Part shown: piece by piece, positions 1 to 64,000 of the stretch
How the letters are laid out: each line of letters opens with the position of its first letter
How positions within the stretch are numbered: the stretch's first letter is position 1
Assembly (NCBI GenBank): GCA_018889975.1
Contig: CP076546.1
Location: 4,619,001-4,683,000, forward strand
Direction of reading: 5' to 3'
From: Bacillus sp. NP157
GTDB taxonomy: Bacteria; Pseudomonadota; Gammaproteobacteria; Xanthomonadales; Rhodanobacteraceae
DNA length: 64,000 nucleotides
Position numbers and translations under genes: made by a program
Notes under the pieces: model-generated
Told to the model about the DNA's origin: nothing
Databases searched by the model: none
Seen by the model: the letters and a program-made list of their open reading frames with translations, nothing else

Positions 1-2
1 AG

Positions 3-3000
3 CTCGCGGTCAACGACGGTGGCAACCACGGTTCGCGTCCGGATCGCCCGACGCTCGACCTCGACGGTACCAACAACGACACCAACGTCGCCGGCGCGAA
101 GGGCGACCAGTACGGCTACGCCGATGGCGATGGCGGCACCTCGAACGCGCTGGTCACCACCCGCGTGTTCGACTTCACCGTCAACAGCGGTACCCAGGTC
201 AGCGAAGCGGGCCTGGCCAACAACGACGCGAGCAAGGGCGTCGACGGCACCGAGAGCTTCGCGCTGTTCAACGATCTCTCCACCGTCACCCTCGGCAACC
301 CGGCCGACGGCGCGGGCCACTCGGTCACCCTGACCCTGGCCCAGCTGCAGGACCTCGCCGCGCTGCCGGAAGCGCAGCGCACGATCCAGACCGCCAACGG
401 CACGCTGGTCGTCACCGGTTACACGCCGGGTGCCGACAACGCGCACGGCACGCTCACGTACCACTACGTGTTGAACGGTGCGGTGAGCCAGCCGGGCGCC
501 ACCAGCAGCAACGACGTCATCGCGATCTCGACGAAGGACAGCGCTGGCTTCACCGACAACGGCACGATCACCGTCAACATCGTCGACGACACGCCGACCG
601 CGCGTGCCGACACCGGCAGCGCGAACGAAGACAGCACCGCGGCCACGGGCAATGTCGTCACGGGCGATGCGAACGGTGGCGTCGCCGACCGGATCGGCTC
701 GGATACCACCACGACCCCGGTGACCGGTGTCGCCGCGGGCAACACCGGCGGCACGGTGAGCGGCCGCGTGGGCACGGGCGTCACCGGCCAGTACGGCACG
801 CTGATCCTCAATGCCGACGGTAGCTACAGCTACACCGTCGACAACAACAACGCCACGGTGAACGCGCTGAAGGACAACCAGTCCATCACCGACACCTACA
901 CCTACACGATCACTGACGCCGACGGCGACACCAGCACCACCACGCTGACCATCACCATCCATGGCCACACCGACGGCACGCCGTCGATCGTGCCGGTGGA
1001 TGGCAACGGCGCGACGGCAGGGCAGGTGACCGTGCACGAGTCCGGCCTGGTCGACCACGATGGCAGCCAGTCCGCCAGCGGCACGATCACGCTGAGCGCG
1101 CTGGACGGCCTCAGCAGCGTCACCATCGGCGGCACCACGCTGACCACCGCCCAGCTCAATGCCTTGTCGAACAGCGCGACGGTGAGCATCACCACGCCGC
1201 AGGGCACCCTGGTGCTGAAGGGCTTCACCGCCACGACCTCGGTCGGCGGCGTGCCCACCGCGGGCACGCTCAGCTACACCTACACGCTGGATCGCACCGT
1301 CACCCAGGCCGGCACCGATAGCGTCGAGAACATCTCGCTGCAGGTGACCGACGCCGGCGGCGGCACGTCGGCCGGCACGCTCACGGTCGACATCGTCGAC
1401 GACGCCCCGACCGCACACGCCGATACCGGCAGCGTGAACGAAGACGGCGCGGCCCTCACCGGCAACGTGGTCTCGGGTACGACGGGCGGCAGCGTCGCCG
1501 ACCGGATCGGCGCCGACACCACCACGACACCGGTCTCCGGCGTCGCCGCGGGCAACACCGGCACGCCGGCGAGCGGTAGCGTCAACACCGCGGTCGCGGG
1601 CCAGTACGGCTCGATCGTGCTCAAGGCCGACGGTAGCTACACCTACACGGTGGACAACAACAACGCGACGGTGAACGCGCTGAAGATCGGTGATTCGCTC
1701 ACCGAGGTCTACACGTACACGATCACCGACGCAGACGGCGACAGCAGCACCACCACGCTGACCATCACCATTCACGGCCACACCGACGGCACGCCGTCGA
1801 TCGCGCCGGTGGATGGCAATGGCGCGGCGACCGGCCAGGCCACCGTGCATGAGTCCGGCCTCGTCGACCACGACGGCAGCCAGGCGACGACCGGTACGCT
1901 GACCGTCACGGCGCTCGATGGCCTCACCAGCGTCACCATCGGTGGCACCACGCTGACCACGGCCCAGCTCAACGCGCTGTCCAGCGGCTCGCCGGTGAGC
2001 ATCACCACGCCGCAGGGCACCCTGCTGTTGACCGGCTTCACCGCGACCACGACGGTCGGCGGCGTGCCGACGGCCGGCACGATCAGTTACGGCTACACGC
2101 TGGATCGCACGGTGACCCAGGCCGGCACGGAAAGCGTCGACAACATCGGCCTTAGCGTGAAGGACGCCGGCGGCGGTACCTCGACCGGCACCCTCGTCGT
2201 CGACATCATCGACGATGCCCCGACCGCGCATGCCGACACCGGCAGCGTGAACGAAGACGGCGCGGCCCTCACCGGCAACGTGGTCGCGGGTGACACCGGT
2301 GGTGGCGTGGCCGACCGGATCGGCGCCGATACCACCACGACCCCGGTGACCGGCGTCGTCGCGGGCACGCCGGGCGGCAACGCCAGCGGCAACGTGGGCA
2401 CGGCGCTGGCCGGCCAGTACGGCTCGCTGACCCTGAACGCCGACGGCAGCTACAGCTACGCCGTCGACAACGCGAATGCGACGGTCAACGCACTGAAGGA
2501 CGGTCAGACCCTGACCGAGACCTACACCTACACGATCACCGACGCCGATGGCGATCGCAGCAGCACCACGCTCACGATCACCATCCACGGCCACAGCGAC
2601 GGCACGCCGTCGATCGTGCCGGTGGACGGCAATGGCGCGACCGCCGGCCAGGCCACCGTGCACGAGTCGGGCCTGGTCGATGGCGACAACAGCCAGGTCA
2701 CCAGCGGCACGCTCACGCTGACCGCGGCCGATGGCCTGGCCAGCGTCACCGTCGGTGGCACCACGCTGACCACGGCGCAGCTCAACGCGCTGTCCAGCGG
2801 CTCGCCGGTCACGATCCACACGCCGGACGGCACGCTGCAGCTCACCGGCTTCAGCGCGACCACGACGGTCGGCGGCGTGCCCACCGCGGGCACGCTCAGC
2901 TACACCTATACGCTCGACCACACCCTCACCCAGGCCGGCACCGACGCGACCGATACGATCGCGCTGGGCGTCACCGATGCGGGCGGTGGCACGGCGACCG

Positions 3001-6000
3001 GTAACCTCGTCGTCGACATCGTCAACGACACCCCGACCGCGCATGCGGATACGGGTGACGTCAACGAAGACGGCGCCGCGCTCACCGGCAACGTGGTCTC
3101 CGGCACCACCGGCGGCAGCGTCGCCGACCGCGTCGGCGCCGATACCACGGCCACCCCGGTCACCGGCGTGGCGGCAGGCAACAGCGGCGGCACCACCGTC
3201 AGCGGCCAGGTCGCCAGCGGCGTCGCGGGCCAGTACGGCACGCTCACGCTCAACGCCGACGGCAGCTACAGCTACGCCGTGGACAACGCCAATGCGACGG
3301 TCAATGCGCTGAAGACCGGGCAGACCCTGACCGACACCTACAGCTACACGATCACCGACGCCGATGGCGACCGCAGCACCACCACGCTGACCATCACCAT
3401 CCATGGCCACACCGACGGCACGCCGTCGATCGTGCCGGTCGATGGCAACGGCGCCGTCGCGGGGCAGGCCACCGTGCACGAGTCGGGCCTGGTCGATGGC
3501 GACGGTAGCCAGGCCACCACCGGCACCCTCACGGTGACGGCGGCCGACGGCCTCACCAGCGTCACCATCGGTGGCACCACGCTCACCGTCGCGCAGCTCG
3601 ATGCGCTGACCAGCGGCACCCCGGTGACGATCCACACGCCGGACGGCACGCTGGAGCTCACCGGCTTCGCCGCGACCACGACGGTCGGCGGCGTGCCCAC
3701 CGCGGGCACGATCAGCTACGCCTATACGCTCGACCATGCGGTCACCCAGAACAGCGCCGACAGCACCGACAGCATCGCGCTCAGCGTCACCGACGCGGGC
3801 GGTGGCACGTCGACCGGCAACCTCGTCGTCGACATCGTCAACGACACCCCGACCGCGCATGCGGATACGGGTGACGTGAACGAAGACGGCGCGGCCCTGA
3901 CCGGCAACGTGGTCGTGGGTGACGCAGGCGGCGGCACGGCCGATCGCATCGGCGCCGACGCCACGACCACGCCGGTGACCGGTGTCGTCGCCGGCACGCC
4001 GGGCGGCGCGGCCAGCGGCAACGTCGGCAGCGGCGTCACCGGCCAGTACGGCACGCTGACGCTCAACGCCGACGGCAGCTACAGCTACGCGCTCGACAAC
4101 GCCAACCCGACGGTCAACGCGCTGAAGGACGGCGAGATGCTGACCGATACCTACACGTACACGATCACCGATGCGGATGGCGACGCGAGCACCACCACGC
4201 TGACCATCACCGTGCACGGCCACACCGACGGCGCGCCGTCGATCGTGCCGGTGGACGGCAACGGCGCGACGGCCGGCCAGGCCACCGTGCACGAGTCGGG
4301 CCTGGTCGACGGCGATGGCAGCCAGTCGGTCGATGGGTCGATCACGCTGACCGCGGCCGATGGCCTCACCAGCGTCACCATCGGTGGCACGACGCTGACC
4401 ACGGCGCAGCTCGACGCGCTGTCCAGCGGTTCCCCGGTGACCATCCACACGCCGGACGGCACCCTGGTGCTGACCGGCTTCCAGGCCACGGCGACCAACG
4501 GCACGGTGCCGACGGCCGGCACGCTGGCGTACACCTATACGCTCGACCACGCGGTGACCCAGAACACCACCGACAGCACCGACACGATCGCGCTGAGCGT
4601 GACCGATGCCGGCGGTGGCACGTCGACCGGCAACCTCGTCGTCGACATCGTCAACGACACGCCGACGGCGCACGCGGATACGGGTGACGTGAACGAAGAC
4701 GGCGCGGTGCTCACGGGCAACGTCGTCGCCGGCGATGCCGGTGGTGGCCACGCCGATCGCATCGGCGCCGATGCCACCGCCACGCCGGTGACCGGTGTCG
4801 TCGCGGGTACGCCGGGTGGCGCCGCCAGTGGCAACATCGGCAGCGGTGTCGCCGGCCAGTACGGCACGCTGGTGCTGAATGCCGACGGCAGCTACAGCTA
4901 CGCGGTCGACAACGGCAACGCCACGGTCAACGCGCTGAAGGACGGCCAGACGCTGACCGACACCTACACCTACACGATCACCGACGCGGACGGCGACAGC
5001 AGCACCACCACGCTGACGATCACCATCCACGGCCACACCGACGGCGCGCCGTCGATCGATCCGCACGACGGCAACGGCAATGGCAACGGCACCAACGCGC
5101 TGGGCGATACCACCGTGTGGGAAGCGGGCCTGACCCCGGATGGCCCGGCGGGCGCAAGCAAGACGGCGACCGACACCATCGCGATTTCCGCGCCGGATGG
5201 CCTGGTCAGCATCACCGTCGGCGGGCGCACGCTCAGCGCGGCCGAACTGGCTTCGCTCAGCAGCGGCTCGCCGGTCTCGATCGTCACGCCGAACGGCAGT
5301 ACGCTGGAACTCACCGGCTTCGTGCCGGACGGTTCCATCGGTGGTCGGCCGACCGGCGGCACGCTGTCGTACACCTACACGCTGGGTGGCACGCAGTCGC
5401 AGCCGGGCAGCGACCATGGTTCGGACAGCATCGCGCTTAGCGTCACCGACGCGGGCGGCGGCACGGCCAACGGCAGCCTCGTCGTCGACATCATGGACGA
5501 TGCGCCGACCGCGCACGCCGACCATGCCGACGTCAACGAAGATGGTGCGGCCGTCACCGGCAACGTCGTCACCGGCACGGGCGCGGGCAGCGCCGCCGAT
5601 CGCATCGGCGCCGACGCCACGGCCACGCCGGTCTCCGGCGTCGTCGCCGGCAACAGCACGGGTCCGGTCAGCGGGCACGTGGGCAGTGGCGTCGCCGGCC
5701 AGTACGGCACGCTGGTGCTCAACGCCGACGGCAGCTACAGCTACGCGGTGGATAACGCCAACACCGTGGTCAACGCGCTGAAGGACGGCGACACGCTCAC
5801 CGAGACCTACACTTACACGATCACGGATGCCGACGGCGACAGCAGCACCACCACGCTGACCATCACCATCCACGGCCACACCGACGGCACGCCGTCGATC
5901 GTGCCGGTGGATGGCAACGGCGGTGCGACGGGGCAGGCGACCGTGCACGAGTCCGGCCTGGCCGACCACGACGGCAGCCAGCAGACCACGGGCAGCATCG

Positions 6001-7334
6001 CGATCACCGCGGAAGACGGCCTCGCCAGCGTCAGCGTCGGCGGCACCACGCTGACCACGACCCAGCTGGGCCAGCTCTCCGGCGGCACGCCGGTGACGAT
6101 CCACACGCCGGACGGCACCCTGGTCCTGACCGGCTTCCAGCCGACCGCGACCAACGGCAGCCTGCCGACCGCGGGCACGCTCACCTACACCTACACGCTG
6201 GACCACCCGGTCACGCAGAACACGCCGGACAGCGTCGACAACATCGCCCTGGTGGTGACCGACGCGGGCGGCGGCCGTTCCACCGGCACGCTGCAGGTCG
6301 ACATCGCCAACGATGTGCCGACCGCCCACGACGACAGCGCGACGATCCTGCAGGACGCCGGCCAGACCTCGGCCAGCGGCAACGTGTTCAGCGGTGGCGA
6401 CGGTGCCGATCGCATCGGCGCCGACGGTCCCGCCGCGGGCGGTCCGGTCACCGGCGTCGTCTCGACCAACACCGGGCATGCCGGCAGCATCGGCAACGCC
6501 AGCGCGGGCGAGTACGGCACGCTGGTGCTCAACGCCGACGGCACGTATTCGTACAAGCTGGATACGTCCAACCCGAAGGTCGCGTCGCTCGACACCACGC
6601 GCACGCTTACCGAGGTGTTCACCTACACCATCACCGATGCCGACGGCGACACCAGCACGGCGACGCTCACGCTGACGATCCACGGCATCACGCCGCCGAT
6701 CCAGGCCCGCGAAGGCGACCAGATCTTCCCGCTGTCGCACGAGTGGCCGGAGCGCGACATCCGCCAGGGCTGGACCCCGGGGCTGTTCGTGGTGCCGGGC
6801 GTGGAAGCCTCGCAGCGCGACACGCTGCGCTGGCAGGACGCCTATGTCACCGGTCGCTACAACCCGGCCGAAGGTCCGCTGCTCGCCCAGGATCCGTCCA
6901 ACGTGCAGTACGTGCTGACCGATGGCGTGGCCTTCGCCCAGGCCGTGCAGGCCGAAGCCGATGCGCGCTCGCGGGTCAGCCTCAACGACTTCGCGCTCGA
7001 CCACAGCCCGCTGTGGGATGACTTCTCGCCGTTCGCGGTGGATGCGATCCCGCACGGCACGCATCGCCACGAAGCCGACCACGAGCAGGGCAACCACCAC
7101 CGGCCCGACGCCCCGAAGGGCGAGCACAAGGCCAATGGGCACAAGGCGGCACACGCCGCCGAGCGCCAGGCCGAGGTCCAGATCCATCTCCCGCAGGTGC
7201 CCGTGGCCATCCACGTGCCGCCACCGGCAAGCACGCCGGGCGGTGCCCCTTCGCTGACCGCGCAGATCGCGGCCATGGCGAAGCAGGGCGCCTCCACGCT
7301 TGCCGCCGTGCCCACCGAACAGCCACGCCACTAA
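3..7334 (+). CDS. Giant VCBS-repeat adhesin, 5' end outside window
   Basis: The frame is open from the first bases, so the gene starts upstream; about 2443 residues are visible. It consists of a tandem array with a period of about 813 bp (270-280 residues). Each unit holds a beta-rich module starting near H(T/S)DG.PSI (positions 966, 1782, 2592, 3408, 4221, 5037, 5877) and a VCBS module (ADTG.VNEDGA, YGTL.LNADGSYSY, YTITDADGD). Eight VCBS modules are present, ending near 6690. VCBS proteins are typically large secreted or surface adhesins. The last ~210 residues are not repetitive: a Trp/Asp-rich stretch (FALDHSPLWDDFSPF), a His-rich segment (HRHEADHEQGNHHRP) and a Pro/Ala tail. I see no RTX nonapeptides of the kind common in type I substrates. 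TolC/HlyD/M50 genes follow after 26 bp, so export by that set is inferred. Confidence 0.9.
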   Translation, partial: LAVNDGGNHGSRPDRPTLDLDGTNNDTNVAGAKGDQYGYADGDGGTSNALVTTRVFDFTVNSGTQVSEAGLANNDASKGVDGTESFALFNDLSTVTLGNPADGAGHSVTLTLAQLQDLAALPEAQRTIQTANGTLVVTGYTPGADNAHGTLTYHYVLNGAVSQPGATSSNDVIAISTKDSAGFTDNGTITVNIVDDTPTARADTGSANEDSTAATGNVVTGDANGGVADRIGSDTTTTPVTGVAAGNTGGTVSGRVGTGVTGQYGTLILNADGSYSYTVDNNNATVNALKDNQSITDTYTYTITDADGDTSTTTLTITIHGHTDGTPSIVPVDGNGATAGQVTVHESGLVDHDGSQSASGTITLSALDGLSSVTIGGTTLTTAQLNALSNSATVSITTPQGTLVLKGFTATTSVGGVPTAGTLSYTYTLDRTVTQAGTDSVENISLQVTDAGGGTSAGTLTVDIVDDAPTAHADTGSVNEDGAALTGNVVSGTTGGSVADRIGADTTTTPVSGVAAGNTGTPASGSVNTAVAGQYGSIVLKADGSYTYTVDNNNATVNALKIGDSLTEVYTYTITDADGDSSTTTLTITIHGHTDGTPSIAPVDGNGAATGQATVHESGLVDHDGSQATTGTLTVTALDGLTSVTIGGTTLTTAQLNALSSGSPVSITTPQGTLLLTGFTATTTVGGVPTAGTISYGYTLDRTVTQAGTESVDNIGLSVKDAGGGTSTGTLVVDIIDDAPTAHADTGSVNEDGAALTGNVVAGDTGGGVADRIGADTTTTPVTGVVAGTPGGNASGNVGTALAGQYGSLTLNADGSYSYAVDNANATVNALKDGQTLTETYTYTITDADGDRSSTTLTITIHGHSDGTPSIVPVDGNGATAGQATVHESGLVDGDNSQVTSGTLTLTAADGLASVTVGGTTLTTAQLNALSSGSPVTIHTPDGTLQLTGFSATTTVGGVPTAGTLSYTYTLDHTLTQAGTDATDTIALGVTDAGGGTATGNLVVDIVNDTPTAHADTGDVNEDGAALTGNVVSGTTGGSVADRVGADTTATPVTGVAAGNSGGTTVSGQVASGVAGQYGTLTLNADGSYSYAVDNANATVNALKTGQTLTDTYSYTITDADGDRSTTTLTITIHGHTDGTPSIVPVDGNGAVAGQATVHESGLVDGDGSQATTGTLTVTAADGLTSVTIGGTTLTVAQLDALTSGTPVTIHTPDGTLELTGFAATTTVGGVPTAGTISYAYTLDHAVTQNSADSTDSIALSVTDAGGGTSTGNLVVDIVNDTPTAHADTGDVNEDGAALTGNVVVGDAGGGTADRIGADATTTPVTGVVAGTPGGAASGNVGSGVTGQYGTLTLNADGSYSYALDNANPTVNALKDGEMLTDTYTYTITDADGDASTTTLTITVHGHTDGAPSIVPVDGNGATAGQATVHESGLVDGDGSQSVDGSITLTAADGLTSVTIGGTTLTTAQLDALSSGSPVTIHTPDGTLVLTGFQATATNGTVPTAGTLAYTYTLDHAVTQNTTDSTDTIALSVTDAGGGTSTGNLVVDIVNDTPTAHADTGDVNEDGAVLTGNVVAGDAGGGHADRIGADATATPVTGVVAGTPGGAASGNIGSGVAGQYGTLVLNADGSYSYAVDNGNATVNALKDGQTLTDTYTYTITDADGDSSTTTLTITIHGHTDGAPSIDPHDGNGNGNGTNALGDTTVWEAGLTPDGPAGASKTATDTIAISAPDGLVSITVGGRTLSAAELASLSSGSPVSIVTPNGSTLELTGFVPDGSIGGRPTGGTLSYTYTLGGTQSQPGSDHGSDSIALSVTDAGGGTANGSLVVDIMDDAPTAHADHADVNEDGAAVTGNVVTGTGAGSAADRIGADATATPVSGVVAGNSTGPVSGHVGSGVAGQYGTLVLNADGSYSYAVDNANTVVNALKDGDTLTETYTYTITDADGDSSTTTLTITIHGHTDGTPSIVPVDGNGGATGQATVHESGLADHDGSQQTTGSIAITAEDGLASVSVGGTTLTTTQLGQLSGGTPVTIHTPDGTLVLTGFQPTATNGSLPTAGTLTYTYTLDHPVTQNTPDSVDNIALVVTDAGGGRSTGTLQVDIANDVPTAHDDSATILQDAGQTSASGNVFSGGDGADRIGADGPAAGGPVTGVVSTNTGHAGSIGNASAGEYGTLVLNADGTYSYKLDTSNPKVASLDTTRTLTEVFTYTITDADGDTSTATLTLTIHGITPPIQAREGDQIFPLSHEWPERDIRQGWTPGLFVVPGVEASQRDTLRWQDAYVTGRYNPAEGPLLAQDPSNVQYVLTDGVAFAQAVQAEADARSRVSLNDFALDHSPLWDDFSPFAVDAIPHGTHRHEADHEQGNHHRPDAPKGEHKANGHKAAHAAERQAEVQIHLPQVPVAIHVPPPASTPGGAPSLTAQIAAMAKQGASTLAAVPTEQPRH

Positions 7335-7360
7335 TCGCGCGCCACAAGGATTGATGACCG

Positions 7361-9280
7361 ATGTCCCACCTTCGACCGATGAGCACTTCCATGCTGCGTT
7401 CCACGCCTCGCTTTGCGCCCCTCGCTGCCTCCGTCGCCCTCGCCGTATTCCTCGCCGGTTGCGGCGCGGTGAAGCCGAAGCCGCTGACCCACGACGAGAT
7501 CGCCACGCGGGTGACTAACGATAAGCAGGCGATGTACAAGGACCAGGAGCCGGTCAACGGCGCCCTGACCCTGTCCGACGTCATGGCGCGTTCGCTGAAG
7601 TACAACCTCGACTACCGCCTGAAGCTGATGGAGACGGCGCTGTCGAAGGGCCTGCTCGACGTCTCCGAGCTGGACATGCTGCCCAAGCTCACCGCCGACG
7701 CCGGTTACCGCTGGCGCAGCAACGACTCGGGCGGCACCAGCATCGGCATCCAGGACCGGGTGATCTCGCTGCGTCCGTCGACTTCCGAAGAGCGCGTGCA
7801 CTACCTCGCCGACGCCACCCTGTCGTGGGACGTGCTCGACTTCGGCCTGAGCTACTACCGCGCGAAGCAGCAGGCCGATGACGTCAACGCCACCGACGAG
7901 CGTCGCCGCAAGGTGCTGCAGAACATCGTGCAGGACGTGCGCGATGCCTACTGGCGTGCGCTCGGTGCGCAGCGCCTGCTGGCCGAAAGCCAGACTGTCG
8001 CCGACAACATCCAGTCCGCGCTGGAGAAGACCCGCCAGGCCGAACGCGCCGGCGTGCTGCCGCCGGTGGAAGGCCTCGAATACCAGCGCGCCCTGCTCGA
8101 CGCGATGACCCTGGTCACCGAGAAGCGCCAGGAAATGGAGATCGCCAAGCGCGAACTCGCCGCGCTGATGAACCTCGCCCCGGGCGCCGACTTCACCCTG
8201 GCCGACACGCGCGAATCCGCGCTGTCGCAGGTGCCGTCCAACATGGACGAGCTGGAGCGGATGGCGCTGGAACAGCGTCCCGAACTGCGTGAGGAAGACT
8301 ACAAGGCACGCGTCGACGCGATCGAGGCGAAGAAGCAGATCGCCGCGCTGTTCCCCAACCTCAACCTGTTCGGCGGCGTCGGCTACGACTCGAACAAGTA
8401 CCTGTACAACGACAACTGGTCGCAGGGCGGCGTCAGCATGTCGATGAACCTGATCCGCCTCGCCGGCATCCCGGCGATCAAGCGGACCAACGAAGCGCGG
8501 ATCAAGGTGGACGATGCCCGCCGCATGGCGCTGAGCATGGCCGTGGTCACCCAGGTGCGCGTCTCGGTCGAGCGTTACAAGCTGGCCGTGTACGACCACC
8601 AGCTCGCCGCCGAATCGGCCAGCGTCGACCAGCGCCTGGCCAGCGTCGCCCGCGCCGGTTCGAACAACCAGCTCACCAGCGACCTCGAGACGCTGCGCAC
8701 GCAGGCCCGCTCGCTAGTCTCGCGGTTCCAGGAAGCGTCCTCGTACGCCGCCGCGCAGTCGGCCTACGGCCGCGTGCTGAACTCGGTCGGCATCGACCTG
8801 ATGCCCGAGCAGGTCGCCGGTAGCGACGTCGCCACCCTGTCGCGCGCGATCCAGGCCAGCCTGGTCGATGGCGAGAAGCACGTGTTCACCCAGAACGCGG
8901 ACGTCGCCGTGGTCGATCGCCCGATCCAGCTCAGCGTCACCGGCCTGCCGGCCCGCGTCGACAGCGACAGCGTGCGCAGCTCGGTCGCCAACGTGCTGAC
9001 CGGCAACCGCCTCGTGCTCGGCGGCGGCAACGACAGCCTGCGCGTCGACCTGCATTACAGCGCCTCGCCGGGCAAGGCCACCTCGCGCGCCCAGTGGGAC
9101 GTGAACGTGCAGGACAACGCCGGCAAGCACCTGCTGACCCAGAGCTACCTCAGCTACCAGCCCAACGAAGTGAGCACCCGCTCGGTCAGCGCGCTGGCCG
9201 AAGCCGCCGTGCTCTCGGTGCTGGAGAAGCTGCGCGAACTCAGCGCCGCACCGGCCACCGCTTCGGCCAACCAGCCGTAA
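7361..9280 (+). CDS. TolC-family outer membrane efflux lipoprotein
   Basis: 639 residues. The N terminus has a lipoprotein signal peptide: a hydrophobic run ending in LAGC with the lipid-attachment Cys at about residue 34. Residues ~60-470 read as a TolC/OEP protein with long amphipathic helices (for example ALSKGLLDVSELDMLPKLTADAG and repeated Ala/Glu/Gln-rich helices), as in NodT-type outer membrane channels. After ~residue 480 there is an extra ~150-residue domain not expected in plain TolC (VDRPIQLSVTGLPARVDSD, then a segment ending LSVLEKLRELSAAP). AAGGA lies about 11 bases before the ATG; ATGs at 7379 and 7391 are alternatives. It is the first gene after the adhesin and probably forms the outer membrane exit duct for the adaptors that follow. 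Role inferred from family and position. Confidence 0.85.
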   Translation: MSHLRPMSTSMLRSTPRFAPLAASVALAVFLAGCGAVKPKPLTHDEIATRVTNDKQAMYKDQEPVNGALTLSDVMARSLKYNLDYRLKLMETALSKGLLDVSELDMLPKLTADAGYRWRSNDSGGTSIGIQDRVISLRPSTSEERVHYLADATLSWDVLDFGLSYYRAKQQADDVNATDERRRKVLQNIVQDVRDAYWRALGAQRLLAESQTVADNIQSALEKTRQAERAGVLPPVEGLEYQRALLDAMTLVTEKRQEMEIAKRELAALMNLAPGADFTLADTRESALSQVPSNMDELERMALEQRPELREEDYKARVDAIEAKKQIAALFPNLNLFGGVGYDSNKYLYNDNWSQGGVSMSMNLIRLAGIPAIKRTNEARIKVDDARRMALSMAVVTQVRVSVERYKLAVYDHQLAAESASVDQRLASVARAGSNNQLTSDLETLRTQARSLVSRFQEASSYAAAQSAYGRVLNSVGIDLMPEQVAGSDVATLSRAIQASLVDGEKHVFTQNADVAVVDRPIQLSVTGLPARVDSDSVRSSVANVLTGNRLVLGGGNDSLRVDLHYSASPGKATSRAQWDVNVQDNAGKHLLTQSYLSYQPNEVSTRSVSALAEAAVLSVLEKLRELSAAPATASANQP

Positions 9281-9337
9281 GCGGTCGCCACGACCACCGC
9301 ACCACACCTGCCTGACCCTGGAAAGACCCGGAAGACG

Positions 9338-10093
9338 ATGAAGATGTTGAAGTACTTGCCCGCGATCCTCGCTTTGGGTTTCGCCGGCACGCAGGGCGCG
9401 CTCGCCCAGGCGGCGCCTGCCGCGGCTACGCAGGCGCCGGTGCGTTTCCTGGTCGTCGCCGACCAGGAAAGCCCGATGTCCGCGGCGATCCCGGGCCGCG
9501 TGGCGAAGGTGTACGTGCAGCTCGGCGACAGCGTGGCCAAGGGCAAGACGATGGTCGCGTTCGATTGCAGCGACCTCGCCGCACGTCGCGAAGCGGCCGA
9601 TGCCGAGTACAAGGCCGCGCAGCTGCGTTACGAAGCCAAGGCTAAGCTGCAGGGCCTGCAGTCGGCCGCCGCGCTGGAAGTGGAACTGACCGCGGCCGAC
9701 GTCAATCGCACGCGCGGGCAGATGCGGATCATCGAGGCGCAGATCGGCCAGTGCCGTTTCGTCGCGCCGTTCGACGGTCGCGTGGCCCGCGTGCACGTGA
9801 AGGAAGGGCAGGGCGTGGCCGCGGGTGCGCCGGTGATCGACTTCGTCGGCACCGGTACGCCGAAGGCGCGCCTCAACGTGCCCTCTAACTGGATCGGCTG
9901 GCTGAAGCCGGGCGCCCACCTCGACGCCACCGTGGACGAGACCGGCGCGCATTACCAGCTGACCGTGACCCGCCTCAGCGGCCGCGTCGACGCGGTGAGC
10001 CAGACCATCGAGATCGAAGCGGATTTCCAGGGCGACACCAGCCGCGTGCTTCCGGGCATGAGCGGTCGCGCCACCCCGGGCAAGCAGGGCTGA
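9338..10093 (+). CDS. Short periplasmic adaptor (HlyD/RND-MFP type)
   Basis: 251 residues with a clear Sec signal peptide (MKMLKYLPAILALGFAGTQGA, cleaved near ALA-QA). The mature part has the barrel-sandwich/lipoyl layout: a first half (IPGRVAKVYVQLGDSVAKGK), a short coiled hairpin (EAADAEYKAAQLRYEAKAK) and a second half (RFVAPFDGRVARVHVKEGQG). It is shorter than most HlyD/AcrA adaptors (~350-450 aa) and has no TM anchor apart from the signal peptide, so it is probably a soluble or loosely attached periplasmic protein. The next gene begins 4 bases after its stop, so the genes are probably co-transcribed. It is one of three lipoyl-domain proteins in the cluster. Confidence 0.85.
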   Translation: MKMLKYLPAILALGFAGTQGALAQAAPAAATQAPVRFLVVADQESPMSAAIPGRVAKVYVQLGDSVAKGKTMVAFDCSDLAARREAADAEYKAAQLRYEAKAKLQGLQSAAALEVELTAADVNRTRGQMRIIEAQIGQCRFVAPFDGRVARVHVKEGQGVAAGAPVIDFVGTGTPKARLNVPSNWIGWLKPGAHLDATVDETGAHYQLTVTRLSGRVDAVSQTIEIEADFQGDTSRVLPGMSGRATPGKQG

Positions 10094-10097
10094 GCGA

Positions 10098-11477
10098 ATG
10101 AGTGCCCAACCCGGCAACGCCGCTGCCGCCGCGTCGCGGTTCTACGCGCTGGCCGCGCGCACCGAGGCGGCGACCAACGCCGCCGAGCTCGGCTTCGTCG
10201 CCTGCAACGACACCCGCCTGCTGGTCGACTATCGCCAGGCCGCGCTGGTCGCCTTGTCGGCCGCGCGTCCGCCGCGACTGGCCGCGCATTCCGGCCTTGC
10301 CGACGCCGACCCGAATACGCCTTACGCGCTGTGGCTGTCCAGCGTCACGCGCAGGATCGCCACGCAGTGCACCGAGCTGCCCGCGGCCGCGCGCGTGTTG
10401 CCGCTGTCGCCGGAGATGCTCGGCGACGAACTCGCCGCGGGCTGGGCCGAGTGGTTCCCCGCGCACGTGTGGGTGCTGCCGCTGGCCGGCCCGGACGGCA
10501 CGCCCGCGGCCCTGCTGTTCCTCGGCCGCGACGACCCATGGCCGACGACGCTGACCGCCGACGACGCCGAATACGCGTTGCTGCAGATCGCCGGCCTGTA
10601 CGGCTATGCGTGGTGGTCGCTGGTGGCACGTCCCTCGCGCGTGCAGCGCGTGTGGCAGGCCGCGACGCGTGGGCACCGCCTGCGCTACATCCTCGTCGGC
10701 CTGCTCGTGCTGCTGCTCCTGCCCGTGCGCGAATACACCCTGGTGCCGGCCGAGATCATCTCGACGCACAGCCAGGTGATCGCCTCGCCACGCGAAGGCG
10801 TGATCCGGCGCATGGTGGTGCTGCCGAACGCCTCGGTGAAGTCGGGCCAGGTGCTGGCCGAGCTGGACGACACCACGCTGCGCAACAAGCTCGCCGTGGC
10901 CCAGGCCGAACTGGCCACCGCCAATGTCGAGATGCACCAGGCCGCGCAGCAGGCGATCGAAAACCAGAACGCCAAAGCCGACCTCGGCATGGCCGAAGGC
11001 AAGCTGCACGAGCGCGAGGTCGACGTCGCCTCGCTGCAGCGTGAAGTGCAGAAGCTGGAGATCCGCGCACCGGTGGACGGCGTGTTTGTTTACTCAGATC
11101 CGGATGACTGGGCCGGCCGTCCGGTGCAGACCGGCGAACGGATCGGCCTGCTCGCCGATCCGCGCACGCTGGGCGTACGCGCGTGGGCACCGGTCGGCGA
11201 GCCGACCAACCTCGAAGACGGCGCGCCGATGACCGTGTTCCTGAAGGTCGCGCCGCTCAGCCCGGTGGATGCCCGTCTCGACTACGCCGGCTACCAGCCG
11301 GTGGAAGCGCCGAATGGCGTCGCCAGCTACGTGCTGCGCGGCACGATCGCCGGCGACCATGCCGCCGCGCGCATCGGCCTGCAGGGCACCGCGCGTGTCT
11401 CCGGTCGCTGGAGCGTGCTCGGTTACCTGATGCTGCGCCGTCCGCTCGCCACCGTGCGGGCCTGGCTCGGCCTTTGA
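10098..11477 (+). CDS. GAF-like / TM / HlyD-type adaptor protein
   Basis: 459 residues. Residues 1-~190 form a soluble, presumably cytoplasmic domain that reads like a GAF fold (ACNDTRLLVDYRQAAL near the start; LPLAGPDGTPAALLFLGR, then a helix with LLQIAGLYGYAW). One TM follows (YILVGLLVLLLLPV, ~195-210), then a HlyD region: half lipoyl domain (VIASPREGVIRRMVVLPNAS), an Ala/Glu coiled hairpin, and the second half (EIRAPVDGVFVYSDPDDWAG). A GAF-like sensor fused to a periplasmic adaptor is unusual and suggests that export is tied to a cytoplasmic signal; that is inference. Upstream spacing is 4 bp, and its stop overlaps the TTG start proposed for the M50 gene. Confidence 0.8.
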   Translation: MSAQPGNAAAAASRFYALAARTEAATNAAELGFVACNDTRLLVDYRQAALVALSAARPPRLAAHSGLADADPNTPYALWLSSVTRRIATQCTELPAAARVLPLSPEMLGDELAAGWAEWFPAHVWVLPLAGPDGTPAALLFLGRDDPWPTTLTADDAEYALLQIAGLYGYAWWSLVARPSRVQRVWQAATRGHRLRYILVGLLVLLLLPVREYTLVPAEIISTHSQVIASPREGVIRRMVVLPNASVKSGQVLAELDDTTLRNKLAVAQAELATANVEMHQAAQQAIENQNAKADLGMAEGKLHEREVDVASLQREVQKLEIRAPVDGVFVYSDPDDWAGRPVQTGERIGLLADPRTLGVRAWAPVGEPTNLEDGAPMTVFLKVAPLSPVDARLDYAGYQPVEAPNGVASYVLRGTIAGDHAAARIGLQGTARVSGRWSVLGYLMLRRPLATVRAWLGL

Positions 11478-13621
11478 ACGCGACGGCCACGGCCGAAGGC
11501 CACGCGACCGGCATGCCGATGCCGGCCGCGCCGCCGCCGTGGCCGGCGCTGCGCGACGAGCTGAAGATCCACCCGGCCGGGCGCAACCGCGACGGCTCGC
11601 CGGCGTGGCATATCGCCGACCCCGTGCGTAACCAGTTTTTCCGCATCGGCTGGCTGGAGTTCGAGATCCTGCAGCACTGGGGCCTCGCCGATCCGGAACG
11701 GATCGCCGAGGCGATCGGCACGAGCACGACGCTGGCGCCCGAGCCGGAAGACGTCGTCGAGTTCGCCCTGTTCCTCAAGCAACAGCAGTTGCTGCGCAAC
11801 GCGCAGATGAAGCCACCCGGCTCGGTATTGCACTGGCTGTTGCAGAACTACCTGTTCATCCGCGTGCCGCTGGTCCGGCCCGAGCGTTTCCTGCGCAAGG
11901 CGTTGCCGTTCGTGCAGTGGATGTTCGGTGCGCGTTTCCTGGTGGCGACGCTGGTCGCCGCGCTGGTCGGCCTGGTCTTCGCCGCCCGCCAGTGGGACCT
12001 GGTCGAAGCCAACCTGCGCGGGGCGATGAGCTGGGATGGCGTGTTCGCCTTCGCTGGCGCGCTGGTCTTCTCCAAGTGCTGGCATGAGTTCGGCCACGCC
12101 TTCATGGCCACCCGCTACGGCGTGCGCGTCGGCCACATGGGGGTGGCGCTGCTGGTGATGTGGCCGATGGCGTACACCGACACCGGCGAGAGCTGGAAGC
12201 TGGAGCGTTCGCAGCGCCGCCTCGCGATCGCCTCCGCGGGCGTGATGGCGGAACTGGTACTCGCCGCGTGGTGCACGCTGCTGTGGTCGTTCGCGCCGGA
12301 GGGTAACTTCCGCAACGCGCTGTTCTTCCTCGGCACCACCGCGTGGGTGTTGACCATCGCGGTGAACGCGAGCCCGTTCATGCGCTTCGATGGTTACTTC
12401 ATCCTCGCCGATGCGATCGACTACCCCGGCCTGCACGAGCGTGCCGGCCGCTGGGCCAAGCGTTGGGTGCGGCGCACCTTCCTCGGCATCGAAGACCCGC
12501 GTCCGGATGCCGTAACGCGCCCGTTCGCCGCCTTCCTTACCGGCTTCGCGTTCACCACGTGGCTATACCGCCTGACCCTGTTCGTCGGCATCGCGGTCGT
12601 GGTGTACCACGCGTTCTTCAAGGCCATGGGCCTTGTCCTGTTCCTCGTTGAAATCGTGACGTTCGTGGTGAGACCCATGCAGCATGAAGTACGGGTGTGG
12701 TGGCATCGCCGCGCCGAGATCCGCTGGAACGTCGCCCGTCGCTGGCTGGCCGGGCTGCTCGTGCTCGGCGTGGTCCTGCTGGTGCCGTGGTCGGGCACCG
12801 TCCGCGGCGACGGCGTGATCGAGGCCGGATTCGAACAACCGGTCTTCACCCCGTTCCCGGCCCAGCTCGATCGCGTGCTGGTCCACGAAGGGCAGGTAGT
12901 GAAGAAGGGCGATGCCCTGTTCGACCTCACCGCACCGGCGCCGCAGGACGATGGCGCGAAGGCCAATGCCTTGCGCGACGCCTACGAGGCCACCGCACGC
13001 GGCGCCGCCGGGCTGGAACGCGACGGTGTCGCCAAGCAGGTCATTGCCGACCGGATGGCCGACCAGTACAACGTGCAGCAGCTGGCCAGTGCCGCCGAAT
13101 TGCATCGCCTGCGCCTGGTCGCCGCCGCCGACAGCGTCGTGCGCGATCTCGACCCCACCTTCCAGGCCGGCAGCTGGGTCTCGCCCGGCGCACGCATGGC
13201 CACGCTTGTGGGTGGCACGCACTGGCGGGTAGAAGCGCTGGTGCCCGAATCCGATCGCGCACGGCTCGCCGTGGGCAGCGAGGCTACGGTTTATCCGAAG
13301 GGTGCGTCGTCGCCACTGCACGGCAAGGTCGTGACCGTCGACGATGGCGCGCTGGAACACCTGCCTAACGTGGCCCTGGCGAAAGAGCACGGCGGCCCGA
13401 TTCCGTTGAACCCCACGGCTCCCGCGAAGGAGCTGCGACCGGCCTCCGTGTGGTATCGCGTGCGCATCGAAGGGGAGGGCGAGGGCCCGGCGAATGGCGT
13501 CACGGCGGCGCAACTGGCCTCCGTGCACATCGTCGGCAAACGCGAGAGCCTCGGCCGGCGCTGGATCGACAGCGCGCTGTTGATCCTGCTGCAGCAGACC
13601 GGCCTCGGCAAAGACGGCTGA
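11474..13621 (+). CDS. M50 metalloprotease fused to HlyD-like region
   Basis: About 715 residues from a TTG that overlaps the previous stop (TTGA); an ATG at 11513 is an equally possible start. The first ~180 residues are soluble. A polytopic M50 (site-2 protease-like) core follows: the zinc motif HEFGH at ~204-208 in a TM helix, and the third ligand region N-A-S-P-x4-D-G at ~298-307. Several further TM segments lead to VLGVVLLVPWSGTV. The C-terminal third is periplasmic and HlyD-like (TPFPAQLDRVLVHEGQVVKK and RVEALVPESDRARLAVGSEA). M50/HlyD fusions occur in peptide-export loci, but here the neighbours are a giant VCBS protein and a TolC lipoprotein with no ABC transporter. It could process the substrate or act as the inner membrane platform. 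The zinc residues are intact, so activity is plausible. Confidence 0.85.
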   Translation: MNATATAEGHATGMPMPAAPPPWPALRDELKIHPAGRNRDGSPAWHIADPVRNQFFRIGWLEFEILQHWGLADPERIAEAIGTSTTLAPEPEDVVEFALFLKQQQLLRNAQMKPPGSVLHWLLQNYLFIRVPLVRPERFLRKALPFVQWMFGARFLVATLVAALVGLVFAARQWDLVEANLRGAMSWDGVFAFAGALVFSKCWHEFGHAFMATRYGVRVGHMGVALLVMWPMAYTDTGESWKLERSQRRLAIASAGVMAELVLAAWCTLLWSFAPEGNFRNALFFLGTTAWVLTIAVNASPFMRFDGYFILADAIDYPGLHERAGRWAKRWVRRTFLGIEDPRPDAVTRPFAAFLTGFAFTTWLYRLTLFVGIAVVVYHAFFKAMGLVLFLVEIVTFVVRPMQHEVRVWWHRRAEIRWNVARRWLAGLLVLGVVLLVPWSGTVRGDGVIEAGFEQPVFTPFPAQLDRVLVHEGQVVKKGDALFDLTAPAPQDDGAKANALRDAYEATARGAAGLERDGVAKQVIADRMADQYNVQQLASAAELHRLRLVAAADSVVRDLDPTFQAGSWVSPGARMATLVGGTHWRVEALVPESDRARLAVGSEATVYPKGASSPLHGKVVTVDDGALEHLPNVALAKEHGGPIPLNPTAPAKELRPASVWYRVRIEGEGEGPANGVTAAQLASVHIVGKRESLGRRWIDSALLILLQQTGLGKDG

Positions 13622-13726
13622 ACGAATCCCAAAGCGCGAGCGCGAGGCACGCAAGTTGGCCAAACGTCTCAATCCCAAGCGTCAAACGGTTTGTTAGCGT
13701 GCGCCCTTCGTCCGAAGGAGCACACC

Positions 13727-13999
13727 ATGGAAACGAACTGGCAGGGGCTCGCGTCGTCGGCTGGCGCGGAGGCATCGGCACACGAGCTGTTCAACGAAGC
13801 CGCCGAGTGGCTGAATTTTTCCCGCGGCACGGGCCAGCTACTGGCTGACCTGGTCCACGACGCCGAAGAAGTCGATTGCGAGCTGATGGCGGTCGCGCTG
13901 GAGACGCTGGCGGCACTGACCCAGCGTGGCGCGGACTGCCTGGCACGGGGCCACGGCCTGATCCAGTGGGAACGGGCGCAGGCGCTTGGGATCAACTAG
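13727..13999 (+). CDS. Small acidic helical protein, function unknown
   Basis: 90 residues from the ATG, with a strong ribosome site (GAAGGAG, 6 bases upstream). Sequence features are HELFNEAAEWLNFSRGTGQL, then LLADLVHDAEEVDCELMAVALETLAALTQRG-type amphipathic helices, no signal peptide and no cysteine pair. The layout (N-terminal short helix, then two Ala/Leu helices) resembles small DUF3077/DUF6124-like proteins of pseudomonads, but I cannot confirm family membership. It is followed by a terminator hairpin shared with the convergent CsbD-like gene. It is probably a single-gene unit expressed independently of the export cluster, from which 105 bp separates it. Confidence 0.7.
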   Translation: METNWQGLASSAGAEASAHELFNEAAEWLNFSRGTGQLLADLVHDAEEVDCELMAVALETLAALTQRGADCLARGHGLIQWERAQALGIN

Positions 14000-14004
14000 A
14001 CGAA

Positions 14005-14040
14005 AAACGTCGGCGGCCCCGGGGCACGCCGACGTTTGTC
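14005..14040. terminator. Bidirectional intrinsic terminator
   Basis: The arms AAACGTCGGCG (14005-14015) and CGCCGACGTTT (14027-14037) form an 11-bp perfect stem, with A-rich bases on the left and T-rich on the right, between two convergent genes. Confidence 0.75.
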
Positions 14041-14071
14041 TGCGCTATCGCTGCTTTCCTGCCGGAACGAC

Positions 14072-14326
14072 TTAGTCGCGGCGGGCGATCAGCAGGCCGA
14101 CGAGGATGCCGACGCCGAAGCCGCTGAGCACGGCGGCGAGCGGACGGTGGGCGACCTGGTCGCGCACGGTGTCGACGGCATCGCCAGCAGCCTGCTGGAC
14201 GCGACCGGCGGTCTCGCGGACGGCACCCTCGGCTTCGAGGTCGTGCTGGCCCGACAGGGCACCGGCGGCGCGCTGCACGCGACCACCGATGGTATTGGCT
14301 GCACCGCGGATCTGGTCTTCGTTCAT
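14072..14326 (-). CDS. CsbD-like stress protein with C-terminal TM helix
   Basis: 84 residues starting MNEDQIRGAANTIGGRVQ, chosen because GGAGGAGGAA sits just upstream; a longer frame exists but has no support. The N-terminal half matches the CsbD-like pattern (N-x-D-x-I-x-G-x-A-x2-I-x-G-x-V-x2-A-x-G, a duplicated helical repeat with GQHDLEAEGAVRETAGRVQ). The C terminus adds a membrane helix (LAAVLSGFGVGILVGLLIA) followed by RRD, resembling the tail of ElaB/DUF883-type proteins. CsbD-family proteins are general-stress proteins of unknown mechanism. The gene is divergent from the GH31 gene. Confidence 0.85.
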   Translation of the reverse strand: MNEDQIRGAANTIGGRVQRAAGALSGQHDLEAEGAVRETAGRVQQAAGDAVDTVRDQVAHRPLAAVLSGFGVGILVGLLIARRD

Positions 14327-14482
14327 GGGGTTCCTCCTCCGTCGAATTGACCTGGCCAAGGTGCCCTGCGGGAAGTGCAGGAACCGGCAATTCGGCGTCA
14401 AGTGAACGCCTTCACCCTCAATCCATGCCGCAACGCGTCATACTGGTTCACCTCTGGTTTTGAAGAAGGGGTGCTCCCGCCC

Positions 14483-17082
14483 ATGGAAGCCAAGAAAGAC
14501 CGTCCGTCCCAGCCCGGCGCCGCGGCCTGGCCGGAAGCCACGATCGAGCGCGGCCCGGTCCGCTTTACCGTGCTGACCCCCGGCTGGTCCGGCTGGAATG
14601 GAGCCACGACGGCGATTTCCGCGATATCCGCACCCAGGTGGTGGTGCACCGGGCGCTGGACGTGCCGCCCTTCCACATCGACGAAGACGACACCACCCTC
14701 GAAGTGGACACCGGCCTGCTGCGCCTGCGCTACACGAAAGACAGCGGTCCGTTCACGGCGGATAACCTCTCGATCCAGCTCCGCGGCCCCGGCGAGGAGG
14801 CCACCTGGCATCCCGGCGACGTGCAGAAGCACAACCTGGGCGGCACCTACCGCACCCTCGACCGCTACGATGGCGACACCTGGCAGGACGGCAGCAAGCT
14901 GCCGCTCGAGGAAGGCCTGATCGCGCGCGATGGCTGGCACCTGGTCGACGATTCGAAGGGTTTCGGCATCGGCGACGACGGCTGGGTGGCCGAGGCGCCG
15001 GAAGGCGATCGGCAGGACTGGTATTTCTTCGGCTACGGCCACGATTTCCGTGCCGCGCTGGCCGACTTCGCCGCGATCGCCGGCCCGCAGCCGATCCCGC
15101 CGCGTTTCGTCTTCGGCTACTGGTGGTCGCGCTACTGGAACTACTCCGACGAGGAACTGCGCACGCTGGGCGCGCGCTTCGAGAAGGAGCGCATCCCGCT
15201 GGACGTGCTGGTGCTGGACATGGACTGGCACACCACGCCGGGCCTGTCCCTGCGCCCCGGCCACGAGCACCACGACGTATTCGGCGAGCAATCCGGCTGG
15301 ACCGGCTACACCTTCAACCGCAGCCTGTTCCCCGACCCCCGCGCGTTCATGCAATGGGCGCACGGCGAGAACCTGCGGATCACCCTGAACCTGCACCCGG
15401 CCTCCGGGGTGATGCCGCACGAAGAGAAGTACGAGGCGATGGCGAAAGCGCTGTCGTGGGATACCTCGACGAAGGCGCCGGTGCCGTTCGAAGGCGCCTC
15501 GCAGCCCTACATGCGCGCCCTGTTCGACACCATCCTGATCCCGCTGCAACGGGACGGCGTGGATTTCTGGTGGCTGGACTGGCAGCAGTGGAAGGAGTCG
15601 AAGGCGTACCCCGGGCTGTCCAACACGTGGTGGCTCAACCATGTGTTCTTCACCGAGATGCAGCGCGAAGACGATCGGCGTGGCTTGATCTACCACCGTT
15701 GGGGCGGGCTGGGTAACCACCGTTACCCGATCGGGTTCTCCGGCGACAGCGTGATCAGCTGGACCTCGCTGGCCTTCCAGCCGCACTTCACCGCGATGGC
15801 GTCGAACGTGTTGTACGGCTACTGGAGCCACGACATCGGCGGGCACACCTTCGACAAGAAGATCCCGCGGCCGGAGCGTCACCTGGAGCCGGAGTTGTAT
15901 GCGCGCTGGATGCAGCTGGGCGTGTTCTCGCCGGTGCTGCGCACGCACTCGGCGAAGGAAGCCAGCCTGCACAAGGAACCCTGGCACTTCGGGCCGCCGT
16001 ACGGCGACGCGGTGTTCGCGGCGATCCGCCTGCGTTACCAGCTCGCGCCGTACATCTACGTGGCCGCGCGCCATGCGTACGACACCGGCCAGTCGATCGT
16101 GCGGCCGATGTACTACCACTGGCCCGAGCACGAAGAGGCTTACACGCATCCCGCGCAGTACATGTTCGGCAACGACATCCTCGTGGCACCGGTGACCACG
16201 CCGGTGGGTGCGGACGGCACGGCCAGCTTCCCGGTCTGGCTGCCGCCGGGCATGTGGTATAGCCGCGACGGCGCCGAGGCGTTCGAGGGCGGCAGGATGC
16301 TCGAGCGCTCGTACACGCTGGAAGAAATCCCCATCTTCGTGCGTCCAGGCAGCGTGGTTCCGCTGTATCCGGAAGGCATGCGCAACCTCGCCACCGTGCC
16401 GGATACGCTGATCCTGCAGGTGTTCCCGGGCGAGGAAGGTTCCACCGCGTTGTACGACGACGACGGCGCCTCGCAGGGTTACCAGCGCGGCGAGTTCGCC
16501 CGCACCAGCGTGCGCAGCCGCCGCGGCGACCGCGCGCATCGCGTGCACATCGACGCGATGGAAGGCGACTACAAGGGCCGGCCGACGACGCGTAGCTATG
16601 TCGTGGAGCTGCTCGACGCAGGTATCCCCGACAGCGTCGAGGTGAACGGCGAAGCGCTGCCGTACAGCGCCGAGCCCGCGCCGCGTACGTGGCTGTTCGA
16701 CACCGCGACGCTATCCATCCGGGTCGACCTCGGGCCGCGACCGGTCAGCCGCACCCAGGACATCGTGGCCCGCTTCGTCCCCGAACACGCCATGCCGCGC
16801 GGCCTGTTGCACCGCATGCGCCGTGCAGCGGATGCGGTCACCTACCTCAAGCAGGTGTGGGGCGACATCTCGGCCCTGCCCGACGACGTCGACCTCGCCG
16901 GACAGACGGCACGCGTGCTCGCCTACGCCGTCGAAAACGGCGACGACGCCGGCCGCGCCCAACGTTTCAGCGACGCCGTACGCGCCTTCGAATCCCGCTT
17001 CATCGGCCTTCCCGCCAGCGTCGACGCCACCCCCATCGACGACGCCTTCAAACGCACCTTCACCGACCTGCTAGGACGGTAG
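14483..17082 (+). CDS. GH31 family glycosidase, split by a one-base frameshift
   Basis: Glycoside hydrolase family 31 (alpha-glucosidase/alpha-xylosidase or transglucosylase type), ~866 residues if repaired. The ATG at 14483 opens a frame encoding ATIERGPVRFTVLTP; it then reads nonsense after the C5 run at 14577-14581. The sensible continuation (RLVRLEWSHDGDFRDIR) is in the other frame from 14581, so one C appears to be missing. The downstream frame alone could start at GTG 14638. GH31 marks are clear: FGYWWSRYWNYSDEEL, VLVLDMDWH, the nucleophile region DFWWLDWQQW (Asp ~366) and the acid/base region FSGDSVISW (Asp ~422), followed by C-terminal beta domains (PIFVRPGSVVPLYP). No secretion signal is seen. 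It could be a sequencing error, a pseudogene, or a slip site; the long intact frame downstream favours a recent event or an error. Confidence 0.85.
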
Positions 17083-17091
17083 CGGTGTCCT

Positions 17092-17215
17092 GTAGGAGCG
17101 CGCCCGCGCGCGACATCTTTTCGCGAAAACCCCCACATGCTGTCAATCCAACACATGGATTGATGCCGGATGATGGGGCGTCACGAAAACCCATCGCGCG
17201 CAGGCGCGCTCCTAC
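17092..17215. repeat. Inverted pair of REP elements
   Basis: A forward REP (17092-17113, GTAGGAGCGCGCCCGCGCGC) and a reverse copy (17193-17215, ending GCGCGCTCCTAC) face each other across ~80 bp, a REPIN-like doublet. The reverse copy lies inside or just upstream of the start of the binding-protein gene. Any transcript would fold into a long hairpin. Confidence 0.85.
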
Positions 17216-18116
17216 AGTGATTGCGTTGCTTCTTTTGTTCCTCCTAACCACCACCACCCAGGCCCAGACCCAACCCCCCGTCCGCGTCGGCTCCAAAGCC
17301 GACAACGAAGGCGCCTTCCTCGGCCAGGTGGTGTTGCAGGTGTTGCAGAACGCGCACATCCCCGTCGTCGATCGCACCCAGCTGGGCCCGACCTCGATCG
17401 TCCGCCGCGCCTTGCTCGGTGGCGACCTCGATGTCTATCCCGAATACACCGGCAACGCGGCGTTTTTCTTCCACCGCGAAACCGACCCCTCGTTCCGCGA
17501 CGCAGCCAAGGCCTATGCACTGGCCGCCTCGCTCGACCGTGTGAACCACGTGACCTGGCTCACGCCCGCCCCGGCGGATAACCACTGGGCGATCTGCGTG
17601 CGCAAGGACATCGCGGCGGCCAACCGCCTGGCTTCGCTGCCCGATTTCGCACGCTGGGTGAATGCTCGAGGCGACGTGCTGCTGGCGGGTTCGGCGGAGT
17701 TCGTCGAAAGCGACGCGGCCTTGCCCGCGTTCCAGCGGGCCTACGGCTTCACCCTGAAGGGCGATCAGCTGCTGGTGCTGGCCGGGGGCGACACCTCGGC
17801 GACGATCAAGGCCGCGGCCGAAGGGATCACCGGCGTCAACGCCAGCATGGTCTACTCCACCGACGGTGCCATCGCGGTGACCGGCCTGGTGGTGCTGGAC
17901 GATCCAAAGCACGTGGAGATGGTCTACCAGCCGGCACCGGTGGTGCGTGACGAGGTGTTGCAACGCTATCCGGCGATGCGCGGCGCATTGCAGGCCGCGT
18001 TCGCGCCGTTGACCGTAGAGCGCCTGCGTGCATTGAATGCGCGGACGCAGATCAACGGGGAAGAGGCGTCGAAGGTGGCGGCGGATTACCTGCGCGGGGA
18101 GGGCTTGGTCAAGTGA
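17163..18116 (+). CDS. yehZ: Periplasmic binding protein of YehZ/OsmF-type betaine/choline transporter
   Basis: 317 residues from ATG 17163. The n-region RKPIARRR is basic and is encoded by the REP element; the hydrophobic core VIALLLLFLLTTTT ends before QA-QTQ. A GTG at 17217 just after the REP is the alternative but would give an uncharged signal peptide. The mature part fits the OpuAC-like fold (VRVGSKADNEGAFLGQVVLQ, GGDLDVYPEYTGNA, GVNASMVYSTDGAIAVTGLV). The gene order binding protein-permease-ATPase-permease and the protein sizes match the E. coli YehZ-YehY-YehX-YehW set, a low-affinity glycine-betaine importer of stationary or osmotic stress. The substrate is inferred, not shown. The stop overlaps the next start (GTGA). 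Confidence 0.8.
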   Translation: MPDDGASRKPIARRRAPTVIALLLLFLLTTTTQAQTQPPVRVGSKADNEGAFLGQVVLQVLQNAHIPVVDRTQLGPTSIVRRALLGGDLDVYPEYTGNAAFFFHRETDPSFRDAAKAYALAASLDRVNHVTWLTPAPADNHWAICVRKDIAAANRLASLPDFARWVNARGDVLLAGSAEFVESDAALPAFQRAYGFTLKGDQLLVLAGGDTSATIKAAAEGITGVNASMVYSTDGAIAVTGLVVLDDPKHVEMVYQPAPVVRDEVLQRYPAMRGALQAAFAPLTVERLRALNARTQINGEEASKVAADYLRGEGLVK

Positions 18117-19264
18117 GCGTCTCGGCAAACGTGGCTTACGCGCAGGACACCGATCGACACGGCGCGGCTTGGCTGCCGGTCGCGGTGCTGTGCGCGCTGG
18201 GCCTGCTCGGTGCGCTCGCGTTCTCGTTCCTGCACATCGCACCGAATCGCCTCCTGAGCGGCTCGCCCGCGAGCGTGCACTGGTTACCGTTGGGACTGGC
18301 ATGGCTGGCGATGGCGGCCGCGGGGTTCTATCGCGGCGGCGTTGCCTGCGCATTGCTGCTCACCATCGGCCTGCCGTTCCTCGCGGCGCACGACGCCACC
18401 GTCGCGCTCGCGCATGCCGCGGCGACCACGCGCGTGCAGCTCGGCGCAGGCTTCTGGACGATGTGGCTGGCCGCGGCCTTGCTGCTGCTCGACCAGCTGC
18501 GCGGGGTAAGCATGGCCGCGCGGATCGGCGCATGGTTGCTGGTCGCGGCGAGCTTCATCGCCGGCGCGCTGGCAGGCGTGTTCGACAGCCTCGCCCTGGT
18601 CCGCGAATGGCGCGCCCAGCGCGGCGCCTTCGCCGACGCGTTGCTGACCCACGTCAGCCTGTCGCTGGCGACCCTCGGCATCGCCCTGGTGGTCGGCGCA
18701 CCGCTTGGCTATCTCGCATGGCGCCGGCGTCGTACCGGCGGCTCCATGCTCGGCGTATTGGCTTTCCTGCAGACCGTGCCGTCGCTGGCGCTGTTCGCCC
18801 TGCTGATCGGCCCATTCGCGTGGCTCGCACGGCAATGGCCCTGGCTGGGTTCGCTCGGCTTCGGCGGCACCGGTGCCGCGCCGGCCGTCTTCGCGCTCGT
18901 GCTGTACGCGTTGTTGCCGGTGGTCCGCTACACGATGACCGGCCTTGAAGCGGTGCCCGACGATACGCGTGAAGCGGCCCGTGGCCTCGGCATGACGCGC
19001 GGGCAGCTGCTGCTACGCGTGCAGTTGCCGCTGGGCTGGCCGGTGCTGCTCGCCGGGCTGCGCATCGTCGCCGTGCAGACCATCGGACTGACCGCGGTGG
19101 CCGCGCTGATCGGCGCCGGTGGCCTCGGTCGCTTCGTCTTCCTCGGCATCGGCCAGGGCGCCACCGACATGGTCCTGCTCGGCACGCTCGCGATCATCGT
19201 GCTGGCGCTCGCCGCCGACTTCATCTTCCAGGCCCTGGTGGCCGCCACCGGACGCCGCGCATGA
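18113..19264 (+). CDS. yehY: ABC importer permease, YehY type
   Basis: 383 residues, starting at a GTG that overlaps the upstream stop. It is longer than usual for an OpuCB-type permease because of an N-terminal membrane extension of ~5 helices (LPVAVLCALGLLGALAFSFL onward), as in YehY of E. coli (385 aa). The C-terminal ~200 residues carry the BPD_transp_1 permease core: THVSLSLATLGIALVVGAPL, the coupling (EAA) loop VPDDTREAARGLGM, and IGAGGLGRFVFLGIG. It probably forms a heteromeric channel with the second permease of the operon. Confidence 0.85.
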   Translation: MSVSANVAYAQDTDRHGAAWLPVAVLCALGLLGALAFSFLHIAPNRLLSGSPASVHWLPLGLAWLAMAAAGFYRGGVACALLLTIGLPFLAAHDATVALAHAAATTRVQLGAGFWTMWLAAALLLLDQLRGVSMAARIGAWLLVAASFIAGALAGVFDSLALVREWRAQRGAFADALLTHVSLSLATLGIALVVGAPLGYLAWRRRRTGGSMLGVLAFLQTVPSLALFALLIGPFAWLARQWPWLGSLGFGGTGAAPAVFALVLYALLPVVRYTMTGLEAVPDDTREAARGLGMTRGQLLLRVQLPLGWPVLLAGLRIVAVQTIGLTAVAALIGAGGLGRFVFLGIGQGATDMVLLGTLAIIVLALAADFIFQALVAATGRRA

Positions 19265-20289
19265 TCGAGTTCGACCACGTCCACAAGGGCTTCGGCGACC
19301 ACGTGGTGATCGACGACCTTTCGCTACGCGTGGACGACGGCGAATTCTTCGTGCTGGTCGGCCCATCGGGCTCGGGCAAGTCGACCTTGCTACGCACGGT
19401 GAACCGCCTGGTCCACGTCGATCGCGGCCGCGTGCTGGTCAACGGCAAGGACGTCGCGACCCAGCCGATCGAAGCCCTGCGCCGCACGATCGGCTACGCG
19501 ATCCAGTCGGTCGGCCTGTTCCCGCATCGCACGGTGGCCGAGAACATCGCCACGGTGCCGCGCCTGCTCGGCTGGTCGAAGGCAGACATCGACGCCCGCG
19601 TCGCCGAGCTGATCACCCTGCTCAAGCTCGACGAACCCGGCATGGCCGAGCGTTATCCAGACACGCTGTCCGGTGGCCAGGCCCAGCGCGTCGGCGTCGC
19701 GCGTGCGCTCGCGGCGCGCCCGTGCATCGTGTTGATGGACGAACCCTTCGGCGCGCTCGATCCGCTTACGCGCGAATCGCTGCAGGCCAGCGTCAAGGCG
19801 ATCCAGCGCGACACCGGCACGGCGATGCTGTTCGTCACCCACGACATGGACGAAGCCTTCCGCCTCGGCGACCGCGTCGGCCTGATGCTCGACGGCAAGC
19901 TCGCCCAGGTCGGCACGCCACTGGAACTGATCCGCGCGCCCGCGAACGAGCGGGTCAACGAATTCGTCGGCGGCACGCGCGCCTACCTGCGCGAACTCGC
20001 CGTGCGCCGGGTCAGCGACGTGCTGAAACCCGATCGCCACGACGCCACGCACGACGGCGCGCACGATGCCACCCGCGAGCGCACGAAGCCGGCCACGCAC
20101 CACGCGACGCACGAGGGCACGCCGCGCGCGGCACACGCCAGCGCGGCCGATACGGACGCCGTCGCCATCCCCGCCGACGCCACGCTGCAGGACGCCCTCG
20201 GTGCCATGCTCGCCCAGCGTCGCGACCGTCTCCCCGTCGAGGGTGGCGGCGTCATCCTGCTCGCCGACATCGTGGCCCGGCCGACGTGA
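19261..20289 (+). CDS. yehX: ABC importer ATPase, YehX/OpuCA type
   Basis: 342 residues; the ATG overlaps the previous stop (ATGA). Nucleotide-binding motifs are complete: Walker A GPSGSGKST (~39-47), Q-loop YAIQSVGLFP, signature LSGGQAQR, Walker B CIVLMDEP and the switch His in FVTHD. After ~residue 250 comes a low-complexity His/Asp/Thr-rich linker (HDATHDGAHDATRERT) and a short CBS-like tail (IPADATLQDALGAMLAQRRD). OpuCA-type ATPases use tandem CBS domains as an ionic-strength sensor; here only about one CBS-like half remains, so osmotic gating may differ. That last point is inference. Confidence 0.85.
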   Translation: MIEFDHVHKGFGDHVVIDDLSLRVDDGEFFVLVGPSGSGKSTLLRTVNRLVHVDRGRVLVNGKDVATQPIEALRRTIGYAIQSVGLFPHRTVAENIATVPRLLGWSKADIDARVAELITLLKLDEPGMAERYPDTLSGGQAQRVGVARALAARPCIVLMDEPFGALDPLTRESLQASVKAIQRDTGTAMLFVTHDMDEAFRLGDRVGLMLDGKLAQVGTPLELIRAPANERVNEFVGGTRAYLRELAVRRVSDVLKPDRHDATHDGAHDATRERTKPATHHATHEGTPRAAHASAADTDAVAIPADATLQDALGAMLAQRRDRLPVEGGGVILLADIVARPT

Positions 20290-21128
20290 CCAGGCCACGC
20301 CGCACGGACACATTAACCGCAGCCACCGCGACGGCGGGCTCTCCCGTAGGAGCGCGCCCGCGCGCGATCGCAACGCCACCGCATGCCCCAGGTCGCGCAA
20401 TCGCGTGGCTTGCCCCAACCATCCTTGTCGCGCTCCTGCTCACGCTCCCGCATGCCACCCCGCTTTTCCACGCGTGGTTCCCCGAGGTCACCCACCCGCT
20501 GTACTGGCGCACCTCGTTCGCCCAGCTCGCCCTCGCGCACGCGCTGCTGGTGGTCGTCGCCACCGCCATCGCCATCGTCGCCGGCCTCTCGCTCGGCATC
20601 CTCGCCACGCGCCCCGCCGGCCGCTCGCTGCTGCCGACCGTGCGTGCCGTCGCCGTGATCGGGCAGACCTTCCCACCCGTGGCCGTGCTCGCCATCGCGG
20701 TACCGCTACTCGGCTTCGGCGCCGCGCCGACCCTCCTCGCGCTGGCGCTGTACGGCGTCCTGCCCGTGCTCGGCCAGACCATCGCCGGCCTGCAACAGGT
20801 GCCCGCCAGCGCATTGCACGCGGCCGATGGCATGGGTTACGGGCGCTGGCGAAGGCTGTGGGAGGTCGAGCTACCGCTCGCCGCGGGGCCGATCATGGCC
20901 GGCGTGAGGCTCTCGGCGATCGTCAGCGTCGGCACGGCGACGATCGGCTCGGCCGTGGGCGCCGCGACGCTGGGTGCGCCGATCGTCGAAGGACTGGTAG
21001 GCAACAACACCGCGTACGTCGTCCAGGGCGCACTGCTGGTCGGCGCACTGGCGCTGACGGTAGATAGCGCCCTCGGCACCGTCGAACGCCGCGTTAAACG
21101 ACACCGCCCCGAACACGGAACGCTGTAG
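20286..21128 (+). CDS. yehW: ABC importer permease, YehW type, REP-encoded N terminus
   Basis: 280 residues from a GTG overlapping the ATPase stop (GTGA). A whole REP element (20346-20367) is read in frame near the N terminus as VGARPRAIA, inside an otherwise Ala/Thr-rich cytoplasmic leader; no in-frame start exists between the REP and the first TM, so the REP is probably translated. The membrane part has ~6 helices with the permease core SFAQLALAHALLVVVATAIA, the EAA loop LQQVPASALHAADGMGYG, and SVGTATIGSAVGAATLGAPI. It is the last gene of the importer operon, followed by another REP. Confidence 0.8.
   Translation: MTRPRRTDTLTAATATAGSPVGARPRAIATPPHAPGRAIAWLAPTILVALLLTLPHATPLFHAWFPEVTHPLYWRTSFAQLALAHALLVVVATAIAIVAGLSLGILATRPAGRSLLPTVRAVAVIGQTFPPVAVLAIAVPLLGFGAAPTLLALALYGVLPVLGQTIAGLQQVPASALHAADGMGYGRWRRLWEVELPLAAGPIMAGVRLSAIVSVGTATIGSAVGAATLGAPIVEGLVGNNTAYVVQGALLVGALALTVDSALGTVERRVKRHRPEHGTL
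20346..20367 (+). repeat. REP element inside a coding region
   Basis: GTAGGAGCGCGCCCGCGCGC-type REP lying in frame in the N-terminal coding part of the second permease; its translation is VGARPRAIA. Confidence 0.85.
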
Positions 21129-21179
21129 GAGCGCGCCTGCGCGCGATGGGGTTCACGGCGACCCCCATCACGCGCAGGG
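21124..21179. repeat. REP doublet with truncated right arm
   Basis: A full forward REP (21124-21145) is followed after a short loop by CATCACGCGCAGGG (21166-21179), the inner half of an inverted REP whose outer half (CGCGCTCCTAC) is missing. The break falls 5 bases from the pepO stop codon. Confidence 0.7.
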
Positions 21180-21183
21180 TGGA

Positions 21184-23229
21184 TTACCAGATCTTCACCC
21201 GCTGCTTCGGATCAAGGTAGAGCTTCTGCCCCGCCTTCGGCTGGAACGCGTCGTACCACGCGTCGAGGTTGCGTACCGTCTGCGCGCGGAAGTTGCCCGG
21301 GGCATGCACGTCGCCGACGACCTGCTGGCGCAGGGCGGCATCGCGGGTCTTCTCCCGCCAGCTCTGGGCGAAGGCGAGGAAGAAGCGCTGGTCGCCGCTG
21401 AGCCCGTCGATCACCGGAGCCGGCTTGCCACCCAGGCTTTCCTTGTAAGCCGCGTAGGCGATGGTCAGGCCGGAGACGTCGGCGATGTTCTCGCCGAGGG
21501 TCTGCTGGCCGTTGACGTGCAGGCCGGGCAGGGCTTCGTACTGGTTGAACTGCTCGACCAGGCGCTGGCCCGCATCCTTGAAGTGCTTCTGGTCGGCGTC
21601 GGTCCACCAGTTGGCCATGCGGCCCTGGGCATCGAACTCGGCACCGAGGTTGTCGAAGCTGTGGCTGATCTCGTGGCCGATCACCGCACCGATCGAACCG
21701 TAGTTCGACGCGGCGTCCGCCTTCGGGTCGAAGAACGGGGCTTCGAGGATCGCCGCCGGGAAGTTCAGCGCGTTCTGCAACGGCAGGTTCACCGCGTTGA
21801 CCGTCTGCGGCGTCATCCACCACTCGTCGCGATCGACCGGCTTGCCCAGCTTGGCCTTCTGGTGCGCGTACTCGGCGAGCACGGCGCGCTGGTGGTTACC
21901 CACGGCATCGTCCGGCTTGATCTCCAGCTTCGAGTAATCGCGCCAGGTGTCCGGATAACCCACGCCGACCTTGATCGTCGCGATCTTCGCCTTGGCCTTC
22001 TCGCGCGTCGCCGGGGTCATCCATTCGAGGTTACCGACGCGTTCGTCGAACGCCTTCAGGATGTTCTTGACCATGTCCTGCACTTCCGCGCGCGACGTGG
22101 CCGGGAAGTACTTCTTCACGTAGATCTGGCCGACGGCGTCGCCGAGGTCGGCATTGACCCGACCCACGCCACGCTTCCAGCGATCACGCTGCTTCGGCGT
22201 GCCGGTCAGCGTCTTGCCGTAGAACTCGAACGACGGTCCGTCGAACTTCTCGCCGAGCAGGCCGTTGGCGTTCTCGTTGATCGCATGGAAGCGCAGCCAG
22301 GCCTTCCAGGTATCCAGCGGTTCGCTGCCGACGAGGGCGGCGAACTTCGTCACGGTGGCCGGCTGCCACACGATGAAGGTCGGCTGGTCGTTGAGGCCGG
22401 CGGCGGTGAAGTACGCGTTCCAGTCCAGGCCAGGTGCCTTGCTCGCGAACGCGGTACGCGGCCACGGGTTGTTCGCCTTGTGCACGTCTTCGCTGTCGAC
22501 GATCGAGCCCTGCGCTTCGGCGAGTTTGGTTTCCAGCGCGACGATGGACTTCGCCTCGTCGGCGGCGTTCCTGTCGCCGGCCGCGGCGAGGATCGCCTGC
22601 ACGTAGGCGGCATACTTCGTGCGCGCCTCGACCATGTCCTTGTCGGTCTTCAGGTAGTAGTCGCGGTTGGGCATGCCCAGGCCGCCCTGCAGCAGGTAGG
22701 GGACGTTTTTCGATGGGTCTTCGAGGCCCTGGGCGACGAACAGGCCGAGCAGGTGCTCGGTTTCGAGGTGGGTGGCGTTGATCGGGTCGACGTCGGCGCG
22801 CAGCTGGGCACCGAGGGCGGTGGACAGGGCCTGGCGGTCGTTGATCGCGGCGATCCTGTCGAGCGCGGGCTGCAGGGGCTTGAGGCCGGCCTTTTCGATG
22901 GCGGCCTGGTCCATGAAGGCTTTGTAGTAGTCGGCGATCAGGCGTTCGTTGCTACCTGCGGCGGCCTTGCCGTCGCCGGCGGCCTTGATGAGGTCGGCGT
23001 TGCGTTGTTCGGCTTTCTGGAAGACCTGCAGGAAGATGCCGGTGCTGGCGCGGTCGGCGGGGATCTGTGCGGTCTTGAGCCAGCCGCCGTTGGCGTACTG
23101 GTTGAAGTCGTCGCCGGGTTGGACGGCGTGGTCGATGCCTTTGAGGTCGATGCCGGAGGGTGCGCCGGCGGCGAGGGCGCTGGTGGCGAGGCCGCAGGCG
23201 ATGGCCGCGGCGAGGATCCTGGTGACCAT
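21184..23229 (-). CDS. pepO: Secreted M13 family zinc metallopeptidase (PepO-like)
   Basis: 681 residues, close to the usual 650-700 for neprilysin-type M13 enzymes. The ATG at 23229 was chosen because it begins a good Sec signal peptide (MVTRILAAAIACGLATSALA). The frame stays open ~540 bp further upstream, but only through repeat sequence. Motifs: GIDLKGIDHAVQPGDDFNQY (M13 N terminus), NAFNFPAAIL-like region (NLPLQNALNFPAAIL), the zinc site GHEISHSFD, the third ligand and Asp in ENIADVSGL, and the conserved C-terminal RVKIW. It probably degrades oligopeptides in the periplasm or outside. It converges with the importer operon; no partner gene is evident. Confidence 0.93.
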   Translation of the reverse strand: MVTRILAAAIACGLATSALAAGAPSGIDLKGIDHAVQPGDDFNQYANGGWLKTAQIPADRASTGIFLQVFQKAEQRNADLIKAAGDGKAAAGSNERLIADYYKAFMDQAAIEKAGLKPLQPALDRIAAINDRQALSTALGAQLRADVDPINATHLETEHLLGLFVAQGLEDPSKNVPYLLQGGLGMPNRDYYLKTDKDMVEARTKYAAYVQAILAAAGDRNAADEAKSIVALETKLAEAQGSIVDSEDVHKANNPWPRTAFASKAPGLDWNAYFTAAGLNDQPTFIVWQPATVTKFAALVGSEPLDTWKAWLRFHAINENANGLLGEKFDGPSFEFYGKTLTGTPKQRDRWKRGVGRVNADLGDAVGQIYVKKYFPATSRAEVQDMVKNILKAFDERVGNLEWMTPATREKAKAKIATIKVGVGYPDTWRDYSKLEIKPDDAVGNHQRAVLAEYAHQKAKLGKPVDRDEWWMTPQTVNAVNLPLQNALNFPAAILEAPFFDPKADAASNYGSIGAVIGHEISHSFDNLGAEFDAQGRMANWWTDADQKHFKDAGQRLVEQFNQYEALPGLHVNGQQTLGENIADVSGLTIAYAAYKESLGGKPAPVIDGLSGDQRFFLAFAQSWREKTRDAALRQQVVGDVHAPGNFRAQTVRNLDAWYDAFQPKAGQKLYLDPKQRVKIW

Positions 23230-23313
23230 GGCGGGTTTCTCGTGGTGGTGGGCGCCCACGATAAGCCCGCAAGGGCTGCGCCGCGCCCATGACGTATGGC
23301 ACGGGCGGGGGAA

Positions 23314-23800
23314 GCGGTTGCCGCTTCGCGGCCATGCCCGACGGCCTCCGGCCGAATTACCACGGCCTTCGGCCGAACCGCCGCCCCTGTACGCGCCTGC
23401 GCGCGATGGCTGGCCGCGCGGCGCTCGGGCGTGGTCGCAGGACAGCCCTCGGTGCCTACCCTCGCTGCTCAAACAGCGTTCTGGCGTGCGACAGGGAGGG
23501 GCTGCTCCGCAGCCCGTTTCCTCATTTGGCCTACGGCCGCGCACCGGGTGCCGGGCGGAGGTTCTTGATTCGGCATCCTGCCTCAACAAGAACGGCCGGC
23601 CATCGTGGCCGGCCCCCTTCGGGCTTTTCCCGCCCGGCCCCCTCGCCGCCACGAACTCGCCTCGAGGGTAGGCACCGAGGGCTGTCTTCATCGTTGCCGC
23701 GAGATTTGTGCGTCGGAGCGCGCCTGCGTGCGAACCGACTGCTTCGCTACGGGCGAATGAGGCCATGCCTTCGTGCAGGCCAGCGGTTCATCCGGCGACA
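23314..23800 (+). repeat. Composite REP/TIR element 1 (long core, forward)
   Basis: Order: GCGGTTGCCGC hairpin arm with GGCC-rich palindromes (23314-23380), a degenerate REP (23389-23407), a ~35-bp linker, a core of 244 bp (23442-23685) bounded by perfect 23-bp terminal inverted repeats beginning ACAGCCCTCGGTGCCTACCC, a right linker, and a second REP-like site (23712-23734). The core carries stem-loops GGGCTGC-TCC-GCAGCCC (23499-23516) and GGCCGGCCA-TCG-TGGCCGGCC (23593-23613). It has no transposase. The outer limits are approximate. Confidence 0.85.
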
Positions 23801-24543
23801 GCGTTGTTCGTGGGTCATCGGCAGCGGGTTCGGTGTGGGTCGACGCCATTGAGCTACGACGCGGGAAAGCCGGGGCATGTCTTCGATGTGGTTTGAAGGC
23901 GCCTGGTCGGTTGGGTGAATCAGGTTGCTGCATCACCGCGCTGTTGGCTGTTCGCGCGCAGGCACGCTCCTACAAGAGCCTGCGCTGCGTCGGGGATGCC
24001 GGTGGCGCGGCTGTCCCACCCAGCTCACGGCAAGAATGAAGAGAGCCCTCGGTGCCTACCCTCGAGGCGAGTTCGTGGCGGCGAGGGGGCCGGGCGGAAG
24101 AAGCCCGCAGGGGGCCGGCCACGATGGCCGGCCGTTTCTGCCGAGACAGGAGTCGAGTCAGAAACCTCCGCCCGGCACCCGGTGCGCGGCCGTAGGCCAA
24201 TGAGAAAACGGGCTGCGGAGCAGCCCCTCCTTCTCGCACGCCAGAACGCTGTCTGAGCAGCGAGGGTAGGCACCGAGGGCTGTCCTGCGTGCAGGTACGA
24301 GCGCCGCGCGGACCCAATCGCGCGCAGGCGCGCTCCTACAGGGGCGGCGGTGCGGCCGGAGGCCGTGAAGGCATGCGCCGCAACGCGGCGAACCGCTTCA
24401 TCAGCAAGCGTTTGCAAATCGACAAGTGTGAAGGGCCCATGTGCGCTAATGACCGCCTGGCCCCGCAACGGAGCCAGGGGGCGGGCCGCGGGTCGCCCGG
24501 GCTCGCCCAGCACACTCACTTGGCAGCTGATGGAGAAACACAA
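23801..24543. repeat. Composite REP/TIR element 2 (long core, reverse) and spacer
   Basis: The reverse-oriented partner of the preceding element: REP (23951-23973), linker, a core of 242 bp (24042-24283) with the same terminal inverted repeats (one mismatch, AGAGCCC, at the left end), linker and REP (24317-24339), then the GGCCGGAGGCCG arm to about 24405. The spacer from 23801 shares stretches with the middle of the 53-kb array. The last ~140 bases before the undA start contain no repeat; the GC-rich inverted segment TGGCCCCGCAACGGAGCCA lies at ~24460. Confidence 0.8.
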
Positions 24544-25320
24544 ATGAATGCACGTTTTGAACTGACCGGCCCGCAGATGGACATCGCCAGCTATCCGACC
24601 TGGGCACAGGACATGGTCACGTCCTGTGAGGATGCACGGCACGCGATCGTTCGCCACGACATGTGGAACCACATGACCGCGGCAACCTTGGACCCCGAAG
24701 CCACCCGCAACTTCATGGTGGGGGTCTGGCCAGTCATCGAACGCTTCCCGGGCTACATGGCCCATAGCCTGCTCAAGACCCGCTTCGGCCGCAGCCCCGG
24801 CGACGACCTCGCCCGGCGCTGGCTCGTCCGCAACATCCGCGTCGAACAGAACCACGCGGAGTACTGGCTGAACTGGGCCGAATCCGCAGGCGTGTCGCGC
24901 GCCGACGTCCTCTCGGCCGAGCCGCCCAAGGGCAGCCAGGCCCTGGCCGACTGGTGCGAGGAGGTCAGCCGCAACGACTCCCTCGCGGCCGGCATCGCGG
25001 CAACCAACTACGCGGTGGAAGGGGCGACCGGGGATTGGTCGCAGATCGTCTATGAAAGCAGCACCTACGCGGAGAGTTTGCCGATTACCGGCCGCAAAGC
25101 CGGGCTCCGCTGGCTTCAGCTTCACGCCGCTTATGACGATACCCATCCGTGGGAAGCGCTCGAGATCGTCTGCACCCTCCTCGGGACCAACCCCCCCGTG
25201 GACCAGGTGGAGCACATCAAGGAGTGCGTCCGTCGCAGCTACGTCAGCATGAGCATCACGCTTGACCGCTGCATGGACGTGGTCGGCTCGTATCGCACCT
25301 TGAGCGAGGTGGCCGCGTAA
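24544..25320 (+). CDS. undA: UndA-like diiron fatty acid decarboxylase (1-alkene forming)
   Basis: 258 residues. It belongs to the heme-oxygenase-like (TenA-like) fold used by iron oxidases. The metal-ligand set is complete: E101-x2-H104 (RVEQNHAEYW), E159 (NYAVEGATGDW), H194-x3-D198-x2-H201 (HAAYDDTHPWEALEI). Spacing, length and surrounding sequence (ARRWLVRNIRVE, AATNYAVEGATG) match what I recall of Pseudomonas UndA, which turns medium-chain fatty acids such as lauric acid into 1-undecene and CO2. Automatic pipelines often call this family TenA regulator or iron-containing redox enzyme. GGAG lies 9 bases before the ATG; longer upstream frames run through repeats. The gene stands alone, 58 bp before a c-di-GMP gene. 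Family confident, exact substrate inferred. Confidence 0.78.
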   Translation: MNARFELTGPQMDIASYPTWAQDMVTSCEDARHAIVRHDMWNHMTAATLDPEATRNFMVGVWPVIERFPGYMAHSLLKTRFGRSPGDDLARRWLVRNIRVEQNHAEYWLNWAESAGVSRADVLSAEPPKGSQALADWCEEVSRNDSLAAGIAATNYAVEGATGDWSQIVYESSTYAESLPITGRKAGLRWLQLHAAYDDTHPWEALEIVCTLLGTNPPVDQVEHIKECVRRSYVSMSITLDRCMDVVGSYRTLSEVAA

Positions 25321-25378
25321 GTCGCAAATTGGGAGCAGGTAGCGCACTATCGGCCCCGGAACGGGAATCCAGTACACG

Positions 25379-28126
25379 ATGCACCGCGTTGAGGCCAGTC
25401 ACCTGCAACCGCTCACCAGGCGCCTCCGGCCCCTGGCGTACGCGCTTGCGGCTGGTGCGGTGTTCGTCCTGGCCCTGACCTGGGTGGCGCTACAGACCCA
25501 GGTGACTCTCGCCGGTTTCCTCAACGGCGAGAGTCTCTGGTCCAAGGCGCAGAAACAGTCGGTGATCGACATCGACGCCTATGCCGCCTCGGGCCGGCGC
25601 GAAGACCTTGAGAGTTTTCGCAGGAACTACGCCGTACTGATGGCCGACCGCTGGGCGCGCGACGCGATCGCCAGCGGCGACTACGACAAGACCGAAGTGC
25701 AGGACGCCTTCGCCCGGGGTGGGGTCATCCCGGAGGCGATCCCCGGCATGGTCTTCATCTTCGACCACTTCAGCCAGTTGCCCTACGTCCGCGAGGCCAT
25801 CACCGAATGGCGTTCCGTGGATGCCAGCCTGGTCGCGCTGGAAGACGAGGCCGACCGCCTGGAACACGCCTACGACGCCGGTGCCGCCGACCCGGCCACC
25901 GTCCGTGCCGCGCGTGAGCGCATCGCCATGCTCAACCAGTACATCGAGCCGCGTGCCAAGGCGTTCTCGCTGGACATCGCCAACGGCGCCTCGTGGCTGG
26001 GCCGGGTGCTGTTCTTTACCGTGCTCGGGGTGGCCTTCCTGGTCGCCCTGCTGTGGATCCGCTTCGCCCGCCGCGTGCTGGCCGGCATCCGTGGTACCGA
26101 GGAGCGTTACAGCCTGCTGTTCGACAGCGCGGCGGACGCAATCTTCATGGTCGACGAGGCGACCGGCACCATCCTCGATGCGAACAATCGCGCCGCCGAG
26201 TGGACCGGCTGGCCGCGCTCGGACCTGCTCGGCCTGCCGCTGTCCAGCCTGTTCCTGGAAGGCTCGGCGCATTCCGGGGTGGGCGTGCTGCGCGCCGCCG
26301 AAGGGGCCACGCGCCCGGTGGAGACCCAGAGCAGCCTCGTGGTCTGGGGCCAGCAGCAGGTCTGCCAGGCGATCGTCCGCGACATTTCCGACCGCGTGGC
26401 GATGGAGCAGGAACGCAAGATCGCCGCGGAAGCGCTGGCCAGCATCGCGGAAGGCGTGATCATCGCCGACGCCGATCGCCGCGTGACCACGACCAATGCC
26501 GCGCACGCCAAGCTCACCGGCATGTCGCTGCACAAGCTGCGCAACCAGCAGTTCGACGCGACGCGTACGCTGCCGGACGGGCGTCCGCTGCCGCAGTCGC
26601 TGTGGGACGACATCGCCGCTGGCGATAACTGGCTGGGCGAAGTGGAAAGCCGGCGAGCCGATGGCAGCGTCTATCCGGAGCTGATGAGCATCAGCAGCAT
26701 CCGTGACGCCGAGGGCCGTCCGCAGCACTACGTCGCCGTGGTCTCCGACATCACCGCGCGCAAGGCCGACCGCCAGCGCCTGCATCACCTGGCCACGCAC
26801 GATCCGCTCACCGGGCTGGTCACGCGCGCGGAATTCGAGCGCCGCTGTGCCGAAGCGATCACCCGTGCGGCGCATGCGCGCGGTGCCGCGGTCGTGTTGT
26901 TCATCGACCTGGATGCGTTCAAGGTCGTCAACGACAGTTACAGCCATGCCACCGGCGATGCGTTGCTGATGCGCGTGGCCGAGCGGATCCGTGCGCTGAT
27001 CTCGCCGCATGACGTCGCCGGCCGCATCGGTGGCGATGAATTCACCGTGTTGCTGTCCGACCTGCGTTCGCGCGAGGAAGCGCTGGTGGTGGCCGAGGCC
27101 CTGCTTGCGGCGATGGCGCGGCCGTTCGACCTCGGCGATTACGAACTGTTCGTCTCGGCCAGCATCGGCATCGCCGGTTACCCGCTGGATGGCAACGACC
27201 CGGTGACCCTGATCGCCAATGCCGACGCGGCGATGTACGTGGCCAAGACCGAAGAGCGCAATGCGCTACGGTTCTACACGCCGAAGATGCACGCGGACGC
27301 CCGTCGTCGCCTGAAGCTTGCGGCGGAACTGCGCCAGGCGCTGCAGCGTAACGAATTCCACCTCGTGTACCAGCCCAGCGTGGAAATGAAGAGCGGCCGG
27401 ATCGTCGCGGTGGAAGCGCTGATTCGCTGGCGCCATCCGGAACGCGGCCTGATCCCGCCGGACGAGTTCATCCCGATCGCGGAGAGCCTCGGCCTGATCC
27501 GCCAGATCGACCAGTGGGTGATGCAGACGGCCTGCGAACAGCTGCGTTACTGGGACGAAGCACGCCTGCCGTCGTTGCGCATGGCGGTGAACGTGTCCGC
27601 CAGCACCTTCGGCCATCCGGAATTCCTTGCGAGCATCGGCCAGGCCCTGCTCGCCAGCGGTATCTCGTCCAAGCGGCTGCTGGTGGAGCTCACCGAAAGC
27701 GCGATCCTGCGCATGGGCGAGGACACCGAGCGCGCGATGCTGGCCCTGCATAACCTCGGCGTGGCCGTCGCCATCGACGACTTCGGCACCGGCTATTCCT
27801 CGCTGGCGTACCTGAAGCTGCCGGCCGTGGCTTACCTGAAGATCGATCGCTCGTTCGTCACCGGCCTGCCGGCCAACAGCAACGACGTGGCGATTACCGA
27901 AGCCATGGTCGCCATCGCCCGCAGCCTGGGGCTGCACACGGTGGCCGAAGGCATCGAAACCGAGCAGCAGCACGAGTTCCTGCTGCGCGCCGGCTGCCAG
28001 GAAGGGCAGGGCTACCTCTACTCACGGCCGATCGCGCCGGAAGAAATCGAGCGCCTGCTGGCCCCGCGGCCCAACGCCTCCAGCCCGACCAAGCATCTCA
28101 GCCTGGTTCCCCCGCGCCGCGCCTGA
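25379..28126 (+). CDS. Membrane PAS-GGDEF-EAL c-di-GMP protein
   Basis: 915 residues. TM1 (~21-42, YALAAGAVFVLALTWVALQT) and TM2 (~207-228, VLFFTVLGVAFLVALLWI) frame a ~165-residue periplasmic sensor of no recognised type. Two PAS domains follow (~240-345 with SLLFDSAADAIFMVDEATG; ~345-460 with ASIAEGVIIADADRRVTTTN), the second ending in a PAC-like SDITARKADRQRL. Then comes a GGDEF domain with intact GGDEF at 551-555; the inhibitory-site position holds SPHD rather than RxxD. The EAL domain keeps EAL (679-681), NVSAS, and DDFGTGYSS, so phosphodiesterase activity is likely. Both domains look catalytically competent; net direction unknown. Confidence 0.92.
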   Translation: MHRVEASHLQPLTRRLRPLAYALAAGAVFVLALTWVALQTQVTLAGFLNGESLWSKAQKQSVIDIDAYAASGRREDLESFRRNYAVLMADRWARDAIASGDYDKTEVQDAFARGGVIPEAIPGMVFIFDHFSQLPYVREAITEWRSVDASLVALEDEADRLEHAYDAGAADPATVRAARERIAMLNQYIEPRAKAFSLDIANGASWLGRVLFFTVLGVAFLVALLWIRFARRVLAGIRGTEERYSLLFDSAADAIFMVDEATGTILDANNRAAEWTGWPRSDLLGLPLSSLFLEGSAHSGVGVLRAAEGATRPVETQSSLVVWGQQQVCQAIVRDISDRVAMEQERKIAAEALASIAEGVIIADADRRVTTTNAAHAKLTGMSLHKLRNQQFDATRTLPDGRPLPQSLWDDIAAGDNWLGEVESRRADGSVYPELMSISSIRDAEGRPQHYVAVVSDITARKADRQRLHHLATHDPLTGLVTRAEFERRCAEAITRAAHARGAAVVLFIDLDAFKVVNDSYSHATGDALLMRVAERIRALISPHDVAGRIGGDEFTVLLSDLRSREEALVVAEALLAAMARPFDLGDYELFVSASIGIAGYPLDGNDPVTLIANADAAMYVAKTEERNALRFYTPKMHADARRRLKLAAELRQALQRNEFHLVYQPSVEMKSGRIVAVEALIRWRHPERGLIPPDEFIPIAESLGLIRQIDQWVMQTACEQLRYWDEARLPSLRMAVNVSASTFGHPEFLASIGQALLASGISSKRLLVELTESAILRMGEDTERAMLALHNLGVAVAIDDFGTGYSSLAYLKLPAVAYLKIDRSFVTGLPANSNDVAITEAMVAIARSLGLHTVAEGIETEQQHEFLLRAGCQEGQGYLYSRPIAPEEIERLLAPRPNASSPTKHLSLVPPRRA

Positions 28127-28227
28127 GCCGCCCCGCGGCATCCACCCATACAAGACACCACCCCCACCTACAGAACACCCTAAAGCCCCCCATATGTAGG
28201 GACACCGTTCCCGTGCAAGGATCCCCC

Positions 28228-28902
28228 GTGTCCACCCGCGACCCCATCGTGTTCCTGTTCGACGTCGATAACACCCTGATCGACAACGACCGTTTCAGCG
28301 CCGACCTCGCCGCGCAGCTGGAACAGCGCTTCGGCAAGGAAGGCCGCGAGCGCTACAACGCCATCGACAAGGACATCCGCGCCCAGGTCGGCTATGCCGA
28401 CTACCTCGGCGTGCTGCAGCGCCTCCGCGGCCAGCAGAGCAGCCCCGACTTCATGCAGATGTCGTTCTTCCTGCTCGACTACCCCTTCGACGAGCGCCGC
28501 TTCCCTGGCGTGCTGGAAGCCATCGACCACCTGCGCACGCTCGGCCGGCCGGTGATCATGTCCGACGGCGACACCGTGTTCCAGCCGCGCAAGATCCGCC
28601 GCGCCGGGCTGTGGGATGCGTTCCGCGGCGACGTGCTGATCTACGTGCACAAGGAAGAGATGCTCGACGACATGCAGGCGAAGTACCCCGCCGACCATTA
28701 CGTCATGGTCGACGACAAGCCGCGCATCCTCGTCGCGATGAAGAAGCTGCTGGGCGACCGTGTCACCACGGTGTTCGTCAGGCAGGGGCACTACGCCGCG
28801 GCGGCGGGCAAGGAGCTGGAAGAGACCCCGCCGGATATCACCGTGGCCGGGGTCGGCGAGCTGGCGGCGTTGGGGCGCGAGGTGTTCCTGAGCGCCGCTT
28901 GA
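28228..28902 (+). CDS. HAD-family hydrolase
   Basis: 224 residues from GTG 28228, chosen over GTG 28213 because AAGGA lies 6 bases before it. Motif I is FLFDVDNTLID (Asp12 nucleophile, Asp14), motif II VIMSDGD, and motif IV appears in YVMVDDKPRI, so it is a soluble haloacid-dehalogenase-like phosphatase with an alpha-helical cap (residues ~20-90). The substrate is unknown. The final codon is 9 bp from the convergent yraN stop. Confidence 0.85.
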   Translation: MSTRDPIVFLFDVDNTLIDNDRFSADLAAQLEQRFGKEGRERYNAIDKDIRAQVGYADYLGVLQRLRGQQSSPDFMQMSFFLLDYPFDERRFPGVLEAIDHLRTLGRPVIMSDGDTVFQPRKIRRAGLWDAFRGDVLIYVHKEEMLDDMQAKYPADHYVMVDDKPRILVAMKKLLGDRVTTVFVRQGHYAAAAGKELEETPPDITVAGVGELAALGREVFLSAA

Positions 28903-28911
28903 TGGGTGGCG

Positions 28912-29295
28912 TCAGGGCTCGAACGCGCCGCGGACCCACTCGACGACTTCGCAGCCGATGTCGCCCTCGAACGCGACGACGTCGAACCGGCAGCTGCGCC
29001 GGGCATCCCATGGGTTGGCCATCATCCAGATGTGGGCGGCGCTGGACAGGCGCTGGCGCTTGCGTGCGGTGATCGAGCCCACGGCGCCGCCGAACGCGCT
29101 GCTGCGTCGGTAGCGCACTTCGACGAAGACGATCGTGTCGCGATCGCGCATCACCAGGTCGATCTCGCCGTGGCGGCAGAGGAAATTGGCGCGGACGAAG
29201 CGCAGGCCGCGCGCTTCGAGATAGGCGCGCGCGGCGGTTTCGAAGCGATCTCCGATGGCGCGGCGCGCGGTGGCTTTATGGCTTGTACGGTACAC
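28912..29295 (-). CDS. yraN: YraN family protein (UPF0102)
   Basis: 127 residues with the family signature: RFETAARAYLEARGLRFV at the N terminus and GEIDLVMRDRDTIVFVEVRYR, which carries the nuclease-like E-D...ExK-type core (Lys replaced by Arg), then GGAVGSITARKRQRL. UPF0102 proteins have a restriction-endonuclease-like fold and an unsettled role. It lies directly downstream of lpoA on the same strand (35 bp gap), as in enterobacteria. Confidence 0.92.
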   Translation of the reverse strand: MYRTSHKATARRAIGDRFETAARAYLEARGLRFVRANFLCRHGEIDLVMRDRDTIVFVEVRYRRSSAFGGAVGSITARKRQRLSSAAHIWMMANPWDARRSCRFDVVAFEGDIGCEVVEWVRGAFEP

Positions 29296-29330
29296 GCGGA
29301 CTCCGTTCCGCGCCGGGGCAGGGGTGGGTT

Positions 29331-31136
29331 TTAGCCGCCGCCGCCACTTTCGACGGTCGGCGCGGTCGCCGGCGCTTCGAGTTCAAGGCTACCGGCGACC
29401 GGGTGGGCGACGCCGTCAGTGAAACGCGCCCAGATGAGTACGCGTCGGACCCGACCGAACTCATCCGCGACCAACTGGCCGGTGGCGCCGGGCAGGTAGC
29501 TGCCGGCGTGGCCACGCATCCAGTCGATGTAGGGGACCAGGCCCCACGCGTCCATGCCGAAGGCGAACAGCCGCGCGGCGACGCCCTTGGTGGCCGGCAG
29601 CGACGCGGCGAGGTCGGCGCGGCGCGGCAGGCCCGGCTGGGCATCGAACAGCCACGGTGCGTCGCAGAACTCGACGCCTTCCAGGTCGCGATCCGCGGTG
29701 GCGTCGTCGCCGCCGGAATACACATGCGAGGTGGCGAACACCGGCAGGTTGTCCTTGGCCAGGCGCAGCTGTGGCAGCAACAGGCGGGCCTGCTGCGGCT
29801 TCATGCTGATGAACACGCCGTTGGTGGCCGGGTCCGCATCGGTCGGTTCGCTGAGCTGCGAGGAGAAGTCGATGCTGTTCGCATCGAGCGTCGCCTGGTT
29901 GGCGATGGTGCCGCCACGGGCCTGCCATTCGGCCTTGAAGGCGTTGCCGGCACGGCGGGCGAAGTCGTCGGTGGAGACGATCACGATCGCCGTCTTCATG
30001 CCCTTGTCGGCCATGTGGTCGGCGACCTGCGCACCCTCGGTTTCCGGCAGCAGGCCGAACTCGTTCGCACCCGCCGGCGGCAGGCTCTTGCCGTCGCTCG
30101 GGTAGTTCAGCGTCAGCATCGGCGCGGGCAGGGCGCCCTTGGCGAAGATCGCCGAGACGCCTTCGCGGTTGAGCGGGCCGACCACGAACTTCGCGCCTTC
30201 GGCTACGGCCTTGTCGTAGGCGGCCACGGCGTGCGCCGCATCGTTGCCTGCGTCGTAGACGACGACGTCCGGGCGCGGAGCGTTGGCGTGGGCCGAATCG
30301 ATGTAATGGGTGAAGAAGCCATCGCGGATGGCGGCGCCGGCGCCGGCGAGCGGACCGCTCAGTGGCAACAGCAGGGCGACCTTGCCGGGCACCTTGTAGC
30401 CTTCGCGCACGCCCTGCGCACCGGTCACGGTACCCACGGCCTGGTCGAGCTGGGCTGGGCCGCGGTTCACCGTGCCGAGCTGTGCCTGTGCCTCGGTGAC
30501 CCACGGACGCATCGGATCGCTGGCCTGCAGCGCATCGCCGCGCTGGCTCAGGCCCGCGCCACCCATGCCGGTCAGCAGGGTGAGGATCTCGCGGCGGTTC
30601 TGTTCGCGATCGATGCCGCGCAACTGGCTGTCGAGTTCGACGCGGGTCTGCGCCGCGCTCCACGGATCGCCCGCGGCGGCCTGCGCACGCGCGCGCAGTT
30701 CGGCCAGGCGCTGGTCGATCTGCGCCGATACCCGCTGCGCCGGCTTGCCGGTCAGCGACAGGGCCGTGGTCGCATCGTTGTTCTTCAGGGCGATCTCGGC
30801 GCGCAGGGCGTCGAAGCGCAGTGCGTCTTCGCCTTCGAGGTGTGAGCGGCGGATGTCGGCGATGGCCGGCGCGGCGCGGTCGAGCGCGCCTTCCTGGCGA
30901 TACGCCTCACCGGCAAGCAACTTGTAGTAGTCGCGATGTTCCGGATCCTGCTGGGCGAGGCCGAGGTAGGCCTGCGCGGCCTGGTCGAACTGGCCGCGGG
31001 TGTACAGCGCCTGCGCGGCCTGGGTGGCTTCACCGCTAGGGCTGTTCGTCTCGGGTCGCGAGCCGCCCTGTGTCACGCAGCCGGCGAGGGCGGCGCTGGT
31101 GAGGATGCACAGGGCTGTGGCGCGGATCGATCGCAT
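29331..31136 (-). CDS. lpoA: Penicillin-binding protein activator LpoA
   Basis: 601 residues. A lipoprotein signal peptide (RATALCILTSAALAGC) puts the protein at the outer membrane facing the periplasm. Residues ~35-250 are helical TPR-like repeats (LYTRGQFDQAAQAYLGLAQQ, GEAYRQEGALDRAAPAIAD); the rest is a type I periplasmic-binding-protein fold (VALLLPLSGPLAGAGAAIRD, VVGPLNREGVSAIFA, PVFATSHVYSGGDD). LpoA stimulates the transpeptidase of PBP1a. Slightly shorter than E. coli LpoA. Its usual divergent partner rsmI is displaced ~3 kb by two permease genes. Confidence 0.92.
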   Translation of the reverse strand: MRSIRATALCILTSAALAGCVTQGGSRPETNSPSGEATQAAQALYTRGQFDQAAQAYLGLAQQDPEHRDYYKLLAGEAYRQEGALDRAAPAIADIRRSHLEGEDALRFDALRAEIALKNNDATTALSLTGKPAQRVSAQIDQRLAELRARAQAAAGDPWSAAQTRVELDSQLRGIDREQNRREILTLLTGMGGAGLSQRGDALQASDPMRPWVTEAQAQLGTVNRGPAQLDQAVGTVTGAQGVREGYKVPGKVALLLPLSGPLAGAGAAIRDGFFTHYIDSAHANAPRPDVVVYDAGNDAAHAVAAYDKAVAEGAKFVVGPLNREGVSAIFAKGALPAPMLTLNYPSDGKSLPPAGANEFGLLPETEGAQVADHMADKGMKTAIVIVSTDDFARRAGNAFKAEWQARGGTIANQATLDANSIDFSSQLSEPTDADPATNGVFISMKPQQARLLLPQLRLAKDNLPVFATSHVYSGGDDATADRDLEGVEFCDAPWLFDAQPGLPRRADLAASLPATKGVAARLFAFGMDAWGLVPYIDWMRGHAGSYLPGATGQLVADEFGRVRRVLIWARFTDGVAHPVAGSLELEAPATAPTVESGGGG

Positions 31137-31225
31137 CGCAAGTTCCTTAGGCGCGGAAGGCGCCGCTCCGGCGCCGAAACGAGGGGATCATAGCTGATCG
31201 ACTTGCGAGGCCCACGTGAGCCGGC

Positions 31226-31271
31226 TGTCCGGGCGCGCCGCGCGGGCGGACACCGTTATTGTCCGCGGACA
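31226..31271. promoter_or_regulatory. Probable activator-binding palindromes (TGTCC/GGACA)
   Basis: The perfect 12-bp palindrome TGTCCGCGGACA (31260-31271) is preceded by a spaced pair TGTCC (31226-31230)...GGACA (31248-31252). They lie 70-115 bp upstream of the sigma-54-like promoter, the normal place for an enhancer-binding-protein site. Confidence 0.6.
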
Positions 31272-31339
31272 CCCGCGGGCCTCCGCCCACCCCGCGGGTA
31301 AGTTGCTGATCCCCCAGCCTGTAGCCCTCTCACCGTGGT

Positions 31340-31355
31340 TTGGCCCGTCTCTTGC
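31340..31355 (+). promoter_or_regulatory. Sigma-54 (RpoN) promoter
   Basis: TGGCCCG-TCTC-TTGCT matches the RpoN consensus TGGCACG-N4-TTGCW at all but one position, with GG (31341-31342) and GC (31353-31354) in -24/-12 spacing. The predicted start is ~12 bases downstream, ~25-30 bases before the permease start codon. Confidence 0.75.
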
Positions 31356-31393
31356 TGCAAGGGGCAGGGAGCTTCAGGGAGGGAATGACGGGG

Positions 31394-32713
31394 ATGTTGG
31401 GTTACTACTTCGAACTGGCCGTGCGCAGCCTGCGGCGCAATCCCGTGCTGACGGGCCTCATGGTGCTGGCGATCGCCGTCGGCATCGGTACGAGCATGAC
31501 GACGCTGACGGTGATGCACCTGCTGTCGGGCGACCCTTTGCCTGGCCGTAGCGGCCATCTGTTCTATCCGCAGGTGGCCCCCGACCCGACCCGCACGGCG
31601 CAGACCCATCCCGCCGAGGTGATGGACTACCGCTCGGCGATGGACCTGTGGAGCGCGAAGCGCGCCGACCGCCAGGCGATCATCGTGCACAGCGAGCTGA
31701 AGGTGCGCGCGCCGGGCACGAACCTGCCGCCGCTGATGGAGCCGATGCTTTCGACGACGACGGATTTCTTCGCGATGTTCGACGTGCCGTTCGAATACGG
31801 CGGGGCGTGGACGGCCGAAGACGACGAGAAACATGCCCGGGTCGTGGTGATCTCCTCCAACCTCAACCACAAGCTTTTCCGCGGCGAGAACAGCGTCGGC
31901 CGCACGCTGCACCTGGCCAATACCGATGTGCGCATCGTCGGCGTGCTCAAGCCGTGGCGGCCGTCGCCGCTGTTCTATAGCGTGCACGGCGGCCGCTTCG
32001 CCATGGGCGACACCGCGGATTTCTATAGCGCGCCGGAAGACGTCATGACCCCGTTCCAGTCGGGGCTGGAGATCAACGACGGCCACTTCCAGCAGTTCAC
32101 CTGCTGGCAGCTGCCCGATACGCCGGGCCACCTGCAGAACGCGCCGTGCCTGTGGGTATGGCTGTGGGTGCAGATCGACGATAGCGCGAAGGTGGACGAC
32201 TACCGGCGTTTCGTCGCCGGCTACGCCGAGCAGCAGAAGGCCATGGGTCGCTTCACCCAGTCGCTCACCGACCTGCCTTCGCTGATGGAATGGATGCAGA
32301 CCAATCGCGTGGTCCCGGGCGACGTGCGCCTGCAGACCTGGCTGGCGTTCGCCTTCCTCGCCATCTGCCTGTGCAATTCGATCGGCCTGATGCTGGCCAA
32401 GTTCCTGCGCCGCAGCGGCGACTACGGCGTGCGCCGTGCGCTGGGTGCGACGCGTGGCGCGGTGATCACGCAGTGCCTGGTCGAGGCGGGCGTGATCGGC
32501 CTCGCCGGTGGCCTGGTTGGCTGGCTGTTTACCCTGGCCGGGCTGTGGCTGGTCCGCCAGCAGGACGTGGCCTACGCCGACCTGGTCCACCTGGATCCGG
32601 CGATGTTCCTGGTGACCTTCGTGCTGGCCGTCGTGGTCAGCCTGGTAGCTGGCGCACTGCCTGCCGTGCGCGCGGGCGGTGTCGCCCCGGGCCTGCAACT
32701 GAAGACGCTGTGA
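31394..32713 (+). CDS. FtsX/MacB-type ABC permease, first of pair
   Basis: 439 residues from ATG 31394 (AGGGAGGG ~11 bases upstream; ATG 31385 is an alternative). Topology is the FtsX/MacB pattern: one N-terminal TM after a basic LAVRSLRRNP segment, a large periplasmic MacB_PCD-like domain (~50-310), then three C-terminal TMs (LAFAFLAICLCNSIGLMLA, VIGLAGGLVGWLFTLAGLWL, MFLVTFVLAVVVSLVAGALP). YGVRRALGATRGAVI is the FtsX cytoplasmic loop. No ATPase or adaptor gene accompanies it here; both may be encoded elsewhere. Expression is likely RpoN-dependent, judged from the promoter. Confidence 0.85.
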   Translation: MLGYYFELAVRSLRRNPVLTGLMVLAIAVGIGTSMTTLTVMHLLSGDPLPGRSGHLFYPQVAPDPTRTAQTHPAEVMDYRSAMDLWSAKRADRQAIIVHSELKVRAPGTNLPPLMEPMLSTTTDFFAMFDVPFEYGGAWTAEDDEKHARVVVISSNLNHKLFRGENSVGRTLHLANTDVRIVGVLKPWRPSPLFYSVHGGRFAMGDTADFYSAPEDVMTPFQSGLEINDGHFQQFTCWQLPDTPGHLQNAPCLWVWLWVQIDDSAKVDDYRRFVAGYAEQQKAMGRFTQSLTDLPSLMEWMQTNRVVPGDVRLQTWLAFAFLAICLCNSIGLMLAKFLRRSGDYGVRRALGATRGAVITQCLVEAGVIGLAGGLVGWLFTLAGLWLVRQQDVAYADLVHLDPAMFLVTFVLAVVVSLVAGALPAVRAGGVAPGLQLKTL

Positions 32714-32723
32714 GGACGACACC

Positions 32724-33935
32724 ATGACCGTGCACCCGATCCTCGCCGCCCTGCGTCATCACCGGCTCGCCACCACGCTCATCGTCCTGCAGATCGCGCT
32801 CGCCTGCGCGGTGATGTGCAACGCCTGTTCGCTGATCGCCGCGCGCTGGCAAGCCATGCAGATCGTCAGCGGCGTCGACGAGTCGTCGCTCGGCGTCATC
32901 TATCTGTCCGGCTATGAGCCGGCGCAAGCCAACGACCTGGATGCGCGCATGCTCGAAGGCCTGCGCGCGATCCCGGGCGTCACGGCGGTGAACCAGGTCA
33001 ACACCGTGCCGTTCGGCCCGCACGCGGGTACCGCTGGCATCACCCTCGATGCCGAAGGCAAGCAGCACGGCGGCGTGGTCGACTTCTACCTCGGCACCCG
33101 GGGCACGCTCGAATCCATGGGGGTGAAGCTGATCGAGGGACGCCTGCCCACGGCGGAGGAATACCGTCCGTCGAAAGACTTCGTGCCGGAGGAGGCCAGC
33201 GTGCTGGTGACCCGCTCGATGGCCAACCACATGTGGCCCGGAGCCGGCGCGCTGGGCCAGGAGTTCTGGATCGACCACTACCACTTCCGCGTGATCGGCG
33301 TGCTCGAGCACCTGTCGATCCCGGGGCCCGCGGCGCGTGGGCCGGAGGAGGCGGACTGGTCCGCGTTCATTCCCACGCTGTCCGGTCCGGCGATTTCGGG
33401 CAATTACATGTTGCGTGCCGCGCCGTCGGACATGCCGCGGGTGATGCACCAGGCCCGCGATGCGGTGGCGAAGATCGCGCCGGACGCGGTGTTGAATCGC
33501 GAGATCAGCCTGTCAGTGCCGGAGCTGCGCAACCAGCGCTTCGCCGGCGACAAGGCGATGATGGGCATCCTCGTCGGCATCATCGTGGCGCTGCTGCTGG
33601 TGACCGCGCTGGGCATCGTCGGCCTGGCCAGCTTCTGGGTCGCCCGCCGGCGCAAGCAGATCGGCATCCGCCGCGCGATCGGCGCCACGCGCCGCGACAT
33701 CCTGCATTACTTCCAGCTGGAGAACTTCGCCATCGTCAGCATGGGTGTCGTCATCGGCGGCGTGCTCGCCTACGCGATCAGCATCCTGTTGATGATGTAC
33801 CACGAGGTACCGCTGCTACCGCCGTGGTACTTCGTCGCCGGCGCCGCGGTGCTGTGGCTGCTGGGGCAACTGTCCGTGCTCGGCCCGGCCCTGCGCGCCG
33901 CCGCCGTCCCGCCCGTCGTCGCCACCCGCGGATAA
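32724..33935 (+). CDS. FtsX/MacB-type ABC permease, second of pair
   Basis: 403 residues; the ATG follows GAGGAC with 10 bp between the two genes, so they form an operon. Same topology as its partner: N-terminal TM (LATTLIVLQIALACAVMCNA), periplasmic domain, and three C-terminal TMs (GILVGIIVALLLVTALGIVG, NFAIVSMGVVIGGVLAYAIS, LPPWYFVAGAAVLWLLG). The loop RKQIGIRRAIGATRRDIL is the canonical FtsX motif. The two permeases probably form a heterodimer. Substrate unknown; such pairs in xanthomonads are usually called antimicrobial-peptide or macrolide-type exporters only by homology. Confidence 0.87.
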   Translation: MTVHPILAALRHHRLATTLIVLQIALACAVMCNACSLIAARWQAMQIVSGVDESSLGVIYLSGYEPAQANDLDARMLEGLRAIPGVTAVNQVNTVPFGPHAGTAGITLDAEGKQHGGVVDFYLGTRGTLESMGVKLIEGRLPTAEEYRPSKDFVPEEASVLVTRSMANHMWPGAGALGQEFWIDHYHFRVIGVLEHLSIPGPAARGPEEADWSAFIPTLSGPAISGNYMLRAAPSDMPRVMHQARDAVAKIAPDAVLNREISLSVPELRNQRFAGDKAMMGILVGIIVALLLVTALGIVGLASFWVARRRKQIGIRRAIGATRRDILHYFQLENFAIVSMGVVIGGVLAYAISILLMMYHEVPLLPPWYFVAGAAVLWLLGQLSVLGPALRAAAVPPVVATRG

Positions 33936-33967
33936 ACCGCCCGTCGTCGCCCGTGGATAAACCACCT

Positions 33968-34053
33968 GTAGGAGCGCGCCTGCGCGCGAATAGCCAACCG
34001 GCCCATTTCGCCGAAACCGGCCCGTTGGTTTTTCGCGCGCAGGCGCGCTCCTA
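33968..34053. repeat. REP doublet overlapping the rsmI stop codon
   Basis: A forward REP (33968-33990) and a reverse REP (34032-34053) with a ~40-bp loop form an inverted pair. The last three bases of the reverse copy (CTA on the + strand) are the rsmI TAG stop. The doublet sits between convergent genes and may serve as a transcript end or stabiliser. Confidence 0.85.
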
Positions 34054-34878
34054 CTGTCCGTAGAGCGCCTTCCGCGGCGCTCCCGTGATCGCCGCCGCGA
34101 GCTTGGCCGCCTTCGCCGGCGGCAGCTCGTCCTTAAGAATGCCGAACACCCGTAGCCCTTCGGCCAGCTTCTCATCCTCGCCCGCCTCGCGGCCGGCGAC
34201 CATCACCACGAACTCGCCCTTTTGCTGGTTCGCGTCGGCGGCGACGGTGCCGACCAGTTCGCCCAGCGGAGCGCCGAGCACGGTCTCGAACATCTTGGTC
34301 AGCTCGCGCGCGACGACGGCTTCGCGGTCGGCGCCGAAGACGTCACGCATGTCTTCCAGGCATTCGAGGATGCGGTGCGAGGATTCATAGAAGATCGCCG
34401 TGCGTGATTCACCGGCGAGCTCGGCCAGGCGCGCACGACGCGCACCGGCCTTGGCCGGCAGGAAACCCTCGAACACGAAACGGTCGCTGGGCAACCCGGC
34501 CACCGACAGCGCCGCGATGACCGCGCTCGGCCCCGGGATCGGACTGACCTTCAGCCCCGCCTGCCGCGCCGCGCGCACAAGCCGGAAACCCGGGTCGCTG
34601 ATCAGCGGCGTACCCGCATCCGACACCAGCGCCACGTCATCGCCACCCCGCATCCGCTCGACCAGCCCATCCACGGCCGTACGCTCGTTGTGGTCATGCA
34701 ACGCCACCAGCGGCGTATCGATCCCCAGGTGCTGCAGCAAGGGCCGCGTATGCCGGGTGTCCTCCGCCGCGATCACCGCCACCCGGCGCAGGGTCTCGAT
34801 CGCCCGCGCACTGATGTCATCGCGATGGCCGATCGGCGTGGCGACGACGTGCAGGATGCCGGTGCGGGAGGTGGGCAT
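34051..34878 (-). CDS. rsmI: 16S rRNA (cytidine-1402-2'-O)-methyltransferase
   Basis: 275 residues from the ATG at 34878, where the family's N terminus GILHVVATPIGHRDDISARA begins; the open frame continues upstream only through repeats. It is a tetrapyrrole-methylase fold SAM enzyme: VALVSDAGTPLISDPGFRLV, IPGPSAVIAALSVAGLPSD, FEGFLPAK and TAIFYESSHRI are all diagnostic. It methylates C1402 in the ribosomal decoding centre with RsmH, whose gene lies 1.7 kb away. No good ribosome site was seen. Confidence 0.94.
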   Translation of the reverse strand: MPTSRTGILHVVATPIGHRDDISARAIETLRRVAVIAAEDTRHTRPLLQHLGIDTPLVALHDHNERTAVDGLVERMRGGDDVALVSDAGTPLISDPGFRLVRAARQAGLKVSPIPGPSAVIAALSVAGLPSDRFVFEGFLPAKAGARRARLAELAGESRTAIFYESSHRILECLEDMRDVFGADREAVVARELTKMFETVLGAPLGELVGTVAADANQQKGEFVVMVAGREAGEDEKLAEGLRVFGILKDELPPAKAAKLAAAITGAPRKALYGQ

Positions 34879-34926
34879 GGGGGTGGGGCTCGGTGGGGTG
34901 GAGGTGGGGGAGTTTAGTGGGTGTGG

Positions 34927-35004
34927 GGCGGGGCCTGTGGCCCCTTGGGTTAGGCGGGGCCTTTGGCCCCTTGAGTGAGACGGGGCCGTTGGCCCCTTGA
35001 GGAG
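34927..35004. repeat. Three tandem 26-bp palindromic repeats
   Basis: Three 26-bp units (34927, 34953, 34979), each GGCGGGGCC-NNT-GGCCCC followed by TTG(A/G)G. Each can form a short GC hairpin. They read as the reverse complement of the neighbouring CTCACTCAAG units. Confidence 0.85.
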
Positions 35005-35026
35005 CGGGAGGGCGTTTCTTGCTCTT

Positions 35027-35155
35027 ACTCGAGCGGCGCAGCCGCGACTCACTCAAGCGAGCGCAGCGAAGCGCCTCACTCAAGCCCGCGCAGCGGGCGC
35101 CTCACTCGAGCCCGCGAAAGCGGGCGTCTCACCCAGCCCGCGCGACGGGCGTCTC
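35027..35155. repeat. Five tandem ~26-bp hairpin repeats
   Basis: Units start at 35027, 35051, 35078, 35104 and 35131, each with ACTC(A/G)AG or similar, then a variable GC palindrome (for example CCCGCGCAGCGGG, CCCGCGAAAGCGGG), then CTC. Stem bases co-vary between units while the CTCACTC part is kept. They end 5 bp before the rnpB -10 box. Confidence 0.85.
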
Positions 35156-35159
35156 ACGC

Positions 35160-35165
35160 TATACT
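35160..35165 (+). promoter_or_regulatory. Probable -10 box of rnpB
   Basis: TATACT lies 7 bases before the predicted 5' end of RNase P RNA. No -35 match is seen; that position is in the last repeat unit. Confidence 0.55.
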
Positions 35166-35172
35166 CCGCGAT

Positions 35173-35540
<368 letters not shown>

Positions 35541-35554
35541 TTCCGATGCACGTT

Positions 35555-35585
35555 GCCGGGCCCTTCTGGGGCCCGGCTTCGTTTT
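35555..35585 (+). terminator. Intrinsic terminator of rnpB
   Basis: GCCGGGCCC-TTCT-GGGGCCCGGC stem-loop followed by TTCGTTTT, 15-20 bases after the P1 helix. Confidence 0.85.
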
Positions 35586-36003
35586 GGGCGGGGAGAGTTG
35601 GGGGGGTGGGAAGTGGGGGCGCTATTCCGCCGACGTACGAGGGATCTGGATGCTCCCCTGTGCGAAGCGGCCAGCACGGACTGACGGCGAACCTCACGCG
35701 AACGCCGGCCGTGCCGCCCCCGCTTCCCATCTCCCATCTCCTGCTTTCGCCGATTGCACGTCTTTCGCACGTCCATCGCGCGCGGGCGCGCTCCTACAAA
35801 AAGCGAATGTGGGGCGAGGTGGAGGGGTGCACCTGAACGTGATGTTCGTCACGAAGCCTGATTTCACTCTCAGCTCACGCCTGAGTTCGTGAACGAAAAA
35901 TCAAAAAATCCCTGCGATTCAACCACCTTCCGTCGATTGCTCAGAAATGGCTGGAATTAGTGATGAACAGGAGCTTTCTCCTTGATTCACAAGAAAAATT
36001 TCC
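35586..36003. other. Non-coding interval upstream of mraZ
   Basis: No gene is supported here. A single reverse REP lies at 35775-35797. From about 35870 the sequence becomes AT-rich (for example GAACGAAAAATCAAAAAATC), unlike the rest of the window, up to the mraZ promoter. Confidence 0.7.
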
Positions 36004-36032
36004 TTGACAGTCTCAGACCCCGAGACTATCGT
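36004..36032 (+). promoter_or_regulatory. Sigma-70 promoter of the dcw cluster (Pmra)
   Basis: A perfect -35 TTGACA (36004-36009), a 17-bp spacer and TATCGT (36027-36032). It lies ~48 bp before the mraZ start and overlaps the first MraZ box. Confidence 0.8.
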
Positions 36033-36070
36033 GGGCCCCAGTGTGAAATCGTGGGATTTGGTGGGACGGG
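36031..36070 (+). promoter_or_regulatory. MraZ operator, four 10-bp-spaced boxes
   Basis: GTGGG, GTGTG, GTGGG, GTGGG start at 36031, 36041, 36051 and 36061, exactly one helical turn apart; the second box is degenerate. MraZ is known to bind TGGGN direct repeats with 5-bp spacers upstream of its own gene, so autorepression of the whole cluster is expected. Confidence 0.8.
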
Positions 36071-36079
36071 CATCCAGAC

Positions 36080-36526
36080 ATGTTTCAAGGTGAGACAGCC
36101 ATCACGGTCGACGACAAAGGTCGTCTGACGATTCCGACTTCGTATCGGGATCAGGTGGCTGTCGCCTGCGCAAATCGCCTGGTGCTCACCTACAACCCCT
36201 TCGAAACCGGTTGCCTGTGGCTCTTTCCGTACGCGGAGTGGGAGCGGGTCCGGGACGACGTCAACAAGCTTTCGTCCGTGAAGGCCGTGCACCGCAACCT
36301 GCAGATGAAGCTGGTAGGTGCCGCGGCCATCGTCGAACCGGATGGCGCAGCTCGCATCCTCCTCCCGGCCAGCCAGCGCGCTGCGGCGGGAATCGAGAAA
36401 AAGGCCGTGTTACTCGGCATGGGCAGCAAGTTCGAGCTTTGGAGCGAACAGGCCCACCTCGCGAAGATCCGGCAGACGATCGGCGAGGACGAGATCAGCG
36501 ACGACATGGCGGAGCTGCGGCTGTAA
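36080..36526 (+). CDS. mraZ: Transcriptional regulator MraZ
   Basis: 148 residues, the normal size. It contains two SpoVT/AbrB-like swapped-hairpin domains: [20 protein letters not shown] (1-~55) and the second around [20 protein letters not shown] (~75-125), each with the D-x-K/A-GR-hydrophobic-P pattern. It oligomerises as a ring and binds direct repeats before its own gene; those repeats are present. First gene of the division and cell-wall cluster. Confidence 0.96.
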
Positions 36527-36573
36527 CGAATACCAATAACAAGTTGTAAGTGGAACGGGAGCGGGATGTGGCG

Positions 36574-37497
36574 ATGGCGGGGCGCGATGTGCACATCCCG
36601 GTGATGCTCGAGGAAGTACTGGAGGGCCTCGCCGTGCGCGAGAACGGGCGGTATCTGGACGGCACATTCGGTCGCGGCGGTCACGCCCGGGCGATCCTTG
36701 CGCGTCTCTCCGCCGAGGGTCGCCTGTTCCTGATGGATCGCGACCCGACTGCAATCGCCGTTGCCGAAGCCGGCCTGGCGACCGATCCGCGCGTTGCCCT
36801 GCGCCACGACAACTTCGCCACCATGGGCGAATGGCCTGCGCTGGAAGGCGGCCTCGACGGCATCCTGCTCGACCTCGGCGTGTCCTCGCCGCAGCTCGAC
36901 GACGCCAGCCGCGGTTTCAGCTTCATGGCCGATGCGCCGCTCGACATGCGCATGGATCCGACTCGCGGCATCAGCGCCGCCGACTTCCTCGCCAACGCGC
37001 CGGAAGCCGAGATCGCCGACGTGCTGTGGACCTTCGGTGAAGAGCGCTTCAGCCGCCGCATCGCGAAGAACATCGTCGAGCGCCGCGCCACCGCGCCGAT
37101 CACCCGCACCGGCGAGCTTTCCGAACTGGTCGCGCGTTGCGTCGGTCGTCGCGAGCCGGGCAAGAATCCCGCCACGCGGACCTTCCAGGCGCTGCGCATC
37201 CGCGTGAACGCTGAGCTGGAATCCGTGCAGCAGGGCCTCGACGCCGCGCTGGAACTGCTCGACGTGGGTGGCCGCCTCGCCATCATCAGCTTCCACTCGC
37301 TGGAAGACCGCACGGTGAAGCAGTTCATCCGTTCGCACGAAGGCCGCGTGCAGGGCAGCCGTCGCGGCCCGCCGATCGAGCCGAAGCCGGCGCGCCTGAA
37401 GCCGGTGGGCAAGGCGATCTTCCCGTCCGACGCCGAAGTGTCCGCGAACCCGCGTTCGCGCTCCGCCGTGCTGCGCATCGCGGAGAAGCTGGCATGA
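36574..37497 (+). CDS. rsmH: 16S rRNA (cytosine-1402-N4)-methyltransferase
   Basis: 307 residues from ATG 36574; in-frame GTGs at 36550 and 36568 are alternatives, the second having GGGAG well placed. Motifs: HIPVMLEEVLEGL, the SAM loop YLDGTFGRGGHARAIL, ILLDLGVSSPQLDDASRGFS, RTFQALRIRVNAELE, and FHSLEDRTVKQFI. It modifies the same nucleotide as RsmI. The stop overlaps the ftsL start (ATGA). Confidence 0.94.
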   Translation: MAGRDVHIPVMLEEVLEGLAVRENGRYLDGTFGRGGHARAILARLSAEGRLFLMDRDPTAIAVAEAGLATDPRVALRHDNFATMGEWPALEGGLDGILLDLGVSSPQLDDASRGFSFMADAPLDMRMDPTRGISAADFLANAPEAEIADVLWTFGEERFSRRIAKNIVERRATAPITRTGELSELVARCVGRREPGKNPATRTFQALRIRVNAELESVQQGLDAALELLDVGGRLAIISFHSLEDRTVKQFIRSHEGRVQGSRRGPPIEPKPARLKPVGKAIFPSDAEVSANPRSRSAVLRIAEKLA

Positions 37498-37766
37498 AGA
37501 CCTTCGGCGCGATCTGCCTCACGCTGTTGCTGCTCGCCGTCATCGGCAGCGCGATCGGCGTGGTGTGGACGCGCCACGAGAGCCGCGTGCTCTTTGTCGA
37601 GCTGTCGCGCCTGCAGTCGCAGAAGGACGACATCGGCGTCGAATACGGCCGCCTCGAGCTGGAGCAGGCCACCTATGCCGAGCCCAGCCGCATCGACGGC
37701 GACGCCCGTGAAAAGCTCGGCATGTTCACGCCGAAGCCGCAAGACATCCAGCTGGTGCGTCGATGA
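37494..37766 (+). CDS. ftsL: Cell division protein FtsL
   Basis: 90 residues: a short cytoplasmic N terminus, one TM (FGAICLTLLLLAVIGSAIGVV) and a periplasmic coiled coil (HESRVLFVELSRLQSQKDDI) ending in EKLGMFTPKPQDIQLV, the usual FtsL C-terminal pattern. It forms the FtsQLB complex that activates FtsWI at the septum. ATGA overlaps on both sides indicate translational coupling with rsmH and ftsI. Confidence 0.94.
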   Translation: MKTFGAICLTLLLLAVIGSAIGVVWTRHESRVLFVELSRLQSQKDDIGVEYGRLELEQATYAEPSRIDGDAREKLGMFTPKPQDIQLVRR

Positions 37767-39571
37767 GGGCGCGCCAGGGCAAGCCGGTCGTTCCCAGCCG
37801 CCGCCGCGGCCAGGGCCCGAGCCCGCGCAAGCGCATGACCGTGATGGTGGCGGTGCTGTGCGTCGCGGCCTCGGGCCTGCTCGTGCGCGCGTTCGACCTG
37901 CAGGTGGTGCGCAAGCAGTTCTACCAGGACCAGGGCGACGCACGTTTCCTGCGTGAAATGCCGATCGCCGTGTCGCGTGGCACGATCTTCGACCGCAACG
38001 GCGAGCCGCTCGCGGTGTCGACGCCGGTCGCTTCGCTGTGGGCCAATCCGCCCGAGCTGCTCGAGAACGCCGACCGCATCCCGGACCTGGCCAGGGCGCT
38101 GCACGTCGACGCCGACGACCTGAAGCAGAAGATCGAGCAGCGCGCCGACAAGGAATTCATGTACATCACCCGCCAGATGCGTCCGGAAGACGCGCAGGCC
38201 GTGATGGACCTGAAGATCCCCGGCATCAACTCGCAGCGTGAATACCGCCGCTATTACCCGTCGGGTGCGGTGAACAGCCACATCCTGGGCTTCACCAACA
38301 TCGACGACCACGGCCAGGAAGGCCTGGAGCTGTCGTACGACCAGTGGCTGGCCGGCAAGCCGGGCGCGAAGCGGGTGATCCGCGACCGCATGGGCCACGT
38401 GGTGGAAGACGTCGAGCTGGTGCGCGAGCCGCAGCCGGGTCGCGACATCACGCTGTCGATCGATCGCCGCATCCAGTACCTGGCATACAGCGCGCTGAAA
38501 GACACGCTGGACAAGAACAAGGCCGACTCGGGCTCGATCGTGGTGATGGACGTGCACACCGGCGAAGTCCTGGGCATGGCCAACCTGCCGTCGTTCAACC
38601 CGAACGCCGTGCGTGGCAGCAGCCCGGGCGACCGCCGCAATCGCGCGGTCACCGACGTGGTCGAGCCGGGCTCGACGATGAAGGCGTTCACCATGGCCGC
38701 GGCGCTGACCAGCGGCAAGTACACGCCGACGGCACCGTTGATCGAGACCTCGCCGGGTACGTGGATGATGGGCGGCCACCCGGTGCGCGACACGCATAAC
38801 TGGGGCACGCTCACCCCGACCGGCGTCATCACCAAGTCGTCCAACGTCGGCGCGGCCAAGATCGCGATGACGCTCGACACCGACCTGATGTACGGCATGT
38901 ACAAGTCGTTCGGCCTGGGCAACAGCACGGGCAGCGGCTTCCCCGGCGAAGCCTCGGGCTACCTGCCGGTGGGCCGCACGTGGAAGCCGATCGAAAAGTC
39001 GCGCCTCGCCTACGGCTACAACCTCAACGTCACCCCGCTGCAGCTGGCGACCGGTTACGCCGCCATCGCCAACGGCGGCGCGTATCGCGCACCGAGCTTC
39101 ATCAAGGGCGCGGACAACCCGATCAACCAGGTCGTGACGCCGGAAGTGGCCCACGAGCTGGTGCGCATGCTGGAAACCGTGGTCGCCCCGGGCGGCACCG
39201 GCTTTGGCTTCGCCTCGGTGGCCAACTACAGCGTGGCCGGCAAGACCGGTACCTCGCACAAAAACTCCGTGGGTGGCTACGCCGCCAACAACTACATCTC
39301 GCTGTTCGTGGGCATGATCCCGGCGAGCAACCCGCGCCTGGTCACCGTGGTGGTGATCAACGATCCGAAGGGCGGCCACTACTACGGTGGTTCGGTCGCC
39401 GGCCCGGCTTTCGCCAACGTGATGACCGGCGCCGTGCGCCTGCTCGACATCCCGCCGGACAACGTCGGCCGCTGGTACGCCGGCGGCCCGAGCCAGGGCG
39501 GCATGATCGGCACCACCAACGCACCCCCTCCGGCCGCGGACGACAGTGCGGCGGAAGAGGTGGTGCCGTGA
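37763..39571 (+). CDS. ftsI: Septal peptidoglycan transpeptidase FtsI (PBP3)
   Basis: 602 residues. One TM near the N terminus (MVAVLCVAASGLLVRAF), a PBP dimerisation domain (~60-210, RGTIFDRNGEPLAVSTPVAS), then the transpeptidase domain with nucleophile motif STMK (Ser304, Lys307), SSN (359-361) and KTGT (494-497). It crosslinks septal peptidoglycan with FtsW and is the target of beta-lactams such as aztreonam. Starts and ends in 4-bp overlaps with ftsL and murE (GTGA). Confidence 0.96.
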   Translation: MRARQGKPVVPSRRRGQGPSPRKRMTVMVAVLCVAASGLLVRAFDLQVVRKQFYQDQGDARFLREMPIAVSRGTIFDRNGEPLAVSTPVASLWANPPELLENADRIPDLARALHVDADDLKQKIEQRADKEFMYITRQMRPEDAQAVMDLKIPGINSQREYRRYYPSGAVNSHILGFTNIDDHGQEGLELSYDQWLAGKPGAKRVIRDRMGHVVEDVELVREPQPGRDITLSIDRRIQYLAYSALKDTLDKNKADSGSIVVMDVHTGEVLGMANLPSFNPNAVRGSSPGDRRNRAVTDVVEPGSTMKAFTMAAALTSGKYTPTAPLIETSPGTWMMGGHPVRDTHNWGTLTPTGVITKSSNVGAAKIAMTLDTDLMYGMYKSFGLGNSTGSGFPGEASGYLPVGRTWKPIEKSRLAYGYNLNVTPLQLATGYAAIANGGAYRAPSFIKGADNPINQVVTPEVAHELVRMLETVVAPGGTGFGFASVANYSVAGKTGTSHKNSVGGYAANNYISLFVGMIPASNPRLVTVVVINDPKGGHYYGGSVAGPAFANVMTGAVRLLDIPPDNVGRWYAGGPSQGGMIGTTNAPPPAADDSAAEEVVP

Positions 39572-41064
39572 CGACGATGGCCCTCTCCGCACTGCTCGAC
39601 GGTTTCGCCGACGCCCAGGGTGCCGGCGAAATCGTCGTTTCGGGCCTTGCGCTCGATTCGCGCGAGATCGCCGAAGGCAATGCCTTCGTCGCACTGCGCG
39701 GCACGAAGGGCCACGGCATGGACTTCGCCGCGAAGGCGATCGAAAACGGCGCGGCGGTGATCCTCGCCGAAGCCCCGTTCGATGCCGTGGACGCCGGCGT
39801 GCCGGTGGTCAGCGTGAAGGGCCTGCGCGAACATACCGGTGCCATCGCCGCGCGCTTCCATGGCGAGCCGTCGCAGGCGCTGGAAGTGATCGGCGTGACC
39901 GGCACCAATGGCAAGACCTCTACCGTGCAGCTGATCGCGCAGGCGCTGGCCTTCCTCGGCCGCAAGCCGGCGAGCGTCGGTACGCTGGGCGCGGGCCTGC
40001 ATGGCGCGATCGTCGAAGGCGAGCGCACCACGCCGGATGCGATCAGCATGCAGGCGCTGTTCGCCGGCTTCCGCGAAGCAGGCGCCTCGCACGTGGCGAT
40101 GGAAGTCTCCTCCCACGCGCTGGAGCAGGGCCGGGTCAACGCGATCGCGTTCGACGTCGCCGTGTTCACCAACCTCACCCGCGACCACCTCGATTACCAC
40201 GGCACGATGGAAGCCTACGGCGCGGCCAAGGCGAAGCTGTTCGCTTTCGACGGCCTGCGCGCGGCGGTCGTCAACGTCGACGACCCGTTCGGCCTGAAGC
40301 TGGCCAAGGGCCTGGCCGAAGGCGTGCAGAAGCTGCGCACGTCGATGGCCCACGACGCCACCGACAAGGACGCCGAAGTCCGTGCCGACATCATCGTTAC
40401 CTCGGCGCGCGGCCTGTCGTTCAACCTCAACACCCCGTGGGGCATGCGCACCGTGCGCAGCGCGCTGCTCGGCCGTTTCAACGTCGCCAACCTGCTGGCC
40501 GTGGCCGCGGTGCTCGGCGCGCTGGGCGAGCCGTTCGAGCGGATCCATGCGGCGCTGGAAGCACTCGAGCCGGTCAACGGCCGGATGAGCCGCCTCGGCG
40601 GCGACGGCAGGAAGCCGCTGGTGGTGGTCGATTACTCGCATACGCCGGACGCGCTGAAGCAGGCGCTGCTGGCGCTGCGTTCGCATACCAAGGGCAAGCT
40701 GGTCTGCGTGTTCGGCGCCGGTGGCGACCGCGACGCGGGCAAGCGCCCGATCATGGCCGGCATCGCCGAACGCCTCGCCGACGTGGTGATCGTCACCGAC
40801 GACAACCCGCGTAGCGAAGACGGCGACGCCATCGTCGAGCAGATCGTCGCCGGCTTTGTCCACGCCGACACCGTGACGGTGGAGCGCGACCGCGCGAAGG
40901 CGATCGCCCTGGCGCTGGCCGGGACCAAGGCCGACGATGTGGTGCTGATCGCCGGCAAGGGGCACGAAACCTATCAGGAAGGTCCGGAGGGCAAGCGTCC
41001 CTTCGACGACCTCGCCGTCGCCCGCGAGGCGATGGCCCACGGCAGCAAGGGAGTCCGCGCATGA
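39568..41064 (+). CDS. murE: UDP-MurNAc-tripeptide synthetase MurE
   Basis: 498 residues from a GTG overlapping the ftsI stop; an ATG lies three codons later. Mur ligase with the ATP loop GTNGKTS (~112-118), the N-terminal uridine-binding domain (VVSGLALDSREIAEG) and the C-terminal motif DNPR (412-415), which marks enzymes adding meso-diaminopimelate, as expected for a Gram-negative. The substrate should be UDP-MurNAc-L-Ala-D-Glu. Overlaps murF by ATGA. Confidence 0.96.
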   Translation: MTTMALSALLDGFADAQGAGEIVVSGLALDSREIAEGNAFVALRGTKGHGMDFAAKAIENGAAVILAEAPFDAVDAGVPVVSVKGLREHTGAIAARFHGEPSQALEVIGVTGTNGKTSTVQLIAQALAFLGRKPASVGTLGAGLHGAIVEGERTTPDAISMQALFAGFREAGASHVAMEVSSHALEQGRVNAIAFDVAVFTNLTRDHLDYHGTMEAYGAAKAKLFAFDGLRAAVVNVDDPFGLKLAKGLAEGVQKLRTSMAHDATDKDAEVRADIIVTSARGLSFNLNTPWGMRTVRSALLGRFNVANLLAVAAVLGALGEPFERIHAALEALEPVNGRMSRLGGDGRKPLVVVDYSHTPDALKQALLALRSHTKGKLVCVFGAGGDRDAGKRPIMAGIAERLADVVIVTDDNPRSEDGDAIVEQIVAGFVHADTVTVERDRAKAIALALAGTKADDVVLIAGKGHETYQEGPEGKRPFDDLAVAREAMAHGSKGVRA

Positions 41065-42425
41065 TGCGCCTGTCCGCCGTTGCCCTCTGGACTCGAGGCC
41101 GCCTGCAGGGCGCCGACGCCGAGGTCACCGGTTTTGCCATCGATACGCGCAAGCTGCAGCCGGGCGACCTGTTCGTCGCGCTGCCGGGCGAGCAGGTCGA
41201 TGGCCATGATTACGTCGCCGCGGCCGCGGCGAAGGGTGCGGTCGGTGCGCTCGTCACCCATCCGGTGGCGGTCGACCTGCCGCAGGTCATCGTCGACGAC
41301 ACCCAGCTCGCGCTGGGCGACCTGGCCAGCGCCACCCGTGCGCAGCGCAAGGTCCGGGTGATCGGCATCACTGGCTCCAACGGCAAGACCACGGTGAAGA
41401 CGCTGACCGCGTCGATCCTGTCGCGCCACGGCCGCACCCACGTCAATGCCGGCAATTTCAATAACGAGCTGGGCATGCCGCTCACCTTGCTGGCGATGCC
41501 GGAAGACACCGAATACGCCGTGCTGGAAATGGGCGCGGGCAAGCCGGGCGACATCGATTACCTGGCCGCCATCGCACGGCCCGATATCGGCCTCGTCAAC
41601 TCCATCGCCGCCGCGCATCTTGAGCGCATGGGCACGATCGAAGGCGTCGCCGAAACCAAGGGCGCGCTGTACCAGTCGCTGCCAGCCGATGGCGTCGCCA
41701 TCATCAACGCGGACGACGAGCGCTTCGCCGGCTTCTTCGCCGGCCTGGCCGGTTCGCGCCGCGTGCTTCGCTACGGCCTGGCCCATCGCGCCGACATCGG
41801 TGCCGACATCGTCGAGGAACGCATCGACGGTACGCACTTCGTGCTCTCCACGCCGCACGGCGATGGCGACGTGCGCCTGCCGCTGGCCGGACGACACAAT
41901 GTCGCCAACGCGCTAGCCGCCGCGGCGATCGCCGTGGCGCTGGACGTCCCGGTCGAAACCATCGTCGACGGCCTGGAGCAGGTGCCTCACGTCGCCGGCC
42001 GACTCGACCTTGAGCCGATGGCCGGTGGCTGGATGCTGGTCGACGACAGCTACAACGCCAACCCGGGGTCGGCCGCCGCGGCGATCGACACGCTGGCGCT
42101 GGCCCGTGGCGAACGCTGGCTGATCCTCGGCGACATGGCCGAGCTGGGTGCCGACACGCTGAAGCTGCATGCCGGCATCGGCCGCTATGCGCACGAGCGC
42201 GGCATCGAACGCCTGCTCGCCACCGGCCTGAAGAGTGCCGCCGCCGTCGAAGCCTTCGGCGCGGGCGCACAGCATTTCGCCACGCAGGAAGACCTCATCG
42301 AGGCAGCGTGCGCGCAGATCCACGAGGGCGTTACCGTTCTGGTGAAAGGCTCGCGATCGTCCGGCATGGAGCGGGTGGTCGCGGCAATGAAGAAGTACGC
42401 TGAAGGAGCATCCCATGCTGCTTGA
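41061..42425 (+). CDS. murF: UDP-MurNAc-tripeptide D-Ala-D-Ala ligase MurF
   Basis: 454 residues. Mur ligase with the ATP loop GSNGKTT (105-111), the family string [13 protein letters not shown], and the central His/Asn region [19 protein letters not shown]; the C-terminal domain starts at [20 protein letters not shown]. It adds D-Ala-D-Ala to complete the pentapeptide. Its last 11 bases overlap mraY, whose ribosome site GAAGGAG lies inside murF. Confidence 0.96.
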
Positions 42426-43497
42426 ACTGGCGGAATGGATGGCTCGGCACTTCACGTCCTTGCATCTTTTCCAGTACATCACCTTCCGCGCGATCATGGC
42501 GGCGCTTACCGCGCTGGCCGTGTCGCTGCTGCTCGGCCCGGCGCTGATCCGCAAGCTGGCCGCGCTGAAGGCCGGCCAGGTGGTGCGCAGCGATGGCCCG
42601 CAGACCCATCTGTCCAAGGCCGGTACGCCGACCATGGGTGGCACGCTGATCCTGTTCGCGATCGGCATCGCCACGCTGCTCTGGGCCGACCTCAACAACC
42701 GTTACATCTGGACGGTGCTGCTGGTGACCCTGGCCTTCGGCGCGATTGGCTTCTACGACGATTACCGCAAGCTGGTGCTGAAGGACAGCCGTGGCCTCGC
42801 CAGCCGCTGGAAGTATTTCTGGCAGTCGGTGTTCGGCCTCGCCGCCGCGCTGTTCCTGTACCACACGCACCAGGTCCCGGCGGAAACCGCACTGTACGTG
42901 CCGCTGTTCAAGCAGGTCGCGCTACCGCTGGGCCTGCTGTTCGTGGTGATCGGTTACTTCATCATCGTCGGCTTCTCCAACGCGGTGAACCTGACCGACG
43001 GCCTCGACGGCCTGGCGATCATGCCCAGCGTGCTGGTCTCCGGCGCGCTTGGGATCTTCGCCTACCTCGCCGGTAACAAGCTGTTCTCCGAATACCTCGG
43101 CATCCCGGCGATTCCCGGCGCGGGCGAGCTGGCGGTGTTCTGCAGCGCGCTGGCCGGTGCCGGCCTCGGCTTCCTCTGGTTCAACACCTACCCGGCGCAG
43201 GTGTTCATGGGCGACGTCGGCGCGCTGGCGATCGGCGCCGCGCTGGGCACGGTCGCGCTGATCGTCCGCCAGGAAATCGTGCTGCTGGTGATGGGCGGCG
43301 TGTTCGTGATGGAAACGGCCTCGGTGATGTTGCAGGTGGGCAGCTTCAAGCTGCGCGGCAAGCGGATCTTCCGCATGGCGCCGATCCACCACCACTTCGA
43401 GCTGAAGGGCTGGCCCGAGCCGCGCGTCATCGTTCGCTTCTGGATCATCAGCGTCGTGCTGGTGCTTATTGGCCTCGCTACGTTGAAGGTGCGCTAA
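42415..43497 (+). CDS. mraY: Phospho-MurNAc-pentapeptide translocase MraY
   Basis: 360 residues, ~10 TM helices. Signature cytoplasmic loops: [35 protein letters not shown] and the catalytic [10 protein letters not shown]; the His loop is [15 protein letters not shown]. It makes lipid I at the inner membrane. In most proteobacteria murD follows; here ftsW starts 5 bp after the stop. Confidence 0.97.
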
Positions 43498-43501
43498 GGG
43501 C

Positions 43502-44722
43502 ATGTTCGGCTTCGGTAACAAGCAGGCACAGCGCCGCCAGGGCCCGCGGGGGAGTTTCGACATCCCGCTGCTGCTGGCTGCGCTCGCGCTGGCGACCATC
43601 GGCGTGGTGATGGTGACCTCCAGCTCGATCGCGGTGGCCGATGGGTCGCACGTGGGCGCCTTCTATTACCTGAAAAAGCACATCGGCTTCCTCGTCGGTG
43701 GCTGCATCCTGGCCGGCGTGGCCATGCGCACCGAGCTGAAGCTGATCGAGAAGCACAGCACGCTGTTGTTGATGCTCGGCGTGATGGGCCTGTTGCTGGT
43801 GTTCGTGCCGGGCTTCGGCATGCGCATCAACGGCGCGCGCCGCTGGATCAACCTGTTCGTCACCAGCTTCCAGCCGGTGGAAGCAATGAAGGTGATCCTG
43901 GTCGCCTACCTGTCCAGCTACCTGGTGCGCCACCGCGAAGGCGTGGAGTACGAACTGTTCGGCGTGGTCAAGCCGATCGGCGTCGCCGGCTTCATCGTGT
44001 TGCTGCTGCTGGCCCAGCCCGACTTCGGTTCGGCCGCGCTGGTCGTCGCCACCACGGTGGGCATGGTCTGGCTGGCCGGCGCGCGCATGCGCAACCTGTT
44101 CCTGCTGGCGCTGCCGCTGGTGCCGCTGCTGATCTACGCAGCCACCGCCGAGGACTACCGCATCAAGCGCCTGACCTCGTTCCTCGATCCGTGGAAGGAT
44201 CCGTTCAACGACGGCTTCCAGCTGACCCAGGCGCTGATCGCCGTGGGCCGTGGCGAGTGGGTGGGCGTGGGCCTGGGTTCCAGCGTGCAGAAGCTGTTCT
44301 ACCTGCCCGAAGCGCATACCGACTTCATCCTCGCGGTGCTCGCCGAAGAGCTGGGCCTCGCGGGCATCACCACGGTCATCCTGCTTTACGTCGTGCTGGT
44401 CGGCCGTGGCCTGTACATCGGCCTGAAGGGCGTCGAGCTCGGCCATCGCTTCTCCGGCTACGTGGCCTACGGCATCTCGCTGATGCTCGGCTTCCAGGCC
44501 ATGGTCTCGATCGGCGTGAACCTGGGCGTGCTGCCGACCAAGGGCCTGACCCTGCCGCTGATCAGCTCGGGCGGTTCGTCCGTGCTGATGACCTGCTGCA
44601 TGGTCGGCGTGCTGCTGCGTGCCACCTTCGAGATCAACCGCGCCGAAGACGCGCGGCAGACGGCGGTGCGCATGCCGGCGAGCGCCATTCCCGATGCCGC
44701 CGCGCACGGAGGCCTCGCATGA
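43502..44722 (+). CDS. ftsW: Peptidoglycan glycosyltransferase FtsW
   Basis: 406 residues of the SEDS family, ~10 TMs. Key segments: VMVTSSSIAVADGS, NGARRWINLFVTSFQPVEAM (includes the SEDS arginine/Glu region), LPEAHTDFILAVLAEELG (with the catalytic-type Asp), and LPTKGLTLPLISSGGSS. It polymerises septal glycan with FtsI. The stop overlaps the murG start (ATGA). Confidence 0.96.
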   Translation: MFGFGNKQAQRRQGPRGSFDIPLLLAALALATIGVVMVTSSSIAVADGSHVGAFYYLKKHIGFLVGGCILAGVAMRTELKLIEKHSTLLLMLGVMGLLLVFVPGFGMRINGARRWINLFVTSFQPVEAMKVILVAYLSSYLVRHREGVEYELFGVVKPIGVAGFIVLLLLAQPDFGSAALVVATTVGMVWLAGARMRNLFLLALPLVPLLIYAATAEDYRIKRLTSFLDPWKDPFNDGFQLTQALIAVGRGEWVGVGLGSSVQKLFYLPEAHTDFILAVLAEELGLAGITTVILLYVVLVGRGLYIGLKGVELGHRFSGYVAYGISLMLGFQAMVSIGVNLGVLPTKGLTLPLISSGGSSVLMTCCMVGVLLRATFEINRAEDARQTAVRMPASAIPDAAAHGGLA

Positions 44723-45801
44723 GCGGTCCCGTGCTGATCATGGCCGGCGGTACCGGCGGCCACATTTTCCCCGGGCTGGCCGTGGCCGACGAACTGCGCG
44801 CGCAGGGCGTGCCGGTGGCGTGGCTCGGTGCGGCCGGTGGCATGGAAACCCGTGTGGTGCCGGCGCACGACATCGCGCTGCACACCGTGAAGGTGGGTGG
44901 CCTGCGCGGCAAGGGCCTGAAGACCCGCGTGCTCGCGCCGCTGATGCTGGCCCGCGCGCTGTTCGATTCGCTGTCGCTGCTGCGCCGGATCAAGCCGCGC
45001 TGCGTGCTGTCCATGGGCGGTTATGTTGCCGGGCCCGCTGGCGTCGCCGCACGCCTGGCCGGCATTCCGCTGGTGGTGCACGAACAGAATGCCGTGGCCG
45101 GCTACACCAACCGCAAGCTCGCCGGTTTCGCGAAGCGCGTGCTCACCGGCTTCCCCAACGTGCTGCCCGGCGCGGAATGGGTGGGTAACCCGGTACGCGC
45201 CGCCATCGCCGCGCTGCCGGCCCCGGCCGTGCGCTTCAACCAGCGCAACGGCGCGCCGCGCGTGCTGGTGCTCGGTGGCAGCCTCGGTGCGCGGACCCTG
45301 AACACCAGCGTGCCCAAGGCGCTTGCCTTGCTCGCCGCCCACGGCGTGCAGCCCGACGTCGTCCACCAGACCGGCGAGCGTGGCCTGCCCGAAGCCGTCG
45401 ACGCCTACACCCAGGCTGGCGTGGCCACCAACGTCGTGCCTTTCATCGAAGACATGGCCGGCGCCTACGAGTGGGCCGACGTGGTGGTCTGCCGCGCTGG
45501 CGCGCTCACCGTGGCCGAACTCTGCGCCGCCGGCCTCGAAGCCCTGCTGGTGCCGTTCCCGCATGCGGTCGACGACCACCAGACCGCGAACGCCCGCGCG
45601 ATGGTCGACGTCGGCGGTGCGCGCCTCGTCGCCGATGCCGCGCTGAACCAGGACGATTCCCCGCGCATGCTTGCCCAGATGCTCATCGACCTGCTCGCCA
45701 ACCGCGAGCAGATCCTCAACGCGGCGAACGCCTCGCGCTCGCTGGCCAAACCCGACGCTGCATCAACGATTGCCCGTCACTGCATGGAGGTTTCCGCATG
45801 A
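44719..45801 (+). CDS. murG: Lipid II-forming N-acetylglucosaminyltransferase MurG
   Basis: 360 residues, GT28 family, GT-B fold. The N-terminal G-loop is [16 protein letters not shown]; further motifs are [45 protein letters not shown], and the C-terminal UDP-GlcNAc site [20 protein letters not shown] with [14 protein letters not shown]. It transfers GlcNAc to lipid I on the inner membrane's cytoplasmic face. Overlaps both neighbours by ATGA. Confidence 0.97.
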
Positions 45802-47237
45802 CGCCCGGTCGTTTGCGCGCCCACGACGATTTCATGACTTCGTTCCGCCGTGTCCACTTCATCGGCGTGGGCGGCGTCGGCATGAGCGGCATCGCCGAAG
45901 TGCTGGCTAACCTCGGCTACAGCGTGTCGGGTTCCGACCGCGCGCCGTCGACCACGACTGACCGCCTGGGCAAGCTCGGCGTCGACGTGCGCATCGGCCA
46001 CGAGGCCGCGAACATCGACGGTGCCGACGTCATCGTGACCTCGAGCGCGATCCGCAAGGACAATCCGGAACTGGTCGCCGCGCATGCCGCGCGCATCCCG
46101 GTGGTGCCGCGCGCCGAAATGCTCGGCGAGCTGATGCGCTTCCGCCGTGGCATCGCCATCGCCGGCACGCACGGCAAGACCACCACCACCAGCCTCGTCG
46201 CCAGCGTGCTGGCCGAAGCCGACTACGACCCGACCTTCGTGATCGGTGGGCAGCTCAATGCCGCCGGTGCGAACGCCCGCCTGGGCACCGGCCAGTACCT
46301 TGTCGCCGAAGCCGACGAGTCGGACGGTTCGTTCCTGATGCTGTCGCCGGTGATGGCCGTCGTGACCAACATCGACGCCGACCATCTCGAGAATTACAAC
46401 GGCGACTTCGCCCAGGTGAAGAAGGCCTTCGGTGACTTCCTGCATCGCCTGCCGTTCTACGGCATGGCCGTGCTGTGCATCGACGACGAAGAAACCGCGA
46501 AGCTGGCGCAGGACACCTCGCGCCGCCTGCTCACCTACGGCATCGACAACGCGTCCGCCGACGTCACGGCGACCAACGTGCGCCAGGCCGGCTTCCAGAT
46601 GCAGTTCGACCTGCGCCTGCCGGGCCTTGCCGAGACCGTGCCGGTGACGCTGAACCTGCCGGGCCGGCACAACGTGCAGAACGCGCTGGCCGCGGCCGCC
46701 GTGGGCTGGCAGCTCGGCGTCGAGCCGGCCGCCATCGCGCACGCGCTGGCTGCGTTCGAAGGCGTCGGCCGTCGTTTCCACCGCCGTGGCGAAGTGGCCC
46801 TGGACGAGGGTACCGCGCTGCTGGTCGACGACTACGGCCATCATCCGCGCGAGCTGGCTGCCGTGTTCTCGGCCGCACGTGGCGGCTGGCCGGATCGTCG
46901 CCTCGTGGTGGCGTTCCAGCCGCATCGCTACAGCCGTACGCGCGACCTGCTCGACGACTTCGCCAACGTGCTCGCCGAAACCGACGTGCTGGTGCTGACC
47001 GAGGTGTACCCGGCCGGCGAAGCGCCGATCGCCGGCGCCGACGGCAAGGCCCTGGCCCGCGCGATCCGCGCGCGCGGCAAGACCGACCCGGTGCTGGTCG
47101 ACCACCCGCGCGACCTGCGCCACACGCTGTCCGCGCTGGCGCGCGACGGCGACCTGATCCTGCTGCTGGGCGCCGGCGACATCGGCGCCGCGGCCATCGA
47201 ACTGGCCACGGCTGGCCACCTGAGGACGACCAAGTAA
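45798..47237 (+). CDS. murC: UDP-MurNAc-L-alanine ligase MurC
   Basis: 479 residues from the ATG that overlaps the murG stop; a second ATG 12 codons later begins the conserved [20 protein letters not shown]. The N-terminal Rossmann-like G-loop [14 protein letters not shown] is typical, the ATP loop is GTHGKTTTT (123 on), and GRRFHRRGE and DDYGHHP-x-E are family marks. First Mur ligase of the pathway (adds L-Ala). The stop shares an A with the ddl start (TAATG). Confidence 0.96.
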
Positions 47238-48208
47238 TGAGCACCACCCGTTTCCCGCGCCGTGTCACCGATGCCGCCGATTTCGGCCGCGTCGCCGTGG
47301 TCATGGGCGGCAACTCGGCCGAACGCGAAGTCTCGCTGAACTCGGGGCAGGGCGTGCTCGCCGCGCTGCGCTCCGCCGGCGTGGACGCCCATGCGATCGA
47401 CGGTATCCCGGCGCTGCTCGACGCCGTGCGCGCCGGCCACTTCGCCCGCGTGTTCAACATCCTGCACGGTGCGGGTGGCGAGAACGGCGAACTGCAGGGC
47501 GCCCTGCAGTCGCTCGGCGTGCCGTACACCGGTTCGGGCGTGCTGGGTTCGGCGCTGTCGCTGGACAAGGTCCGCGCCAAGCAGGTCTGGATCGCACTGG
47601 GCCTGCCGACGCCGAAGTTCGTCGCGCTGCCGCGCGGTGCCGACGTGCACGCCGCCGCGCGCCAGGTCGGTTTCCCGCTGATCGTGAAGCCGGCCTGGGA
47701 AGGTTCCAGCGTGGGCGTGACCCGCGTGTTCAAGGAAGCGGACCTGGACGACGCGGTCGAGCTGGCCCGCCGTTACCCGGGCGACCTGCTGATGGAAACC
47801 CTGATCGAAGGCGATGCACGGGAAGGTGGCGAGTTCACCGTCGGCATCGTCGGCCGTGACGTGCTGCCGACGATCAAGATCGTGCCGGCCGGCGAGTATT
47901 ACGACTACAACGCCAAGTACATCTCGGACGAAACGCAGTACCTCTGCCCGGGCCTGTCCGGCGCGGCGGAAGACGAGATGCGCGCGCTCGCGCTGCAGGC
48001 GTTCGATGCGCTGGACTGCTTCGGCTGGGGCCGCGTCGACGTGATGCGCGACCGCCATGGCAAGAACTGGCTGCTGGAAGTGAACACCGCGCCGGGCATG
48101 ACTTCGCATTCGCTGGTGCCGAAGGCCGCCGCCGTCGCTGGCCTGGATTACCCGGGCCTGTGCTGGCGCGTGCTGGAAACCTCCATGGAACGGGAGGCGT
48201 CGAAGTAA
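47237..48208 (+). CDS. ddl: D-alanine-D-alanine ligase
   Basis: 323 residues, ATP-grasp fold. N-terminal [79 protein letters not shown] and the metal-binding [20 protein letters not shown] (Asp, Glu, Asn) are all present. It makes the dipeptide used by MurF. Corresponds in position to ddlB of E. coli; linked to murC and ftsQ by TAATG overlaps. Confidence 0.95.
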
Positions 48209-48948
48209 TGAAGGGAGCCGCCGCCACGCGGATCGTCGCATGGGCTATCGCCATCACCCTGGTGGCGTTGCCTGTCGTGGGCGTGATGCAGGGCTGGTTC
48301 GCCGTCGGCCGCTGGCCGGTGACGCAGCTGAAGGTGGAAGCGGAGTTCACCCACGTCAGCGCCGAGCAGATCCGCAGTGCCGCGATTCCCCTGTTGGGCA
48401 AGGGCTTCTTTGCCACCGACCTGGAAAACGTACGCAAGTCGATCGGCAACCTGCCGTGGGTGGAGTCGGTGGAAGTGCGCAAGCGCTGGCCCGACACGCT
48501 GCTGGTGCGTATCTACGAACGCCAGCCGTTCGCGCGCTGGAACGAAGATCGCCTGATCAGCCGCCAGGGCCAGGTGTTCGACGCACCCGGCGCCGACCAG
48601 ATGGGCGACCTGCCGCGACTGTCGGGCCCGGATTCGCGGCTGGCCGAAGTGGTGAGCTTCTATGCGCAGGTGCGCAAGGCCTTCGAAGGCCGGGCAGGGA
48701 TGTCGGTCGTCGGCGTATCGCTCACCCAGCGCGGCAGCTGGAGCGTGATCATGGATAGCGGCGCCGAGATCGTGATCGGCGACCGCGAGCAGGCCGATCG
48801 CCGGCTGGCCCGCTTCCTCGATGTCTACCCGCAACTCGTTGCAGGTCACCGTAGCGGTTTCGCTTACGCCGACCTGCGTTACACCAACGGATTCGCCATC
48901 CGGTGGCCGCCATCGGACAACACGGCCACCCCCAAGGTCGGAACCTGA
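48208..48948 (+). CDS. ftsQ: Cell division protein FtsQ
   Basis: 246 residues from ATG 48208. Short basic N terminus, one TM (TRIVAWAIAITLVALPVVGV), then a POTRA domain (WPVTQLKVEAEFTHVSAEQI ... VRKSIGNLPWVESVEVRKRW) and the FtsQ beta domain (PDTLLVRIYERQPFARWNED; LPRLSGPDS; VGVSLTQRGSWSVIMDSG). It recruits FtsB and FtsL at the divisome. Confidence 0.94.
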   Translation: MKGAAATRIVAWAIAITLVALPVVGVMQGWFAVGRWPVTQLKVEAEFTHVSAEQIRSAAIPLLGKGFFATDLENVRKSIGNLPWVESVEVRKRWPDTLLVRIYERQPFARWNEDRLISRQGQVFDAPGADQMGDLPRLSGPDSRLAEVVSFYAQVRKAFEGRAGMSVVGVSLTQRGSWSVIMDSGAEIVIGDREQADRRLARFLDVYPQLVAGHRSGFAYADLRYTNGFAIRWPPSDNTATPKVGT

Positions 48949-48956
48949 GCTAGAAC

Positions 48957-50192
48957 ATGAGAAACAAGAACGACAAACAGCTCGTCGTCGGCCTCGACAT
49001 CGGCACCTCCAAGGTGGTCGCCATCGTGGGCGAATACGAGCCGGGTGAAGCGATCGAGATCATCGGCATCGGCACGCACGTGTCGCGCGGCATGAAGCGC
49101 GGCTCGGTGGTCGACATCGAATCGACCGTGCACTCCATCCAGCGCGCGGTGGAAGAAGCCGAGCTGATGGCCGGCTGCGATATCCGCTCGGTGTACGCCT
49201 CGATCTCCGGTAGCCACCTGGAAACGCGCAACTCGCACGGCACCGCGGCCATCCGCGACCGCGAGGTGATGGCGGCCGACCTGGAGCAGGTGCTGGAAGC
49301 GGCGAGCGCCGTGGCGATCCCGGCCGACCGCAAGGTGCTCTACAAGGAATCGCAGGAATACCGCATCGACGGCCAGGACGGCATCCGCCATCCGGTCGGC
49401 ATGAGCGGCGTGCGCCTGGAAGCCAGCGTGCACCTGGTCACCGGTGCCGCCAGCGCGGTGCAGAACATCTCCAAGTGCATCCAGCGCTGCGGCCTGTCGG
49501 TCGACGAACTGGTGCCCGCCGCGGTGGCCAGCGCGAAGGCCGTGCTGACCGAAGACGAACTCGAACTCGGCGTGTGCCTGGTCGACATCGGCGCCGGCAC
49601 CACCGACATCGCGATCTATACGCAGGGTGCGATCCGTTACACCAAGTCGCTGCCGGTCGGCGGTGACCAGGTAACGAACGACATCGCGTATGGCGTGCAC
49701 ACACCAACTGCTCACGCGGAAGAGATCAAAATCAAATACGCGTGTGCGCTCGCCCAGCTTGCCCACGCGGAAGAGACCATCCAGGTGCCGAGCGTGGGCG
49801 ATCGCCCGCCGCGTCGCCTGGCCCGCCAGGCGCTCGCGCAGTCGGTGCAGGCACGCTACGAGGAAATCTTCGAGATGGTGCAGGACGAACTGCGCCGCTC
49901 GGGTTACGAAAGCCTCGTCGCCGCCGGCATCGTGCTGACCGGTGGCGCGGCGCGCATGGAAGGCGCGCTCGAACTGGCCGAGGAGATCTTCCACAAGATG
50001 GTTCGCATCGGCGTGCCGCAACACGTGTCGGGCCTGGGCGACGTGGTCTCCAGCGAATTGCATTCCACCGGCGTCGGCCTGCTGCTGCACGGTTCGCGCG
50101 CCACCGGCGGCGTGCGCCATTCGAATTCGGCGGCAGGCAACGTCGGCAACATGGTCGAGAAGTTCCGTAGCTGGTTTACCAAGAACTTCTAA
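48957..50192 (+). CDS. ftsA: Cell division protein FtsA
   Basis: 411 residues, actin-like ATPase. LVVGLDIGTSKVVAIVGEYE is phosphate loop 1, VDIGAGTTDIAIYTQGAIRY phosphate loop 2, and VLTGGAARMEGALELAEEIF the adenosine motif; the SHS2-like 1C domain lies at ~85-165. The C-terminal membrane-targeting amphipathic helix is MVEKFRSWFTKNF. It anchors FtsZ to the membrane. No strong ribosome site; 8 bp after ftsQ. Confidence 0.96.
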   Translation: MRNKNDKQLVVGLDIGTSKVVAIVGEYEPGEAIEIIGIGTHVSRGMKRGSVVDIESTVHSIQRAVEEAELMAGCDIRSVYASISGSHLETRNSHGTAAIRDREVMAADLEQVLEAASAVAIPADRKVLYKESQEYRIDGQDGIRHPVGMSGVRLEASVHLVTGAASAVQNISKCIQRCGLSVDELVPAAVASAKAVLTEDELELGVCLVDIGAGTTDIAIYTQGAIRYTKSLPVGGDQVTNDIAYGVHTPTAHAEEIKIKYACALAQLAHAEETIQVPSVGDRPPRRLARQALAQSVQARYEEIFEMVQDELRRSGYESLVAAGIVLTGGAARMEGALELAEEIFHKMVRIGVPQHVSGLGDVVSSELHSTGVGLLLHGSRATGGVRHSNSAAGNVGNMVEKFRSWFTKNF

Positions 50193-50325
50193 ACGCTTCA
50201 CCGGATCGTCGGTGCCCGATGGAAGGGGGGCGCCGGGGCAAGAGGATGGCCCGCAACCCATGGCCGACAGGAGTCGGGCACGGGACATAAACCAAAAAAA
50301 CTAAAAGTTCTGCGGAGGACGGGAA

Positions 50326-51513
50326 ATGTTTGAACTCATCGAAAAGCTGGCACCGAACGCGGTTATCAAGGTCATCGGCGTGGGTGGTGGTGGCGGTAAC
50401 GCCGTGGCCCACATGGTCAACTCCAATATCGAAGGCGTCGAATTCGTCGTCGCCAACACCGACGCGCAGGCCATGAAGACCTGCGGCGGGCGGACGCACC
50501 TGCAGCTCGGCGGCAACGTCACCAAGGGCCTGGGCGCCGGCGCGAATCCGGAAGTGGGCCGCCAGGCCGCGCTGGAAGATCGCGAGCGCATCGAAGAAAT
50601 GCTCGAAGGCGCCGACATGGTGTTCATCACCTGCGGCATGGGCGGTGGCACCGGTACCGGCGCTGCGCCGGTGGTGGCACAGCTGGCGAAGGAAAAGGGC
50701 ATCCTCACCGTTGCCGTGGTGACCAAGCCGTTCCCGTTCGAAGGCCGTCGCCGCATGCAGGTCGCCCTGAAGGGTATCGAAGACCTGTCGCAGCACGTCG
50801 ATTCGCTGATCACCGTGCCGAACGAAAAGCTGCTCTCGGTGCTCGGTCGCGAAGTGACCCTGCTCAACGCGTTCAAGGCCGCCAACGACGTGCTGCTCGG
50901 CGCCGTCCAGGGCATCGCCGACCTGATCACGGCCCCGGGCCTGATCAACGTCGACTTTGCCGACGTCCGCACCGTCATGAGCGAGATGGGCATGGCGATG
51001 ATGGGTTCGGGTACCGCCCGCGGCGACGACCGCGCCCAGGCTGCCGCCGAGTCCGCCATCAACAACCCGCTGCTGGAAGACGTGAACCTTGCCGGCGCCT
51101 GCGGCATCCTGGTGAACGTCACGGCCGGTCCGAACCTGACCATGCGCGAGTTCGACGAGATCGGCCGCGTGATCCACGACTTCGCTTCGGAAGACGCGAC
51201 CGTGGTGATCGGCACCTCGCTCGACCCGGACATGCAGGACGACGTGCGCGTCACCGTCGTGGCCACCGGCCTGAACCGCGGCGTCGCGGCGAAGCAGCCG
51301 GCACGCCAGCCGGTGCAGCAGCACGTTGAAATGCGCCAGCGTCCGCGTCCGGTCGTGCTGCGCACGGGCACGGGTAACGAAGTGGTCGATTACGCCCACA
51401 GCGAGCCGGTGCCCTCGGTCCGCTCGGAAGCCGCCCCGGCGCCGTCGAAGAACAGCGAGCCGGCGATCGATTATCTCGATATCCCGGCTTTCCTGCGTCG
51501 CCAGGCCGACTAA
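50326..51513 (+). CDS. ftsZ: Cell division GTPase FtsZ
   Basis: 395 residues. The tubulin signature GMGGGTGTGAAPV is at ~105-117, the N-terminal KVIGVGGGGGNAVAHM and the T7 loop region NVDFADVRTVM are intact, and the conserved C-terminal peptide IDYLDIPAFLRRQAD, which binds FtsA and ZipA, is at the end after a ~50-residue variable linker. GCGGAGGACGGG just upstream is a strong ribosome site. The 133-bp gap after ftsA is the first real gap in the cluster and may hold an extra ftsZ promoter. Confidence 0.98.
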   Translation: MFELIEKLAPNAVIKVIGVGGGGGNAVAHMVNSNIEGVEFVVANTDAQAMKTCGGRTHLQLGGNVTKGLGAGANPEVGRQAALEDRERIEEMLEGADMVFITCGMGGGTGTGAAPVVAQLAKEKGILTVAVVTKPFPFEGRRRMQVALKGIEDLSQHVDSLITVPNEKLLSVLGREVTLLNAFKAANDVLLGAVQGIADLITAPGLINVDFADVRTVMSEMGMAMMGSGTARGDDRAQAAAESAINNPLLEDVNLAGACGILVNVTAGPNLTMREFDEIGRVIHDFASEDATVVIGTSLDPDMQDDVRVTVVATGLNRGVAAKQPARQPVQQHVEMRQRPRPVVLRTGTGNEVVDYAHSEPVPSVRSEAAPAPSKNSEPAIDYLDIPAFLRRQAD

Positions 51514-51885
51514 CCGGCACCAACGTCTAACCAGGCACGTCATGGAAGACGTGGGGCCTGGCCCGGCATGATGCCGGGCCGCCCGGGTACCCCGCCGCCG
51601 TTCCCGTCCGGGCGGCGGGGCACTCCCGTGCCCCCCAAGGGAAATCGGTTCCGCCGTAGGAGCGCCCTGTGCGCGACGGATCGCGGCCCCGATGGGCTTT
51701 GCTGTGTCAACCCGGCGACTTCACGGGCGTTTAATGTTCGGTCTCAAATGAGAACCGATCTCACCAATTGCTGAAGGGTTGGTGAAAGCTCGGCCTAACT
51801 GTACTGGCCAGTTTGTTTATTCCGAGGTTAAGACTGTGTTAGCATCTCCGCTACACATGGCTGCTGCCACCAAGGTTTGACCCAT
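51514..51885. other. Non-coding interval between ftsZ and lpxC
   Basis: Two GC hairpins follow ftsZ (GGCCCGGCATGATGCCGGGCC at ~51556, and CCCCGCCGCC...GGCGGCGGGG at ~51590-51620), neither with a T run. A degenerate REP lies at 51656-51678. The last ~120 bases are AT-richer (TTTGTTTATTCCGAGGTTAA) and probably hold the lpxC promoter; I could not fix its boxes. Confidence 0.5.
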
Positions 51886-52797
51886 ATGATCAAGCAGCGC
51901 ACGCTTAAAAATGTCATCCGCGCGACCGGCGTCGGCCTGCATACCGGCGACAAGGTCTACATGACGCTCCGTCCCGCCGCGCCGAACACGGGTATCGTGT
52001 TCCGCCGCACTGACCTCAACCCGCCGGTTGAGCTCAAGTCGCGCCCGGAGAACGTCGGTGACACGCGCCTGTCCACCACGCTTACCAATGGCGATGTCCG
52101 CGTCTCGACGGTTGAGCATCTGCTCTCGGCGATGGCGGGCCTCGGCATCGACAACGCTTATGTCGACCTCTCGGCGCCCGAAGTGCCGATCATGGACGGC
52201 AGCGCCGGTCCGTTCGTGTTCCTGATCCAGTCCGCTGGCATCGAGGAGCAGGAGGCGCCGAAGCGTTTCATCCGTATCAAGAAGCCGGTCGTGGTTCGCG
52301 ACGGCGACAAGTGGGCGAAGCTCGAGCCGTTCGACGGCTTCAAGGTGGGCTTCTCGGTCGAGTTCGACCACCCGCTGTTCAACAAGCGCAATTCCCGGGC
52401 CGAGATGGATTTCTCGACCACGTCGTTCGTCAAGGAAGTCAGCCGCGCCCGCACCTTCGGTTTCATGCGTGACATCGAAGCCCTGCGCGAGCGCAACCTG
52501 ACCCTGGGCGGTTCGATGGATAACGCCGTGGTCCTGGACGACTATCGCGTGCTGAATGAAGACGGCCTTCGTTATGACAACGAGTTCGTCAAGCACAAGA
52601 TCCTCGACGCGATCGGCGATATCTACATGCTGGGCCACAGCCTGATCGGTGCGTACAGCGCGCACAAGTCGGGTCACGAGCTGAACAACAAGCTGCTCCG
52701 CCAGCTGATGGCTGACCAGGCTGCCTGGGAAGAAGTGAGCTTCAAGGATCCGGCCAAGGCGCCGATTTCCTACGCCCACCCCGCGCAAGCCGTCTAA
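51886..52797 (+). CDS. lpxC: UDP-3-O-acyl-N-acetylglucosamine deacetylase LpxC
   Basis: 303 residues. ATG 51886 opens the canonical [19 protein letters not shown]; a TTG at 51877 is unlikely. Zinc ligands His78 ([10 protein letters not shown]), His237 and Asp241 ([10 protein letters not shown]) and the catalytic His264 (SGHELNNK) are in standard positions. It commits the cell to lipid A synthesis. It keeps its usual place after ftsZ but with its own 370-bp upstream region. Confidence 0.97.
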
Positions 52798-52817
52798 TCC
52801 CGGCCTGCCCGCCGAAG

Positions 52818-52845
52818 ACGCCGCCCCCGGGCGGCGTTTTCGTTT
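52818..52845 (+). terminator. Intrinsic terminator of lpxC
   Basis: CGCCGCC-CCCG-GGCGGCG stem followed by TTTTCGTTT. The composite repeat array begins within a few bases of it. Confidence 0.85.
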
Positions 52846-52848
52846 ATG

Positions 52849-53235
52849 CGGTTGCCGCTTGCGCGGCCATGCCCGACTAACCGCCGCCCCGTAGGAGCGC
52901 GCCTGCGCGCGATTGGGTCCGCGCGGGCGCTCGTACGTGGCCGCAGGACAGCCCTCGGTGCCTACCCTCGCTGCTCAGACAGGTCCTCCGCGCTCGATAA
53001 GGTTGGCCGCAGCCGCGGCCCATGTATTTGATTGCCCTGCGGGCGCTCGCTTGTGCGGAACTCGCCTCGAGGGTAGGCGCCGAGGGCTCTCCTCATCCTT
53101 GCCGCGACCGGGTCGGAGAGCCCAGGTGCCGGCACCCCGCCTGACGGCACAGCACTTGTAGGAGCGCGCCTGCGCGCGAACAGCCAACAGCGCGGCAACG
53201 CCGCTCAGCCAATTGCCATCAATTTGCATCGAACG
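52849..53235 (+). repeat. Composite REP/TIR element 3 (short core, forward)
   Basis: It starts GCGGTTGCCGC right after the lpxC terminator, then REP (52889-52911), linker, a core of 143 bp (52948-53090) with the family's terminal inverted repeats, right linker, and a second REP (53158-53180). The inner part of the core differs from the long type (GGCCGCAGCCGCGGCC hairpin) but the ends match. Right limit approximate. Confidence 0.85.
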
Positions 53236-53800
53236 AAGGTCCAGGCCTAATCGCCCCGCCGGCGATGATTTCGATCAACGCGAAGGGTGGTGGCAATGAC
53301 CCACGAAGAACGCTGTCGCCGGGTGAACCGCTGGCCTGCATGAATGCATAGCCTCATTCGCTCGGAGCCGAGTTGAGGGTTCGCGCGCGGGCGCGCTCCT
53401 GCAAGAGCTGGCGCGGCGTCAGGGATGCCGACGGCGCGGCTGTCCATCCAGTTCGCGACACGGATGAAGACAGCCCTCGGTGCCTACCCTCGAGGCGAGT
53501 TCGTGGCGGCGAGGGGGGCGGGCGGGAAAAGCCCGAAGGGGGCCGGCCACGATGGCCGGCCGTTCTTGCCGAGGCAGGATGCCGAGTCAAGAACCTCCGC
53601 CCGGCAGCCGGTGCGCGGCCGTAGGCCAATAAGAAAACGGGCTGCGGAGCAGCCCCTCCCTGTCGCACGCCAGAACGCTGTCTGAGCAGCGAGGGTAGGC
53701 ACCGAGGGCTGTCCTGCGGCCACGTATGAGCGCCGCGCGGACGGCATTCGCGCGCAGGCGCGCTCCTACAAGGGCGAAACGTGATCGGGGTCACGTTCGT
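53236..53800 (-). repeat. Composite REP/TIR element 4 (long core, reverse)
   Basis: Left spacer GACCCACGAAGAACGCTGTC (53298 on) is the reverse complement of sequence at ~23800. It is followed by REP (53380-53402), linker, a core of 243 bp (53470-53712) with both terminal inverted repeats, linker and REP (53747-53769). With element 3 it forms a ~0.95-kb array that is an inverted relative of the 23.3-24.4 kb array. No gene is supported between lpxC and dciA. Confidence 0.85.
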
Positions 53801-53912
53801 GATTTTTATGTGGAGGCCGGGTGTTCGGGGCGTGTAGGCGTGCTATAAAGTTCGCCCGCCGGACGATCCGGTGGGTCTTACGGATCGACATGGGTCGAAC
53901 GTAAGTAACGGA

Positions 53913-54371
53913 TTACTCAGGCTTATCGGCCACGGAGGCCAAATCAAGGAAGAGATCCCGCAACGTGGGATCGGAAAGTGACGCCGCAGCCGCCCGCAGA
54001 TGCCGGGCAGCCCCGGCGGAAAGCGGTTTGAGCGGGTCGGGGCCTGGTGCCTCGACCGGCAGGGGGGCCACTTTCACGGCAACCGAGAAGGCCTTCGCGC
54101 CAATGGCGCGGGAAGCTTCAAGGATCTGCGCCTGGTACAGGCGCACCCGCGAAGCCCAGGCCGACGAGGGCGCAAGGAAGACGAGCCTGCCGTCGCGCAG
54201 GTCCGCAAGGCGGACGTGGTCGCGCAACGGCGCAGGCAACGTCGCGCGCAGCTTGCGGTCCAGTGTGTCGAGCTCGCGAGCCCGTTCGGCGAGCCTGGCG
54301 ACAGGCCCGACGTCGGCGATGGACTTGAGTCCACGCGTAGGGCGGCGGGTTGACTGGGACGGCGGTGGCAT
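53913..54371 (-). CDS. dciA: DciA-like helicase loader (DUF721)
   Basis: 152 residues. DUF721 pattern: RLAERARELDTLDRKLRATL, PLRDHVRLADLRDGRLVFLA, SSAWASRVRLYQAQIL, i.e. a KH-like N-terminal domain ending near residue 100; the C-terminal ~50 residues are helical and variable. DciA loads the DnaB helicase in bacteria without DnaC. The position between lpxC and secA, divergent from an M23 peptidase gene, is shared with pseudomonads and xanthomonads. Confidence 0.85.
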   Translation of the reverse strand: MPPPSQSTRRPTRGLKSIADVGPVARLAERARELDTLDRKLRATLPAPLRDHVRLADLRDGRLVFLAPSSAWASRVRLYQAQILEASRAIGAKAFSVAVKVAPLPVEAPGPDPLKPLSAGAARHLRAAAASLSDPTLRDLFLDLASVADKPE

Positions 54372-54404
54372 TAGACCGGCTGGAACTTATTCGATAAAGA
54401 ACGT

Positions 54405-55322
54405 ATGCAGATCATACTCGTGTCACGCGGCCGAAAAGGCCCAAAAACGCTCGACCTCGCTTGCCGGCGCCTGCGCTGCAAGGTCGCGGTCATGGCGATC
54501 GCTGGTGTCGTCGGCGTCGCCGGCGTCGGTGCGGCCCTGGCCCTGGCCATCGCCGGCCCCCGCCATCCGGTGGCGAGCGCCGCCCAGGCCGATCCGGCCG
54601 CCCGCCTTGCGAAGATCGAGGCTGACTCCCAGCGCGACATCGACGCCCTGGCCGTCAAGCTCGGCCAGCTCCAGGCCCAGTCGATCCGTCTCAACGCCCT
54701 CGGCGAGCGCCTGACCCAGGTCGGCAAGCTCGACGACGGTGAGTTCAACTTCAACGAGGATCCGGGCCAGGGTGGCCCCGAACTGACCACTACCAGCGAC
54801 GCCACGGCGCTCGCCCCGGCCAGCCTCAACCAGGATATCGACGACCTGGCCGGGCAGTTCGATGCCCAGCAGGCCCAGCTCGAAGCCCTGCGCGACCTGC
54901 TACTCGACCGCAAGATCGAATCCAGCCTGCGTCCCACCGGGATGCCGGTGAACGGCTACATTTCGTCCTTCTTCGGTGGCCGGCCCGATCCGTTCAGCGG
55001 GCACAGCGCCCGCCATACGGGCATCGACATCGCCGCGCCGACCGGTACCCCGGTCACCGCGGTGGCCGAGGGCATGGTGACCTTCGCCGGCCAGCGCAAC
55101 GGCTACGGCGACGTGATCGAGATCGACCACGGCAACGGCTACATGACCCGCTACGCCCACAACAGCAAGCTGGTCGCCAGCGTGGGCCAGCGCGTGCACG
55201 TCGGCGACACGATCGCCCGCGCAGGCTCCACCGGCCGCTCGACCGGGTCGCACGTGCATTTCGAGGTCTGGTACCACGATCACGTGGTCAATCCGCTGGC
55301 CTTCGTTCGCAGCCACCGTTGA
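54405..55322 (+). CDS. M23 family metallopeptidase (LytM domain)
   Basis: 305 residues. N-terminal TM (VMAIAGVVGVAGVGAALALA), a coiled coil (~65-165, with SQRDIDALAVKLGQLQAQS), and a C-terminal LytM domain with zinc ligands in HTGIDIAAPTGTPV (HxxxD) and HVHFE (HxH), so it should be an active peptidoglycan endopeptidase in the periplasm. AYAHNSKLVASVGQRV-type motif (RYAHNSKL) is also conserved. It lies between dciA and secA as in related genera. Confidence 0.93.
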   Translation: MQIILVSRGRKGPKTLDLACRRLRCKVAVMAIAGVVGVAGVGAALALAIAGPRHPVASAAQADPAARLAKIEADSQRDIDALAVKLGQLQAQSIRLNALGERLTQVGKLDDGEFNFNEDPGQGGPELTTTSDATALAPASLNQDIDDLAGQFDAQQAQLEALRDLLLDRKIESSLRPTGMPVNGYISSFFGGRPDPFSGHSARHTGIDIAAPTGTPVTAVAEGMVTFAGQRNGYGDVIEIDHGNGYMTRYAHNSKLVASVGQRVHVGDTIARAGSTGRSTGSHVHFEVWYHDHVVNPLAFVRSHR

Positions 55323-55456
55323 GACGGACTTGAATGGCGGCCTTGCGCCGCCATTAAAAGGCAAGTTGAGGGGCGCCCGTAGTATGATCGTCCCTTCGTG
55401 CCCGGCGGGTTTTGCCCCGTACGGCATTCCCTTTTTGTTTCAGATCCGGATGATCG

Positions 55457-58162
<2,706 letters not shown>

Positions 58163-58168
58163 CCCACG

Positions 58169-58198
58169 AAAAACCCGCCCCCCGGCGGGTTTTTCTTT
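58169..58198 (+). terminator. Intrinsic terminator of secA
   Basis: AAAAACCCGCC-CCCC-GGCGGGTTTTT stem followed by CTTT, 7 bases after the stop. Confidence 0.9.
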
Positions 58199-58200
58199 AT

Positions 58201-58590
58201 GCGGTTGCCGCTGGCGCGGCCATGCCCCACCGCCTCCGGCCGCGCTACCACGGCCGTCGGCCGAACCGCTGCCCTGTAGGAGCGCGCCTGCGCGCGATGG
58301 CCGTCCGCGCGGCGCTCGTACCTGCACGCAGGACAGCCCTCGGTGCCTACCCTCGCTGCTCAGACAGCGTTCTGGCGTGCGACAGGGAGGGGCTGCTCCG
58401 CAGCCCGTATTCTTATTGGCCTACGGCCGCGCACCGGGTGCCGGGCGGAGGTTCTTGATTCGGCATCCTGCCTCAACAAGAACGGCCGGCCATCGTGGCC
58501 GGCCCCCTTCGGGCTTTTTCCGCCCGCCACCCTCGCCGCCACGAACTCGCCTCGAGGGTAGGCACCGAGGGCTGTCTTCATCCCTGAGGG
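58201..58590 (+). repeat. Composite REP/TIR element 5 (long core, forward)
   Basis: Begins GCGGTTGCCGC directly after the secA terminator, then CGGCC palindromes, REP (58276-58298), linker, and a core of 243 bp (58333-58575) with perfect terminal inverted repeats and the same two inner hairpins as elements 1, 2 and 4. The usual right linker and second REP are missing: HEPN-cassette sequence follows within ~15 bp. Confidence 0.87.
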
Positions 58591-58612
58591 GGCGGGTAGG
58601 GAGAAACAAGAG

Positions 58613-59185
58613 CTATGGGCGCGAAGCCTCGTGAGGCCTGTCGCGTCGCCTGTCAGTGGTGGTGTCGAACTTGAATGCGCAGCAATTGATAGCGCCTTCC
58701 ACGATGGCGGCGATCTCATAAAAGGTCGTGGCATTCGGTCGCCGCTTTGGCAGCCAGTATTCGCCATGCGCCAGCCAATGCCGAAACTCGTAAGCCGTGC
58801 CTATCCTGTTGTATTCGACATGGCTGAGGTGACCCTCTTTGAGCCATGTCTTAACAAGGTCGTCCATAAGCGCGGCTTTGCGGCGCTTGCGGTGAAAGAC
58901 TCGGATGAGCCTCCTGGATAAAGGATCCTTGAGCTTGCGCTTTGCACGATAGAGGTAGTCGACCCGAAAGGACGCTTCGAGACAGGCCATGAGCGATATG
59001 ACGCCCTGCCTGCCGAGGCGGTTGATCGTGTCTCGCCGCGTGTTGCTCAGTTCGAGGTCGTTGGCCCCTTCGAATGTGTCGCGCGTGCAAAAGGCGACTT
59101 CGACGGCGCCTCTGACCAGGTCATGGTGATTCACAACCTCACGATATGTCGGAAAGCGCGGACTGACCGAAAAAATATCATCCAT
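58613..59185 (-). CDS. HEPN-domain protein, candidate RNase toxin or defence effector
   Basis: 190 residues from ATG 59185, which overlaps the upstream stop by 8 bp (ATGGATGA). Mostly helical. The C-terminal half holds FRHWLAHGEYW, an R-x4-H motif (Arg135, His140) typical of HEPN ribonucleases; the Lys/Arg-rich segment at ~80-105 could contact nucleic acid. The opening helices (TYREVVNHHDLVRGAVEVAF) and the central RDTINRLGRQGVISLMACLE also fit a HEPN bundle. HEPN proteins serve as toxins, RNA-cleaving defence effectors or accessory factors. GC is visibly lower than in neighbouring genes. Translation coupled to the partner gene. No family name is recognised. Confidence 0.7.
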   Translation of the reverse strand: MDDIFSVSPRFPTYREVVNHHDLVRGAVEVAFCTRDTFEGANDLELSNTRRDTINRLGRQGVISLMACLEASFRVDYLYRAKRKLKDPLSRRLIRVFHRKRRKAALMDDLVKTWLKEGHLSHVEYNRIGTAYEFRHWLAHGEYWLPKRRPNATTFYEIAAIVEGAINCCAFKFDTTTDRRRDRPHEASRP

Positions 59186-59744
59186 GCGCAACGGCGATGA
59201 TTGCGTCGGTGAGGCTCGTCTCAGTCAGCTCTCGATAGTGGATGTTCGGCGGGTTGGGCGAAACCTTCCAGACGAAACTTTGTACCTTTCGCAGATCGGC
59301 GGCATACGCTGCGGTGGCATCGCGTTCTCGCAACGCTCCCCGTGCCGCTGCGAGCATGGGTTTGGTTGCGTCTGGAGCGACAAGGACAAAGGGCAGGGTA
59401 TCCCGGCCGCCGACCAGGTCGACTCGCCCCAGCACCCCGAAAAGATAGGTGCCTACGGGAATGAATTCGGCGTCGGAATGCCCGAAGTCGAGCCTGAGTG
59501 TTGGAGCCTTGTAGTTCCCTAAGGGATCTTCATAGGCGTTGATCGAGCCTCGTTGGATTCGGAACTTGCCGCGTTCCACGTACTCGTCCAGCGAGGTTTC
59601 AACGGTCGCATACAGGTCTTCGACCCTGGCCAACCAGGCCTTCCTTCGAACGTCGATGTTGCCGTACGCCGTCCGGCGTTCACGCTGACGATCCAGAAAG
59701 GCTTCGAACTTCTCGTTATGCATGTGCAGTTCCATCGCGCGCAC
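59178..59744 (-). CDS. Unknown partner of the HEPN protein
   Basis: 188 residues from GTG 59744, chosen because GAGGAG precedes it at 5 bases; ATG 59735 and TTG 59783 are alternatives. The N terminus is helical and charged (FEAFLDRQRERRTAYG, RKAWLARVEDLYATVETSLD). The middle looks beta-rich (LRLDFGHSDAEFIPVGTYLF, GVLGRVDLVGG, LPFVLVAPDA), and the end is FVWKVSPNPPNIHYRELTET. No known motif is recognised. Gene order (this first, HEPN second, overlapping) resembles toxin-antitoxin or sensor-effector pairs; that is inference. Base composition is AT-richer than the flanks. Confidence 0.65.
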   Translation of the reverse strand: MRAMELHMHNEKFEAFLDRQRERRTAYGNIDVRRKAWLARVEDLYATVETSLDEYVERGKFRIQRGSINAYEDPLGNYKAPTLRLDFGHSDAEFIPVGTYLFGVLGRVDLVGGRDTLPFVLVAPDATKPMLAAARGALRERDATAAYAADLRKVQSFVWKVSPNPPNIHYRELTETSLTDAIIAVAHG

Positions 59745-60238
59745 GGCTTCTCCTCGTAAGTCGCTGGACCAGCGACGTGCCAAATGCGCATGTTAAGCAA
59801 CGTCGACAGGCCGAAGCAGCGTCCTCCATCGACAGGACGCGAAGGCGATCGACTATCTCGTTGTAGGCGAATGCTGTCAGTTGGCCGCCACCGTGCCGTG
59901 ACCCAGGCTCTTCCGTCCCGGTTGCGACACGGATGAAGAGAGCCCTCGGTGCCTACCCTCGAGGCGAGTTCCGCACAAGCGAGCGGCCGTAGGCCGATTA
60001 AATACATGGGCCGCGGCTGCGGCCAACCTTGTCGAGCGCGGAGGACCTGTCTGAGCAGCGAGGGTAGGCACCGAGGGCTGTCCTGCGGGCAGGTTCGAGC
60101 GCCGCGCGGACGGCATTCGCGCGCAGGCGCGCTCCTACAGGAGCCATGCCAGCGCCGAGGTTCGGCCGAAGGCCGTAGCGGTTCGGCCGGAGGCCGTGGG
60201 GGCATGCGGCGCGAAGCGGCGAACCGCCTCGAACCGCT
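59745..60238 (-). repeat. Composite REP/TIR element 6 (short core, reverse) and cassette leader
   Basis: 59745-59920 is the likely promoter region of the HEPN pair, with no gene. Then GTTGCGACACGGATGAAG (shared with element 4's left flank), a core of 143 bp (59939-60081) with the family's inverted ends (one mismatch at the left), linker, REP (60115-60138) and CGGCC palindromes up to the apaH stop codon. Confidence 0.83.
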
Positions 60239-61090
60239 TCAGTCGCCGCCGCCCTTGGGCTTCTGGCGGTGCGGCTCGGCTTGCACGGTGATGTACTCCG
60301 GCTCCTCCGTGTCCAGGCGCATCGCCGTCAGCTGGCCGCCCCAGACACAACCCGTATCGATCGCATACACGCCAAGGCCCGCAAAGCGACCCAGCGCCGA
60401 CCAATGGCCGCAGACGATCTTCGTCTCACGCTTACGCATGCCCGGCACTTCAAACCACGGATACATCCCCGGCTTCTGCGTACCCGGGCGGTCCTTGCCC
60501 TCGAAATCGATCCGCCCGTTCACATCGCAATAGCGCATGCGGGTCAGCGTATTGATCGTCGCGCGATGACGCTCCACGCCCTGCAGCCGATTCGTCCATG
60601 CCGCCGGGCGATTGCCGAACAGATTCTTCAGCAGCCGCTGGTGACGCACGCCGCCGAGCTCACGCTCCACTTCCAGCGCAGCGCGCTGCGCCTGGCGGAG
60701 CGTCCAGATCGGCGCCATGCCGGCGTGGATCATCGTCCAGCCCAGCGCTTCGTCGTGGTGCAGGAGCTTCTGCATGCGCAGCCACTCGAGCAGCACGGGT
60801 GCGTCGTCGGCGAACAGCACTTCGCGCAGCTCGGGATTCACCCGCTGCTGCGCGTCCTCGCGGCGCTGGCCGATGGCCAGCAGCGACAGGTCGTGGTTGC
60901 CCAGCGTGATGATGCTGCGCTCGCGCAGCGAGTGGATCAGTCGCAGCGTCGCCAGCGATTCACCGCCGCGATTGACCAGGTCGCCGCAGAACCACAGCTG
61001 GTCGGCAGCGGGATCGAAGCGGATTTTCTCCAGCATGCGCTGGAGCTCGGGGTAGCAACCCTGGACGTCGCCGATCGCGTAGACGGCCAT
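60239..61090 (-). CDS. apaH: Symmetrical Ap4A hydrolase ApaH
   Basis: 283 residues, calcineurin-like phosphoesterase: AIGDVQGCYPELQRMLE, FCGDLVNRGGESL and TLGNHDLSLLA supply the metal ligands, and MIHAGMAPIW and CGHWSALGRF complete the site. It cleaves diadenosine tetraphosphate to two ADP and also de-caps Np4-capped RNA in E. coli. Last gene of the surA-pdxA-rsmA-apaG-apaH block; repeat element 6 abuts its stop. Confidence 0.96.
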   Translation of the reverse strand: MAVYAIGDVQGCYPELQRMLEKIRFDPAADQLWFCGDLVNRGGESLATLRLIHSLRERSIITLGNHDLSLLAIGQRREDAQQRVNPELREVLFADDAPVLLEWLRMQKLLHHDEALGWTMIHAGMAPIWTLRQAQRAALEVERELGGVRHQRLLKNLFGNRPAAWTNRLQGVERHRATINTLTRMRYCDVNGRIDFEGKDRPGTQKPGMYPWFEVPGMRKRETKIVCGHWSALGRFAGLGVYAIDTGCVWGGQLTAMRLDTEEPEYITVQAEPHRQKPKGGGD

Positions 61091-61145
61091 CAGTCCAGGT
61101 GCTCCGTGCTGCCGCGGGGGGCATTTTCGCTATCCATGCGGTGTC

Positions 61146-61529
61146 CTAGTGCAGCGTGCGCGGGATGGAGAGGACGAAGGCGGGGATCGGCGCGTCGAAA
61201 CGCGTGCCGTCGTCGGCCACCATGCAATAGCTGCCCGCCATCGTGCCGACGGCGGTTTCCAGCACCGCGCCCGAGGTGTATTCGTAGGTGTCGCCGGGAC
61301 GCATCCAGGGCTGCTCGCCCACGACGCCGTCACCGCGCACTTCTTCCACCTTCCCGTTGGCGTCGGTGATCACCCAGTGCCGCGTGAGCAGCTGGGCGCC
61401 GGTGTCGCCCGCGTTGCGCAGCGTGATCGTGTACGCGAAGACGTAACGGTTATCGCCGGGGTGCGACTGGTCGGGGACGAAGCGGGATTCGACCTCCACG
61501 TCGATCGTGTAGGGGTTTTTCGAGTTCAT
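61146..61529 (-). CDS. apaG: ApaG protein
   Basis: 127 residues of the ApaG fold (fibronectin-III-like): [77 protein letters not shown] and [20 protein letters not shown]. Historically linked to Co2+/Mg2+ tolerance; biochemical role unsettled. Lies between rsmA and apaH as in enterobacteria, 55 bp before apaH. Confidence 0.95.
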
Positions 61530-61581
61530 GCAGCGATTGTGTGGGACGCGGGAGGGGTGGGCAAGTATTCCCGCAACATGT

Positions 61582-62361
61582 TCACGTGGCGTTCGCGAGC
61601 TTCACGAAATCCGACGGTGAAAGCGTCTCCGCGCGGGCTCGCGGGTCGATCCCCAGTTCGCGGATGGTGGCCTCGTCGACCAGGCCCTTCAGCGTGTTGG
61701 ACAAAGTCTTACGCCGCATGGCGAACGCGGCCTTCACGACGGCGTGGATTTTCGCCGGATCGCCCTTGGGGAGCTGGTCCGGCGGCAATGGGACGAGTCT
61801 CACCACGGCCGAATCCACCTTCGGCGGCGGCCGGAAGGCGCCCGGGGGCACCGTGAACAGCGGCGTCACCTTGCAGGCCAGCTGCAGCATCACGCTCAGG
61901 CGGCCGTAAACCTTGCTGCCCGGCTCGGCGGCCATGCGGTCCACCACTTCCTTCTGCAGCATGAAGTGCATGTCCTGGATCGCGGCGGCGTGGTCGACGC
62001 AATGGAACAGGATCGGGCTGGAAATGTAGTAGGGCAGGTTCCCGGCGATGCGCAGGCGCTCGGCGCCGAGTTCGCGCGCCAGGGCGGTGAAATCGACCTT
62101 CAGCACGTCCGAGTGCACGATGCGCAGCTCGCCGATCGGCGCGGCGCGTGCCTGCAGCCCGGGGATCAGGTCGGTGTCCAGCTCGATCGCGGTCAGTTTC
62201 TTCGCGACGGCGAGCAGGGGCAGCGTCATCGCGCCCTCGCCGGGGCCGATCTCGACCACGGTGTCGCCGTCCCTCGGCGAAATGGACGAGACGATGCGCT
62301 CGATGTAGCGCTTCTCGTGGAGGAAGTGCTGGCCGAAGCTTTTCTTGGGGCGTGCGTTCAT
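61582..62361 (-). CDS. rsmA: 16S rRNA dimethyladenosine transferase RsmA (KsgA)
   Basis: 259 residues. [19 protein letters not shown] at the N terminus, the SAM loop [26 protein letters not shown], the catalytic [10 protein letters not shown], and [17 protein letters not shown] are all standard. It dimethylates A1518 and A1519 in 16S rRNA. The start overlaps the pdxA stop (ATGA). Confidence 0.97.
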
Positions 62362-63353
62362 GCGGCGGCCCGGTGACGGGCAAGTTCCATGGCGAGGCGT
62401 GCGGCGGCGAACAGGCTGGCTGGGTCGGCGCGGCCTGTGCCGGCGAGGTCCAGTGCGGTGCCGTGGTCGACCGACGTGCGGATGAAGGGGAGGCCGAGGG
62501 TGATGTTGACCGTGCGGTCGAACGCCTCGCTCTTGAGCACCGGGAGTGCCTGGTCGTGGTACATCGCCAGCACCGCGTCGTAGCGCGGGCGCATGGCCGG
62601 CACGAAGGCGGTGTCGGCGGGCAAGGGGCCGGCCAGGTCCATCCCGCTGGCGCGCAGGCGCTCAAGCGTGGGGATGATCGTGTCCAGTTCTTCGTGGCCC
62701 ATGTGGCCGCCTTCGCCCGCGTGCGGGTTGAGGCCGAGCACGGCGATGCGTGGCCGGGCGATCCCGAAGGCCTCGCGTAGCGCGCGGTCGACGATGCCCA
62801 GGGTGCGCTCGAGCAGCGGGCCGGTGATGGCGCCCGGCACGGCCGCGAGCGGCAGGTGGGTGGTGGCGAGGGTGACGCGCAGTTCCGGGCTGGCCAGCAT
62901 CATCACGACATCGGTGCCGGCCCGTTCCGCGAAGAACTCGGTGTGGCCGCTGAACGGCACGCCGGCGTCGTTGATGCTGGATTTCTGTACCGGACCCGTG
63001 ACCACGGCATCGAAACGCCCGGCGAGGCAGCCGTCGGCGGCGGCACCGAGCATCGCAAGCACGTGTCGGGCGTTGGCCGGGTCGGGGTTGCCGAACCGGA
63101 CGGCGGCGCCGAGCGGCACGTGGTGCACGCGCAGGTGGCCGGCAGGGCGGTGGGCGATTCGCTGGCCGTCGTCGTCGACGAGGCTGAGGGTGACGCCGCA
63201 GGCGTGGGCTGCCTGGCGCAGCAGGTCGCGATCGGTGATGGCGACGAGGTCGGCGGCCAGGTCGCTGGCCGCCAGCCTTGCAAGCAGTTCGGGTCCGACC
63301 CCGGCAGGCTCACCGGCGGTGACGGCGAGCCGTGGCAGGGTCGTCGCGTTCAT
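62358..63353 (-). CDS. pdxA: 4-hydroxythreonine-4-phosphate dehydrogenase PdxA
   Basis: 331 residues. TAGEPAGVGPELLARLA, VVTGPVQKSSINDAGVPFSG-type motif with HTEFFAER, the metal His in ATTHLPLAAVPG, GLNPHAGEGGHMGHEE, and MYHDQALPVLKSEAFDR are diagnostic. It acts in the DXP-dependent pyridoxal phosphate pathway. It sits 5 bp after surA, so probably co-transcribed. Confidence 0.97.
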   Translation of the reverse strand: MNATTLPRLAVTAGEPAGVGPELLARLAASDLAADLVAITDRDLLRQAAHACGVTLSLVDDDGQRIAHRPAGHLRVHHVPLGAAVRFGNPDPANARHVLAMLGAAADGCLAGRFDAVVTGPVQKSSINDAGVPFSGHTEFFAERAGTDVVMMLASPELRVTLATTHLPLAAVPGAITGPLLERTLGIVDRALREAFGIARPRIAVLGLNPHAGEGGHMGHEELDTIIPTLERLRASGMDLAGPLPADTAFVPAMRPRYDAVLAMYHDQALPVLKSEAFDRTVNITLGLPFIRTSVDHGTALDLAGTGRADPASLFAAARLAMELARHRAAA

Positions 63354-63358
63354 GCCCT

Positions 63359-64000
63359 TTATTTCGAGGCCGAAGCCTGCTTGTCGTCCGGGTCTTTCAG
63401 CTCGGGCACGCGGATGTCGACGAACGACGACGAGCGCAGTTCGCGCAGGTAGTTGTCGTAAGCCTCGTCGGCCTTGCGGTTACCGATGGCCTGGCGGGCC
63501 TGGTTACGCTGCGATTCGTCGGTGACGTCGCTCTGGCGGGTGCCAAGGCGCTGCATCACGATCCAGCCGGCGTCGGTCTGGAACGGCTTGGACACTTCGT
63601 TGTCCTTCAGCCCGTCGATCTGCGTGGCGACGGCCTGGCCCCAGGCATCCTTCTGGAACCAGCCCATGTCACCGCCCGCGTTCGCGGTGGTGTTGTCCTT
63701 CGAGTCGTCCTTCGCCAGCTTGGCGAAGTCTTCGTGCTTTTCGGTCACGCGGGCGTAGATGTCGCCGGCCTTCTTCTCCGCCTGTTCGGGCGTGACGATT
63801 TCCGACGGTTTGATCAGGATCTGGCGCGCGTGGTACTCGGTCACGACCTGGCGACCCGGCTGGCGGGTCTCGACCAGCTTCAGGATATGGAAGCCGGTGG
63901 GGCCGCGCATGGCCGGGGTGGTGTCGCCGGGCTTGAGCGAAGACACCGCGTCGGCGAACGCCGGCGGCACTTCGTCGAGGCGGCGCCAGCCCAGGTCACC
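63359..64000 (-). CDS. surA: Periplasmic chaperone SurA, N-terminal part outside window
   Basis: The frame runs off the window end, so only the C-terminal ~213 residues are seen. The visible part begins GDLGWRRLDEVPPAFADAV, the end of the first parvulin domain; the second parvulin domain follows (EYHARQILIKPSEIVTPEQA ... GGDMGWFQKDAWGQAVA ... GWIVMQRLGTRQ), then the C-terminal helix QARQAIGNRKADEAYDNYLR. SurA escorts outer membrane proteins and is first in the surA-pdxA-rsmA-apaG-apaH operon. Confidence 0.95.
   Translation of the reverse strand, partial: GDLGWRRLDEVPPAFADAVSSLKPGDTTPAMRGPTGFHILKLVETRQPGRQVVTEYHARQILIKPSEIVTPEQAEKKAGDIYARVTEKHEDFAKLAKDDSKDNTTANAGGDMGWFQKDAWGQAVATQIDGLKDNEVSKPFQTDAGWIVMQRLGTRQSDVTDESQRNQARQAIGNRKADEAYDNYLRELRSSSFVDIRVPELKDPDDKQASASK

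Follow-up and report, generated by a model that had tools for sequence, protein, structure and literature searches.

Organization of the locus

The window, that is the whole stretch of 64,000 nucleotides analysed, opens inside the gene of a giant adhesin. Four genes follow on the same strand, coding for an outer-membrane factor (OMF), two HlyD-type adaptors (MFP1 and MFP2) and a protein in which an M50 protease is fused to a third adaptor (MFP3). Features are listed in Table 1. Re-reading of the coordinates confirmed the order, strand and gaps given by the first-pass annotation: the adhesin stop at 7334 is followed by 26 bp to OMF, 57 bp separate OMF from MFP1 and 4 bp MFP1 from MFP2, and the M50 gene overlaps MFP2 by 4 bp. 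If this overlap is real, TTG at 11474 is the start codon of the M50 gene; an ATG is present in the translation at 11513.

Table 1. Features of the adhesin locus (positions in the window unless residues or a contig are named)
Feature	Position	Strand	Basis or remark
Adhesin, complete (4,369 aa)	G000:C1 4613225-4626334		start 5.8 kb upstream of window
Leader motif of adhesin, ALEPRQMYDGAA	about residues 18-29		near N-terminus, before DUF4347
DUF4347 (PF14252) of adhesin	residues 108-255		E 7.6e-44, 149.8 bits vs gathering cut-off 24.6
C-terminal part of VCBS/T1SS-143-repeat adhesin	1..7334	+	BapA/Bap/LapF model NF045619, DUF4347
OMF, TolC/OEP outer-membrane factor, lipobox LAGC	7361..9280	+	PF02321 E 2.9e-33; lipobox by eye from translation
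MFP1, short secreted periplasmic adaptor	9338..10093	+	PF13437 E 2.7e-18; Sec-type signal by eye
MFP2, ~190-aa N-terminal domain, one TM, HlyD-type adaptor	10098..11477	+	PF13437 E 7.9e-12
TM of MFP2	about 10671-10751	+	hydropathy, residues 192-218
RRE-like/M50/MFP3 fusion	11474..13621	+	PF02163, PF13437; AF2 pLDDT 87.3; 36-member alignment
RRE-like N-terminal domain, three strands then three helices	11537..11803	+	residues 22-110; AF2 pLDDT 93.7
HEFGH zinc-protease motif	12083..12097	+	residues 204-208; H204, E205, H208 invariant 36/36
NASPFMRFDG, second M50 motif, presumed zinc ligand Asp306	12365..12394	+	D306 invariant 36/36
MFP3, barrel-sandwich/HlyD adaptor part of fusion	12839..13351	+	PF13533, PF13437

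Most domain assignments made earlier were borne out. The TolC-type lipoprotein has the OEP family match and the lipobox, HlyD_3 matches all three adaptors (the short secreted one, the TM/HlyD protein and the M50/HlyD fusion), and Peptidase_M50 and HlyD_3 occur in a single protein. The "GAF-like" label of the MFP2 N-terminal domain proved weak, as a GAF match was obtained for one of the 25 homologues aligned, with E 0.095. Scores with type I subfamily models stay below cut-off both for OMF (TIGR01844, 46.5 bits vs 225.15) and for the adaptors (TIGR01843, 25.4-35.8 bits vs 208.65). MFP1 exceeds the cut-off of the RND_mfp model TIGR01730 (104.3 bits vs 94.9).

The VCBS adhesin announced at the window start is indeed an adhesin, scoring 343.2 bits with the BapA/Bap/LapF large-adhesin model (cut-off 180), but the window edge cuts its gene, and leader and DUF4347 domain lie upstream. 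Together with the RRE-like predicted fold of the M50 protein, these two tie cargo to machine, and they were out of reach of the first-pass annotation, which covered the window only. The sole cysteine of the entire protein is located inside DUF4347. Since just one GGxGxDxxx match occurs across all 4,369 aa, the adhesin is effectively devoid of an RTX array, in agreement with the earlier reading. No Sec signal is evident in it by eye and hydropathy, the means by which Sec-type signals were assessed throughout.

The M50 fusion protein

Both motifs of site-2-type M50 metalloproteases, HExxH and NxxPxxxxD, are present in the fusion. Among 22 further members, HExxH is conserved in all and so is the Asp motif, as DG in 16 and DA in 6. 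Foldseek matches of MFP3 include MacA, MexA and EmrAB-TolC chains.

The 89-aa N-terminal domain is predicted to fold like leader-binding RiPP recognition elements (RREs): its modelled structure shows the RRE winged-helix fold with three strands followed by three helices. The first three Foldseek matches are leader-bound TbiB1 chains (5v1u and 5v1v), the fourth and fifth belong to the sactipeptide enzyme 5why, and these five have E 0.013-0.19. The TbiB1 and 5why chains are RREs; the titles of 5v1u and 5v1v name leader-peptide complexes. PDB sequence searches with the domain gave chance matches only, and PqqD-type Pfam models matched none of the 36 fusion members. Because the domain is N-terminal to the first membrane helix, it is presumably cytoplasmic.

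The M50 fusion also occurs on plasmids: of 59 such records, 18 are from Escherichia and 8 from Citrobacter.

The module accompanies giant cargo with an N-terminal motif

Of 80 related loci, 70 keep the order OMF-MFP1-MFP2-M50. The region directly upstream of OMF could be assessed in 65 loci, and 62 of them have a repeat-type ORF of 500 aa or more there; the four genes are thus seldom found without a large repeat ORF, as the first-pass annotation expected. The repeat-type rule is compositional and was failed by L018 (upstream ORF of 1,522 aa), L053 (906 nt upstream) and L089.

With contigs matched by length, 40 of 50 module genomes have DUF4347 on the contig that carries the module. The DUF4347 frame and the module adjoin in 39 of the 40, the exception being L047, whose DUF4347 frame has just 550 aa. 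Nine of the 50 genomes fall outside this adjacency count, having DUF4347 on other contigs or not at all (G014, where LEPR matches lie in short or unrelated-looking frames). DUF4347 is likewise absent from G008, and a LEPR match, below cut-off, adjoins the module there (L020).

Among 40 DUF4347 proteins encoded in module genomes, a strict pattern finds the motif ahead of the domain in 35 and a relaxed pattern in 39; these 40 include some proteins not adjoining the module. The relaxed pattern demands Glu and Arg, and L125 (LAPRILFSAD) fails it. Free positions are also alike: Ala occurs before the motif in 32/39 and after FDG in 37/39, and RP stands seven or eight residues before it in 26-28 of 39. 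The window cargo carries an LEPRxxYDGAA variant. Its LEPR-8K score is 11.4 bits, the joint best in its genome and below the cut-off of 17, so the motif call rests on likeness to closer relatives.

Across the 398 genomes sampled, 39 of the 40 with an LEPR-8K match also contain the M50 fusion (9.0 expected, Fisher 9e-28, a P value that overstates independence because the genomes are related). Counted per genus, all 23 with LEPR have the fusion (5.1 expected). Cut-offs differed between the searches (E 0.001 for LEPR, 1e-30 for M50), and the M50 search fully scored two candidates per genome. In the phylum of G019, where the sample was centred on a module genome, three of five LEPR genomes contain the fusion, and G788 and G841 have LEPR without it. 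Among cargo features, it is the N-terminal LEPR motif that goes with the machine.

We considered DUF4347 as the common export signal and rejected it. The L100 cargo beside its module has LEPR and no DUF4347, and its genome (G274) has no DUF4347 at all. Of 31 DUF4347 genomes in the class sample, nine have no fusion match at 1e-40; eight were examined, G118 with a sub-cut-off fragment being left out. Six of their eight DUF4347 proteins have no LEPR motif, and four of these six begin with Sec-signal-like segments. Within DUF4347, H162 and C205, a candidate His-Cys dyad, are each conserved in 53 of 55 sequences. A Peptidase_C80 match (E up to 1) was obtained for 12 of 40 members, the best at 2.7e-4; C80 presumably belongs to clan CD. 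PDB sequence search with DUF4347 retrieved mostly designed proteins, along with 9qpe chain G, named DUF4347 (E 0.003).

No ABC exporter is linked to the set

The first-pass annotation had noted that the set lacks an ABC exporter, and this holds: none is encoded in the window, nor directly upstream of the adhesin set across the 20 kb examined. Walker A and LSGGQ patterns coincide in this range in a single ORF, 18973-20286, which we read from its neighbours as an osmoprotectant importer ATPase. The five adjacent genes include no ABC, RND or MFS pump, and the operon encodes no other inner-membrane pore. Five PF00664 genes occur in the genome, the nearest 1.55 Mb distant. One exporter of HlyB type (1038 bits, at 1.77 Mb) has a separate HlyD and an RTX protein beside it.

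Related loci were likewise searched. With two ABC exporters as tblastn queries, matches appeared in 6 of 80 loci, a count limited by contig ends. In all six (L021, L036, L037, L052, L054, L066) they are confined to the ATPase portion of the exporters used as queries, and these loci were rejected as exporter loci. Two ABC ORFs following the module were dismissed as well: that of L106 is ABC-F-like, with ABC_tran_Xtn and CTD, and that of L115 is an ATPase only.

The genome-wide family search was confined to the LssB, PrtD and HlyB types; PrtD and HlyB were searched in 16 module genomes, with 8 further LssB-less genomes outside this set. All three types are below cut-off in 11 of the 16, including a close Luteibacter. 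Seven of the 11 have no listed HlyB match within the first 120 model positions, i.e. MsbA-like ones only; the other four (G001, G023, G049, G050) have longer HlyB matches below cut-off. The earlier suggestion that an ABC exporter is encoded elsewhere is weakened, because the HlyB locus is self-contained and 11 of 16 genomes have none of the three types above cut-off. Our data support the view that the set operates in the absence of an ABC component.

Proposed export route and its alternatives

We consider it probable that the four genes constitute a dedicated ABC-independent machine for export and processing, in which an N-terminal leader is recognised, and probably cut, by the RRE-M50-adaptor fusion. 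The cargo would be made in the cytoplasm with a leader centred on (R)P..HALALE(P/Q/A)R.LFDGAA at its N-terminus. The RRE-like domain would bind this leader and deliver it to the zinc site of the intramembrane M50 protease, where it may be clipped or held. MFP3 (on M50), TM-anchored MFP2 and periplasmic MFP1 could together form a ring of adaptors and open the TolC-like channel, through which the chain would reach the surface in one step. The role of DUF4347, a putatively C80-like, cysteine-protease-like domain that contains the sole cysteine of the cargo, probably comes later, as an autoprotease or as a plug for retention.

Export might also proceed in two steps, with SecYEG carrying the cargo across the inner membrane via an atypical leader and the module only processing it and passing it through the outer membrane; M50 would then resemble a leader or signal peptidase. 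Of the eight DUF4347 relatives from genomes without a fusion match, four carry Sec-like signals, so passage by Sec is probably open to a DUF4347-type protein. In relatives, the leader region is mildly hydrophobic (mean 1.27, maximum 2.01 over a 12-residue span), overlapping the two weakest Sec-like leaders (1.91), and another inner-membrane pore is missing from the operon. The window leader itself, however, is not hydrophobic (0.41) and has no signal-peptide shape by eye, the RRE-like domain on M50 suggests that the module itself recognises the leader, and a 4,369-aa chain would need keeping unfolded in the periplasm. On balance we regard the two-step route as unlikely.

Less likely still is an exporter encoded elsewhere (type I or MacB-like) that supplies the energy, with M50 and adaptors as accessories. 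Such an exporter is at hand in this genome in the HlyB type, and an LssB type is above cut-off in 22 of 46 module genomes. RTX parts are a trait of type I substrates. Some LEPR proteins possess them, namely a Vibrio protein (PMC10868602) and the L172 cargo with two RTX pattern matches. Yet the HlyB gene is provided with an HlyD and an RTX protein of its own, most of the genomes searched for all three types have none above cut-off, seven of them being MsbA-like only, and three adaptors in an operon without an ABC partner would be odd. A regulated release protease, with a role like that of LapG, seems very improbable: here the adhesin N-terminus would be held in the TolC-like channel until M50 cuts it loose. 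DUF4347 could serve as the plug, but the absence of an exporter would be left unexplained, and the presumably cytoplasmic RRE-like domain would meet the nascent leader, not the exported chain.

The ABC-independent machine may extend beyond this locus. We propose, tentatively and at somewhat less than even odds, an undescribed and widespread protein secretion system whose fusion reads the LEPR leader, serves as inner-membrane platform in place of the ABC exporter, as the first-pass annotation had suggested for the M50 protein, and passes the chain on through the two other adaptors and the channel of TolC type. No description of such a system, and no export route for LEPR proteins, was found in the open papers searched; since these include few subscription papers and no bioRxiv preprints, the system may be in print elsewhere. 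Open frames with LEPR matches reach 19,427 aa, and tying the motif to one machine offers these very large proteins a testable route. If the proposal is true, a channel assembled from three adaptors and a protease would do without a pump, contrary to the notion that an ABC, RND or MFS motor is indispensable for tripartite secretion. Reading of the LEPR leader by the fusion would thus extend the leader-reading principle of RiPPs from peptide natural products to the secretion of proteins.

Comparison with known systems

The predicted fold of the N-terminal domain is shared with RREs (TbiB1, 5why), but PqqD-type Pfam models do not match it and the giant cargo is no modified peptide. The daptide intramembrane metalloprotease model NF041824 matches the M50 protein over residues 50-398 at E 2.1e-46, but the score (158.8 bits) is below the cut-off of 300 and the 379-position model has no room for an adaptor. 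We know of no adaptor fusion, TolC partner or giant cargo for EpeP, the M50 protease of epipeptides. This intramembrane protease of the YydH/LiaK family is thought to cleave and export its peptide, according to a review (PMC10885120). Likeness of the window M50 protein to it amounts to 18.9 bits with NF058609 (cut-off 225), and EpeP differs in belonging to Bacillus and acting on a small peptide.

LEPR-XLL proteins (NF012209) are giant proteins with the same motif near the N-terminus, and several module cargos are above the cut-off of this family, whose record names no function; the window cargo, with its LEPRxxYDGAA, is below it. MacAB, MexAB and EmrAB-TolC pumps resemble the module in the adaptor fold of MFP3 and in the RND_mfp score of MFP1, but each has a pump that the five adjacent genes lack. 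Type I secretion of the LapA/BapA/SiiE class likewise combines a giant repeat adhesin, here above the NF045619 cut-off, with a TolC-type channel and HlyD-type adaptors. In contrast to it, the present set has neither a linked ABC exporter nor an RTX array, and possesses a conserved N-terminal motif and three adaptors, of which one is an M50 fusion.

An adhesin gene and a four-gene module

The genome of Bacillus sp. NP157 consists of one contig of 4.88 Mb. The first 13.6 kb of the window contain the end of the gene for a giant adhesin, followed by four genes on the same strand, and re-reading of gene coordinates reproduced the gaps that the first-pass annotation had reported between them. The start of the adhesin gene lies 5.8 kb outside the window, on its upstream side, and the encoded protein of 4,369 aa contains DUF4347 (E = 7.6e-44), VCBS and T1SS-143 repeats, a BapA/Bap/LapF signature and a single cysteine, C205. 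This cargo had been described as devoid of RTX repeats, and effectively none are present in the full-length protein. The reported absence of a nearby ABC exporter likewise held throughout the neighbourhood examined. Genes upstream of the adhesin, read from their translations (LysR-type regulator, aldo-keto reductase, MFS gene), appear to be unrelated. A single ORF in the window carries Walker A and LSGGQ patterns; it lies inside the importer region listed in the table.

The module encodes an outer membrane component of OEP lipoprotein type (OMF), a short secreted adaptor (MFP1), a protein built of N-terminal domain, one membrane helix and adaptor part (MFP2), and a fusion of N-terminal domain, M50 membrane protease and third adaptor. 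HExxH and Asp of the FDG motif are invariant in all 36 aligned fusion proteins (that of the window and those from 35 of 80 loci), and key residues of both M50 motifs are kept in 22 further members. AlphaFold2 models reached pLDDT 87.3 for the full fusion and 93.7 for its N-terminal 89 aa. Structures matched by the latter in Foldseek search are RiPP recognition elements (RREs). Because the matches have only modest E-values, between 0.013 and 0.19, and Pfam models give no agreement with RRE identity, the predicted likeness is stated at fold level only.

Coordinates of the features discussed (G, sampled genomes; C, contigs; L, extracted loci)
Feature	Location	Remarks
Window	C1:4619001-4683000	
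Osmoprotectant-type ABC importer genes	window 17000-21130	Identity read from genes
Separate HlyB-type type I system of the window's genome	L008:5911-15999	HlyB gene, then HlyD and RTX protein with HemolysinCabind repeats
LEPR-8K match	G375:C115:112865-112924	Open frame of 19,427 aa
Module, DUF4347 ORF and giant Ig-like ORF between IS elements	L174 (NZ_CP026237.1) 2319-22064	
Short LEPR + DUF4347 protein within operon	L168:13746-14696	316 aa; separate 1,278-aa repeat ORF in same operon

Conservation of the module

A scan of one-genome-per-species contigs detected at least 548 stretches encoding a relative of the M50 fusion, the best 80 of which were compared. A search for the four-gene order across genomes had been proposed in the first-pass annotation; 70 of these 80 loci contain all four genes in unchanged order, and several of the remaining ten are short contigs or have another layout. 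Sixty-five loci extend 900 nt or more upstream of OMF, and in 62 of them OMF is immediately preceded by a repeat-type ORF of 500 aa or longer. In L043, L073, L076 and L083 the giant ORF is placed after M50 instead. DUF4347 is present in 48 of 50 module genomes versus 0 of 14 control genomes. In 40 of the 50 it resides on the module's own contig, and in 39 of these 40 its frame abuts the module; for this comparison, contigs were paired by their lengths, and end positions are accurate to within a few hundred bases.

The fusion also matches 59 plasmid records, 18 of them from Escherichia. On a Citrobacter plasmid with IncF and IncY replicons (L174), the DUF4347 ORF and the giant Ig-like ORF are annotated as two adjacent genes.

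Leader motif and DUF4347

Directly before DUF4347 we identified the motif L-E-P/Q/A-R-x-L/M-F/Y-D-G-A, present in 35/40 DUF4347 proteins of module genomes under a strict pattern and in 39/40 under a relaxed one, which demands Glu and Arg by construction. Positions free of the pattern agree as well: Ala follows FDG in 37/39 and stands just before the motif in 32/39, and Pro and Arg are found seven and eight residues before it in 28/39 and 26/39, respectively. The one protein failing the relaxed pattern (L125) reads LAPRILFSAD. The motif is a variant form of LEPR-XLL (NCBIfam NF012209). Some cargos exceed the cut-off of this model; that of the window remains below it (11.4 bits), although no other site in its genome scores higher.

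Of 55 aligned DUF4347 domains, 53 retain His162 and 53 retain Cys205. Matches to Peptidase_C80 with E values up to 1 were obtained for 12 of 40 members, the best at 2.7e-4. With the lone cysteine of the cargo at conserved Cys205, DUF4347 is regarded as a likely, putative autoprotease. Chain G of PDB 9qpe, named DUF4347 domain-containing protein, gave E = 0.003 with the DUF4347 profile.

Among 398 genomes of the phylum, LEPR-8K matches were detected in 40, the M50 fusion in 90 and both in 39, versus 9.0 expected; at genus level, the fusion occurs in 23/23 LEPR genera versus 5.1 expected. In the phylum of the genome carrying L036 (198 genomes), three of five LEPR genomes possess the fusion versus 0.2 expected (Fisher 6e-4). 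The 274 class genomes include 22 with both DUF4347 and fusion, nine with DUF4347 only and 16 with fusion only. Eight DUF4347 proteins were fetched from class genomes without fusion hit. Four of them (L160, L162, L163 and, on a short contig, L167) have a Sec-signal-like hydrophobic start and no LEPR, L161 and L164 have neither, and L165 and L166, both short contigs, carry a LEPR-like motif. Sec-type signals were called by eye and hydropathy, and two of the four segments reach no more than 1.91, a value that overlaps with the leaders of highest hydrophobicity (2.01). This comparison suggests that LEPR takes the place of a signal peptide.

Proposed export route and comparison with known systems

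We favour a one-step, ABC-independent export route, in which the RRE-like domain would read the leader and M50 would do the processing. With two ABC exporters as tblastn queries, only ATPase-part matches were obtained, in 6 of the 80 loci. A possible ABC exporter encoded elsewhere was sought by homology searches. LssB-type exporters exceed the cut-off in 22 of 46 module genomes. A search for exporters of PrtD and HlyB type covered 16 of the 24 others; PrtD was detected in four and HlyB in one, the window's genome. In 11 of these 16 genomes LssB, PrtD and HlyB types are all below cut-off or absent, among them single-contig G274 and G002, a Luteibacter relative with module genes matching at 78-82%. 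Longer sub-cut-off matches in G001, G023, G049 and G050 may represent exporters of bacteriocin type. In the remaining seven genomes, no listed HlyB match falls within the first 120 model positions.

In the literature searched, LEPR-XLL is mentioned in two papers. One of them describes a novel giant LEPR-XLL protein in Vibrio, roughly 8,000 aa long and carrying RTX and serralysin domains in its C-terminal part, and gives no export route for it (PMC10868602). RTX parts of this kind point to the type I route for some LEPR proteins at least.

As for the ABC-independent route, no description of the four-gene system was found in the literature searched, mainly open papers. A review of tripartite systems names ABC, RND and MFS as motors, and an M50 component was not found in the first 300,000 characters of its text (PMC8277102). 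A precedent is offered by EpeP: this M50 protease is believed to combine cleavage and export of an epipeptide, and its deletion reportedly did not fully abolish production (PMC10885120).
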